Source: Blastocystis hominis
Taxonomy: Eukaryota; Sar; Bigyra; Opalinata; Blastocystidae
Length of the DNA stretch: 64,000 nucleotides
Assembly: GCF_000151665.1 (NCBI RefSeq)
Contig: NW_013171823.1
Coordinates: 310,001 to 374,000 of the forward strand
Direction: 5' to 3'
The notes under the pieces are model-generated. The model searched no databases and was not told where the DNA came from. It worked only from the letters and a program-made list of their open reading frames with translations. This document shows, one piece after another, positions 1 to 64,000 of the stretch. Each line of letters opens with the position of its first letter. Position 1 is the stretch's first letter. The position numbers and the translations under genes were made by a program.

Positions 1-1
1 G

Positions 2-796
2 ACGGGCCGCACGGGCCGGCTGGAGAAGGAGGAGATGGAGAAGCAGCGCGACGCGGCGGGCATTCCGCGACGCGTCGGGTACGACAAGAAGCAGTGGGAG
101 TTCGGCGGGCCGGGCCGGTTCAGCTTCCCCGAGACGGAGCATTATCGAGGCCAGCTGGCGAACGACGAGTGGATCACGGATATCATCCCGCAGTTTATGG
201 ACGGGAAGAACGTGGCGGACTTCTACGACCCCGACATCGAAGCCAAGCTGGCGGCGCTGGAGGCGGAGGAGCTGCAGCTGTCGGCGGAGTTCGAGGCGGA
301 GCAGAAGCCGGAGGAGGACGCGGACTACGACGCGTGGCTGCAGAAGACGTACCAGCTGATCCAGGACAAGACGGCGATGCTGCGGAACGAGCGGATCCTG
401 GGGAAGGAGACGAACCACCCGACGGTGGGGCGGAAGGAGACGGGCATCAAGCTGGACCAGATGGTGAAGGAGATGAGCGATTTGGGGCTGGAGGTCGAGG
501 AGGTCGAGAAGAAGTCCGCGAAGCGGTCGCGCAGCCGGCTGGCGGAGCGCATCGGGCAGAGCGAGGAGCTGCAGAAGGAGCTGGAGCGCGCGAAGACGCA
601 CTCGCGGAAGCCGCAGAAGGACATCCGCGATTTGGACGAAGGACTGCGGAAGAGAGCAAGAGCTGCTTCGCAGCTTAGTCAGAGACGGATGAAGCTGACT
701 GGGCAGAAGGGAGAGGGAGATCGGTTCAATAAGGCGAGCTTGGAGAAACACTTGTATGCGGGAAAGAGGACGAATGGAACGCACAGATCTCGATAA
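2..796 (+). CDS. NOG1: NOG1/GTPBP4 nucleolar GTP-binding protein, C-terminal part (5' end outside window)
   Basis: The frame is open from base 2, so the N-terminal GTPase domain lies off the left edge; about 264 residues remain, ending at a TAA. NOG1 is a nucleolar GTPase of pre-60S ribosome assembly. What identifies it is the family's C-terminal region: the segment KNVADFYDPDIEAKLAALE matches the conserved NOG1 'N-IADFIDP-I--KL--LE' block, followed by an acidic helix, a basic RSRSR-type stretch, and the terminal signature 'K-GEGDR' then 'KHLYAGKR'. The internal methionine at 35 is not the start. Coding is strongly GC-rich, like the other conserved genes here and unlike the AT-rich region that follows. 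No intron is visible in this part. Family assignment is recognition by eye; the missing GTPase domain could not be checked. Confidence 0.85.
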   Translation, partial: TGRTGRLEKEEMEKQRDAAGIPRRVGYDKKQWEFGGPGRFSFPETEHYRGQLANDEWITDIIPQFMDGKNVADFYDPDIEAKLAALEAEELQLSAEFEAEQKPEEDADYDAWLQKTYQLIQDKTAMLRNERILGKETNHPTVGRKETGIKLDQMVKEMSDLGLEVEEVEKKSAKRSRSRLAERIGQSEELQKELERAKTHSRKPQKDIRDLDEGLRKRARAASQLSQRRMKLTGQKGEGDRFNKASLEKHLYAGKRTNGTHRSR

Positions 797-825
797 GAGG
801 AGTTTTTGTTCTTTTATTAGGGACA

Positions 826-833
826 TGTTTGTT
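826..833 (+). terminator. TGTTTGTT 3'-end motif of NOG1
   Basis: Exact TGTTTGTT, 29 nt after the NOG1 stop. This octamer is known just downstream of poly(A) sites in Blastocystis. Its repeated occurrence after genes in this window is the main evidence for the organism. Confidence 0.75.
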
Positions 834-1581
834 GGATACACAGGATGTTGGGTGTGGCTAAAATATTGGTGAGGAATACGAGAGTCGATTACTTGGGAAA
901 TTCTTTGTATTCTGTGTCCTTTTTTTTCTTTGAAATTATGATTTATTGTATTACAAAACAAGAATAGAGTAGAGAAAACAAGGGAGTCTCAAAAATGGTG
1001 TGTAACTCGTGATAAGTGATTTGAAAAGACGTATATCGTCGTACTATGATACGCATAGACAATGAACAACAATTTGGGGTAAAACGATCTGATTTGTACA
1101 CATATATTTATAGAGAGAGAGACGAATTCTGTATTCTACAAGAATCCATTAAGGTATTGTACCTATTTATCACACTCCACTTTTACAAATGGAAATAAGC
1201 AGAGGATAGTATTAAAAAATGATCATAACGGTAATATTCACAAAATATAGCCATAAAAACAAAAAAGGACCGGGTGATGAAGAAGATGCCACAGATAACA
1301 ATCCAGCAAACTAGCATATGGAAAAAAAGTATAATATGATGCGTATATTAATAGCAATGCTATTAATACCCCATAAAATATAGGTAAATACGAAGAAAAA
1401 TGACACCGTTTATTCGGAAAGAAGTACTGCAAAACAGAGAAAATATTACTTTTCACAGAATATCAAAAGTGCTTCTCTGTAAAAAGGGTAAATTCTATAT
1501 ATAATACCTGTAAGCAATCATTCGATAAGCAAATCAACAAGTTTGGATATACAGAGAAAATTACCAAAGTACTATTTTCGG
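834..1581. other. AT-rich intergenic spacer between NOG1 and the left inverted-repeat arm
   Basis: About 750 nt of AT-rich sequence. Small minus-strand open frames (for example 1238-1456 and 1463-1672) have no recognisable protein pattern and no splice partners. I see no RNA gene. It should hold the promoter of the LRR gene starting at 1644, but no element can be named. Confidence 0.5.
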
Positions 1582-1643
1582 AAAATAGCGGGGAATGAAT
1601 CATCTCCTGACTTTTGAAACGATTTTCAGTAGGACTTATGTGA

Positions 1644-4162
1644 ATGTGTTTCATTGTAGATACAACACCCATTTTTCATAATTATGAAAGAATCGGCGAA
1701 CCTATGCCATATATAAAATGCGGAAAGGATTATTATATGCAGCGCTATAGTGGAGAGCATGAGAATGAGTATACGTTAATAAATGAGCAGGAAATATGCC
1801 ATTACCAAAATGGTTTATTACTGAATGTATGGAAACTCGAAAACGGTGAAGCAACTGGAGAGTATGAATCGTTCGGTAAGGGCTGTGCGAAATACTATGA
1901 AAGGTACAAACCAGGAAGAAAGAACACACAAATCCATGTTAAGAATAGTAAAGCAGGTTGCATAAAAGAAATAATTGACATGAATACTGAAATTGTGATA
2001 TATCGTGGAGATCTTGATGGTGACTATCGAAGACTGGGTCGAGGAATCGAATTTGATAGTAGTACAGGTGAATTATTATTGGAAGGGACGTGGGCTGAAG
2101 ATCAACTGATAAAAATAAGCCGTATTTTCAATGGTAAAGAAATGACTGAGTTCAATACTACTCAAGACAATTTGGATCCAGTATTGCGATTTCCAGAGTA
2201 TTGCGGTGGATATTTGTACGATGAAGAAACGAATACTTGTTATCGAGATGGGATCGGATACACACTGGACACGAATGGTATAGCAATGATAAAGGGAGTG
2301 TGGGAAAGAGGAGTCGAAGTGAACACAACGATACTGACAACTGGATGGTATAACACAAAAGAAAGTTGTTTGATGGCTGATCCGAACATCGAAAGCATAA
2401 TAATCGCAGCCAATAAATACGAGAAGGAGAGCTATTTGGATCTAAGCAAATACAAGAAGGTAGCAACGATCGAGATAAAAGATCACAATTTTAGTAACAC
2501 AGACCATTTCGATCTAAGTGGAATGAAGGAATTGACCTCATTGAAAATTGGAAACAATTGCTTCTATATAGATGACCGTATAAATCGAATGAATCGCACA
2601 TTTACTATCGTGGATTGCAGTGAGTTGCGTTCGATTATAATTGGCGCACGCAGCTTTTTATACTATAGTGGTGGATTTGAATTGAATCAACTTCCTTCGT
2701 TGGAACTGATCCAAATTGGGAACAAAGAAGAAGATTCGTATAGTTTTTCCTACAGTAACTTAATATTGAAAGGCAAATCGTTTGGAATGGGGATGATGAG
2801 TAGATTTACCCAAATTGAAAACGGTCATATTGGGAAATCATGCATTTGAAACACAAGAATGTATTGAATTATCGAGTAGGAACGAATGTGGTGTGTTTCT
2901 TATTGAATAGATCTTCCTTGTCTGGAAACGCTAAGTCTTGGATGGGCAGCATTGTCAGGACTCAATAGTGGTTCATCATTAGTTATGAAAAGTAGAGAAG
3001 TGAGAATGAAACAATCGAATAGATCTTCCGAATCTGAAAACATTGACTTCCAAAGGGTTCAGTTTTCATTATATTCAATCAGTTGAGTTATTGAGTATCG
3101 AATCCTGAATGATGATAATAGAACAGACATTCCCAATCTCGAAACTGTGGATTTGAAAATACAGGAAGTCATTTCCGATCCATCTTATCCATTTTCGGAA
3201 GTAAAGAGAGCCAAAATGACTAGTAATGAAATGATGTGTTTGATAAACCGAAGATGTTTCTATTCATTTAACACAATATATACGAATATCTGACAAGCCG
3301 ACGAGCAAACAAAGTCTCAAGTTCAGCCAGATAAAGATTAGTGCCAAAGAAGAACTCATAAATATTCCTGATAATTCGTGTAATGACACACATATTTTTA
3401 TCGATATAAACCAAATGGAAGTATTAAAAGAATTGACTATCGGTAAGAATTCATTTCAAGGTGTTGGTGATTTCGATATCCATGATCTAAATGAATTGAT
3501 TGAAATATCAATCGGCTATCATTCATTTGTAACTAATTGTAATCCAAACCCACATGGTTCATTCAATGTATCGAACTGTAAAAAACTGGAATCAATCAAA
3601 TTAGACTCTTTTACTTTCACTCATCATTCAGGTCCATTTACAATAGAGAATCTTCCTTCCTTGCGATATTTGGAAATCGGCAAGATAGGAAGTTATTCTC
3701 TAAATTTCTACTGGGCTTCATTTTGTGTTCGAGGTATTTGTATTGCAACGATTTGAACTAGATCTACCGAAACTTGAATCGATTGTATTAGGAAATGAAG
3801 CTTTCACATTATCTTCGCACACAGTATTTGATAGTATTTTATTGATGTATTGGAATTGAGTGTTTAGATTTGATCTCTTTGAAAAGGATCGAACTGGGAG
3901 AGAAAGCGTTGATGGGACCAGATAATGATAATTGTAGAGTTGAGTTAAAAGGTATAAACAAAGTAAAGGTACAATTGTAGACCTACCGAAACTGAGTAAA
4001 CTCAAAGCAGGTCCAGATTGTTTCAAGGAATGCCGAGCTATAACGGTTTTGAATGTTCCATCGGTTGAAGTGGACATTGACAAGAATTCGTGCTTTAAGA
4101 AAGTGCTTTTTGTGTATATGTCCAATGCCAGTCCATCTCTAAATGAGTGTCTTCCTATCTAA
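1644..4162 (+). CDS. MORN-like / BspA-type leucine-rich-repeat protein (left-arm copy), 755 aa after splicing
   Basis: Exons: 1644-2772, 2804-2875, 2911-2991, 3023-3094, 3127-3222, 3254-3733, 3762-3833, 3868-3951, 3981-4162; total 2,268 nt, exactly 756 codons. Introns are 28-35 nt; all are GT...AG except the first (2773-2803), which would be GC...AG. The N-terminal part (about residues 20-180) has MORN-like patches such as YRGDLDGDYRRLGRGIEFD. The rest is LRR_5/BspA-like, with repeated 'LP-L--I-IG---F' units. Every small exon starts so that the codon before 'LP' (D or N) is split after its first base. No signal peptide or membrane segment is evident, so location is unknown; related LRR families are often surface or interaction proteins. 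The ATG at 1644 is the first in frame; the right-arm copy starts two codons earlier. Function unknown. Confidence 0.7.
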
Positions 4163-4309
4163 TGAGGAAAGAGTTGGTTGGTTGACTGGCTGAATAACTA
4201 GCTAACTAGATAAATGAATGAATGATTGATATGTTCCAAACTGTATAGTAAAGAAAACGAATAATGATGAATAAACACTTAATGATAGATATAGTATAGA
4301 TAGAATATG

Positions 4310-4317
4310 TGTTTGTT
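4310..4317 (+). terminator. TGTTTGTT 3'-end motif of left-arm LRR gene
   Basis: Exact octamer 147 nt after the stop at 4162. None was noticed between 3293 (a stop in the unspliced frame) and this point, which supports one transcription unit across all nine exons. Confidence 0.6.
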
Positions 4318-4478
4318 TGAATGAAGATGTATGATAACTTGTGAAGAATCATTCAAACTGAAATTGTGCTATATTGGAATATCGTATACCAAAGTGTGGA
4401 ATCGAGATGAATGAATGAATGAATACTATATTATACTATACTATTCTATATATGTAAAACAAAGATTCGAAAGCAAAA

Positions 4479-5057
4479 TCACGAAATACCAACAAAACGT
4501 TTATACTCGTTTACAGTGGTTTGAGTTACGATTTTGACAAAATTATCTCGATTTGCAGGTGTACTATCTACAATCTCTGTTCCCAAAGCATTCCGCATTC
4601 TTTTCATAGTTGTTACTATTTCAGCGACATTCACAGGCATAAACATAATTCGCAAGCTTCGAAATTTTCGAATATCATTATAAATACGTTCCCAAACATC
4701 CCTCAGCAATTCTCCATCTTTATTCTTATCTATTTTACAAAAATCAAAGTCTCCATGATTCGGATAATCGCCCACAATCAACATGAGATGATTATATTTT
4801 CGGAATGGTGGCTTTTTCATTTGTTCCAAAGCTCGAATCAATCCTCCTTGAATATCTTCACAATTGCTTCCACATCCAGCACCATCGGCACCACCGGTTG
4901 CTTTGAAGGAAGCTAATTTATTCTTCAAACGAGCAAAATCGCTTGTGATATATTCGTCTTGTTCTCCCACCATATTATCAGCATAGTCTTTAAACTGGAC
5001 GACCTGACCAACAATGCCTCCTTCCGGAACTTCACAATCTGTCTCCAGTTGCTTTAT
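4479..5057 (-). pseudogene. 5'-truncated copy of the giant gene's C-terminal VWA end
   Basis: Reading right to left, the frame from 5057 to the stop at 4479-4481 encodes about 192 residues nearly identical to the end of the giant protein (genomic 21942-22520); the last 164 residues are identical. The copy begins inside the VWA domain, after the metal-site D-T-T-G-S motif, and an in-frame TGA lies just beyond the boundary near 5070. It has no visible promoter or start context. It is best read as passenger sequence of the duplicated arm. A short protein from the methionine at 4973 cannot be excluded. Confidence 0.85.
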
Positions 5058-5820
5058 GAGAAAATGTCAATGCAAGTATCTCAAGATATAGTTCTTTCGT
5101 GTGTTTGTAGTTACGCAAATTTACTTTATGTTTTTATGGGGTTATATATTATGTATTCATTCTCCGGGTAACCCTTGTTAACAGACTATTCGAAATGATA
5201 TTTGCCAGCGTTGCCATTCTATTCTTTTGTGAATATACATAAATCCATACTACTGATCCCTCAATAACCGACAAATGTACTGAAGCGATTCATCTATCTG
5301 ATATTATCAAAATATCATGATATGACTTGAAATTCACTATTGAGAAATAAAAGAATGAGTATTTCTAAGATGTGATTCTGAATTACGGTTGATTCACTAT
5401 TTTGGCCATTTTAGCATCTGTAACCATACTATACAATACTAACAGCTCATTTTGTAGCATTGCCAACCTACGCGACAAGAAGTCATTATTTGTTTCAGAT
5501 TTTTCAACATCAATAATACATTCCAATAGAATGCAGTGTTACTTTAATATTCTACTATATAAAACGGATATCAATTAAAGTGACTTGTATTAGAGTCAGG
5601 CATTGAATTCAATCATTTCAAATTGAAAAATAGGTAATTACAGTAGATTATAGTATAAATAATATCTTATACTATACGATTACTAATGAACTCCAATCGC
5701 CTTTTGTTCTTTCCTACCACATGTTTTTTGTGGTTGATTCCGCTGGTATATGTGAATATGAAAAAACGGAATAAAAAGACCAAGAGGAAAATAACAGAGT
5801 GATGTTTATTATTATTTGCT
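5058..5820. other. Unique AT-rich spacer upstream of the giant gene
   Basis: Starts where inverted-repeat identity ends. It has no convincing open frame, and an in-frame TGA at 5800-5802 sits 18 nt before the giant gene's ATG. It probably holds the giant gene's promoter and 5' UTR, but no element is recognisable. Confidence 0.5.
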
Positions 5821-7299
5821 ATGAACTTAAGCTTTACGAATGGTATTTATTGTTATTCATATACGATAAGTCCCGAATATAGTTTATCGCAATATGAGCA
5901 AAGAATTTCCGTACTTCCTATTTTAACTGTTAAACTCTAGAATGACTTTGGTTTACGTTATAAAGATATTGTTTTCTTTAATCGTAATGTAAAAGTGCAA
6001 AAGGATCAAAGAATACAACATCAATGCCAAGATGGTGATGTTTTGCAGATAAGGAAGGGTTTTCGATATAAGATTAATTGGAACAACCAAATATTTGAAT
6101 GCATATATTACACAAACATTCCCTTTGAGAGTCTACTTTTTTATTTCTTGACAATAAACCATGTTATCAACGATACCAGCTATAAAAGCAATTTTTATTT
6201 TGACGGGGTACAAAGAAACGCAGTAATTCCTTTTCAAGGTGTATCCGGTGTTTTAGTAGTAAAATTCAATGGTAGTTCATATGTCTTATTCATCTATTAT
6301 AGAGATACCTACAGTCAGCGATAGAGGAAAAATGGCACGAAATGGTAAGGACTATTATTCTTGATGACATCACAGAGATGATTGACCAACAAAGAAGTGA
6401 TGTCTCCTATATTCAGCGTTCCTTGAGAGAGAGTAGCGCGATGACTGTGAGCGATGGGAGAGAAGGTAATGAAATGGCATATAATATGACATCTCGAACT
6501 GGGATATCACAAATGTCTTATCACGATAATATGAAAGTCATTCGGGTTTTTAATAGTGCTGGGGACATAATAGATAATGTGAGATTCGATAAATCCATTT
6601 CTGTATTGTCACTCTTGGATAGTATATCATATAAAATTGGTTACTCTTCATCACTCTTTTGTACAAAGAGAGGTTCGATTGTTGTAATAGGAGATGAACT
6701 TAATACATCGGCGGATATTCAATGTAAACTATGTGATCCATGTAGATATTTATTGTAGATTTCGACTATTGTTCAACTCGTACGATTCGGATCACTATCG
6801 AAGATAAGTTGAATCATACCACTCAAGAAATTGCAGTTATAGAAAATGGGAAGATTGAAGATTTATTATCCGAGTTACAAATTCGCCCTATGGAGTACGA
6901 TATTCGTGTAAATGACCAACGTGATATCAGTATAAAGGACTCGTTTGTATCTCAAAACATCAGAACAAACGATAGATTAGTCTGTATTCTTTTTTATGTA
7001 GAATGCTTTATGTTATAGTATACAAAAAGGAAATCGAAGGAAAGTGGGTAGAAATTATAGATAGGAGAAGTGAACAAAAAAGGAAATATACATATGATGG
7101 CAGTGTTACTGTTGAGGATTATTTGAGATCGTATTGGAAAGTAAGTGATGGGGAAAGAGATAATTCCAGAGTGTGTATAACAAGGAATTTGATGTGGCAG
7201 CTCAATCCACAGTCGTTATTACGCTACTGAACAGTACAGAGCCTGTTGACTTGCACCACACAATCTCATTCTGGAAGCGTTTTCCAATATCATTTGAAT
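5821..7299 (+). other. Five predicted tandem ubiquitin-like folds (exons 1-7)
   Basis: Spliced residues 1-430 read as successive beta-grasp patterns. The first is clearest: a beta hairpin from the start, a helix SLSQYEQRISNDFG, then 'DIVFFNRNVKVQKDQRI' and 'CQDGDVLQI', which parallels ubiquitin's 'L-F-GK-L-D---L--Y-I-DG--I-L'. Others begin near residues 70 (IFECIYYTN), 205 (MKVIRVFNSAG), 279 (TIRITIEDK) and 350 (KWVEIIDRR). None ends in a diglycine, so they are domains rather than conjugation precursors. Domains 3-5 cross introns, and the pattern appears only after splicing, which supports the exon model. Confidence 0.6.
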
Positions 7300-10200
7300 G
7301 TTTGGATATTTTTGTTATTTGATTGTAGTAAAAGCGCCATCAGACAGAAATAATGAGGGATCTAATGAAATGATTACAACTTCTAAGCCTCAATTCGATA
7401 GTATTGATATATCATCTGAAAGTGAAAGACTCACACAATCATCTATGAGCGGAGGACTCACACAGTCACCTACTGTCGGGGGCTTAGCAAAACCAAAAAG
7501 CGGAGGATTCACACAATCATCTATGAGCGGAGGATTCACACAATCACTTACTGTTGGGGGCTTAGCAAAACCAAAAAGCGGAGGATTCACACAATCATCT
7601 ACTGTTGGGGGCTTAGCAAAACCAAAAAGCGGAGGATTCACACAATCATCTATGAGCGGAGGATTCACACAATCACTTACTGTTGGGGGCTTAGCAAAAC
7701 CAAAAAGCGGAGGATTCACACAATCATCTACTGTTGGGGGCTTAGCAAAACCAAAAAGCGGAGGATTCACACAATCATCTACTGTCGGGGGCTTAGCAAA
7801 GCCTAAGAGGAGTTCATCTACCTCTGTTGCCTCCACAGAACCTTATCAAACTAAACGTACCAAAAAAATAAAGCATTTATAGCATAGACCAAGAGAGCAT
7901 TATTTTTTTAAGAATACTAATACTGTATTCTTCAAAAGAACTTTTTTTTCAGGAGTCTATTTTCGGTGCTAGGGTTGATAAAGAGAGACAAATAACTAGC
8001 CTAATTAATGTAATTCTTGTTGTTTTTCTCTTTTGATGTAGAGGAATTTGCAATCTGCAGATAAAAATAAATGGTATATTTTGAATAGCATAGGTGAAAA
8101 GAGACAATTGTCTGAAGTCATTACAACGAATGATTCAAGCATCTCCTTGGTTGTTATACCTGTTACATTCTATATTCATTATTATGCTTAGACTACTAAG
8201 TTAAATGTCCGGCTTTTGGAGATCAAATCTATTAACGCTTCCACTGCTTTTCCACAAGAATTATTCACCCCTTATCTATCCATACCAAGCTTATCCTTTG
8301 AGGTTGTTTGTAGCAACTTAGTTTATGCTTGATTTGAAGGGAGTTTACATCAACCTACTATTGTTAAGTGGAAGGTTATTTTCAAGGATCCTAAATTTAA
8401 CTTATTAGAAACAGTGACAATTTCTGGTTGAAATACTTATAGATTGTAATATATAGACGCCATAAAAAGTATTAGCACTTTTCTTGTGTTTGATTTCACA
8501 TTAAAAGAGTTTCATTTCGCTTCTCTTTTAATTCCTTGTAATCGCTAAGTTAACTTGAGAATGTAGATAATTACATTCAGAAAACAGGTATTGGCGAGTT
8601 TATGGTTATTCTGAAAAACACTAGAATAGAAAAATGTAAGGAACTTCGTATTAAACTAGGTATTTGACAACTTACAGTTATTATTTATAGACGAAACGGA
8701 TAAAGAGAAGGAAATAGATGATATTGCTGATATTTGCAGGTCTACAATTAATAATAACGAAATACCATTTCTAATTTATATTAATAATGTTGAATTAAGT
8801 CAGTATTTCAAAGATTCACCAAAGCATAAACTAACCAGTGAAAAACCCAATTATCACGTAGTATTCGGTCTGTTCCTTATCATATGTATTATATTTAGAA
8901 CCTGCAGATTTTGAAAATGAAGAATTTGTTTTATCTAATGAGAACAAACGACAGTATAGTGATGATGAAACAATTATGGTTTGCGAAGCTGGAAGTACAT
9001 ATTGCTATACAGAAATATTTGACGTTTTACAAGTGAGCTATAGCAGCCAACTTGCTGATGCAAGTTTCTACTCCCTTCAATCTGCCTTGACAGATGGGTT
9101 TGAATCGGCTCACAGGGGAGATGTGATTCGTTTTTCTGGAAGGCCACTTTTTGAGAGGCAAGAAAAGGCATTCATTCTTCCACTTATCAATCATAATGAA
9201 GCTCGAACTCATAACATCATTCCTAAAACAATCTATTTCCACTGCATTTCTGGAGTGAAAAATGCTATGATTGGAATTCGATCTCCACTCGATGAAAATC
9301 AAATAATCACAGTACACTGCAGATCTGATGTGCTAATTTTCCATTCTACAAAGAATACTGCAAAGATAATTAAAGCTCATCGATCCTGCAAAGATGAATG
9401 GGTGTACATTAAGTCGAAAGCCTATCGATATGTGGAAACAATGGAAGAAGATCCTCCCTTTATCAGAGAAACAAATCAAACCCGAATTCGAAATCAAATC
9501 GTGGAAGATGTGATTCAATACAACATTCCAGTGGTGATTGAGGGAGTGACTTCGTCAGGCAAAACATTCACAGTGGAGCAATACTGTCGACGTTCTCTCG
9601 TTCCCTTTGTGAGATACAACTTCAGTCCTTCGTCCACAACTGAGGAATTGCTTGGAGATATGGTGATTACGAACGATGATACAGAGAAGATCAAATTCCA
9701 GGACGGAGCTTTCACGGATGCATTCATTCATGGCAAACTGCTATTGATGGATGAAATGTCTCTGGCTCCTCCTTCTGTGGTTCAGAGTGTGTTATCGTAT
9801 TTGTTTGGCAAGAAGATTCTTCATGAAGGCAAGGATGGAAGTGAAGAACGTGTAATGCATCGAGATTTCCGCATTATTGCTACTCAGAATCCTGCTGGAA
9901 GTTCATACAAGCGAAGCAATCTGTCTTCTGCAATTCGCGATTGTTTCCGATTTATCACTCACGATTCAACGAAACAGAAATACTTCCCAATGATTGACAG
10001 AGAGGAAAGATTGGAAATCATAACGGCGATGTTTGGAAGAGATGCAGAAATTGGAGAAAGAGTGTGTGAGATTCATGATCGAGCTGATAATCGAAAGAAT
10101 GTGTCTGGAAGTGAGATTGATAAAGGAAAGGATTACACACTTCGAGATTGTAGTCGAACAAAATGGATGATGGAGACACTGATCGACAAAGAGAAAATCG

Positions 10201-13200
10201 GTGAAAGCGAAGCATTGGATCGAGCTTTACAAATTGCATATAATGAAGATTTGAAAACAAATCCAGTATTCAAAGCGGATATTACTTTCAGTAAAGCTGC
10301 TTTAGACAAGGAATGCTGGAAGGATGTGTATGATCGAGTTCGACTAGGATTGGAATCTGGATGTCATGTTCTATTGATTGGAGAAACAGAATATGTATCT
10401 CGAAAGTATTGTCGAGCAATAATGGAGATAATGCAGAGTGAAAAAACATCCTGTGAAGTGATTCATTGCAGTTCGACTTCTTCAACAGAAAGTGTGATTG
10501 GAAGCTATTCGCTCGAGAAAGATACTAAGGGCAAACCAGTTCCTCGTTTCCGTCCTTCTCCATTGCTTAAAGCGATTGAAAATGGAGGTATTTGTGTTCT
10601 TCAGTCGATGCATTTGATGAAATCGAATGTGATCGAGCGATTGAACTCTGTGTTGGAATTATCACCTGCAGATGGCCATCATCATGTAGTTCGATTTGAT
10701 GAACGTCGAGAAAGACCGGAATTCGAAATGAGTCCTAAATTCCGTGTAATCGCAACAACGTCTGAAAAGGGTTTGTTAGCTTTTTCTCCTGCCTTGAGAA
10801 ATCGATTTTTGGAAGTATTTGTGAGTCACGAAGATGCAAAGCGATTTGAAAACTCTCCCAAGCTTAAGAATTGTGAAAATAGAGAAGAAATTGATATCAC
10901 GATTCAAGATTATTCTTCAACAAACGACTGGTTCAAGCAGCAAGAACTCCAGCGAATGGTTTATTTCGCTACTCATTTGGCTGGATATCAATTGGAAAAG
11001 CCGCTAGTGGATATGTTCGCTAAACAACCACCAATTCCTGAACTGCAATCCCTTCGAAGCCATTGGACTGAAGCTTCAAGATTGTTCTATTGTATTTGCA
11101 AAAACAAGGCTGTGGCATTGTGTGGACCTAGAGGCAGTGGAAAGTCCTATGCAGTTAACAAAATGTGTGAACGGATAAAGAAAGTTAAGTGTCAAGTGTT
11201 CAGTGTGTCTGGAGAAACCGAGTTTTCCACTCTGATGGGAAGTATGAATATGAATGGCGATTTCCGAGCTGGAAAACTGCTCCAAGCTGTAGAAAGTGGA
11301 GGATTAGTGATATTCGAAAATGCTGAAAACATGTCAGCAGAATTACTGGAAATGCTTGATACTGTTTGTGATCCTTTCACTAATGAGTTCACTTATCCAG
11401 CCTCTATCAATCATTCAATTCATCCTTCATTCCGAGCTTTGTTCGTGTTCACAACACGTCGAGTGAATTCGTTGCCTTCTCTTCCTGCTTATTTCGATAT
11501 TTGTGAAATGAGTCCAATCCAGAGTGATGAAGCGAAAGAGCTGATGAAAAGTGAAATCTGCAAACGATTATGTGATCATATTGATAGTGGCGAGATTCCA
11601 TTGAATGAAGTATTCACTCTGGATAAGATTTGCTTCAATTCTCCTCATCCAATTTGGATTGTTGCAGCATTGTTTGCAGATCGTTTGGATCGCAAAGAAC
11701 TACTGGAGAGAGTGATAGAAGAATGGAAAAAGACGGCTGACACGGAAATAAAGAAAGAATTAGATTTAGCATATGATTTAATTACTATTTCAACAGAAAA
11801 CACTAATGAGTTAATCAATGGCAAACAACATGAAATAGAAGAAGAGGAAGAAGAAAAAGAAGTGTTAGAAAAAGAATTCAGTGATGATGATTTGGAGTTA
11901 CATGATAGTGAAATAAAAGCAAAGGCACATATTGTTACGGCAAAGGAATCTACAACTGCTAAAGGTTACACTATACTCCAACGTGGTCCTCTCGAAACAA
12001 CAGTTCCAATTGAATACTCAAAGCTTCAAAAGGTTGATTCTTCTGTATTAACTGCATTATTTACTATTTCTATTTCCAATTTCAAGCAAACTCACCTTCC
12101 TGTGTTACTGGTTGGCGATTCAGATATTGCTTCTGAAGTCACTCATTTGCTGTTTCCCAACGCTACTCATATGGAAATGTCCCGTTCAATGGAAATGTCT
12201 CACACATTTGGTGAGATTTCTGTTTGTCGTAAAGAAGACATTCAGTACATTCTGAGACAAACATCGATTCAAAATGTTGATGGAACTCCAATGGAAGTAT
12301 ATCGAGAATATCTGAAGGGGTTATTGCATGACAAAGCAAATGATAAATCATTGCTCATGATGCGTCCTGGTCCAATTCTCCGTTCGATAATGAGCAACAA
12401 TTCGATCGTGTTGAACAATATCAATCTGTTAAATGATCGATTGCTTCCTCGATTATATTCATTGTTGTTTAGTTTGGATTCGCATAAGTTTAGTCTATTT
12501 GAGGATTATTCCCAAATTCAAACAGAGATTCTTGGTAAATCGGTGAATGCGATTGTAACATGCGAAGATCCAGATTATGGAAGAGTTGCAAAGAAAGACC
12601 AATTCATTCAAGTGTTTTGTCAACCCTATTCTGAATTAGAAAGAGCGAAATATAAGTTTGAAAATCGAGATGACTATCCTTTACACATTCTACGAAAGTC
12701 AAATATGCTGAAGAATGAATTTGTGAATGCTGATAAAGTGATTCCATTCTATCTTCGATTCCTTCAATCTGATTTGGCATCTCGAGAAAATCTGATTCAA
12801 ATGGGAAGGATGAATAAGGATCTGAAGGAAGTGAGTGAATTCCTTCAATCAAGCAACAAAAATGATGCATTGATAGAGGATTTGAAGAAAACTCTATCAT
12901 TTCTGTTTACAAATGATGTAATTGAGGACATAGAATCTAGCCTTTATTCTAAGCATATTTTGGAATCTACAAAGACCACGATTCAGCTATTGGCATCCAT
13001 TGTATTGGCAGATCGAAGTCATCTTCCTCTGATTCTAGAAGGAGATCCTGGAGTAGGCAAAACTGTTTCTGCTGAGAATTATTTCGTAAAGGAGAATCTC
13101 GTGTATAAGCGAATCAATTTTTCGAATACCATAACGATTGATAGTTTGTTTGGATGCTACACGATTGTGAATGGATCATTACAATTCAGAGATGGAAGTA

Positions 13201-16200
13201 TTACAGAGCTATTGAAAAGAGGAGATCACTCAGATCAACGAATTGCATTGCTATTAGATGAAGTGAATTTGGCTCCATCAGATGTGCTTGAAGTATTACT
13301 CACTCTGATTCGTTGTTATGTGAATCACGATCCATTCCAAGTTCCAGGAGGCGATTTGATCAACATTCCATCGAACATGCTGATCATTTGCTGTATGAAT
13401 CCAGCATCCATGTCAGCAAATCGCAGCACATTGCCTCGTCAATTTTACAAGTATTGTATTTATCATCGTGATTTGAAATTCACACTGAATGAATTGTTCC
13501 TTACTGCAGGAAACATTATATGTGATGATTCGGATCCAAAATCGATAATAAAAACTAAATCAAAGGCAATATCTGAATCTGAAGATAAAACTAAAAGTAA
13601 CGATGAAACTAATGCTGAATCTGAACCGAAACGTAACCAGATTCTTGATTTGTTTGAATATTCCTACAATTCCTATCAAAAGACATCGATTCCATTCTCA
13701 CTTCGAGATGTATTGAAAGTAGCTCAAATCCTGGCGAATGGAAATGATTTGATTCTTGAAGCCGCTTTATGGTTGGTGTTTGCTTGTCGTTATGAAGAAT
13801 CGGAGAGAAAAGAAATCGAGAAGATATTGAAGCTGGAAGAGACATTGAAAGTCGATATTATCAAACAAGATAATCACTGTGTCGTTAGCGGTTATTGGGA
13901 CATTAAAACACCAAGCAAGTATTCAGATTTATTTAGAAAGAATTGTTTCACTTCAACAGAGAAAGTGACGATATTCAAGTTGAGTCTTGCTTTGCAATCC
14001 AAACGAGCCATTTTGGTTTATGGTTCTTCTCCCTCTGGCAAATCGTATTGTATTTCGAATCTGGCATTGATGTGGAATAAACAATGCACTTCGGTGTTTT
14101 TGAATCACGAAAGCTCTCCAGATGTGTTCATTGGTCGAAGTACTCTTGGAATTGATGAAAATGGAAATGAATGTATCAGATTCAGAGAAGGTCCACTGCT
14201 GAAAGCAATGGAAAAAGGAGATTGGATTGTGATCGAAGATATTCATTTGGCAAACAATGATGTGATGGAATCGCTGAATTCTCTGTGTGAAGAAAATCCA
14301 ACATTGAAGGTATTAGCAGGAAATGAAGAAATAACGTATTCAATGCGACCGAAAAGGGGTGAGAATAGAATTGACGAAGCATTCCGAATCTTCTTTACAA
14401 TATCGGACAATACGTTGAAACACTTCACTGGACCATTCTTGAGTCGTTGTGTGATCGTGTATTGTGATCCAATATCGACTCAAGCAGATGTTCAAGAAAT
14501 TTGCCAGATTAATCGATCAGTACATAATCCTTGTAATTTTGGAATTAAAGAATCGGAGACATTCCGACGGTGTATTCGAGTGATAAACAGCAAAGAAAGA
14601 GATGCATTCTTGTATGAATTTGGATATGAACCGAAGAGAAATACTTTGGTTTCAAAGATCGAAGTTCCTCGATCTATTGAAAACTACTTATCCGACTTTT
14701 TAAATAGTGCATATAAACTTTCCGATACAGAAAAAATGAATCGAATGATTACCATTATGGAGAAGATTTGTACAAGTACAAAGATTGTATTCACTGTTGG
14801 ATATGTACTCTCTTTACTATACCGTTGTATAACACATTTTCGAGAACATTTCATCTATTATGTAATTAATTGTGCAATCCAAGTACTTGAAATGAAAGAT
14901 CTTCAGAATTGTATGATGAAGAAACAAGAAGGTAAATATGCATGTGTTCTTCGTCGTTGGTATTTGATACCATCGATTAACCCTAAAATGAGAAAAAACT
15001 ATACGATGCCTGACTGTAATTTTGAATTGAGTTATCCAATTCAAGAATACTTTGATATTCCAACAACAGAGCAATTCAGATACTTGGAATTATTGTTTAT
15101 TTGTGATATAGAAGAGGAGTTAAGTATGTTTATGGAAGATAAAACATTGAATGATTTAGTACTTGTAGTTTTTGCTATGTTAGATACCAGTGAACGCAGC
15201 GATATAACTGAACAATTGATGAAGACTATCATAACCATCAGAAATCAATATCTCAGTATTCGTAAGAGAGAATCGATTCTCAAAGGAAGGGCGAGCTCTA
15301 TGGATTATTATGATATGAAAAAGCAGATCGACTCCATTTATGAATCTGTTGAAAGCTTTCCAACCGAAATAAAAGAATCAAAGCCAGTGAAAGAACTATT
15401 AAGTACTCTGGAGTCCACAAAATCGGCTGTAAAGAAATATATTATGGACCATGCAGATAATGGAGATGATGAGCAGGGGATGAAATTCAGATTCACAGAG
15501 GCAGAATTCTATTGTGGTAAAAACAATACTTTGAAGGATTGCATGAGACAGGCATTTGGAAATAATATGATTGATAGTAAAACCTATAAAATGTTGAATT
15601 TCAATGTAATCGAAACGAAGTATGCAAAATATGAATACAAGTCTAGTACCAACGAGTTTTTAGTCAAAATATCTCACCTAATTTACAAGCTAAAATCATT
15701 CAAAAACTATCCATTCATTTTGAGTGAATATACAGATGTATTGAAAGAATTAGACCTGAATTTAGCCGATATTTTGAAAAATTTCGGGCATTCTGCCGAT
15801 TGCCTACCTCCCTTGATGACCATGTTGAATGTTTTATTGAAAAAAGAAATGGAAAAACTGGAATGGACAAAGCTGTTAGAAGATTATAGTGAGTATCCAT
15901 TTGTAACTCCTGCTGAAGTATCTCAAGGGAATTTTGAAGCAGCTATTGAAATGCTGTTTGAAAGAGATTGGTATGATTCCTACTGGAAGTCAATTGATGA
16001 TAAAGTGAAAGAAAAATCTGAGGCATGCTTGGAGCTTAAAAGGAAATTGGTCATACAAGCCTTTTCCACTGTTCAGCCAAAATCAGTTGAATTGCGAGTT
16101 CCATTGATTTTAGAAGCTATAGATAGTTACAGTGATCTACATCTTTTTGATTACAAGGAGATATCTCAAGTGGATATCTGGTGGAAGTGCGATATTGCTT

Positions 16201-19200
16201 CTCTTGTACCACCTGCTACCACGATCCCAAGCATTGTTCTTCAAATGGAACAACTACTACACAATCCAGTAAATCCTCCACATGACGTTATGCTGTTTCT
16301 ATGGAGTACTGAATGTCCCTTAAAGATGAAGGACAAATTGGCTATTCTTTGTCCTCGTAAGCGAACTATGGAAGGTAGTATTGTCATGGATATGATGAGC
16401 GTTAAAGTATTACGTGATTCGTTTGCTCAGGTTTTCAAATCGATCAACAGCATTGATGATCTAGTCAATAAAGTCATTGCCAATGCTCAAGCGAATTGCA
16501 AATTAGTTGTTGAGAAGCTACAGAGAGAAATCAAGGATGCAGAAGAAAAGTATAAAGAAAATCATAGAGCATTTGAATCACAACGGAAAGCTTTAGACAA
16601 GAAGAAAGACGATCTTGTCAAAAAATACACTCAAATCGCAGAAAGAAAGACAAGAGAAAAAGGAATGGTTGAACACTTTGAAAAGCGAAATGAAAATACT
16701 ATTAGAATGCTTAGCTATATGTATGCCGTTAACAATATTAGGGAAGATGAAGTTGCATCTTTTCTGAACAATGAACCCTATCAACAGTATGAAATTAAGA
16801 TGAATGTCAGCAAGTATTATCACCCCTTCGATTTTCAAATGATATTCATACCGAAGAATCACAAACTTGTGAATCAAGAAACAGTTGCTACGATCACGTT
16901 ATTACCTCCCAGTGATGTTTGTAGTATGCTACAAAGAAATATTATCCAAATATCAAATGATTTCGCGTCATATAGTGTGAATATCAATAATGGTTATTTG
17001 TTAATTTTACCATTGGCACCGTTTAAGTGGAAAGTCACAATGCACATTGAAGGGGTAGATGTAATGGACAAAGAAGGGATATTTTTGGCATATTATACAA
17101 ATACAAGAAGTTTTCTCTGTCAATATTGTGTCACAAAATCACACTGGGTTACTGGTAACTATCAGGAATATGATTGGGAAATGTATTGCATTTTAAATTG
17201 TCTGAAATGCATGAAGCATCTTATCAACGTATTTGAGTTAAAGTACTGCATTCCTATCTCTGAACAGCAATTAGGGAAATATAATCGACTTCATTTTTTA
17301 TATTCCGCCAATTACACATCATCCATGATATATTTCTATTGCTATGATCCATATACTTGTGAAATCTTCAAACCCACTTACTATTCCACTTACTACTATG
17401 TATTAAAATGCAACGAAATCAAATCAGCAAATGATATTTTACCGTTCGATAACGTTGCATGCGATTCTCGTAAAACCTACTGGACTCATCACGACTTTAT
17501 TAGCTACGGATATGACTTATATCCGATGTCTGCTCTTGAAAATGAGGCAATCGATGATGTGAGCAACTACAATAAAGAACTTGATGATGTACTGGAGCTT
17601 GAAAAGCAAGTTAATAGTATGAAAGATAATATTGAAGTGCTAAATGAGAAACTTACCAATATGAAAAATCAAGTTGGTAGTATTGCGGGCTATTTCTTCC
17701 CAAGAAAAAGGGATAAGACATATAAAATCTCGATTGACCATTCCTTGAATGATGTCATCGTAGTACTTTTCGATGGAAAAACAGCATCCATTTGCTTACC
17801 TGAAAATAAAATGTATGTTCTGCCGAACAGTTACGAGGGAGATGATGGAAATCAGATTGAATTATCTTATTTGTCAACCAGCGAAGATGTATATTTGGAT
17901 CTGCAAGGTAGTGATTGTGATATTTCTAGACGATCGTCCCGATTTGTTTTTGTGATGAAAGATAATGACATTGGGACAAAAAGAATCAAACTAACAGCTT
18001 CTGTTTATTTAGCAATTAGTCAACAAATATTGGCAAAAGAGGAATTTTATTTAGTGTATGAAAGAAAACCTCTGCCCGACCTTATAATGACTTCTGCTGT
18101 CTGCTCATTTACTAAATATAAAAGAGATCATTACTGTCTATACCCAGAATCAGTTCCCCTGAATGTCAATGTTTATGCAAATGGTAATTACACGTTTTAT
18201 ACTAATATTGATAAAAGGACTCAAATATTAACATACCCATTCATTGAAGTGTCATCGTATGCCTCAAATCCATATGTGTACAAAAACTATGGCAATTGTT
18301 TCACATGGGATGAAAAAGGATTTTCTGTGTTTAACAAAGAATACTACAGAAATGCTGTCAAAATCACTGTCAAGGCTCAAACAAGTCCTTCTACCTCTAT
18401 CAAAAGACTACAATCCAAGTCTATAAGCGAGTTCCTATCTGCTTTTTCTGACCTATCTCTTGTTATCTTGTCTGCAAAGAGCAAAGACCAAGATACAATT
18501 CTACAAATACTGAATAGTTGTTCGAGTACTACTATGCTTCCAACGATTAGAAACGCTGCAAAATCTGTATTGAACATGGTATCGAACCGGGGATCATTAC
18601 TAGAGTGGAATTCTACTGTGAATAAAGTAAAAAGAGAAGCCATAAAGGTTGAGGAGCAACCGGAAAATAATGCTGAAGAAGCAGAAGAAAAGCTATATAC
18701 TGTGAATGATGATGGTGAAGGTGAAGAGGAAAAAGAGGAGATGCATGCAAAGTACGTCGTTCATGTATCTGAGCAACTAAAGAATGAAGTGCAAAATCGT
18801 GTCGCCAATATGGTTGAAAATGAAATGGCTGAGCAAGAAGATCTAAACACGAATCAAGAGAAAAACGATTCATCAACCAAGGATACGCAAAATAAAGAAG
18901 AAAAAGAAGAAGAGTATAAGTCAGTAAATTACAGGGCATATCTCGAAATAATGAACAAAATGAGTATGGATGAAATCTTCAAAATGGTCTATAATCGACG
19001 GATGACAAACAAATACATCGAGCCATTGAACACGACAAATACATTAACTACAAAAAAACTTGGGAACAAAAAGATGGTTATTAATCAATCTATTGTTGAT
19101 GCAATAATTGGCACCTCAGTTCACTTGATAAAGAAGCTAAATGAAATGAACTACATGGGAAATAGACTTCATACTACAGTCAATATTATTATTGATACCA

Positions 19201-22200
19201 ACTGCAGTTTGCGGAAATATAAACTTCGTATGCGAACAATCATATCTTGTATTTTGATAACGGTAATAAGAGAGCTTGGGATATCATTCAATTTGTTTGT
19301 ATTTTGTGGAAGATACAGAGGTGTATATATTCCTTTAGATAATCGATCGATTGTTGAAATTATCTCTTTGCTGTTTGATTTAGAGGGAGTGGTAAAGATG
19401 CCATCGACTCCACTGGATCTTTTAACAGTTAAGGGGCAATTCGATGAGAAGGATCCAACAGTGATCGTGAGTGATGGATTCAGTGAGCAGCTATTGTCAG
19501 AGAAAAACAAGAAAATAGTAGACATATTTAGAACATATACCAAGTTGTTTTTGTTATGCGTCAAAGGAACAAATAAAGATGAGGTACTTAGTGCATCAAA
19601 TCAATCATTACTTGAAAGTTTGCTGACCGCGAAATTCAATGACAATCTAATCACCATCGAAAGAGTGGAAGACATTGTTAATCTATTAAATCCAAGCATT
19701 ATCAACCTGTTCTATGATACGACACAAGTGAACATGAATGTGACAAAGGACATAATTAATCAGATCGATTATGCTCGAGATCTTTATGATAATCTGCAAG
19801 TCATATTCAAAGTGAACAAATCCATAGTTTCGATCAATACAATATCAAGTGCAAATTCAGCTAAAATGATTGATATTTCTGATGAGGATTTGCTTGTTTA
19901 TCCCACAACAACAGGTGGCTCTGCTGTATTAAAGAAGTTGAATAGCGTTATTCAAGGTGAAAATCTATTTGATGCAATGAACATGTCTCTGTTCGTTCCG
20001 AATAAGTCGACAGCCTTTGTTGCATCCACTTCAGGAACATCGATTCATATGGCAAACTACATCAAGTATGTTGTTAGCAAGATTGGAGATGGCAAGTTTT
20101 TCAAGAAGCTTGGAAGTGAGAAGATTCGAAGCTATAATGCAAGTATTGTGATTGACTGTTCTTCGATCGCATTCAGTGAAACGAACCGAGTTCATTCATT
20201 GATCACAATCTTTTTAATCCTTCGAAATCTGAGCAATATGCAGCTACCTTGCATTGATTTGTGGGTGGCATCTAGAGATATTATTCGTGTTGCTACTGGT
20301 ATTTCATCGATGGATTTATGGGAAAGCAATATTGTGGCTGCGTTGTATCAACAATTATTGTCTCCTTGTCAAAATACTTGCTTGCCAGATTGTATTCGCT
20401 ATGCTTGTAGCACCTGTAACGCTCGATCGTTCCAATCTGTAATGATGGTGTTAACAAATGGTGTGTTATGTAATGAATCCAGAGAAGAGATCAAGTCGAT
20501 TGTAAACGGAAATGAAATAACTTATCTTGGAGTTGGACTTGGATTGTATTTGTGTGGATTTGAAGATTTGTTCCCCACGATGATTTGGAATTCAAATCCT
20601 ATTCGATTGTCTGAGACTTTCTTCACACTAACTACTCCAACCATGAACAAGGATGTAAATGCCGTACCAGAGAAAGAAATATGTGAAGCAATGACGAATG
20701 ATCCGATTACTCAAACCTATAATAACATAATTCAAGAAATATGCGGTATTCGTAGCTATTATGAAACTACATTAAGCCAAATCCGTTTTGTTGATGAAAC
20801 GGATGATGCAAATGGAACAGGTAAAGCTAAAGTAATTGGCGATATAAACGACAGTAAGTATGATTTGGGAGTGGATGGAGCTTTTGGTCACTATTCGATT
20901 TTGATTATCATTCTTTATTTGTGTCGAGAGGAAGTGGATGACAAAGGAAAAACAATAGATGAATATATCACGGAGGATGTATTGTGCAATGGTAGGGTGT
21001 TGAATGGGAAAGCCTTTTCACCTATTCTAAAACTTGGGAGTCATGAAATTGATGGAAAACCTATTGGAAAAGGATTCAAGATTGCCTTTGCTTATGATTA
21101 CAAAAGCGCTATCAAGGAATTAATGAGTGGCAGATATCGGATGACATTCATAACCTGTTCTCCTGGAGATGGAATTATGGCAAAAGAGTGTGATAATGAT
21201 GCCAATCAATATGCCGATGCTTTTGTGAGTTGCGTTCATGAATTCAACATAAGAGGAGGTGGCGTATTCTGGTTCTTAGAGAACTATCCTTTCACTTATG
21301 AGGCTGATTTGTACTTCAAGACATTCTATGGATTTGAAGCAGTGGGCGACAAAGAGTACAGTATCAAGGGCGGAAATGTTATGGTAAGATCTAAAGAAAA
21401 TGTACCCACACCTGGTCACTTCGTTTCGATCGGAGGAAAAGCGATGGATTACACTAAGTTATCCAAGTTAGATTTTGGTATCAAGCGAATCTTTGAAGGA
21501 AGAACCCTATGCGTGTTGAATGAGCATGAATTTGAAAGAATCGGATTCCGGATATTTGCGAAGGAAAGCGAGGGAAATGCTTCAATTATGGTGAGAGAGA
21601 AGCAAGAAGATAGTAGAGAAGGCAGAATGATCCTTGATACAGCTGCATCCAAGCTATTTTTGGAATTCACAGAAGATGGAACTGCACGCTGGATCAGCAA
21701 TGCTGCGGTTTGGCTGTGTAACACCGAAGAATTTGAAGAAGAACGATTATTGGATAACAAACTGGTATCTGGAATCAAAATGGATGAAGTAGTTCTTCCT
21801 GACAAGAAAATGATGGAATTGCGAGAAATCACGGATGTCAAAGAAAAGCGATTCTGTTTGAGTATCGTAATAGATACCACAGGATCAATGGGCGGATTTA
21901 TTAATGCAACTAGAGACAATATAGAAAGAATAATCGATAGTATAAAACAATTGGAGACAGATTGTGAAATTCCGGAAGGAGGCATTGTTGGTCAGGTCGT
22001 CCAGTTTAAAGACTATGCTGATAATATGGTGGGAGAACAAGACGAATATATCACAAGCGATTTTGCTCGTTTGAAGAATAAATTAGCTTCCTTCAAAGCA
22101 ACCGGTGGTGCCGATGGTGCTGGATGTGGAAGCAATTGTGAAGATATTCAAGGAGGATTGATTCGAGCTTTGGAACAAATGAAAAAGCCACCATTCCGAA

Positions 22201-22520
22201 AATATAATCATCTCATGTTGATTGTGGGCGATTATCCGAATCATGGAGACTTTGATTTTTGTAAAATAGATAAGAATAAAGATGGAGAATTGCTGAGGGA
22301 TGTTTGGGAACGTATTTATAATGATATTCGAAAATTTCGAAGCTTGCGAATTATGTTTATGCCTGTGAATGTCGCTGAAATAGTAACAACTATGAAAAGA
22401 ATGCGGAATGCTTTGGGAACAGAGATTGTAGATAGTACACCTGCAAATCGAGATAATTTTGTCAAAATCGTAACTCAAACCACTGTAAACGAGTATAAAC
22501 GTTTTGTTGGTATTTCGTGA
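5821..22520 (+). CDS. Giant UBL-array / six-AAA+ / triple-VWA protein, midasin-like, 5,411 aa after splicing
   Basis: Sixteen exons: 5821-5910, 5941-6271, 6303-6344, 6376-6723, 6759-6983, 7019-7140, 7170-7299, 7329-7856, 7888-8009, 8042-8161, 8192-8309, 8340-8426, 8457-8537, 8567-8659, 8691-8867, 8899-22520 (sum 16,236 nt, 5,412 codons). All introns are GT...AG, 29-35 nt; the 6724 donor has an in-frame alternative at 6733. Order: ubiquitin-like folds (1-430), GGLAKPK repeats (about 465-590), more UBL-like folds (606-870), six AAA+ modules (about 1060-2780), coiled coils (about 3400-3460 and 3760-3800), acidic stretch (about 4120-4210), VWA-like domains near 4304, 4624 and 5197. AAA1 and AAA5 have intact Walker A and B; AAA2 and AAA4 lack Walker A. 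Six AAA modules plus C-terminal VWA resemble midasin (Rea1/MDN1); RNF213 and dynein are alternatives for the ring, but both lack VWA. Function unknown; substrate remodelling is an inference. Confidence 0.85.
7444..7806 (+). repeat. Tandem repeat coding for GGFTQSS / GGLAKPKS linker
   Basis: Exon 8 of the giant gene carries two short modules, 'GGFTQSxTV or xMS' and 'GGLAKPKS', in alternating order; GGLAKPK occurs six times. DNA copies are almost identical, which indicates recent expansion or homogenisation. The encoded chain is rich in Gly, Ser, Thr and Lys and should be disordered. It separates the first five UBL-like folds from the later ones and the AAA+ ring. Confidence 0.9.
7888..8867 (+). 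other. Second set of ubiquitin-like folds (exons 9-15)
   Basis: Spliced residues 606-872. Exons 9-10 give one clear beta-grasp pattern: strands IIFLRILILYS and FFQESIFGARV, helix RQITSLINRNL, strand KWYILNSIGEK, then SSISLVVIP. Exons 11-15 give two or three more divergent segments of similar size (TTKLNVRLLEIK..., FMVILKNTRIEKC...). Seven introns of 29-32 nt lie in under 1 kb, far denser than in the rest of the gene. Confidence 0.5.
9480..14640 (+). other. Six-module AAA+ ring region of the giant protein
   Basis: Full-protein positions: AAA1 Walker A GVTSSGKT at 1087, Walker B LLLMDE near 1156, sensor-like ATQNPAGS; AAA2 has GETEYVSRK in place of Walker A (1366); AAA3 GPRGSGKS (1614) but a weak Walker B (VIFENAE); AAA4 GDSDIAS, no Walker A (1944); AAA5 GDPGVGKT (2253) with LLLDEVNLAPSD; AAA6 GSSPSGKS (2580) with VIEDIHLAN. 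The DE-x-N/S-LAP motif and ATQNP-type sensor are typical of the MoxR/midasin/dynein (AAA_5) branch. AAA1 and AAA5 look catalytically complete; the others look structural or nucleotide-binding only. Confidence 0.85.
16480..17690 (+). other. Coiled-coil hairpin with Cys-rich tip in the giant protein
   Basis: Two heptad-like segments, at about residues 3399-3462 (CKLVVEKLQREIKDAEEKYK...) and 3760-3800 (LDDVLELEKQVNSMKDNIEV...), flank about 300 residues with a cysteine cluster (CQYCV, YCILNCLKCMKH). The layout recalls the antiparallel stalk with a terminal domain in dynein, but it lies after AAA6 rather than between AAA4 and AAA5. Confidence 0.45.
19150..22480 (+). other. Three von Willebrand A-like domains at the C terminus of the giant protein
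   Basis: VWA-1: strand VNIIIDTNCS (Asp at about 4304), later TVIVSDGFSEQ; the metal motif is D-x-N-x-S. VWA-2: strand ASIVIDCSSIA (Asp about 4624), later MMVLTNG; D-x-S-x-I, so a metal ligand is probably lost. VWA-3: LSIVIDTTGSMGG (Asp about 5197), D-x-T-x-S, with VVQFKDYAD, KATGGADGAG and LMLIVGDYPNHG, closest to the VWA of VwkA-type alpha-kinases. Only VWA-3 looks able to bind metal in the classic way. Between VWA-2 and VWA-3 lies a Rossmann-like stretch (TFITCSPGDGI ... RGGGVFWFLEN) recalling glutamine-amidotransferase-like folds, function unknown. Confidence 0.65.
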
Positions 22521-22533
22521 TTTTGCTTTCGAA

Positions 22534-22541
22534 TCTTTGTT
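22534..22541 (+). terminator. Variant 3'-end motif of the giant gene
   Basis: TCTTTGTT, one change from TGTTTGTT, 14 nt after the stop at 22520. It is the nearest candidate for this gene's poly(A) signal. Confidence 0.4.
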
Positions 22542-22681
22542 TTACATATATAGAATAGTATAGTATAATATAGTATTCATTCATTCATTCATCTCGATTC
22601 CACACTTTGGTATACGATATTCCAATATAGCACAATTTCAGTTTGAATGATTCTTCACAAGTTATCATACATCTTCATTCA

Positions 22682-22689
22682 AACAAACA
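22682..22689 (-). terminator. TGTTTGTT 3'-end motif of right-arm LRR gene
   Basis: Exact octamer on the minus strand, mirror of 4310-4317, about 147 nt after the LRR stop at 22837. It lies in the 316-nt gap between the convergent giant and LRR genes. Confidence 0.6.
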
Positions 22690-22836
22690 CATATTCTATC
22701 TATACTATATCTATCATTAAGTGTTTATTCATCATTATTCGTTTTCTTTACTATACAGTTTGGAACATATCAATCATTCATTCATTTATCTAGTTATCTA
22801 GTTATTCAGCCAGTCAACCAACCAACTCTTTCCTCA

Positions 22837-25361
22837 TTAGATAGGAAGACACTCATTTAGAGATGGACTGGCATTGGACATATACACAAAAAGCACTTTC
22901 TTAAAGCACGAATTCTTGTCAATGTCCACTTCAACCGATGGAACATTCAAAACCGTTATAGCTCGGCATTCCTTGAAACAATCTGGACCTGCTTTGAGTT
23001 TACTCAGTTTCGGTAGGTCTACAATTGTACCTTTACTTTGTTTATACCTTTTAACTCAACTCTACAATTATCATTATCTGGTCCCATCAACGCTTTCTCT
23101 CCCAGTTCGATCCTTTTCAAAGAGATCAAATCTAAACACTCAATTCCAATACATCAATAAAATACTATCAAATACTGTGTGCGAAGATAATGTGAAAGCT
23201 TCATTTCCTAATACAATCGATTCAAGTTTCGGTAGATCTAGTTCAAATCGTTGCGATACAAATACCTCGAACACAAAATGAAGCCCAGTAGAAATTTAGA
23301 GAATAACTTCCTATCTTGCCGATTTCCAAATATCGCAAGGAAGGAAGATTCTCTATTGTAAATGGACCGGAATGATGAGAGAAAGTAAAAGAGTCTAATT
23401 TGATTGATTCCAGTTTTTTACAGTTCGATACATTGAATGAACCATGTGGGTTTGGATTACAACTAGTTACAAATGAATGATAGCCGATTGATATTTCAAT
23501 CAATTCATTTAGATCATGGATATCGAAATCACCAACACCTTGAAATGAATTCTTACCGATAGTCAATTCTTTTAATACTTCCATTTGGTTTATATCGATA
23601 AAAATATGTGTGTCATTACACGAATTATCAGGAATATTTAGGAGTTCTTCTTTGGCGCTAATCTTTATCTGGCTGAACTTGAGACTTTGTTTGCTCGTCG
23701 GCTTGTCAGATATTCGTATATATTGTGTTAAATGAATAGAAACATCTTCGGTTTATCAAACACATCATTTCATTACTAGTCATTTTGGCTCTCTTTACTT
23801 CCGAAAATGGATAAGATGGATCGGAAATGACTTCCTGTATTTTCAAATCCACAGTTTCGAGATTGGGAATGTCTGTTCTATTATCATCATTCAGGATTCG
23901 ATACTCAATAACTCAACTGATTGAATATAATGAAAACTGAACCCTTTGGAAGTCAATGTTTTCAGATTCGGAAGATCTATTCGTTTGTTCCATTCTCACT
24001 TCTCTACTTTTCATAACTAATGATGAACCACTATTGAGTCCTGACAGTGCTGCCCATCCAAGACTTAGCGTTTCCAGACAAGGAAGATCTATTCAATAAG
24101 AAACACACCACATTCGTTCCTACTCGATAATTCAATACATTCTTGTGTTTCAAATGCATGATTTCCCAATATGACCGTTTTCAATTTGGGTAAATCTACT
24201 CATCATCCCCATTCCAAACGATTTGCCTTTCAATATTAAGTTACTGTAGGAAAAACTATACGAATCTTCTTCTTTGTTCCCAATTTGGATCAGTTCCAAC
24301 GAAGGAAGTTGATTCAATTCAAATCCACCACTATAGTATAAAAAGCTGCGTGCGCCAATTATAATCGAACGCAACTCACTGCAATCCACGATAGTAAATG
24401 TGCGATTCATTCGATTTATACGGTCATCTATATAGAAGCAATTGTTTCCAATTTTCAATGAGGTCAATTCCTTCATTCCGCTTAGATCGAAATGGTCTGT
24501 GTTACTAAAATTGTGATCTTTTATCTCGATCGTTGCTACCTTCTTGTATTTGCTTAGATCCAAATAGCTCTCCTTCTCGTATTTATTGGCTGCGATTATT
24601 ATGCTTTCGATGTTCGGATCAGCCATCAAACAACTTTCTTTTGTGTTATACCATCCAGTTGTCAGGATCGTTGTGTTCACTTCGACTCCTTTTTCCCACA
24701 CTCCCTTTATCATTGCTATACCATTCGTGTCCAGTGTGTATCCGATCCCATCTCGATAACAAGTATTCGTTTCTTCATCGTACAAATATCCACCGCAATA
24801 CTCTGGAAATCGCAATACTGGATCCAAATTGTCTTGAGTAGTATTGAACTCAGTCATTTCTTTACCATTGAAAATACGGCTTATTTTTATCAGTTGATCT
24901 TCAGCCCACGTCCCTTCCAATAATAATTCACCTGTACTACTATCAAATTCGATTCCTCGACCCAGTCTTCGATAGTCACCATCAAGATCTCCACGATATA
25001 TCACAATTTCAGTATTCATGTCAATTATTTCTTTTATGCAACCTGCTTTACTATTCTTAACATGGATTTGTGTGTTCTTTCTTCCTGGTTTGTACCTTTC
25101 ATAGTATTTCGCGCAGCCCTTACCGAACGATTCATACTCTCCAGTTGCTTCACCGTTTTCGAGTTTCCATACATTCAGTAATAAACCATTTTGGTAATGG
25201 CATATTTCCTGCTCATTTATTAACGTATACTCATTCTCATGCTCTCCACTATAGCGCTGCATATAATAATTCTTTCCATGCTTTATATATGGCATAGGTT
25301 CGCCGATTCTTTCATAATTATGAAAAAAGGGTGTTGTATCTATAATGAAACACGTACACAT
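22837..25361 (-). CDS. MORN-like / BspA-type leucine-rich-repeat protein (right-arm copy), 757 aa after splicing
   Basis: Mirror of the left-arm gene, exons in transcription order: 25361-24227, 24195-24124, 24088-24008, 23976-23905, 23872-23777, 23745-23266, 23237-23166, 23131-23048, 23018-22837 (2,274 nt, 758 codons). All splice sites of the left copy, including the unusual GC donor at the first intron, are preserved. Protein differences are few (for example Cys/His near 'YIK-GK', Asn/Ser and Thr/Ser in the later LRRs). The ATG at 25361 is two codons upstream of the left copy's start, where the left arm has ATG-TGA. It is convergent with the giant gene, about 316 nt apart. Both copies are open throughout, so both may be expressed. 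Molecular role unknown. Confidence 0.7.
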
Positions 25362-25417
25362 AAGTCCTACTGAAAATCGTTTCAAAAGTCAGGAGATGAT
25401 TCATTCCCCACTATCTT

Positions 25418-26015
25418 CAGTTATATATTCTATTAATAATATATAGTGCACAAGCTCATATACACCGTGGTGGGAAATAAATAGGGTTAATTTAAGTATT
25501 GTTTTTTTGAGGTTAGGGTTGTCCTACTGCCTAATTTCTATTGTAGTTGTAAAGTACATCATGTCTCCGTCAATCAATCATAGTTGGATCCTTGTTATTC
25601 TTAGGATTTTTAGGTAATTCAGTGAATGGTGTATTTTTGTATTTTATATAGTTATCATAGATCATATATTCATAGTGAAGTGGAAAATTGTAAGGAATTC
25701 CACTTTTTGCTATAGTAATTCGTTTTTTGCATGTAGGGCTATCTTACGACATGAAATGCATCACATACATGCAGATAACTAGAATGGAATGAAGATTCAA
25801 CTTTGCAGAGATTATTTCCTATTTGTTACGTCCCGTTCACTCTCTCATTTTATGCAATTCTTTGGTAGATTATATCATCTAATTATACAATCATGATACT
25901 ATTATACATATCCTATTAGGGATAGTGATGCTTCTCCTTTTAATGCATGTATCCCATGGTTCAGTTTAATATTTACTAGAATAATCCACACTGTCCACAT
26001 CCAAATAGCGTAAAA
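25418..26015. other. AT-rich spacer between right arm and glycosyltransferase gene
   Basis: About 600 nt with no convincing open frame or RNA gene. It should carry the promoter of the right-arm LRR gene, which reads leftward from 25361, and the 3' flank of the glycosyltransferase. Confidence 0.45.
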
Positions 26016-26023
26016 AACAAACA
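26016..26023 (-). terminator. TGTTTGTT 3'-end motif of the glycosyltransferase gene
   Basis: Exact octamer on the minus strand, only 6 nt past the TAG at 26030-26032. If cleavage is about 5 nt upstream of the motif, the 3' UTR is almost nil. Confidence 0.7.
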
Positions 26024-26029
26024 AGCAGT

Positions 26030-27790
26030 CTATTCATCTGGTATTGGCTCATAATAGCTCTTCTGTATCCTTTTACAAATCGGAAAGTGTGGCTTTCCTC
26101 CATACTCTCTCTCCAACCTCCTCAAAATACTCCTGTAAACTTTCTCCATCTTCCCCTGCACCTCTTCTTGCGCGTACACCGTTTTAAATTTCGAACTACT
26201 TCACAATATTCTCAATTTCCTACAACGGATGCGGATAATCCATCGCAAACGCATTGTTCAGAATCATCATTTTATAATTCCGCTGCCGGAATTCTTCGAT
26301 TAGTGCCACTTTATCGTACCCATAATCCATAAAACGGCTATCAAACAACGGTGTTTTCGGCGTGTGTTTCACCATCACATACGGCTCCATCATGTCCGTA
26401 ATGAAACATTTGATCCGCGACACTCGAGTGCTCGTGAAATACCACTCCGGCATCACGTAATACTATTCCTCACCCCTCCATCTCGCGTGTACATGCGTTC
26501 GTATTTTGTGCTTCGAAGAAGCGCAGAACTGGCTATTCACACACATCAATAATTGCTGTTTGTTTTCGGGTTGAACCGCGCTCGCTCTATTCAAACACAC
26601 TTTGATAAAACAAACAAAAAAGCGCAGGACTCCACGCTGCTGCAATAGCGCAGTAAGCGAGGAGTGAAGAAGATCGGGAGGATCACGAGCACATCATCGG
26701 CTTCGTAGAGGTATCGCGGGAGATGCGTTAACTCGTAGAGTGTGTTCGCTGTGTGGAATTCATTGGAGGATTTTTACTGGTCACGTGGAGATCGATGTCC
26801 ATGACGATGTAGTGCGAAGTTTTGACGTTGCTGATTCCGAACGAGCGCATGGCGTTCATGGGGTAATGACCGTATTCGTATCGGGAAGGGCCGACGAGAT
26901 AGAGCAAAATGGTGAGACGCGACGGAAGGTAATGATTGCGAATGTACGAGAGACATTCGGATTCGATACTTAACGTTCCCATAATGACAATAATAATGTT
27001 TCTGTGGAGTGTGAGAGAAAGGAAGTGGAGAATACCCGTGAAAACGGTAGAGAAGCTCGGGAATGGTAAAAAGACGATTGAGGCCAAAGATCGAATAGAC
27101 GGCAGTAACGTTGTATTCTGCGCTTCCCTCAGGCGGGTAATAAGCTATTCATCACACATATCATCACAAAACGGTACGATTCTGTACAGTGTAGATTTCG
27201 TTTGTTTCGGTGTTGCCAATAAATTTACGAATGAGCAGACCATTTACGGCAGTTTTGAACAAGAATTTGGGATGCATGATTGCCCTGCATCCCTCACAAA
27301 CAGTACCCGTCGGAGTATATCGCAAAGAGTTAAAATGGGTAAAAACATTACTCCTCTTCCTTCTTTTAAGAGTATTAGAGACCTGTGACATAAATGAGCA
27401 GGGTGGATATGAGGAAGCATTCGCACATGTTTTTTCTACATAGGAACGTAGCTGAGAATCTCTTCTCTGCATTAGGAAATTATTCACACTTATGGCATAG
27501 GTCTTCGAGACAAATTCATATCTGCCATGAGCACGCTGATTACGCTTTCGAGGAATTTTAATTGTCTTATTCACAGACTGAACTATCCTCGGAGGTGACT
27601 TAATTGCTCCCTGGCGATACATAGACATCACCTTTGTGCCATTCGTATTATTGAATGATGCCATAGACATTCTTGAAGGAATATTCAGAGTATATTCCAT
27701 AGAATCACTATAGACAAAAGAACGCTCTCGAATAACAATAAAAACAAGGTTTAAATAGAGAAGCACAAAACTAATAGAAAAACATATCAT
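26030..27790 (-). CDS. LARGE/B4GAT1-like (GT49) glycosyltransferase, type II membrane protein, 525 aa
   Basis: Seven exons in transcription order: 27790-27178, 27144-27036, 27001-26778, 26748-26616, 26586-26493, 26462-26227, 26198-26030; introns 28-34 nt, sum 1,578 nt = 526 codons. Residues 1-20 (FSISFVLLYLNLVFIVI) are a signal anchor, so the enzyme is probably a Golgi type II protein with a lumenal catalytic domain. Family marks after splicing: YPMNAMRSFGISNVKTSHYIVMDIDLH, shown here only to name its DxD site (D-I-D near residue 310); LYELTHLP; and near 414 EPYVMVKHTP, PLFDSRFMDYGYDK and AFAMDYPHP. These match Glyco_transf_49 enzymes, which add GlcA or GlcA/Xyl units to surface glycans. The donor and acceptor cannot be told from sequence. 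It lies head-to-tail behind the 28.5-30.3 kb LRR gene. Confidence 0.8.
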
Positions 27791-28506
27791 TACTAAAAAG
27801 AAATGAACAACACGGGGGTCTCTGATGGGTTATGTATTTTTTTGAATGGCTTCGGCTATCTATGGTTTAATTGAATCTTACATTCTATCGGGTGTACGTT
27901 CTGTTCGTAGTAGTTTCATAAAAAAGCTATTCCTTGCTGTCCTTTCAATTTTTTGGCACTGTTGCATCGTGTTATTGATCTAGCTTGTCTTTTTTTAAAA
28001 GAACAAAAGAGATCATTGGTACCGTACTTTTAATGGTGTTCTTTATCATGCGCATTCCTATATTATTGCTTTTATGATACTTATTTGTATATTCCAATGT
28101 TTTTTGTCCATTAGTCCTTGTTCTTGGATGTCGTACTGTTATTTTGTGTGGATTGTTGTTTTCATTATGTTTATAATGTACTTGAGTATAAAGGGTATCG
28201 TATTGGATGGAAGAATGGTTTTTGATCCATTTTCTGTGTATATTTGTATTTATGGTTTGTCGTTCTTATTTTGTCACGCATCACATTGATGAATTGCAAA
28301 GTAATACAGATTGTTGAATGTGGTTTTATGATCATTATTTTTAAAGTGGTATGCTGAAGTAAATCGTTTTTATGAACATGAGTAGTGTTGGGATGCCACT
28401 AGCTTGTACTTGTGATGTAATTTGGATTCTGATAGAATAAACTACTTTTACCGTTTTGGTCACTCATTCATTTTAGTATACTATGTGTTTTAGCATTATG
28501 TTGTGA
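27791..28506. other. AT-rich spacer upstream of the glycosyltransferase gene
   Basis: About 700 nt between two minus-strand genes. A plus-strand frame at 28074-28289 is hydrophobic by composition only and has no motif or splice partner. No promoter element or RNA gene is recognisable. Confidence 0.45.
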
Positions 28507-28514
28507 AACAAACA
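28507..28514 (-). terminator. TGTTTGTT 3'-end motif of the third LRR gene
   Basis: Exact octamer on the minus strand, about 40 nt after the stop at 28555-28557. Confidence 0.7.
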
Positions 28515-28554
28515 ATTGGTTCAACACATTTCAGGCTGACCTGTAGTCATGTGT

Positions 28555-30307
28555 TCATACGAAGATATTAGCTAACACTGTAGATACGTCTATTCGTTTA
28601 TTGTGCATGCGATTTATACTTATTATACGTAGCTCTGATACTTTTGGGGTGAAATTAGCATTTTCTATGGTTCGGAGATTTGGAATATCTAGAATAAAGT
28701 GTTCAGTGTCAGGTAAGTGATACTTTCCAATTCTATTTTTCGGATTTCTGAAAAGTTATATTTGTCCAAATACATTTTTGATAAACTTGGTAAATCTAAA
28801 TATTAACTATTGCCTTCTGTGATACTTCTCATTTTCAACTGAGTTGATATTCCACTCGCTGATCCATTAAATGCACCTTCACCAAGTGTGATTGTCTTCA
28901 GTGAAGGAAGATCTATTTTGTTATTGTAATCGAGTTTCCCTCTACTTTCTATTGCTATTATAGGAGCATATCGAAATGCATATTTCCCTAACGAAATACT
29001 TTGAAGATTTGTGAATTCTATATCATTAGAATACCATTATGTGCAAAACCCTTTGTTCCTCGAATAGCAAAAGAACAGTATAGAAAGTTATAAGAATTAC
29101 TGTATATACTTCCTATTATTAGAGACTGTAATGAAGGCAAGTTGTTCATTTTAAATCCCCCAGCAAAATCAATAAAACTATTGTTCCCAATTGATATCGA
29201 TTTCAATGATTCGCAATCCACAATTTCAAAGGTTTTTGGTTTATTTGTATGAGAGTAACATTCTTTGGAGGAAAAACTATTATCCCCTATACTTAGAGTT
29301 TTCAGCTTTTTTAGATTCTGTATTTGAAACGCATTCACTTTGGTAAAGCAATCATTTCCAATAGTAATCGATTCTAACTCGGTATAATCGCTTAATTTGA
29401 ACTGGGTCATATCGTTGCAACTGTTGTCGCTGACAATCATTTTTGTTAGGTTTTGAGTTAACGCATCAAATAATGTAGACGACGTGATTGTTTGTTCGAT
29501 ATTATTAACCACGGTTAATGCAGTATCTTGAGTGTTGTTTGCATTATTTGTCAAAAAATGGGCGTTCATATTCAGAATACTCTTATACCATCCATCGCAC
29601 AAGTTGATTTCTTTGGTTACTTTTCCTTTATCATATTGTACTTCACATACTGCAACTCCGCTTCTAATGTTTATCAAATATCCTGTCCCATGTCGTTTAA
29701 TTACATTATCTATTATGTAGTATCCTCCCATATAAAGAGGAACTCGATTCCATGGCTTGATATTATCACCCTTTGCATATTCGATCATTATATTTTGGGC
29801 TGCATCAAACTCTCTTATAATACTTATTAATTTATCATGTTCCCAATAGCCTTCAATAGATTCTTTTCCATTCTTTGAATCATATTCAATTCCATGTCCA
29901 TCTCTATTTAGTTGATTGTCAAATCCTCCTCGATATACTACGATCTCTTGACATTTCATTTTGTTTATCATTGTTATTGTCATCAATACTGTTGTCATGT
30001 CATTATTCACAATTCTTCTCTTTTCTTCATCCATAATCGATTCCCAAGTCTCTGCCCTTTTCACTTTTCCTTGATCATATTCGATTATCCTTCCTACACG
30101 ATTGCCATCCTTTACTGTCCATGCCAAAGAAAGGATCCCACGATTAAATAATCGACACTCACCCTCAACCTTACCATCCTTTATCTCACTCAACAGATAC
30201 TCGTTTGAATGGTCTCCCTTGAATTGCTGGAGTTCATAGGTTTTATTATCAATGGTAATAGTTTCTTTCTCCCCAGCGATGTAATCGTTTAGCATGTATC
30301 TCGACAT
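28555..30307 (-). CDS. Third MORN-like / BspA-type LRR paralogue, 551 aa
   Basis: Four exons in transcription order: 30307-29050, 29017-28826, 28795-28724, 28688-28555; introns 32, 30 and 35 nt; total 1,656 nt = 552 codons. The N-terminal third has MORN-like patches (YRGGFDNQLNRDGHGIEYD, GYWEHDKL), followed by LRR_5-type repeats (ELESITIGNDCF, LKTLSIGDNSF). It aligns along its length with the first two thirds of the inverted-repeat LRR genes, including intron positions: each intron splits the codon before the conserved 'LP' or 'FTNL' after its first base. Here the first intron has a normal GT donor. It lacks the extra LRR block of the arm copies. The ATG at 30307 is the first in frame. No signal peptide is seen. 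Probably a product of older duplication; role unknown. Confidence 0.75.
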
Positions 30308-30490
30308 AATTATCTCTCTACTTTGATCTAAGAATGATTTCTAACAGATTCGAGACCTACGATTCATATTTCCTTGCCTAGATTCAATAAAACAAATATG
30401 ACAATAGAAGGAATGATATTGAGTCATGTGATTCACATTTGACACGTGCCAAGAATCGTACGAAAGCTGAATTTTCTCACGAATGAATGA

Positions 30491-30498
30491 AACAAACA
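30491..30498 (-). terminator. TGTTTGTT 3'-end motif of the giant armadillo gene
   Basis: Exact octamer on the minus strand, 67 nt after the stop at 30566-30568, within the 258-nt gap before the LRR gene start. Confidence 0.65.
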
Positions 30499-30565
30499 CC
30501 TCAATTATGCAACAGAGTACTCGCTATCCTATCGTTAGAACCACTTAACGACAAGATAAGCCGTT

Positions 30566-31060
30566 TTACATGTCGAAGTCGGAGTCATTGATGGCCTCAG
30601 GGGCGGGTGCTGCCTTCCCCTTTGGCTTCTCAGCGCTCTTTTCCGATTTGGAACGACTTGAGTGATGATGATTTCCCGATCGACGACTGTGACTTCGAGA
30701 CTTCTCTCCTCCTTCCTTTTCCGATCGGTGTTCATGTCTCTTCTTCTTCTCCTTCTCCTTCTCTCCGTCCTTTCCGGACCCATGGCGATGACCGTGGCTG
30801 TGGCCATGACTATGACTATGACTGTGACTGTGACTGTGAGTATGACTGTGGCCATGACCGTGGCCCGATCTATGATGTTTCTTCTCCTTCTTTTCTTCCT
30901 CCTCCTTCTCTTCCTTTTCTTCCTTCACTTCCTCCTTCTTCTCTTCTTCTTCTTCCTTCTTTTCTTCCTCCTTCTTCGAACTGTGATGGTGATGTGTCTT
31001 TCCTTTGTGGGATCGATGCTTCGTGCGATGTCTGCCTCTGCCTTCGCCTTCGCCTTCCTC
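30566..31060 (-). other. Charged, histidine-rich C-terminal tail of the armadillo protein
   Basis: The last 160 or so residues leave the repeat pattern: Lys/Glu runs, then alternating His-Gly and His-Ser/Thr (HGHGHSHTHSHSH), then Arg/Ser/His-rich and a short acidic end (DSDFDM). The His stretch could bind Zn or Ni, or be a localisation or condensate tail. It should be disordered. Confidence 0.8.
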
Positions 31061-34000
31061 TGCCGGGAACGCACTCGCCAGCTTCTGCATTGCCTCGCTT
31101 TCCTCCACTTTGCCGGAGCTTTGCAGCTCCTTCAGCAGGAGACCCAGCTTCTGCTTCTTCATCGCGTTCATCGCGCTCGGCGCGTCCATCACGTTCACCA
31201 GGAACTTGCAGCCCGTGTTCACCGCGGCGCTCTGCAGCTTGCAAGCGCGGATCGCCGTGATCACCGCGTTCACCGTGGCCGCATTGTTCAAGTCCATGAT
31301 CTTCGCCTCGATCTCCGACAGCTGCTCCAGCCACTCCATGGCGTCCTTCTGGATCGGCCGGCTCTGCGGGAAGCGCTTCATCATCGCCACCACCGCATCG
31401 ATCATGTTCTCGTCGCCCAGCTCCTGCATGACCCGCAGATCCTTCTCGCTCTGCAGAATCTGCAGGCAGCTCGCGGCCACCGCCACGTTGCACAGCTCGC
31501 TCGCCATCATCTTGCAGAGCAGCTCGTACACGCCGGTCTCCATCAGGTCGCAATTCGGATACTTCTCCAGCAGCTCGCCCAGCGCCTTCATGCACGTCGT
31601 GCACACCTCGTCGATGTTCGCCGCCGCGTTGGTCTTCGACGCGTCCAGCATGCGGACCAGCGCGCTCGCCACCATCTGCACCAGATCGCTTCCTTCCTCG
31701 CTCTCCTCCACCGACGGGTCCTCCAGCAGGTGCATCAGCATCACGATCGCGTTGGAAACCAACTCCGGAGGATTCTCCGGGCTCGTGATCATGTCCTTCA
31801 CCTTCTGCAAGTAGTCCACATCGTCGTTCAGCAGATCGCTACGCACCTGCGGGAGCTCCGACAGCACGCCGAGCAGCTTGTACATCGCGGCCTGCACGTC
31901 CGGATTCTCGCTGGAGTACAGCAGGTAGTTGGCGTTCTTTTCGCAGTCGCTCAGGAGCTCCGCATCGAGGAGCTGCGGGTTGTCCTTCACGATGTCCAGC
32001 ATCACCAGCGCGCACAGACCCACGACCTCCAGATTGGGGTCCGTGTACGTGTACGTGTCCCACACCTCCATCAGCACGTTCAAGCCGCCGTCTTCGCGCA
32101 CCAGCTCGCTCAGGTTCGGGAGATCGCGCAGACTGTGGATGATGCGCAACGCGAACTCCTGCAGCTCCTCTTCCTCCAGATGGTTCAGCATCGCCGCCAA
32201 GATCAGGCTCAGGCCGAACTTCTCCAGCGTCTTGACCGGCTCGCGCAGCTCCACCAGGTTGTACAGCGCCTCCAGCAGGTTCACGCAGTGCTCCTTGTTG
32301 CCCACGAAGGGACCGAACGCCTCCAGCATCTTCTCCATGCCGTTGGCGCGGAGGATCGACCGTCGGCCCTTGTCCGTTCGCGAGCTCAGCGCCAGGACCT
32401 TCAGCGCCAGGCACGTGTGCGTCTCGCTCTTCAGCTCGAACGTCTTCACCACCTGCTTGGTCACGTCGTCCGCGCCCAGCTTCTTCATCACCTTCTCGTC
32501 GGCGCCCGGCTTGGTGCCCAGCGCCACGAACCCGAGCAGGCACATGTTCAGTACCTTCACGCGCACTTCGCGCTGCCACTCCGAGCCGTCCGACTTCTTC
32601 TTCCAGCTGTTGTCCATCAGCTCGCACATCTTCGGGATGTCCGACAGCTCCAGCACGTCCAGCTCCACCAGCTCCGCAGGCTCCTCCTCCTCCTTCTTCT
32701 CTGCCTTTCCCTTGCCAGCTCTGCCAGCTCTGCCAGCTCTGCCAGCCTTGCCGATCTTGCTGGCCTTGCCGTCCACATCCAGCAGAAGGTAGAGCAGCGA
32801 GCACGCAGGGCTCACGACCTCCTCCGACTCCGAGTAGCGCAGCAGACCGTCGTAGATCGCGCGCGGCGAGTTGGCGCCCACGAACTGGGAGCGCGACGCC
32901 GGGCAGTTGCGCACCAGGCGGTAGAGCGCCTTGCAACAGTCGCTGAAGACCTCCTTGAGCTCGGTCTTCATGCACTTGAACAGCACCGAGATGATGCCCA
33001 CCTCGGCCGACGTGCTGGCGTCCTCCTTTCGGTTGCACAGGGTCGTGATCACCTCTGTGATGCTGTGGATCGTGGTCTTGTTGCTGTACTGCGCATCCAG
33101 CATATCGCGCAGACCCTCCAAAATGCCCTTCGAGTCGCTCGGGTAGAAGCGGTGGAGGTGTTTGTGGTACATCAGTCGCAGCTTGCCCAGCATCTTGCTC
33201 AGCAGCGTCGCCAGACTCACCGCGATCTTGTTGCTCGCCTTGTGATGCACGCTCAGCTCCTTCGCCGCCTCGCCCAGCAGCAGGCTCAGCTCCTTCACCT
33301 CCAGAGTCGTCTTCTTACTCTCCTCCTCTTCCTCCTCCGCTTCCGCTGCCGCTTCTTGTTCTTTTGCCTCGTTCTGCACCACGGGCATCAGCAGATCCAA
33401 GCTCTCCAGCGCGTTCGTCGCCACCTGCTCGTCCGAACCCAGACGCTTAATCACCTCCAGCAGCGACTGGACGACGCGCGTCTTCTTCAGGAAGGAGGCC
33501 TTGGCAACCTGGACCGTCTTCAGCAGCGTCAGCAGGATCTCCAGCAGGATCACCATCTGCGGAGCCTCGTACTTCTCCTCCTCGAAGCACTTCACCAGCA
33601 TGGTCATCACCTGCTCCTCCCAGAAGGACTCGTACGACTGCTCGTTCTCCACCACGCGCAGCAGAAGTTGCAGAATCTGCGTCACTGTCTCGGGGGTCGG
33701 GAACTTCTCCAGCAGATCCACCAGCTGGCTCACGCCCTTGTCGTTCAACAGAGGCGCCACGCCCTTGCCGTCCTCGCCCACCACCTCCAGCAGCAGATCC
33801 AGCAGCTTGGAGAACGCCTCGGCGACCTGCTCGTTGCTAAGCTGGTTGATGCACCGCGGCAGCACCTCGAACACCGTCTGGAAGACGCTGCTCTTCAGAA
33901 TCGCAGCGCGGCCATCGGGGTGCTTGGTGAACACGATCAGCGCGTCGGTGCACTCCTTGATGGTGTCGTAGTAGTACCGCTTGGCCTGGTTGCCCAGAAT

Positions 34001-37000
34001 GTCGATCACCACCTCCACCATGCCGCCGTCGACCAGCAGCTTGATGTCCGCAGGCGAGGTGAACTGCTTCAGCATCTGCAGGGTCTTCATCAGGATGGTG
34101 TTGTCGGACAGGTACTTCTCCATCAAGGTCTTGTAGTAGTCGATGATCTTCGCCTCCAGCAGCGCGTTGCGGTACTCCGAGTGCTCCAGCAGCGAGTTCA
34201 GGATCGTGCAGCCCACGCGCGACACCGCGATGTTCTCGACGTGCTTGTTCAGCACCTCCATCAGGTGCTTCAGGCCGTTCTCCACGATGTACCGGCTCGC
34301 GTCGCTGTGGTTGGTCATGTGCGCCAGCAGACGCATCACCGCCAAGACGCCCTTGTGGTCCCACTCGTGCATGCCCAGCTGCTGGAACACGATCTCCAGC
34401 ACGTTCTCCTTGTACATCTCCTCGCGGAAGCGGTCCTCGTTGCTCAGCAGCGCGAACGCCGAGCTCAGCAGCACGCAGATCTGCAGGTTGTCGATGCAGT
34501 TTCGCCAGTAGACCGCCATCAGGCCGATCGTCTTCCGCACCTCCAGCGTCACCGCCTGGCTCTTCGACGCGGACAGACACACGATCAGCTCCATCACGTT
34601 CTCCACGACGTCCACCTCCTTCACGCCCAGCTGCAGGAAGTTGCTGATCTCGCCCATCACGTTCTTGTGGAACTGCGCCTCGCACATCGCATCGTTCACC
34701 GTGGGTACCGAGGTCGCGTCCAGCACGTACACTTCCTGGCAGTTCGTGCACATGTTGCGCAGCGCGGTGAACGCGTTCGTGTACACCTCGTTCGACTTCA
34801 CGCCCAGCGCCGCCACCAGCGCCTCGATCGCGTTGTTCTTTCGCATCAGGTCCACCGTCTCTTCGAACAGCGAGTACTCGCGCAGCAGCTTCGCGCCCTT
34901 CAACTGCAGCGGCACGCTCTCCGGGTAGCGGGTCATGCCCTGCGACGCCATGCTCAGGCAGTCGTCATGGTTCAGAATCTTGTGACCGATCTCCTTCTTC
35001 AGCAGGAGGTAGCAGAACGTGAAGCTTCCCATGAACGTGCCCTCCACCGCGCCTTCGCTGCGCGTCGCGTTGTACACGTCGTCCCACACCTTCTCGCTGT
35101 CCAGCAGCTCCACGCCCTCGTCCGAAGACGTCAGCGAAGAGGCCAGATACGCGCACGCAGCGCCAATCTTGCCGTTGGTGTAGAACTGCCGCAGGATCTT
35201 GAACACCAGCTTCCACGAATCCTGCCACGACAGGCCGTCCTCGAACTGGAAGCGGTTGCTCTCGTCGTCCACCATGATGTACGACAGCGCGCACACCAGA
35301 TAGCGCACCACGTTCTCGCTGATGTCCTCATAGCGGCCCAGGTGCTGCATCAGGAACGGCACCACCTTCACGTCGTACAGCTGGCCCACCATCGCCGCGT
35401 TCTTGCTCACATCGAACAGCACGTGCGCCACCAGCTCGATCATCTCCTGCTTGGTGTCGTACCTGCGCGCCACCTGCAGCACCACGGGCACGAAGTGCGG
35501 GAACGCGTCCTTGCAGGCCTCCACGTAGCACGTCATCGCGAGCGCCAGATCCAGCACCGCCTTCACCGTCTCTTCCTCCTCCATGTACACCTCCAGCAGG
35601 TCCGCGTACACCGCCAGGAAGTTGGCCTCCATGCGCAGCGCGCAGTTGTAGTCGATCAGGTCCATGTACTCCTTGCCCAGCAGACGCAGCACCGTGCTCA
35701 GGATCGTCGCGTTGTCCTTGTACCGCCCGATCACGTCCGCGATCGTCTTGAACGCGCTGGCGTTGTGTAGATACGGCGCCACCTGCTTGTTCAGCGCCAT
35801 GTCCGCCAGCACGTTCACCGCGTGCGTCACCAGCTCCGTGTCGTCGATGTAGGCGCTCGTGATGTCCACCACCATGTCCACCACCACCTGACGCTCCAGA
35901 GGCTTCATCGCCTCTCCCGCGTCCTCTTCCTCCGTGCTGTCCATCAGATGGTGCAGCAGCTTCATCACGCCTCGGCTCACCGTGCGATTCAGCTTGTGCT
36001 TCTCCATCACGTCCACCGTCTTCTGATACACGTCGATCTTGATCAAGTCTTCGACGCACTCCGAGTCCTCCGCGGCGCACGCCAACACCGTCAAGCACGG
36101 CGTGGCCACCTCGGCGTTATCGATGAACTGCGTCATCACGTCCAGCACCAAGGGCGGCAGCTCCTGCTCCGCCAGGACGCTCGACCACTCGCTGTCCGCG
36201 AAGCAGAGCGCCAGCAGATTCACGCCCGCCAGCATCACCTCCAGATCGTCGGTCAGCTTCTGGAACGGCGGCGTGATGTTGCCCACGTGGTCCGACAGCG
36301 TCACCAGCATGATGTGCGTCTTGTCGCGGTCCGACAGCACCACGCACATCATGCGGAACAGGTTCAGACACACCAGTCGGCTGTCCGAGAAGACGTCCAG
36401 CGCCTCCAGCGCGACGCTAATGCCGTCGTTGTCGCAGAACACGCTCACCATTTCCTCCTGGTCGGTGAGAGCGGCCAGCGCCTGGCTCGCGTGGACCACC
36501 GTGTTCTCGTTCACCTGCATCTGGATCGAGCCGATCAGCAGCACGATCACCTCCGGCTGCTTGATCTTCCAGCGGTGGCTCTCGTGCTGCGAGAAGTAGT
36601 TGTAGACCACCGCCGAGAACTCCGCGATCGCTTCGCTCGCGCTGAACGTGCTGCGCGCGATCAGCACGCGGTCGACGATCTGGCGCGCCTCGTCGTCCGC
36701 GAAGCCGTCGATTATCCACACCAGCTTGCCCAGCAGCTGCATGCACAGCTCCTGCACGTTCTCCTCGCTCTCGTACTTCTTCATCACGTCCAGCACCTCC
36801 GGCACCGCCTCGCTGCTCACGAACTTGTCCGCCACCTCGGGACGCGCCAGCTTAATCAGGGTCTTGGTGATCTGGTCCAGCAGGTTGTGCGTGTCCAGCT
36901 CCTGGCCCATGACGTCGCGGTCGCGCACGTGGATCGGCAGCAGCTGCACCACATACGACACCACGTCCGAGTTGATGAAGTGGCTGAAGGCGATGGGCAG

Positions 37001-40000
37001 ATCCAGCAGCTCCTGGAAGCACAGCATCGCCTGCTTGATCAGCAGATCGCGGTAGGCGTATCCCTGGATCAGCAGCGAGGCGTCCTCGATCACGCCCTTG
37101 TTGATGATGTTCTCGCCCAGCGCCGCCTCCGAGTTCGCGATGCGGCGGAAGATCTTCAGCAGACTCTTCTCGATCATCCAGCTGCGGATGCACGTCTTGT
37201 ACAGGTCGAAGAACTTGGTCAGAATGCCCTGGTCGACGATCAGCGCGATGTAGTCCTTCTCCTTCACCAGCACCTCGTACAGACGCAGCAGCGCCAGCAC
37301 GCACGGGTTGCTATCGTCGTACACGCGCAGCGTCTGGCCCAGCAGCTCCAGCATGGTCTCGTTCACCACCTCCTTCACGATGATGTTCCGCACCAAGCAG
37401 CGGATCGCCTCGCTCAGGTGCGTGATCATCTCCTTCGACACCGCCAGCTCCGCGGGCGTCATGCTCTTGCGCTGGTTCTTCTCCAGCTCCTCGCGCAGAG
37501 ACGCGATCGCCAGCTCCGGCACCTCGTCCTTGAAGTAGTCCTTGCTGTCGTCGTCCTGCGCCAGGTTCTCGACCAGCAAGTAGATGTTGCTCTGCAGCTT
37601 CACGTTCGCACGGCGCTCACGCAGCAGCTCGATCAGCTGCTCCTGGAAGCGGCGATCCAGCAGGCGGTCGCCGTTGTTCAGACTCAGGACGCGCGAGAAC
37701 AGAGCGAAGACGCCCACCACCGGCGTGATCACGTCGTCGTCGTCCTTGTAGTCCACGTAATCCGCAAACAGCACGTTCATGTTGCACTCGCTCATCATGT
37801 ACGCGCCGTTCTCCTCGCGCACCAGCTCGTTCAGCGTCAGCGCTCCGTACTGCTGCACGTGCTTCACCGTCGGGTTGTTCGTCATCACCTCCAGCACGCA
37901 CGCGATGCCTCCGTGCGTGCGGATCGACTCGCGGCAATCCTTGTCCGTCGCCGTCCGCGAGAAGAACTCCAGCGCGTAGTGCTGGATCTCCGCGTCGTTG
38001 ATGAAGTTCTTGGACGCCACCACCGCCGTCTCGATGCACTCGCCCTTCAGCAGCGAGCTCCAGTTGTCCTGGTTCTCGCTCACATGCGCCAGGAGCACGC
38101 AGCTCACGCGCTGCAGCTCGCGGTTGTTGCTGTAGCTGCGCATCGCCTTCACCAGGTACGCCACCACCTCGCCCAGCGCCAGGCGCGTCGGGTCGTACTC
38201 GCTCATGTCCTCCAGCAGCAGCAGAATCTCCAGCAGCGCCTCCAGATCCAGCAGATACTTGCTCGAGCACTCGACCAGCTTGGTCACCACGTTCGTGTCC
38301 TTGAACTTGTCCTTGATCACCGGCTTGTTCATTCCGCGGAGCAGGTGCACAGCGCTCAGCACCGCGTCGCGATGCTCGCTCAGGCGGCTCAGCACCAGCA
38401 CCACCTTGATCACCAAGTCCAGCTGCGCCATCTTCACCACCCAGTCGTCCTGGACCGTGAACGCCAGCAGCAGCTTGCACACGTCCGCCATGATGGCGCC
38501 ATCGTTGTGGTACAGATACATGATGCTGCTGCACAGCGTCAGGATGTCCGCCTCCTCCAGACTCTCCAGACAGCGAGCCTCCGACGTGAACACCAGCAGC
38601 GCGCGGATCGACACCGCCACCACGTCCTTCTCCTTCTGGAACGCGTTCAGCACGTCGCGGATCAGGCGGTACGTGTCCTTCTCCACGAAGAACGCCAGGC
38701 AGTTCGCGTCCGTGCCGAACGTCGCCACCACCTTCACGATGTGCGACTCGGCCCGCGCCTTCTCCTGATGGATCTCCATGCACTCGTCCACCAGCTGCAG
38801 CAGCGCGCGGTTGTGACGGCCCACGCGGCTCGCCACATCCGCGGCCAGCGAGCTCAGGATGCCGCACACGTTGTACGCCACGTCCTCGCTCTCCTTGAAG
38901 TTGCCCAGCACCTCCTGCAGCACCTCCAGCGGATGCAGCGCGCAGAAGCGCTTGCGCAGCTCCTCCTCCGACTCCAGCAGACGGTCCAGCACCTGCGTCA
39001 GCGACTCCTCCACCTCGCACACGGTCTTGAACGTCTTCAGCGAGGTGAACAGCAGCTTCAGGCCGTCAAGCTCCAGCTCGGGAGGATCCGCCACCTGCAT
39101 GCAGACCTCGTGCGTCGCCACCATGTTCGCCAGAGCCGCCGAAGCGTACTGGTGGATGGGCGCGCACTTGGGATGCTCCTTCATCGCCAGCATCAGCATC
39201 GCCACGCCGTCCACCTGCACGATTGCATCGCGCACCACCGCGGTCTTCGACGCCGCGAACAGAAGCTTGCAGCACGAAGAGCGGATGTACTCGGAGTCGT
39301 TGCGCATGGCGCGCACCACCACGTCCAGTCCGCCCAGCTCCAGGAACGCCATCATGTCGCCTTCCTGCGTCACGAACGCCTCCAGCAGCTCGATGCCCAG
39401 CTTCTGCACTTCCTCCGAATCCGTGTAGTTGTTCATGATAAACACCGCCGTTTCCACGATGCGCGTCGACACGCCCTCGCCCTGCGCCACGGCCGTGAAC
39501 AGCACCGCCACCACCAAGCGCAGCAGCGCGATGCAGCACTCCTCGTCCTCCACATGCACCGCCAGGCAGTCCATCAGCACGTTCAGCGCCTTCTGCTCCT
39601 TGAACTGCGGGTACGTGACCTCGTTCACCAGCTCCAGCAGCAGCTCGCTCATCGTCTTCACCATCTCGCGGAACGAGCCGTGGCGAGCCAGCGCCTGCAC
39701 GCACGTCGACACCAGGTTGGAGTTCTCCATCTTCTCGCGCTGCTCCTCGCTGTACAGCAGCTTCAGCACCATCGCGCCCGCCACCAGCAGACGCTTCTGG
39801 TCCAGGAAGCTGCCCATCGCCAGGATGGTCAGCATGACGACGTTCTTCTCCAGCATCACTCTCTTCGGGGCCTCGCTCGCCGTTCCCATGCGCGCCAGGG
39901 CGATCAGCGCCTCGCGCAGCACGGCCTTGTCGTTGTCGAAGAGCTCCATCGCCACGGCGATGCGCTCCACGTAGTGCAGACTCATCAGCCGAGGAATGAT

Positions 40001-43000
40001 CGCCACATCGCCCGCGTACGCCGTGATGCAGTGCAGCACGTAGTAGATCACGCTGCTGATGTCCGACGCGTTCTCCGGCTCCTCCTCCACGTTCATCTTG
40101 CTCTCCCACAGACTCCACGTCTCGCTCACCTGCTCCGGACCGCGCTTGCTCTGGAACACCTTCGCCAGCTCCTCGCTCAGATCCACCAGGTAGAACAGCG
40201 TCAGCAGCAGCGCGCACAAAACCTCCGCCTGCTCGCGCATCGCCACGATGCACTTCAGCACCAGCTCCACGATCTTGAACTTGGACACCGTGGGCACGAA
40301 GTTCGCGTTCTGCGCGCAAATGTTCAGAATGTTGCACGTCACCAGCATCAGCTCCGCGTTCTTCGGGTACTTCTCCAGCGTGCTCACCAGCATGCTCACC
40401 GCTCCCAGGTCGAACAGCGTCTGGCACACCGGCTCGTACGCGCACATCTCCTGGATGGCCACCTCCGCGGGCAGCAGCACCGTCGGCTCCTCGCCGAAGT
40501 TCGCCAGCGCGTGCACCAAATAGTTCAGCGCCTGGTTCTCGAACAGAATGCTCTGCAGCTCCTCGGTCATCGCCAGCTCGCCGATCACCTCCATGGCCTC
40601 CAGCTGCAGCTCCACCGAGTCGTAGAACGTCGCCACCACCTGCAGCAGCAGCTTGATTCCGTCCTCGCGCTCGAAGCTGTCGGCAGTCTCGGGCACGCGC
40701 AGCGCCACCTTCAGCACGCGCAGCGTCAGCACCTGCGTCTCCTTCTCCTCGTAGAGCTTGCCCAGACTCTGGATCACCACCGTCGTCGCATCGTGCGAGT
40801 AGAGCTGGCGCCCGTCCTCATCGAACGGCAGGAACGACTCCAGAGCCGCCAGGCCGCTGCGCAGCACCGTGTTCTCGTAGCCGTTCTCCACGATCACCTT
40901 GATCACCACGTCCGACACGTCCACATCCTTCACGTGCTCCACCTGCTTGGTCTTCAGGGCGTACTTCTCCAGCAGCTCCTGCATCACCTCCTCCTGGCGA
41001 CCCAGCAGGTTCAGCGCAGCGAAGCCCTTGCTGTTGATCGTGCGGCCGCGCTGGAAGTCGCGGATGCACTTCAGGATCGGCATCACCGCCTGGCAGCGCA
41101 CCAGCACCGGACGCAGCTCCGCGTCCTCCGCCAATCGGCTGCACAGCAGCGTGAAGGCCTTCGCCAGGTTCTTGGACAGGTTGCTGTTCACCACCTTGAT
41201 GATCAGCTCCAGCAGCACGCCGTTCTTCAGCGCCGTCAGCACGCTCCGCACCTTGTACAGGTTGAACACCGTCGAGAAGATGTTGCAGAGAATCTCGTCG
41301 TTCGGGCGCTTGATCCACGTGGTCATCACGTCCGTGAACACCTCCACGCAGTGGTTCGCGCCGAACACCGCGTGCGAGCGCTCGTCCAGCGACAGGCAAT
41401 ACAGCGCGTACGTGATCGCGCTCAGCGTGTCCTCCTCCGAGATGTAGCTCGAGCACAGCGACAGCAGCTCCTGCACCGCCTCGTTCTCGATCAGCTCCTT
41501 GCAGCAGTTCTCGTTCGCGGAGATGTTCGCGATGCACTGCGCGCAGTACATCACGTGGCGCACCGAGCGATCGCGACGCATCGAGTCCATAATCAGCTTC
41601 GACACGCTCATCATCGCGATGTACGTCACCACCTCCTCGTGCTTCGTCAGGAAGGCGAACGCCATGCAGCAGTTCTGGCTCATCGTCTTGTTGTCCGCGT
41701 ACACGCGCAGATTGTCCACCAGGATCGAAATCACGTCGCGACGCATGAACACCTCCACGGTCTCGTCGCTGTTCTTCACCAGCAGCGCCATGATCTCCAT
41801 GCACAGACCCTGCGTCTTCTCCTCGTTGATGTGCAGCATCACGTCGCAGATCGCCTCCGGCAGCTCCGAGGAGCTGATCTTCTCGTACAGATTCACCAGC
41901 GTCAGCGAGCGCGCCACAATGCGCAGACACTTGTTCAAAATCTTGCGGTCGCTCTTCAGCGTCGTGCGGATCACGCCCACCAACACGCGAATATCCGACA
42001 CCGAGCGCAGCGACAGGCGAGAGCCCGCCAGGAACATCATCTTCTTCAGCAGCACCACGCAGCGACTCTGCAGCTGCTCGTTCTGGCCCTCCTGGCCGAT
42101 CACCGCGATCAGATCCGGCAGCAAGGGCACGTTCAGGATGGGCTCGTACGCCTCCGGGTACTTGATCAGGGTGATCAGCACCTCCACGCACGGTCGCACC
42201 ACATCCGCCGACATCGCGAACATCTTCAGCGAGTAGGCGCAGGCCTTGATCACAGAGCTCTCGATCATCAGCAGCGCCGCCTTCTTCTCCTGCGTGCTCA
42301 GCAGGTGCAAATAGGACTTCATCAGCGGCGTCTGCACGTAGGTCTTCTGGTAAATGTTCATGATGCGCACCAGCTGCGGAATCACCTGCGTGTCCAGCAG
42401 CAGCTCCGCCAGCTCCTTGTTGCGCGTGGCCATCTCCCACATCTTCGCCGCGTCCTTGTTCACGCGCTTGTTGCCGCTGAACATGTTGATCACGTCGATG
42501 AGGTTGTTCATCAGCTCCACGCGCAGCAGCTTCTTGCACATCTTCTCCGACTGCGTCAGGCTGTGGATGATCGACATGATGCTCATCACCGCAGTGTCCA
42601 GCATGTGCTCGTTGTAGATGCTGCGCTCCAGCACTTCCGGACCCTGGTAGTCCATGAACTGCGTCTGGTACTCAGGCTGCAGCACCATCTCGCGAATCAC
42701 CGCCAACGCCGAGTTCTGCAGACTCACATCCGTGTGCAGATTGTCCAGAATGTTCAGCACCAGCATCATGCAGTTGTTGTGCAGCAGCACAGGGAACGTA
42801 TCGTCCTGTGGGATCAGCTGCAGGCAGTGCGCGATAATGTCGCAGCACGAGGACAGCAACTCCGCGTCGTGCGTGAACTCGTTCATCGCCGCGAACACCT
42901 TCAGCAGGCCGTTCTCGTTGAAGAACAGCGTGCAGCCCATCGGGATGTCGCACAGCACCGCCTCCACGTGCATCACCGCGTTCTGCACGTCGTGGTCCTT

Positions 43001-46000
43001 CGCGAAGCTGTTCAGCACAGCCATATGCGTGTAGATCACGCCCAGGTTCAGCATCGTCGACACGCTTCCCTCCTCGCACGTCAGAGCGTACAGCGCGCTG
43101 TTGCCGCACACCTGGATCTCTCTCTTCGCCGTGAACAGGTTCACGTCGTTGCACAGCAGCGTCACCGCGTTCAGACGCACCAGACGGCCGCAGATGCTCA
43201 GGTTGCTCGACAGCATCTGCAGCAACTGGCAGCCGCGCGTCTGCAGGCGCTCGCTCTTCTCGTTCATCTGCAGCACGTCCAGAATCTCCTTCAGCGCCTC
43301 GTCACTGTTGTAGCGCTCCAGACGCGGGTCCATCGCCGTCAGGCACAGCAGCAGCGACAGCGCCGGCTCGCACACCTCCTCCACGGTCTGGTACATCGGC
43401 AGCAGGCTCAGCGTCAGGTTCACGCAGTCCGTCGAGTAGTACGCAGAAGAGCACAGCTTCGAGCGCGCCATCTGCACGTGGAACAGCAGATTCGAGGTCA
43501 CCACCTTCTGGTTCTCGCTGTTGTTCGCCAGGCAGTCCAGCGCCAGGTTCACCATGTCATCCCCCAGCATCTTCTGCTTGTTTCTGTCCCACGCAGCCAG
43601 CACCGCCGCCAGATCCAGCATCACCGCCAGCACCGTCGGCTTCGCCTGGTACTGCTCGAAGCCGGCGCAGATCGTCTCCGAAATGCCCCACTCGATCAGC
43701 ATGTCCGAAATCGTCTCGTCCTCGCCCAGCAGCGTCAGGAGCTGCAGCAGAACCACCACCACGCGCGTCTTCGAGGCGAACGTGGCCAGGAAGTCGTAGT
43801 ACATCTTGATGCGGTCCTCCTCGTACAGACTCGCGTACTGCTCGCCGTCCTTATTGTTGGTGTAGATCTGGATGATGATGCTCACGCAGTAGAACACCAC
43901 GCGGTAGCTCTCCTTGAAGCGGTCCAAAGCCTGCAGAGTCACCTCGCAGCCATTCGTGCCCAAATAGATCTCCAGCAAGGGATCCTCCTCGCACAGCACA
44001 TTCATGCACGCCAGCAAATTGCACGTGATCTCCTCGTCATCCAAATAGTCGCTCTGGTAATACGCGAGCAGCTTCGGAATGCTGTCCAGCTTCATCATCT
44101 GCTCGCAGGCCACCTTGCTCTTGCACACGAACTGCAGCAGATAGACCGAGGCCAGCATCACATCGTGCTCCGCGTGGAAGCGATTCACGATCTCCATCAC
44201 ACGGCTCACGATTCCGCGAGCCACCAGCATCTCCGCCTGCTTCTGCACCACAGCCAGGTTGCCCAGGATGATCATGCTCTCGTACAGAATCACAGGCTCG
44301 TCCTCGTACGTGGTCAAGCACGACTGGGCCGTCGACATCACCTCCTCCACAGCGTAGTACTCGAACAGATCGCGGTACTGCGTCAGACTCATGAACACGG
44401 ACAGCACCGTCGGCAGCTTGTCGGCTCTGTTCAGCAAGCGGAAGACGTGCAGCAGCGTCGGCACGCCCTGCGCATTCATCACCACGTACTGGCAGCACTC
44501 CATGAACTTGCACATCGCGTCCACGAACAGCAACGCGCGCTCCATCACCTCCGTGTTGTCCTTCGTGATGTTCAGAAGCGACATCGCCATGTACAGCACG
44601 TCGCCCTCCAGCATCATCTGCGCCATCTCCATCGAAGCCGTGTTGAACAGGAGCAGCAGCTGCAGCATCAGATCCACCACCGCGTCGCTCGACAGATCCG
44701 CTCGGTAGCACTTGGAGAACGCCTTGAAGAAGCTGATGTCCTCCACCACCGCGTAGTAGTTCTTCACGCGTCGCTCCACCTCCACCAGCGTCGTCAGCAC
44801 CGGAATCACGATGCTCTCGTCCTCGCTGTGCGCATCCAGCGCCTTGCCCACCGCCACCAGGAAGTGGTAATCGTTGAACGACTCCGCGGTGAACTCGCAG
44901 CCCTCCGCGGCCAGCAGGCGCTGCAGAATGTCGAACAGCACCGTCTGCGCGGCCGCGTTCTCCGCCAGCAGCGAGATCGCGGGGATCAGGATCGAGAGAA
45001 TGCCGCTCTCCATCAGCATCGCGCAGATCTCCGAGAACGTCATCATCGAGACGATCGTCGACGAGCCGAAGTACTGAATGTCGCGCGAAGCGGAGTGGAT
45101 CGCCATCACCTTCAGCAGCTTGCTCACCACCTCGTCGTTCAGGAAGATCGTCTTGCTCTTCTCGCTGTAGCACATGTGCATGCACGCGCCCGACAGACCC
45201 GCCATCACCTCCTCCGTCTCGCCGTAGCGGTCGAAGATCGCAGAGAAGTGCTCCACGATGCCCGCGTCCTCGATCTTCTGCGCGTACTCCTCGTCGCCTG
45301 TCATGTTCTTCACGATCTCCAGCAGCACCGCCAGCAGCTGCGGTCCCGCCGTGTCGATGTGCTGAAGCACGATGTCGATGATGCCCTTGTCCACCAGCTC
45401 CTTGAAGCTCGACTTGTCCAGAGAGCACGAAGCCAGCACGCGCAGACCCGCCGCGCACAGAGCCTCGTTGTCCTTGTGGCTGCACACCAGCTCGGTGATC
45501 TCCGGGACGCCGCGCAGCGCCAGGAAGGTGCCGCAGCCATCCACGGAGCGCACGATCAGCTCCAGCACAGAGAACGCCGCGGTCAGGAACTGCTCCACCT
45601 CGAGGTGGCTTCGCACCGCGTTCAGCAGCACGGAGATGTAGTCGTTCTTGATCAGGTAGTTGCAGTAGTTGTCGCTGTCCGGCAGGTCGAAGAAGTTGCG
45701 CAGGACGCCGCAGATGGGAATCATCGTCTCCCACGAGACCGACTTGAACGGCTTCTTCAGCTTCTTGTACACACTGTGGTCATACAAATCCTTCGCGCCC
45801 TTGCCGCTGCACGTCTCGCGGTCGCTCAGCACCTCCAGCAGCACGAACAGCTTGAAGATCACCTTCTCATCCGCCTGGAACTCGCCAAGACGGTCCGCAA
45901 TGCTGTTGTTCAGACGCGAACGGATCGTGTCCGCCGTCTTCACGTTGCGGCAGATCAGCGTGAACATCTCCGCGAAGCAGATCGCGTCCTCCGGGTCGTC

Positions 46001-49000
46001 CAACTGGTGCATGATGGTCACCAGCAGCGACATCCACTCCTGCGAGCCCAGAATCTCACCGGCCGCCGGCCAAGCAGAGAACGCGCCGAAGCAGCCGCAC
46101 GCGCTGCGCATCATCGCCGCATTCTTGTCGTTCGTCTTGATCACCGTCTGCAGCAGAGGCAGCAGCTCCAGATGCATGCAGCTCGCGGTCACTTCCTCGC
46201 CGTTCCGCTTGTCCTGCAGCATGCTGGTCAGCGCCGCGAATCCGGCCGCTTCCACCTCCGCGTCCGTCAAGTAGCCCTCCATGCGCTCCTTCAGCAGAGG
46301 CAGCAGGTCGCTCTCGCTCAGCGCGCTGTCCGCGCCCTCCTTCGTAGAGCACAGGTACGAGATCAGCATGAAGCTCGCCACCATCACATCGGGGACCTTC
46401 TCGAAGATGCTCACCGAAGACACGCAGAGCGTGATCAACTCCTCGTTCACCATGTCGACGCGGTAGTCCGCGCACTCCGCAATGCGGCACATGACCTGCA
46501 GGCAGCGACGGCACACCAGCTCGTCCCGATTGGCGAGATCCAGGTACTTGCGCAGCGTCTCGCAGAACAGACGAATGCCTCCCTTGCTCACGATCGCCTT
46601 CTTGGCCTCGTCGTACTTCGTCACGCCCAGCAGCACCGTGCCCATCGGACGCAGCACGTCCACATTGTCGCCGTTCTCCGCGAACGCGCCCAAGCACTGC
46701 TCCACGCCTCCCTTCTTCGCGAAGTGCTCGTGCAGCACCGGCGAGACTTCGATGCACGCCTTCACCACGTCGCTAATCGTCAGCAGCGCCTTCGCATCGT
46801 TCAGGAAGTGCGACATGCAGTTCACAAACACCGTCATCGCGTCCTCCTTGATCAGCGTCTCGATCACACGCCGGTCGTTCGTGAGCAGCTTCATGCAGTT
46901 CATCGCCTCCGTGCACAGCTGGCTGTTGTCTGGGTGATGGCGAAGCGCCTCGATCACCAGCACCACCACATCGCGCTCCACCAAATCGCGATGCACCTTG
47001 CGATGATGCAGCATCAGCGACAGGAACACGCAGCCCGTGATCTGGCACTGCAGCATGTCCGGATAGTTCTGCATCGCCTCCAGAATCGAGTCCAGTCCGC
47101 TGTTGTCGAAGATCTCCTGCAAGGTCTTCTCGTCCACCGCCATCTCGCGCAGCAGCAGCGCCGCGTAGTTGCACACCTCGTTGTAGTTGAACGAGCGACG
47201 GAGAATGTCCTTCGTCAGCGGCACCAGACCCGCGTCGTGGTACTGCTCGCGGTGCTCGTCAATGGGCAGCATCGCGCATAGCAGCTTCAGCGACAGCGTC
47301 ACGATCTCCACCGCGCGCTCGCTGTCCATCGTCCTCACGGCGCTGTCCATCGTGAGACCCGCATTCTGCTCCAGCAACTGCGCGCAGTTATAGATCAGAT
47401 GCGTCTCCGAGAACGCCACATAGTTGTTGTGCGCGGAGAGATTGTTCAGCAGATACAGGCAGTTCACCACCAACTCCGCATTGTCGCTGCACTGATTCAA
47501 GGTCTGCGCCGTGGTCTGGATGATTCGGTTGTCATTCATCACCTTCGCGCACTCCTTGTTCTCCGCCAGCTTGATCAGCACGCTGATCACGTTCACCGTG
47601 ATCTCGGGCTTCTGCAAATTGTCCTGGCAGATGCGGTTCAGCATGAGAATCGTCTCGTCGGTTGCGAACTCGCGCGCCGCCTCCTCGTAAGCCACCAAGG
47701 CAGCCATCAAGCCCGCCGCGCTCTTCACCAGAGACTTGCTCGTGCTGTACAGCGTCATCGACTTGATCGTCGCCTGGGTCACGCCCTTGTCGTGCATCAG
47801 CTTCAGCAACTCCATGTCGCGCTCCGTGGCCGCTTCCGACAGCAGAGAGTACAGGTACTTCACGACCATCTCGTTCTCCGCGAAGTGCACAGCCATCGCG
47901 CTGATGTCCTCCACGTAGCTCACCAGCTTGTTGTGAATGTCCTGGCGAATATCGCAGAGCCGCTTGCCGATCGACTCCAGCAGCTCGGGGTCCTCGGAGC
48001 AGGCAGACACCATCACCAGCAAAATGTCGCAGTACTCCACCAGCAGGCGCTGCACCTGCGCCTGGTCCTTCGACAGCAGCTTCTCGATGATCTGCAGCGC
48101 GGCCAGCAGCAGGTCCCTGTCCTTGAACGACTTCATCACCGAGAAGATGTGCGCCACGCCGTTCTTCTTCTGCACGAAGTAGTCGTACAGCTCCTCCACC
48201 GTCAGCAGGCAGTTGATGCAGCGGATGGTGGCCAGCACCAGCGCCTTGTCGTAGGGGAAGCGCTGCAGTAAGGTGTCCAGCACGTCGATCTCCTGCGTGC
48301 CCATCGTGCTCAGCACCTTCGGGCTGGCGCACAGCTTCGTCAGAACCTCCACGCACACCGTCTGCACCTCCTTCTTCTGCGGGAACCGGTCCATGCACCG
48401 CATCAACGAGTTCAGCTCCTTCACGATCTTCGGGACGAACAGCGGGATATCGAGCAGGGCGTTGATCACACGGTACACACCCACCTGCACGTCGCCGTTC
48501 TTCTCGTACTCTCGGCTCACATGTAGCACCTTCTGCAGCACCTTCTCCTCGGCCAGCTCCTGGCCCTTCGGATCGGCCGGAATCATCATCTCAATCACCA
48601 GCAGCAACTTCACCACAACGTCCACGTTCTCGTGCATGCTGCTCATGATCACGAACATGTGGTCCAGCATCTCCTTCACGCGAATCGGCGTTTCCGGCGT
48701 GAGACTCTTCGCCAGATTCACCACCAGATCCAGCACTTCCAGGACGAACTTTGTGCGGCGCGAGTAATACTTCAGCACCGCGCAAGTCGTGTTCAGCAGC
48801 TCCGACACGTTGATGTGCTTGAGCATGTCCTTGTTCAGCAGATTGCTGATCGCGCGAAGAGCGGGACGCAGAATGTCGTAGTCCTTCGGGAACACGTCCA
48901 CGACCTCCAGCAAATTGTTCGTGATCTCCTTCTCGCACAGCGGCTCCTTCATGTCGTAGCGGCAAGACAGCTTGTAGAGAAGCTTGCAGTTCGACAGCTG

Positions 49001-52000
49001 GACGTTCTTCTCGCGCTTGAAGTCGTTCATCAACATCGGAATCAAGTCGAAGTTCTTGTCCGAGAACAGCACGTCGCGCATCGCTTCGCAGTCCGCCATG
49101 TACCACATAATGCCCAGAATCTTCTCGTTGATCAGAATATCCTCCGTGAACGCGCTGTGGATGTCCATGAACACGCTCAGGAACGGCAGCTTCAGCGCCA
49201 CTTCGCAGCAGTCCTTGTTGCCGCAAATCACCTGGAGGATCTGCAGCACCGAAGCCACGTCCTTATCATCCGTCAAATTCTTCAAGGCGTACACCACCGG
49301 CTCCAGCAACTGCTCGTGCGCCATCTGCTCCACCTGGGTCGCATCCTGCAGGAACGCCATGTAGCAGAGACGCAGCACCGTCATGATCACGTTAATGTCC
49401 TCGGAGAACGCCAGCATGCACTTCAGCACGATGCTCACACCGCAGCGCTCCAAGAACAGCGTCAAGCACGGCGCAAGATCCACCAGGCACGAGCAGCCTT
49501 CCAGACAGTACCGCACCAGATCGTGCTTGTCCGAGAAGTGGTACATCGCGTTCAGAAGATCGCCAATCACCTTTCGGTCCACCATCATCGCCTGGTACTC
49601 CTCCACGTCCGCGTACAGATACAGAATGCCGCTCGAGTACTGCTGCACCAGCTCCGACTTCGCGTACGCCTTCTGCGTGTTCATCGCCAGCTCGCACAGA
49701 TGGAAGTCCTCCAAGCGCTCCAGGTTGTTGTGGCTCAACTTCGCGATCATGAACACCACGCCCAGCAGATAGCCCAGCACCTCCGGCATCTTCGCGTACA
49801 GCTCGCACAGCTGGCACATGAACTTCAACGTGTTCGACTCGATAAAGTCAATGGTCACGAGGCCGCTCCGCAGCACCAAGATCGCGATCTGCAGCACGCG
49901 AGGAAGCACCTCCATGTTGTCGTTGTGCTCGTACACCACGTCCATGCACGCCATCAGAACCTTATTCGCGTCGTACACATTCTTCGGCTCCTGCAGCAGG
50001 CAAGTCAGCAAGCGCAGAGGCGGCTCCAGCAACTCCACCTTCTTCTGGTTGCGGTTGATGCACTTCAGAAGCACCGATGTGGCCTCCACCGCGACCTGGT
50101 GCGCGCCCTCCGGGTAGTTAATCACCAGCGAGAACAGCACTTCGCAGAAGGCCTTCATCAGCTTGCGCTTGCGCATGTAGGTGCCCAGCGAGGTGACGAT
50201 CGTCGAAATACCCTTGTTCAGAATGAATTGCTTGCCCACGTCGCGACCCGGCATCAAGTTGAACAGATACTTCGCCGTGATGTGCTGCACGTACGCGTCG
50301 CTGTTGTACTTGCTCAGCAGAGGAATCACCACGTGCAGACCCGGACTCTCCACAAAGTCATCGCGCAGCTCCGACGAAGAGCTCAGCTCCATCATCATGC
50401 GCAGCATGAAGCGAGTCAGCAGCAGATTGTCGCTGTATCTCTCCAGCACGCTCACAAGCAGCACGGCGGGATGCAGCTGATGGAGCACCGCCTTCACCGT
50501 CGACGCCTTCACCAACTCCGAGAGCACGTCCAGCACGTGCTGCAGCAGCAAATCCTCGTCGGGAGACTCCTCCTCTTCCTCCTTCAGCGCGTTGAAGAAC
50601 GGAATGACCACGCCGCTCACGCCAGCGAAGCGACGGCCCTCCTCCGAGTTCTCGCAGATGCACTTGAACACCTTGCAGGCGCAAATCAGCAAGTCCTTGT
50701 TGTCGCTGAAGTGCTTCATCGCGTTCGCCAGCACATTCACCGACTCCATCGAGGTCAGCTCCTTCAGCACCGCCTGTCTATCCTTCTCCATCTTCTCCTC
50801 GGGCGTCTCCTCGCGTCTCTTCGAAGCGCGGTACTTCTTGCTCATCTTCTTCTCCTCCAGCTCCCGTGCCTCGCGGCGACGACGCTTCTCCTCCGCCACG
50901 TCATCGTCGTCCAGATCGTTCTCCGCGTCCTCGTCCTCCGCCGGCGGCGCCACGCTTCCGATCATGCACGCAATCACCGTGTAGCAAGAAACCTGCATGT
51001 CCACATCCTCCGGGTACTTCCGCATAATCATCAGCAGTGTGTGCAGAATGTCCACGTTCGGAAGCGACTCCGTCACGATATTCTTGCTGGCGATCCGGTG
51101 GATCAGAGGAAGGGCACGCTCCAGCACCTTCTTGTTGCTCGCGTTCACGTGCATGTTCTCCAGCATGTCGTCCATGTGGTTCAGACGCGCCAGGCTCTCC
51201 ACATCCTCCTCGGTCTTCGTGAAGTGGTCCAGCAGCTCCCAGCAGCTCTCGGAAGTGCCCGGGTACGTGGCGTAGCCCTTCAGCAGACTGCAAATGATCT
51301 CCGGCAGCATGGTCTTGTAGAACGACGGGATGGACTCCGTGGGCTGCGCCGACTCCAGAAGCACCTCCAACAGCGCGAGCAAACTCACCACCACCGGCTC
51401 GTTCCGCTTCACATGCGAGTCGTCCAGCAGCTTCGAGACAAAGTTGAAGAACTCCAGGTTGTACAGAGTGTTCAACTCGGCGGCATCTTCGCTCTCACTC
51501 TCACTCTCGCTCTGCTTCTTCAAGTAGGCGCACAGGAAGCAAGCGCACGCCTGGATAAACTCCGGGTACTTCTGGTACTCGTGCAGCTTGGAGTCGCAGA
51601 TCTCATCCACGTGCTTCGTCTTCATGATCTCCAGCGAGCCCTTGTCCTCGCACAACGCCTCCAGCGTCTTGCAGACGGCGGCCAGCAGCGACCAGTTGTC
51701 TCTCGCCTCCAGCATGTCGCTGATCAGGAACTCCGTCAGGTTCTGCTCGATCAGCTGCTGGCGCGCGTCCTTGTCCTTCAGCAAGTACACTAGGAACAGG
51801 CACACGTTCTCGGGCAGATCGGACTCCGTGAAATTCTGCATCGCCTCCACAATGCTGATCAGCACGCCAGCGTTCATAATCTCCCGGACGTCCAGCTTGG
51901 CCTCCAGCAGCTTAATCAGACACATTACGCACTCGTTCATAATAACCTCGTCGTCCGAGTAACGACGAAGCGCCTCAAACACAATCCCTACGCAGGAGGT

Positions 52001-55000
52001 GGTCGTCATCGCCGATGCGATCTCCACACTCTGCGCCATCCGGTTGCAGAAACGCAGGCAATGACCAATCAGGTCCTTCTCGCTCATATAGTCCTGCTCC
52101 GTGAAGTCAATGAGACTCATCACGTCCTTCTCCAAAGCAATCGCGCAATACTCGTTCTTGAAGCACACGACGGACAGAATGTGGTATCCCAAAGACATCA
52201 TCTCCGTGTCCTCCTTGAACGCCTTCATCGAGTTGATCACCACGGCGATTCCATTGTTCGTCACCAGACTCACCATCGACTTCTCCGTCTTCAGAATCAG
52301 AATCAATGCATGGAACGCATCCAGAGAAATCTCCAGCTTGTCACAGTACTGCTCCAGGTCGCGAATCAGCAACGGCACGCAACCCTCGCTCGCGAACTGG
52401 GCTGCGATCTCTTCACGCTGGGACGCCTCGCTGATCCACTTCACGATGCGGCTCTGGATGTCTTCCTCGCTCGCATACAAGGCCAGCTCCAAGAAGAACG
52501 GCTCCAGATTGATCTCCGGCAGCTCGGCCAAGTTGTAGAAGTCCAGAAGCGTCAGCACCAGCCGCAGCACCTTGCACGCATCCGCCTGTCGCTTGCGCAG
52601 ACGAGGAATCAGCGCCATCAAGCCCATCATGGTCTGGGTACTCAGCAGCGCCTGTCGCTGGTTCGGGGAGTGCATCAACTGCTCCAGCAACTCCGCGCAG
52701 GCAGCGAAGATCTCGCTCTGGTCGACATGGTCCTTGAGCGCGCTGTAGATCGGGCCCGAGCACGAAGGCACGTTCTCGATCGAATCGAAGTTGCCCGCAC
52801 GCGCGACGGCAAGCAGCGTACGGAGAATGTGGAGAGAAATCACCACGTTCTTCGTGTACCGCTGAAGCGCATCGAACTCGATCTTCACGCCCGTCGCCTC
52901 CTTCAGAACCTCGATGTTCGAGTCCTTCTTCACCATGTTCTCGATAAAGCCAGTCGCTCTCTTGATGATCTCCTCCTCGTTCTTAAAGCTGTCCATGCTG
53001 CTCACGCACAGGGGCAGCGCTCGCGTTCGCGAAAGCTCGTCCAGGTTGTCCTCATTCGCCGACAGGTTCTCCAGAATGTGGATGTGGTGCATGCACAGCG
53101 ACTGCGAGCCCAGGTTCGCCTCCAGATTCGCCACCACCGTCTGCAGATAACGCTTGTCCATCACCATCACGTGCGAGGCCTTCACCTCCGTCACGTTCTC
53201 CAGAATGCTGCTGCACAGCTCCAAGTGATGGTCGGGACGACTGCTGCGGTAGAACGGCAAGAACAGCGAGAGCGTCTCGTCCTCGCTCATCTTCTCGCGT
53301 CCAGCCGGAATCTTCGTCAGTTCGTACAGCGCCTTCAGAGAAGACTCTTCCAGCGCCGTGTCGCGGCCCTCCGTATCCAGAATGCGCGTCAAGAACTCAA
53401 TGATGCCAACGTCGATCAAGCCGTGACCCAGATGCGTGTCCTTCGCGCAGCTCGTGATGAAGCGGCAGCCGTCCAGCATGATATCGTTGCTGTCCTTGTG
53501 CTGCAGAATTGCCTTGATGAGACGCTCCAGGCTTCCACTGCTCGCCACGAACTGGTTCTCGTCGTTGCTGCAGCACGCCAGCACATGCGTAGCGCAGCGC
53601 ACAATCTCCTTCTCCTTGTCGAAGCGCATCACCGATCGGATGCACACCTCGGGAGCCGAGCTCTCGATCAAGCTCTTCACACAGCTCGGCCGCGAAGCCA
53701 GCTTCGACAGCAGCAGCAAGCTCTTCTTCTGGATCTTCGAATCGTCGAAGAAACGATCCGCCGCGTAAACCACCACAGGAATGGCTCCCAGATTCAGGAG
53801 AGCGTCCGCGTTCGCAGCGTCCGCGTCGACGTAGGTGATCAGAAGCGTGCAGCCACTCAGCTGCGCGGGAGCGGAGGAAGTGTACTCCTTCATCGAAGAA
53901 ACCACCTGGTCCATGCTGATGGGCAGCAGCGAAAGCAGCGACAGCAGATGCAGACACTTCTCCACCAAGGGCTGATCCTGGTAGTAGCGCATCAAGCAGT
54001 TGTTCGCAGGCGTGGCGATGTCCACGCGATCCACGTACGGCTTCTTCGTCGGCTCGGCGCAGAAGAACACCAGGAAGTCAATCAGGATCGAACACACCTT
54101 CATGCTGCTCGGAATCGCTCCCTGCAGCAACTCCGCCAATCGCTGAAGGACCTCCATGCTCAGAATCGCAGCCTCCCACTTCGACTCCTTCAGCGCCGTC
54201 AGCAGCAAGCGGCTCGCGCAGTAAACGATCTCGTCACTCGAGTAGTTCCGCACCACGAACAAGCCACAGTCCACCGTCTTCTTGCTCACCAGGTCCTTCT
54301 TGAAAGCATTGGCCGTGTCGCGCTCCACCAAGCAGTTCACCAACGACAACGCATACACCAAGTACTCTTCCCGCGAGTGCAGCACGTCCAACGCTTCAAG
54401 CACAAGGCTCACCACCGGTGTGTTAACCAGAGTGAACGTCACGCCCTCGCTTCCATAGCGAGCCAGGTTGTCGATCACCTTCAAGGCTCCAGCGTAGAGA
54501 TGGATCGAGTCGCGCTTCGTCTTGTACGTCTCCGCAACCTGTCGCAGCTTCGCCACTCCGTTGTTGCCCGTCAGCTGCAAGTGGCTGTCGATCACGCAAG
54601 TGTTCCGATCCAAAGCGTCCAGCGCCGCCTCGATGATTCGAGGATTCTTCATATACTTATCGACCAGAACCAGAATCGTCGTCACCACGTTTTGATCCTT
54701 CACCAACGACGCGTAACCGTGAGCGTTGCCAAACATTTTCAAAATGTCGATGATGATCTCCTCGTCCTCGCAGTCGCTATGCACCACGCGGGTCGCGATC
54801 TTCAAAATCTCCTCCAGCTGGACCTCCATAATCAGTACGGAGCGAAGCAGATTGCCGATGATGCACACGCAGCAATGAACGATCGGCAGCTCCTTCTCGT
54901 ACTTCTTCATGATGGACAGAATCGCGGTCGGAACCTCGTTGTTCAGCAGGGAATCCGCGTAGCTCTTCTCCTCCGAGAACATGCGCATCACAATGCACGC

Positions 55001-58000
55001 AGAGTAGATGAACGAGGACTCCGTGTACTTCATATAGTACCTCAGAACCACGGTCAGCACGTCCTTCTCCCACATCGTGTCCACGCAATCATACCGAGTC
55101 ATCAGCGACAGCACGTCCATCGCCACAACCATAACCTCCTTCACGCGGTATGCATTCAGCGCGTCCACGAAGTGGCTGACCAGATCCTTGCACAGCTCGC
55201 ACTCTTCCACCTGGGGCACGATGCACTTCATGAAGCGCAGAATGATGATCAGCAGCTGCACCTCCGGACTCGATACCTTCACGATGGGCGTCTCCAGAGG
55301 ATTCTCGTGATGCGACATAAGCACGAGCTGTTCCGCACTGTGCGACGCAGAGGCGAAGAGCGTGCTGGCCTCGTCCAAGATCGACTTGAGCTTCAACACG
55401 CGCAGACAAGCCTCCAGCAACTCGAAGGAAGCAGTGCAGACAGGAAGACTGTCCGGGAACTGCTTCAGGGCGTTCACAGAGAACTGCACGAGGTCCAACG
55501 CAGGGCTCAACGGCTGTCTGTTCATGCGCTCGATGTGCAGAGACAGCACGCTCAGAAGTCCGGCGACCGCCTCCTCGCTGGCAGCATGCCGGTTCAGCGC
55601 GTCGCAATAGACCTCGCGGTCGAAGCAATCCATCAGCTCCTGCAGAGAGCTCATCTCACCACGAGCCAGAGCGTTCATCACCGACGAGCACAAGCCAACA
55701 ATATGGGCATCCGCCAAGAAACGCGTCATCACAACCCACAACTCCCGCACAAAGTGGCTCACACTCATCTCACGCACCGACTCCTTGCTCTGGCAGATGG
55801 CGAGCAGCAATCCCAGGGCAGCCGAGGTCACTTTCGCGTCATCCTGATACTTCTGAAGGATCGTCATCAACTCCTGCGAGCAGCGCTGCTGACTCAGAAT
55901 GCTCAGGCACTGAGGGCAGTACGACATGGCCGAGAGCGCGTCGCAGCAGGCAACGATACACTCGCTATCCTCCGAACGCTTGACTCCATGGAGCAGAATG
56001 CCCACGAAGCCGGTGTCCACCAACTCCAAAGCGCTCTGGGGAGCCACAGCCTCCACCACGCGCGCCACCAGAGTCAGAATGAGAGGCTTCTCGCGGTAGT
56101 CTCCGGACACGCGATAGAGAATCTTGGTGTTGGACAGCGTCACGAACTTGTTCGGGACCGAGTGGTCGTTGAGCATCACAATCAGCACGCTCAGAATCAC
56201 CTTCACGTGCTCCATATTGTTGCTGAACGTGTTCATCGACTTCATCAGCGCATTGTACACCTCCAAGCGCAGCATCTTCACCGTCGCGTTCGGGTACTGC
56301 GACAGGTTGAGCAGCATGTCGGCGCAAGCGAAGTTGATCTTCGAGTCCTTCGAGTACGCATCGAACACCATCAGACTCGTGCGAATCACGTTCTGCTGCA
56401 TCTCATCCGCAAGCACCTCGCAGTGCTTCAGCAGACTGCAGCAGTCCGTCACCACTTGCTTGTCGCTCATGAAGTTCTGGATGAAGAACACCGCAGCCTC
56501 CGCAGCCGTGCCGCTCATGTAGTACTCCACGCCATGGCTCCACAGATAGTCCATCGCGGAGAGACACAGCTCCGAAACAGTAATCGCCACGTTGCGACTC
56601 TCCTGGAACGTCAGCAGCACGTTGGCCATCTCCTCGAAGAACGCCTCGTGCTTCTCCACAATCCAGGCGTGGTTCTCCACCACGATCGAGAACAGAACGG
56701 CGCCGTAGATCACGAACTCCTCCTCCGAGCCGCACAGTCGCTCGCCCGCCAGCGCGAAGTCCAGCACATCGGCGCGAGCCAGCTTGGGACGCAGCGAAAT
56801 CACGTTCGTCAGTGTGCACAGACAGCCCATGAACTGGCCGTACAGCTCCACGTCCTCGGGGAAGCGCTGCGCAGTGTTCAGCAGCGCGTCGATACCTCCC
56901 TGCTGCTCGAACCACTCCGAAACCGTCTTGATCTGGAAGAACAGCGGGAAGATCGAAGCCACCAGGATCGCCGTCTCCGCAGGCACATCCTCCGCCTTCA
57001 ACGTGGCCACCAAAACGGACTCCGCCTCAAACTTGTGGAAGGACTCGCACACCGCCAAGCCCTTCATGGACAGATAGCTGATCGAACCGGCCACCGCAAA
57101 CAGCAACTCGTGCGCCTCCGGGAAGGCCTGGGTCGAGGCGACGACCTTCGCGATCACGCCGCTCTGAATGATCGCCGACTTGCAACTCTCGATGGCGGAG
57201 AGGTTGCAGATCAGCTGCACGAACAAGGTCGTCACGTCGCTGTTGTTGCTGAAGTTGCTGTACACGAGCATCAGCGTCTTCAGATAGGCGGCAGAGGCGA
57301 TCAGATTCACATCCGACGACCCGTCCGCAAGGTACTGCAGCGTGCGCAGCACCACGCTCACGATCTCCGCGTTCTTGGGATAGCGCTGCAGCGTCGTGTA
57401 GAGAGCGTCCAGTCCACCATTGCTCACCACAGCCTTTCGGCTCTCCATCGCCGTCTCCATCACCGTATCCGCGACCATGTTACGCAGCGTGTGGCAGCCG
57501 TCCAGCACGATGTGGTCGTCCGAAATGCACAGCTGGATGCAGCGGACGCAGGCAGCCGTAGCGTGCAGCTGCAGAACGCTCTCCGGGATGAACGCGGTGA
57601 TGGCCAGGAAAACCTTGATGCACGCGCTCTGGATGGGAGGCAGCGCGGTGTTCTGCGCCATCACGCGGTTGAGCACCTTCGCGTCCGTGCATCCGACCAC
57701 CATCGACGCGAACAGCTCGTCCTCGTAGTAGGGCACCAGGGTGTTCAGGTACAGCAACACCAAATCGCGATTGGCGATGAGATTGCCGATCATAGCGAAC
57801 ACCATATCCACAAAGCCGCAGTTCAGCATCACGGCGCGGCTATCCACCGTAGCGCTCACCTTCTTCAGAATCTCCACCATCGCACGCATCGTGCTCACGT
57901 CCACCGCCTTCTCCGCCGTCAGAGAGATAATGGTGCTCGCGATCGACTCGGGCAGCGGCTCCGGGAACATCTCCACGCTTCCCAAAACCATCATCAACAC

Positions 58001-60866
58001 ATCGCAGAGCATAAAATGGGCCTGGCCACGAATCTGGGTGAACGAGTTGCACAAGATCTCCAGATTCTGCTCCTCCGTAAACTTCGGCATGTGGTCAGGA
58101 TTCGAAATCAACGACTTGATGCAGCCAAGAGCGGGCTCGGCCACCTCGTCCGGGATCTGCTCCGAAAGCACGCGCAGCAGCGCTTCGGCCACGTGCGCCT
58201 CAATGAGCTTGTAGTTGTTCACTTCGTCGCGCGCCAGCAAGTTCAGGAGATGGCAGCAGATCTCCAGATACTCCTGCGAACTGTGCTCCAGATTCGCGAT
58301 CGCCGGCTCGTAGCACTTGGACTGCATCACGCTCGTCACGCCGCCGCGCGTGTTGGCGACGTTCAGCAGCACCTCGCAGCAGGCAGCCTGCAGTTCCTGG
58401 TTCTCGGTGAAGCTCTTCATCACCTCGCTCACACGGTCCAGACATTTGTGGTTCAGGAAAATCGGGACCGCGTTCTTCGCGTTCAGCGAGGCAGCCAAGA
58501 TGCAGACCACCGGCGTCAGCAGCTGTTCGTCGTTGAAATCCTTGAGCAGGCCGCAGAACAGGGGGATTCCACTGCAGTTGATGAGCGTCGAGGTGCAGCT
58601 CTTGTCCGTCAGCACCGCCTGGTTGAGAGAAAGCAGCTCTGCGAGACGGGAAGGAGTGGCCTTCCACCGCTCCACGATCGCGAAGAACTGGGCGAGGAAC
58701 GGGCCCATCATCATCACCTGCTTGTACATCTCGTTGTAGATCACCGTGCGGAGCACGTCCAAGATCGACTGCTGGCCCTGGTCCGTCAGATGCTTGCTGT
58801 TCATCACCGCGAACAGCAGCAGCAAGAAACTCTCGATCGAAGGCGCGCAGCGAGTTCCGATCGCCTGGAGGAAGCGCAGCAGCACCTGCGTTCCGTTCTC
58901 GTCGTCCACACAAATCACCAGCGCCTGAATCAGCTCGTGGATGTCCTTCTGCTCCAGCACCGTGCCAAGCGACTTGTTCCACAGCAAGGCGTTCGACACC
59001 AGATCGCAGGCCATGAGGGAGTTGGTCTGATCCTTGTGGAGAATCACCTCGCACAACTTCTGCAGCATCTCCGCCGTCGCAAACTTCTTGTGGTTCTTGT
59101 CCGTCGCTTCGGCCTGCTGCTTCACCAGAGTCAGCACGGTTCGCGTCACATCCACCTCCTCCATATGATCGATCAGCAGCTCCAGCAAAAAGTCGAAGAG
59201 GCCGGCTCCTCCCAGACGCTCGCGGATCGAAGTATTCTCGGCCAGGTTCGAAAACAGCTGGCAAGCCAGTCCGGGGAACTCCCTGTTGTCGCGGAACAGA
59301 TCCGTCATTCCAAACACAGTCTCCACGCAATGCGAGGCGATCATCTGCACACGCACCGACGCACATGTGGAGAGACGCACCATCGCGTTCACGACCTGCA
59401 AGCAAACCTCCTCACTGTGTCCGTAGTTCTGCGCGCACCAGATCAACGCGGACAGGTAATCCATCTGAACGACCGCAGGAATGATGCTGCTCGTCAGCAT
59501 CACGTTGTTCAGAAGATGCAAACCCACAGTAATGACCTCTCCGTTCTCCGTGTTGTTGCGAAGAACCGCCAGCAGCTTGTCCAAAATACCGCAGTTCGCA
59601 ATGATCTTCTTCGACATCTCGTGCTGGAACACGGCGGCCAGCACGTTCAGATACGACAACAGCTTCTCGTTGCGACGGTTCTCGATTCCGCTCACGAAAA
59701 AGGGCAGGATTCCCTTGTTGCAAAGCTCCAAGGCGTGGTCCTTGTCTTGGAAGATTGCTTCGAAGTAGCTGAAACAGGAGTCGCGAATCGCCTTCACTTT
59801 GTCGCGCTTGTTAATCATCGTAATCATTGTCGCATAACTTTCCACTTCAATCAGCAGCTGGTGAGACGAAGGCTCCAGATTCGCCAGCGTCGCCATGATT
59901 CCCGTGCCGTGCAGCTCGATCTCCAGGTTGTCATACGCCTCCATCGCGTCCAGCAAGACCTGCAGCACGTGATGAGCCAGTAGCATCTTGATGCACTCCT
60001 CCCGGTTCGCCATGAAATCGATCATTGTCATGGATGCGGCCAGCAGTGGTTCAGGAGCCCGATCCACACAGTTCTGGATGGCTCTGCTGACGACATCACG
60101 CGAAAACAGCGCTGATTTCTTGGTCGAATCAAGATTCGCGATCACACAGAGGAGCAGCATAGCAGCAGTCTGCAGCTCCACGTTGTTCTGATACCTGCTC
60201 ATGCATTGGCAGATCAAATCGAAGCAGTTCGAACGCACCATGCGAGTAACCGCTTCTTCTGTACATCACCCTCCGCACACACAGCCGCCTACCGGACCCA
60301 ATAAAGAATTGAAGGCAAAAACAAGAGTTCTCTTGAATGTCCTCTCGAGCAGGGAAGTTGAGCATGGCCTTCGCGATGTTCTCAATGCCATTATTCGAAA
60401 ACACCAACTCCCGAACAGTTTCTAATCTTCAGCGCATGCCTTCCATTCCTACCATCTCCTGCAATGCTTCTTAGAATACTCGTAGCCGAAGTCTGAAACT
60501 CAGGATCTCGATTTCTTGCGCGCATGGTCCGAATGAGTACAGGAATAACATCCATATCGCAGAAAAAACGAATGCTTTCCGCTAAGGATAACCGCAAACC
60601 TTCAAACACTCACGAGACGCGGAAAGTCGATCCAGAACCTTACACCCTTCTAACTGGATTTTTCCGTCTGTAATTGGTGACTTTAACTTGCTCACAGACT
60701 CTTCCATTTGCTTTGAATAGTCTATACCTAAGATTAACTTCAGCGAAACAAAACTAATACTTTTGATCTCTTCATTGGACTCAATGTTTCTAGCGTCGGT
60801 TCCCTCTTCTCTTCCTCTCGGAGCAGCACCTCCGACAGAATAATCATCAGAATCGATAGCTTCCAT
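30566..60866 (-). CDS. Giant armadillo-repeat protein, 10,067 aa
   Basis: Four exons in transcription order: 60866-60614, 60581-60453, 60421-60293, 60258-30566; introns 32, 31 and 34 nt, all GT...AG (the first starts GTGAGT); 30,204 nt = 10,068 codons. From about residue 30 to 9,850 the protein is continuous armadillo/HEAT-like repeats with a period of about 42: 'L---M--F-D--EV---A---L--L', often with NYP/YSDN-type turns; roughly 230 units by length. No catalytic motif is seen. Charged inserts lie near residues 3,090 (SESESESED), 3,290 (DDDDVAEEKRRRR), 9,147 and 9,343. Such solenoids are protein-binding scaffolds; partners and location are unknown. The start at 60866 (MEAIDSDD) precedes a short acidic leader; upstream in-frame methionines fall in AT-rich sequence. 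GC-rich codon use throughout. Confidence 0.85.
32714..32740 (-). repeat. 9-bp tandem repeat coding for Ala-Gly-Arg
   Basis: Three perfect copies of GCCAGCTCT (plus strand) inside the armadillo gene, coding for AGRAGRAGR in a Lys-rich insert before a Glu-rich run. Likely a slippage-prone linker between repeats. Confidence 0.85.
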
Positions 60867-61259
60867 GTAGAAATACAATAATCTACATCGCATATGAGCA
60901 AAAGAACCAAGATGACGAAATAAGCTACCTACATACACTATATTAGTGACAAACCAAAACTGGATTACATTTCGCATGTATAGTAATTCATAACTTATGA
61001 TTATCAAGGCCCTTTTTCCCATTTGATCACTGAACGGACAAAACAAATCGAAAAATAGGCCCTACTTTTACACTTCATAAAACAATCCCGTTTTTTACCA
61101 TTCAAAGAGATTGTGGCTATCGTTAATTCCATCATTTCGAAAGGATCCGCTGTCGAAATCTCGATGATTTTTGTTTTTCTGGTGGATTCCACACGTTTAC
61201 GACACCGAGACACAGTTCAAGATGGCAACACTCTTCCGCCATCATTTTAAAATGTATAA
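60867..61259. other. Spacer upstream of the armadillo gene
   Basis: About 390 nt between the methyltransferase 3' end and the armadillo start, both minus strand. Minus-strand open frames here (61213-61004 and the extension above 60866) have no family pattern and a mixed AT-rich composition. It probably contains the armadillo gene's promoter and 5' UTR. Confidence 0.45.
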
Positions 61260-61267
61260 AACAAGCA
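61260..61267 (-). terminator. Variant 3'-end motif of the tRNA methyltransferase gene
   Basis: TGCTTGTT on the minus strand, one change from TGTTTGTT, 20 nt past the stop at 61288-61290. Confidence 0.5.
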
Positions 61268-61287
61268 AGCGAAACTCAAGCTCTCAT

Positions 61288-63682
61288 TTACATGTGTGCA
61301 AATAAGGTCATCAATTCGCAATGTTCCGTAAAAGGGAACAAGTCCACTGGCTGAGATTTTATGGCTACAAACGGGTCGCCTGGTAACCGGCGATTGGGCT
61401 GGCAACACAGAGTAACTACGAAATCAAAATGCTCGACACACAAACTACCTGTATTTTCGACAAACGAGCCCGTCGGGTTACACGATACGTAGATTAGTTC
61501 GGTTATTGCCGTGCATTTTCGACAAGCAGGAATGATATCCTTGTGCAAACCACTTCGTGGAGGGTCCACAATCACGACGATATGGTCATACTCTACCACT
61601 AATGCAACCGAACCATCCAAACGTCGGATGTCTTCTCGCTTCAGCAAATCAGCCATCACTTTCTCTGCGGGAGAGCAGATGAACTCGCAGTTTTTAATTC
61701 CATTCGCCTCTGCATTCAGCCGGGCATCCTCGATCGCCGAAGCCTCGATGTCCACGCCGATGAGCTACAACCATCAGAAATCGCTCCTAACCGCACGAAT
61801 TTGACGCGGCTCGCAAGGCAGAGTCCAATAGTTCCCGTTCCGCAGCACACATCGAGGAGGAGCGTGTTCTCGTGGAGAGAAAGCCAGTCGCCGATGTTCT
61901 TGTAGAGCACTTCCGCGACCGGCGTGTTGACCTGGAAGAACGCGTAGGGAGACACGCGGAAGGAGAGATCGAAGAGCCGCTCTTCGATGAAGGGCTCGCC
62001 TTTCAGCGTGACGATGGGACAATCAGAGCCAGGCATGGAGAGTCCGGTGAATCTAAAAGAGAACTCTCAAAGTGGAGAGCGAAGAGCTACATTTGATAGT
62101 TGAAGGAAGCGATGCAGGAGACTTCGGCGGCAACAAACGCGAGCAACTCCTTCATCACGCCGTCGATTTCGCTCCGCGTCGCGTCGGTGAGTTTGGCGAG
62201 CGCTTCCTGCGCCTTCGGGAGCGATCGCTCGTAGGGATTGCCCACAACGACGAGAATCAAAAGCTGGTTGGTTCGCTCGGAGTAGCGGAGCAGGAGCGAT
62301 CTCCAGAATCCGAGATGCTGGCACATGTCGTACGTTTGGTACGACTTCGAGACGATGAAGGCTTCCACGCGCTTGACGACCTGCTTCATCAGCGGAGAGA
62401 CGACGACGACGTCGCTGAAGGTGAGGAAGGGAGAGCGAGCATACTCGATGGGGCCGATGATCACGTTGCCGTTAATGAAGCTGCCCATGCGGAATCCGAT
62501 GCACGGCGCGCCGTTTCGATCTTTTCCGATGGTGAAGGTGCATTTATTGCGGTAGCCTTCGACTTTCGAGTGCGTCAGAATGGGTAGCATGGAGCAGATT
62601 TGTCCTTCGTCCTCGTCCGCCTTCTCGTAGTCCTCGCTGTCCGAAGCTTCTTTTGCGGGCTGTTCGGATGAGGTGGGAGAGTTCTCCTTAGCAGCATTCG
62701 CGCAAGCCTCCTGGCTTGTTTTTTCCTCCGTCATTTTCGATTCGGTGGTTTCCTCCACCGTTTTCGATTCGGTGGTTTCCTCCACCGTTTTCGATTCGGT
62801 GGTTTCTTCAGTCATTTTCGATTCGGTTGTTTCTTCAACCGTTTTTTCTTTCGCTTCCTGCTCCTTCTTCAAGCGTTCTTCATATTCGTCCAGCGTAAGA
62901 TGAATGTATTTGCAGCGATCTCCATACATGCAGCTTCCCTTGCTCATAAAATCACGACACGGCTGGTCGACCGTGCCAGCGCGGCCTGTCTTCTTCTTCT
63001 TCTCCTTCTCATGGTCCTTTCGGTTGATTCGTCTGTTGCAGCGCTTTAACACTTGGCGCATCTCTTTCTCCTTTCGAGACGTTTGCTCTTCGTAAGGCAC
63101 ATTCCACCAAGGAGCCACAATATCGTTCGTTGTCTTATCTACAGCAAGATAAAACCACGTATCCCAACTAAACCTACTCTCTATCGACTCTTCCTTCTCT
63201 TCCTTTACACGCTTCACATTCTCACCACCATTATCTTCCTCCCCCTTTCGCTTCTGGCTTGAACGCTTCTTTTGCATGTTCGCCTAGGCTCAAAATCACT
63301 TCCGGTTCCTACGTCTTTGCAAGTTAAGCGCTTTCCAGCCACTACCATTTTCTCAATCGCACTTTTTCCAGCGTCTCTTTCCTCAACGCTATTGAAAACG
63401 ATAAATGCAAACGTCTTTCCTCTCTGCTTCTTTACTGATCTACAGATAAACAAACTCGAAAGCAGAGCACTTTATGCCAGAAATATTACGATCTTTAAAA
63501 AGCTGCAGTGCTTCCTTTTGCGACATGAAATTATTTAAATTGGATACGTACACCTTAAAACTATCACGCGCTCGCATCACTCCGGGAATATCAGTGGTCT
63601 CTTTATCGTTTGTTGGCTCATGGGTTTCCATATTTTCCTCCACATTCCCCGGTTCCTGACTAATTGGCTCACCTTCTGACAT
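61288..63682 (-). CDS. TRMT2A: tRNA (uracil-5-)-methyltransferase, TRMT2A/TrmA family, with RRM and CCCH zinc finger, 743 aa
   Basis: Six exons in transcription order: 63682-63471, 63439-63313, 63283-62091, 62052-61797, 61764-61449, 61415-61288; introns 31, 29, 38, 32 and 33 nt; 2,232 nt = 744 codons. It should use S-adenosylmethionine to methylate U54 in the T loop of tRNA. An RRM occupies about residues 40-110 (FKVYVSNLN, KTFAFIVFNS); a CX8CX5CX3H finger lies near 222-241; a low-complexity ETTESK repeat follows; then the TrmA core: YRNKCTFTIG, SPYAFFQVNT, SAM motif I DVCCGTGTIG (about 577), VDPPRSGLH (about 662), catalytic Cys in YVSCNP (about 691), and PVDLFP-T-HCE near the end. The last intron (61416-61448) has no stop and a length divisible by three, so retention would add 11 residues; removal restores family spacing before LCC. 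Confidence 0.9.
62734..62841 (-). repeat. 27-bp tandem repeat coding for ETTESK-x-x-E
   Basis: Four copies with a 27-nt period inside the methyltransferase gene, coding for a Glu/Thr-rich nine-residue unit (ETTESKTVE and ETTESKMTE variants) between the CCCH finger and the methyltransferase core. Predicted flexible linker; copy number probably varies between strains. Confidence 0.9.
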
Positions 63683-64000
63683 TTCTAGTAAATCAGAAAC
63701 TTCTGCCTTAAGGTACCTTGTTCAATATTACCAAGTCTGTCCCTCTATCTATCTGGCAAGCGATGAGGCACGGTGTGAAAAGAAGGGGATCCCAAGCCAA
63801 TCAGATTGGTCGCTCTTTACCATTCATTTTGGTTTCTCAAAAAACTTTTCAGTCCATCGAAATCTTCGGATCTTTTGTGTACTCTTAGTTAGGTAAGTCA
63901 AAGTGTCTTGTTGAAGGTTTGTACACCCTGATGAGGAAGTTATCCCTGTCTGAAAGGATCGTGTGGATTAAATCTCATTACCTGAGTGTACTGTGAAAGG
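63683..64000. other. Spacer upstream of the methyltransferase gene, right edge of window
   Basis: No convincing coding sequence. It contains the CCAAT palindrome listed separately and is the likely promoter region of the minus-strand methyltransferase; it may also serve a gene beyond the right edge. Confidence 0.4.
63797..63809. promoter_or_regulatory. Palindromic double CCAAT box
   Basis: CCAATCAGATTGG is a perfect inverted repeat around one base and contains a CCAAT pentamer on each strand, 115 nt upstream of the methyltransferase ATG. CCAAT is the NF-Y site in other eukaryotes; its use in this lineage is an inference. Confidence 0.3.

Follow-up and report, generated by a model that had tools for sequence, protein, structure and literature searches.

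The 64,000-nucleotide stretch of Blastocystis hominis DNA analyzed here (the window) carries a spliced gene at 5821-22520 on the forward strand, on which all features of the gene described below also lie. Its 16 exons (5821-5910, 5941-6271, 6303-6344, 6376-6723, 6759-6983, 7019-7140, 7170-7299, 7329-7856, 7888-8009, 8042-8161, 8192-8309, 8340-8426, 8457-8537, 8567-8659, 8691-8867, and 8899-22520) are joined across 15 GT..AG introns of 29-35 nt into a single frame of 5,411 amino acids. The splice model was built by dynamic programming from the codon use of the long open reading frame and an intron prior of ~31 nt, and it independently reproduced the 16 exons, 15 short introns, and 5,411 residues claimed by the first-pass annotation. 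Among 200 dinucleotide-shuffled controls, 199 had no spliced path and the remaining one scored -221, compared to -29 for the real sequence; with the same model, no spliced path was found in the reverse complement or in two other stretches. Because a run without the length prior yielded 14 introns and 5,403 amino acids, individual exon/intron borders depend on the prior. According to PMC5608401, the introns of Blastocystis subtype 7 have a mode of 30 bp. The sense-strand poly(A) motif TGTTTGTT is absent within the gene, with the nearest copies at 4310 and 26557. It is also absent from the sense strand of ~46 kb from five paralogue stretches, which carry 4 antisense copies.

The upstream exons encode an array of ubiquitin-like (UBL) repeats. 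By eye, we counted six in this copy of the gene (types 1, 2, 4, 5, 6, and 7), while type 3 occurs in other copies. In profile comparisons with a ubiquitin-like set, type 1 (5839..6060, split by the intron at 5911-5940) gave an E-value of 1.1e-5, type 5 (6776..6983) gave 0.0026, and type 2 (6061..6270) gave 0.011 with the repeat from the C13 copy included and 0.14 without it; C13 repeat 2 matches the type 2 repeat at 8.4e-7. Types 4 (6531..6723), 6 (7045..7299, intron-split), and 7 (7917..8161, intron-split) were placed by their paralogue counterparts, the ubiquitin scores of types 4 and 6 falling inside the control range and that of type 7 equaling background. Types 6 and 7 are separated by a low-complexity Ser/Thr/Gly/Lys linker of tandem units (exon 8, 7329..7856), and the equivalent place is also low-complexity in C14, C34, and C8b. 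Overall, when profiles were compared with ubiquitin-like sequences, four of the seven types (1, 3, 5, and, with the C13 repeat included, 2) outscored every one of the 34 control windows and types 4, 6, and 7 did not; the repeat borders, unlike the control windows, had been drawn by eye in search of the UBL pattern.

A PDB sequence search with the type 1 profile returned seven matches, the best being a 2'-5' oligoadenylate synthase chain (E 0.012), with ubiquilin-2 at 0.87 and acyl carrier and phosphotransfer proteins also present; some of the matched chains we take to be of UBL type. The type 2 and type 3 profiles returned unrelated matches only, and type 5 returned none. When 29 single repeats (types 1-6) were searched against Pfam, no family passed its cut-off, and the lowest sub-threshold E-value belonged to TEP1_CUB2, which is not a UBL family. 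The sub-threshold matches, collected without a control set, cover 13 families, several of them beta-grasp families (YukD, Rad60-SLD, SAMP2, Ubiquitin_5, and GABP-alpha); no UBL match was found for the five C13 repeats in the Pfam search. At the level of sequence, we infer a beta-grasp (ubiquitin-like) fold for the repeats. A database search with the N-terminal C14 model (904 amino acids) found nothing at E <= 0.001 among 8,000 candidates scored, all of them proteins 0.55-1.75 times the length of the model. P0006, a relative from Blastocystis sp. Blastoise, has no UBL signal at its N terminus and can be aligned only just before AAA1. Among the sequences compared, the UBL array is seen in this genome only.

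The long final exon encodes a ring of six AAA modules (9468..14607), identified by AAA_5 matches in five stretches (1.9e-57), by collinearity with the midasin ring, and by motifs. The modules lie approximately at 9468-10302 (AAA1), 10317-11022 (AAA2), 11052-11922 (AAA3), 12057-12852 (AAA4), 12987-13872 (AAA5), and 13977-14607 (AAA6). Both Walker motifs are kept in AAA1 and AAA5, AAA3 and AAA6 have a Walker A motif and EN/ED as Walker B, and the motifs of AAA2 and AAA4 are degenerate. By profile, the ring is collinear with that of midasin over 1,507 columns (E 7.6e-63). A rapidly diverging linker follows (14622..18641; pS 0.43-0.85 among four paralogues), and then an acidic stretch read off the translation (approximately 18642..18974), which lies ahead of the tail. 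The first VWA-like domain (approximately 19062..19724) has DTNCS at the MIDAS position and is a weak candidate, with no Pfam VWA match and an E-value of 3.2e-4 for the relatives' counterpart against the midasin tail. VWA2 (approximately 20052..20684) has a degenerate MIDAS motif, DCSSI, and no Pfam match; its profile match to the midasin tail, stronger than that of VWA1, has an E-value of 0.003 for the Blastocystis family and 7.7e-7 for its relatives. Between VWA2 and VWA3 lies a domain (20712..21794) that has no Pfam match and is alignable in relatives; a glutamine-amidotransferase-like identity, guessed by eye and without Pfam support, was rejected. VWA3 (21822..22517, DTTGSM ... GDYPNHG) matches Pfam VWA_4 at E 1.1e-5, its 25.5 bits lying below the cut-off of 27. 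The combination of UBL array, six-AAA ring, and three VWA domains proposed in the first-pass annotation is real; for its UBL part, sequence similarity exceeds the controls in four repeat types and does not rise above them in the other three.

The genome contains at least 14 close paralogues, this gene among them, and a distant copy on C13 can be added to these. All of these close paralogues have the six-module ring in common, and the copies traced end to end also share the long linker, the three-VWA-like tail, and an N-terminal array of diverged UBL repeats; a comparable array is found in five further close paralogues traced far upstream. The repeat composition of the array varies from copy to copy, and one copy holds a block of two repeats twice in tandem, the two being nearly identical. 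In the distant C13 copy, the N terminus (array and pre-AAA region) is collinear with that of the family over 765 columns (E 9.3e-27). Synonymous divergence, followed end to end in 4 of the 14 copies, is low in the ring and near saturation in the arms, the linker, and much of the tail. Across 91 pairs, median pS is 0.093 for AAA1, 0.131 for AAA2-3, and 0.165 for AAA4-6, compared to 0.626 and 0.72 for the linker in the same analysis, and UBL-array windows from four genes have a pS of 0.61-0.81 and a pN of about 0.4-0.5. At an amino-acid identity of about 0.75-0.8, ring windows have a pS of 0.26-0.31 and VWA1 windows 0.64-0.67. Because pS differs between ring and VWA1 at similar identity, constraint alone does not account for the low divergence of the ring. 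We read this pattern as a homogenized motor with diversified ends, in which the ring would be kept uniform by gene conversion among the copies.

Tritrichomonas musculus M9Y10_041465 (P0007) and 42 environmental relatives have the same six-AAA and VWA chassis. Collinearity was the main criterion for membership in this family, and the use of the VWA2 DxSxS motif as a family mark was our choice. By profile, both the ring (E 1e-97) and a 995-column tail (E 1.7e-65) are collinear, with 9 and 13 members aligned, whereas the tail matches midasin weakly (0.003). Of these 43 proteins, 24 show the AAA1 Walker A pattern, which in 21 begins at residue 50-257 and so leaves no space for such a UBL array. 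P0051 and P0060 have a Pfam kinase domain, and P0059 and P0070 start with a Lys/Glu/Ser-rich stretch. RNF213 is also a giant chain and has a dynein-like AAA core. Unlike RNF213, the Blastocystis protein has a VWA tail and no RING or other zinc finger, none being present among 17 Pfam families at E up to 1 for the 4,514-residue open reading frame, and RNF213 identity was ruled out on this ground. A dynein heavy chain was ruled out as well, since the Dynein_heavy D6 domain scored 23.5 bits, below its curated cut-off of 30.5. We found no description of the UBL array, six-AAA, and VWA combination in the open-licence PMC literature searched. The earlier suggestion of an undescribed machine is partly supported. 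Of the two results that the first-pass annotation named as refuting it, transcripts starting near 8976 and structure predictions lacking a beta-grasp fold in residues 1-870, neither came up in this sequence-level analysis. Since the chassis is common to the Tritrichomonas and environmental family, the novelty lies in the UBL array, the mosaic divergence, and the expansion to 14 copies.

Could the protein simply be the Blastocystis midasin, or a duplicated midasin, acting in 60S ribosome assembly? Midasin (Rea1, MDN1) likewise combines six collinear AAA modules in a single chain with a long linker, an acidic stretch, and a C-terminal VWA domain, and midasins are the top sequence matches among solved structures (E 6e-40). 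However, a separate midasin-type locus is present on C13 of the same genome, with AAA_lid_7 matches down to 6.5e-17. In a quick, midpoint-rooted ring tree with flagged long branches, for which the motif pattern did not pick up C38 among the seven family rows, all nine midasin-type rows (two unnamed) fall on one side of a branch with an SH-aLRT of 100, apart from the group of the Blastocystis protein. The intact sites also differ, being AAA1 and AAA5 here and AAA2-AAA5 in midasin, where the catalytic motifs sit according to PMC11603028. Midasin has a single C-terminal MIDAS domain with DxSxS, and its counterpart in the Blastocystis protein is VWA2 with DCSSI. Three VWA-like domains with an extra interdomain region, the UBL array, and the multiple copies are further differences. 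Based on the C13 locus, the ring tree, the weak tail match, and the AAA and MIDAS motifs, we rejected a midasin identity, which we regard as scarcely credible; a PF21108 search for midasin had no match anywhere, controls included, and is hence uninformative. We also think it very unlikely that the UBL exons form a gene of their own, with the giant protein beginning at an internal Met or near 8976. In C14, the annotated protein (P0002) does start within the long exon, single introns shift with the length prior, and exon 9 of the window's gene was judged weakly coding by eye. Yet one open exon holds the linker and the first half of repeat 7 in all three copies inspected (C14, C34, and C8b), the upstream intron-rich models were found again in 13 other copies and the array in five, the poly(A) motif is absent between the UBL exons and the ring exon, and the N terminus of C13 is collinear with the family's.

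On balance, we mildly favor a Blastocystis family of giant midasin-like AAA+ machines with a common ring, diversified docking arms, and a ring homogenized by gene conversion. Recent duplication, together with arms that diverged very quickly and perhaps adaptively, would be consistent with the non-synonymous divergence of the arms, but synonymous sites in the arms and linkers of the same genes are near saturation too, which faster protein evolution alone leaves unexplained, and we consider this alternative improbable. A further proposal concerns how the array is used: the tail VWA may be bound, by way of a metal ion, by a UBL repeat from its own molecule or from a neighboring one, and the machine would then be autoinhibited or would self-assemble. 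The analogy is with the UBL domains of Rsa4 and Ytm1, which also partner a six-AAA/VWA motor and whose binding by Rea1-MIDAS goes through Mg2+ and a UBL glutamate, as described in PMC6624252. DTTGS and GD are retained in VWA3, and an acid directly precedes the last predicted strand in 13 of 16 type 1, 2, and 5 repeats counted by eye, the window's own type 2 being without it. However, an acid at this position is common in UBLs generally, which counts against the proposal. Moreover, VWA2, the MIDAS counterpart, lacks the full DxSxS motif in all eight Blastocystis-type rows (DCSSI, DCSSL, or DCKSS), whereas 12 of 13 array-less Tritrichomonas-type relatives have it. We view such a ligand in cis as doubtful.

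For the favored family of gene-converted machines, a remodeling role can be inferred by analogy from the midasin-like ring. As in Rea1, the linker and tail would be moved by hydrolysis of ATP, for which AAA1 and AAA5 are the probable sites, a tail VWA (most likely VWA3) would grip one partner, and the UBL array would recruit a second partner or dock onto ubiquitin-binding proteins. The copies would then differ in the partners coupled to the common motor, and the shared near-identical engine with differing UBL strings suggests a single machine adapted to many partners. A more speculative extension, which we put forward tentatively and think rather unlikely, is a constant engine with variable arms: a gene-converted midasin-like motor at 14 or more loci, with UBL arrays and linkers that diversify and shuffle, would couple many targets or invaders to one remodeling motor in the manner of a recognition repertoire.

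Midasin acts on UBLs borne in trans by substrates such as Rsa4 and Ytm1, whereas the Blastocystis family has UBL-like repeats built into the motor chain, so that a single polypeptide could serve for studying the partnership of UBL, VWA, and motor. A ring this uniform beside near-saturated arms offers a clear case in which concerted evolution acting domain by domain can be tested. The host is a widespread, common gut microbe, and the giant-motor family makes up roughly 1% of its genome (an estimate that takes about 16 kb for each of 14 copies and a genome of 18.7 Mb). More broadly, these findings point to a so far undescribed protein family of six-AAA/three-VWA type in protists.

Sequence comparison also revealed an inverted repeat with one arm ahead of the gene and the other overlapping its end. 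Its left arm (1581..5057, reverse strand) holds an inverted copy of the last ~190 codons, and its right arm (21942..25418, forward strand), which is 99% complementary, starts within VWA3.

What is new in the gene at window 5821-22520 (+) is a midasin-like motor carrying a built-in, variable array of ubiquitin-like (UBL) repeats; the motor kind itself is already known. Six AAA modules, two of them with intact Walker motifs, are followed by a linker and three VWA-like domains, the third with a conserved motif, and the arms have diverged. Among open-licence PMC papers, we found no description of such a motor and a UBL array in one chain. The accessible part of the subtype 7 genome paper has no match for midasin, AAA, dynein or ubiquitin (PMC3129679), and that of a survey lists an unspecified 'Midasin-like protein' in the Blastocystis gene table of its SNP section (PMC9896827).

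Window 8862-22517 is a single open frame up to the stop, and from the ATG at 8976 the ORF encodes 4,514 aa. Splicing was modelled by dynamic programming from the codon use of this ORF and short GT..AG introns. With a 31-nt intron prior, the model reproduced the first-pass annotation exactly, 16 exons separated by 15 introns and encoding 5,411 aa; when no intron length was preferred, it placed 14 introns and the product had 5,403 aa. Dinucleotide shuffles lacked a spliced path in 199 of 200 cases, and the remaining one scored -221, versus -29 for the real sequence. The same model found no path in the reverse complement or in two other stretches of the window. We take the genome to be Blastocystis subtype 7 or a very near relative. 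Excerpts of published work on subtype 7 give an intron mode of 30 bp, a genome of 18.8 Mb and TGTTTGTT as the Blastocystis poly(A) motif (PMC5608401); a window scan found no sense TGTTTGTT in 5821-22520, the closest copies lying at 4310 and 26557.

We scored repeat-type profiles against 11 aligned ubiquitin-like proteins, using 34 windows of the same protein family as controls (best score 15.25); repeat borders were chosen by eye, which biases these scores in favour of the repeats. Above the best control were type 1 (29.8, E 1.1e-5), type 3 (19.7, E 0.0021), type 5 (19.2, E 0.0026) and type 2 combined with a repeat of the distant copy on contig C13 (16.2, E 0.011). Below it were type 2 without the C13 repeat (11.0), types 4 (13.4), 6 (12.5) and 7 (8.1), and C13 repeats 1, 4, 5 and 6 taken singly (8.5-12.0). 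A smaller reference set of five sequences left only types 1 and 3 above the controls. In a PDB sequence search, the type 1 profile gave seven matches, headed by an oligoadenylate synthase chain (E 0.012) and including ubiquilin-2 (0.87), Rps31e (0.99) and unrelated proteins; the matches of types 2, 3 and 5 included no ubiquitin-like chain, and in Pfam scans no repeat reached a cut-off. Because of these results we grade the repeats by type: at the level of sequence, ubiquitin-like descent appears well supported for type 1 and fairly supported for types 3, 5 and 2, and position and pattern suggest it for types 4, 6 and 7.

Pfam recognises AAA_5 in the gene product at 1.9e-57, with VWA_4 at 25.5 bits (cut-off 27), and among PDB sequences it is matched best by midasins. 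In the eight rows read, four from subtype 7 and four from relatives, Walker motifs are intact in AAA1 and AAA5 in every covered row, AAA3 and AAA6 have Walker A and a Walker B without DE, and AAA2 and AAA4 are degenerate. In Rea1, by contrast, catalytic motifs occupy AAA2-AAA5, according to the available text of PMC11603028. The ring profile matches the Tritrichomonas-type family (T. musculus M9Y10_041465, P0007, and relatives with six AAA and three VWA domains) at E 1e-97, versus 7.6e-63 for midasin, and the tail profile at E 1.7e-65 over 995 columns, versus E 0.003 over 237 columns. All nine midasin-type rows fall on one side of a 24-row ring tree (SH-aLRT 100; quick method, long branches flagged). 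Pfam lists AAA_lid_7 for named midasins and not for P0002 (the annotated C14 copy) to P0007, and midasin-type matches to this model mark a separate locus at about 1.315-1.320 Mb on C13. VWA3 reads DTTGSM in six of seven covering rows, the exception being P0006 from Blastocystis sp. Blastoise. VWA2, assigned by position, has DxSxS in 12 of 13 inspected Tritrichomonas-type sequences and DCSSI, DCSSL or DCKSS in eight Blastocystis-type rows. The family of P0007 and P0032-P0073 is large and mostly environmental (3,250-6,640 aa, AAA modules plus VWA domains); its aligned members have an unassigned domain between VWA2 and VWA3, and a Pfam kinase domain is listed for P0051 and P0060.

Searching the same genome (18.71 Mb, 40 contigs; copy counts are a lower bound) gave at least 13 further close loci, 64-87% identical over aligned parts, and the distant C13 locus (28-32%). 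With the window copy, on C9, the close set numbers 14, the others being on C2, C5, C6, C8 (two), C14, C15, C20, C23, C24, C34, C36 and C38; the database relative with 70% identity is a Blastocystis hominis protein. Open frames are shorter in C5 (2,801 aa), C24 (3,110) and C6 (4,024) and span 4,179-4,961 aa elsewhere. The last 388 residues match completely in 10 of the 13 other copies and partially in C5 and C23; C20 has no match to them in this own-genome comparison. A 3,477-nt inverted repeat flanks the gene (window 1581-5057 and 21942-25418, arms 16,884 nt apart, 99% complementary with 28 mismatches), taking in its last ~190 codons and an LRR-type ORF. Between the arms, 191 compared codons differ by two silent changes and one Ile/Val change. 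Recombination between them would flip the gene with its complete 3' end retained.

Median synonymous difference per site (pS) over 91 pairs of the 14 copies was 0.289 before the AAA modules, 0.093 in AAA1, 0.131 in AAA2-3 and 0.165 in AAA4-6; linker medians were 0.626 (91 pairs) and 0.72 (90 pairs). End to end in four copies, with at most six pairs per window, pS was 0.61-0.81 in the array, 0.05-0.32 in the ring, 0.43-0.85 in the linker and 0.30-0.74 in the tail, where the lower values fall around VWA2 (0.30-0.44) and at 4951-5025 (0.41). Since protein constraint would not reduce synonymous differences so, we infer that gene conversion between copies probably keeps the ring similar. For duplicated blocks that are almost identical, the genome paper, in its accessible part, considers gene conversion (PMC3129679). 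Between two environmental relatives, P0003 and P0004, the ranking is alike, with identities of 77% in the ring, 49% in the linker and 73% in the tail.

An intron-rich spliced path lies upstream of all 13 other close copies, with 109 predicted introns (mode 30 nt, 34 of 109); that of C8b, one of the two C8 copies, was begun part-way, and its first introns are probably outside the gene. Upstream tracing was extended in C2, C8b, C14, C34 and C38, and repeats were sorted by eye into seven types. C8b has the complete set, types 1-7; the window copy has 1, 2, 4, 5, 6 and 7, C38 has 1, 2, 3 and 7, and C2 lacks 3 and 7. C34 carries an extra near-identical copy of the type 4-5 block, a tandem duplication which suggests that arrays expand by recent internal duplication. 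Exact gene starts are unsure in C38, C8b and C34, because splice-model scores are low at the extreme 5' end of the first two and the C34 path overshoots the likely start. The C13 copy, its ring ~30% identical, is collinear across the array and pre-AAA region (E 9.3e-27, 765 columns). Its repeats 1, 2, 6 and 7 best match types 1, 2, 5 and 6, respectively; the best match of repeat 3 is type 3, though a weak one, and repeats 4 and 5 show weak similarity to other types. Immediately ahead of this array stands a sense TGTTTGTT, preceded by what looks by eye like a different gene.

By analogy with Rea1 (PMC11603028, PMC6624252), ATP hydrolysis in the ring would shift the linker and tail and pull a VWA-held partner, and the UBL array may be the docking site for a second partner. 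An attractive alternative is that the array is bound in cis by a VWA of the same motor, a reading weakened by the degenerate VWA2. Separate copies may work with separate partners, since their arrays are diverged and differently composed.

Elsewhere in the window, 30569-60265 (-) is one open frame of 9,899 codons; over the 5,900 residues scanned, armadillo-type Pfam models (ARMC5, ZER1-like, LRRK2 ARM, Arm) exceed their cut-offs. The ORFs at 29021-30340 (-), 24153-25388 (-) and 1644-2846 (+) are related, about 30% identical, the latter two being mutual inverted-repeat copies. At 29021-30340 (-), leucine-rich repeat models score just below their cut-offs.
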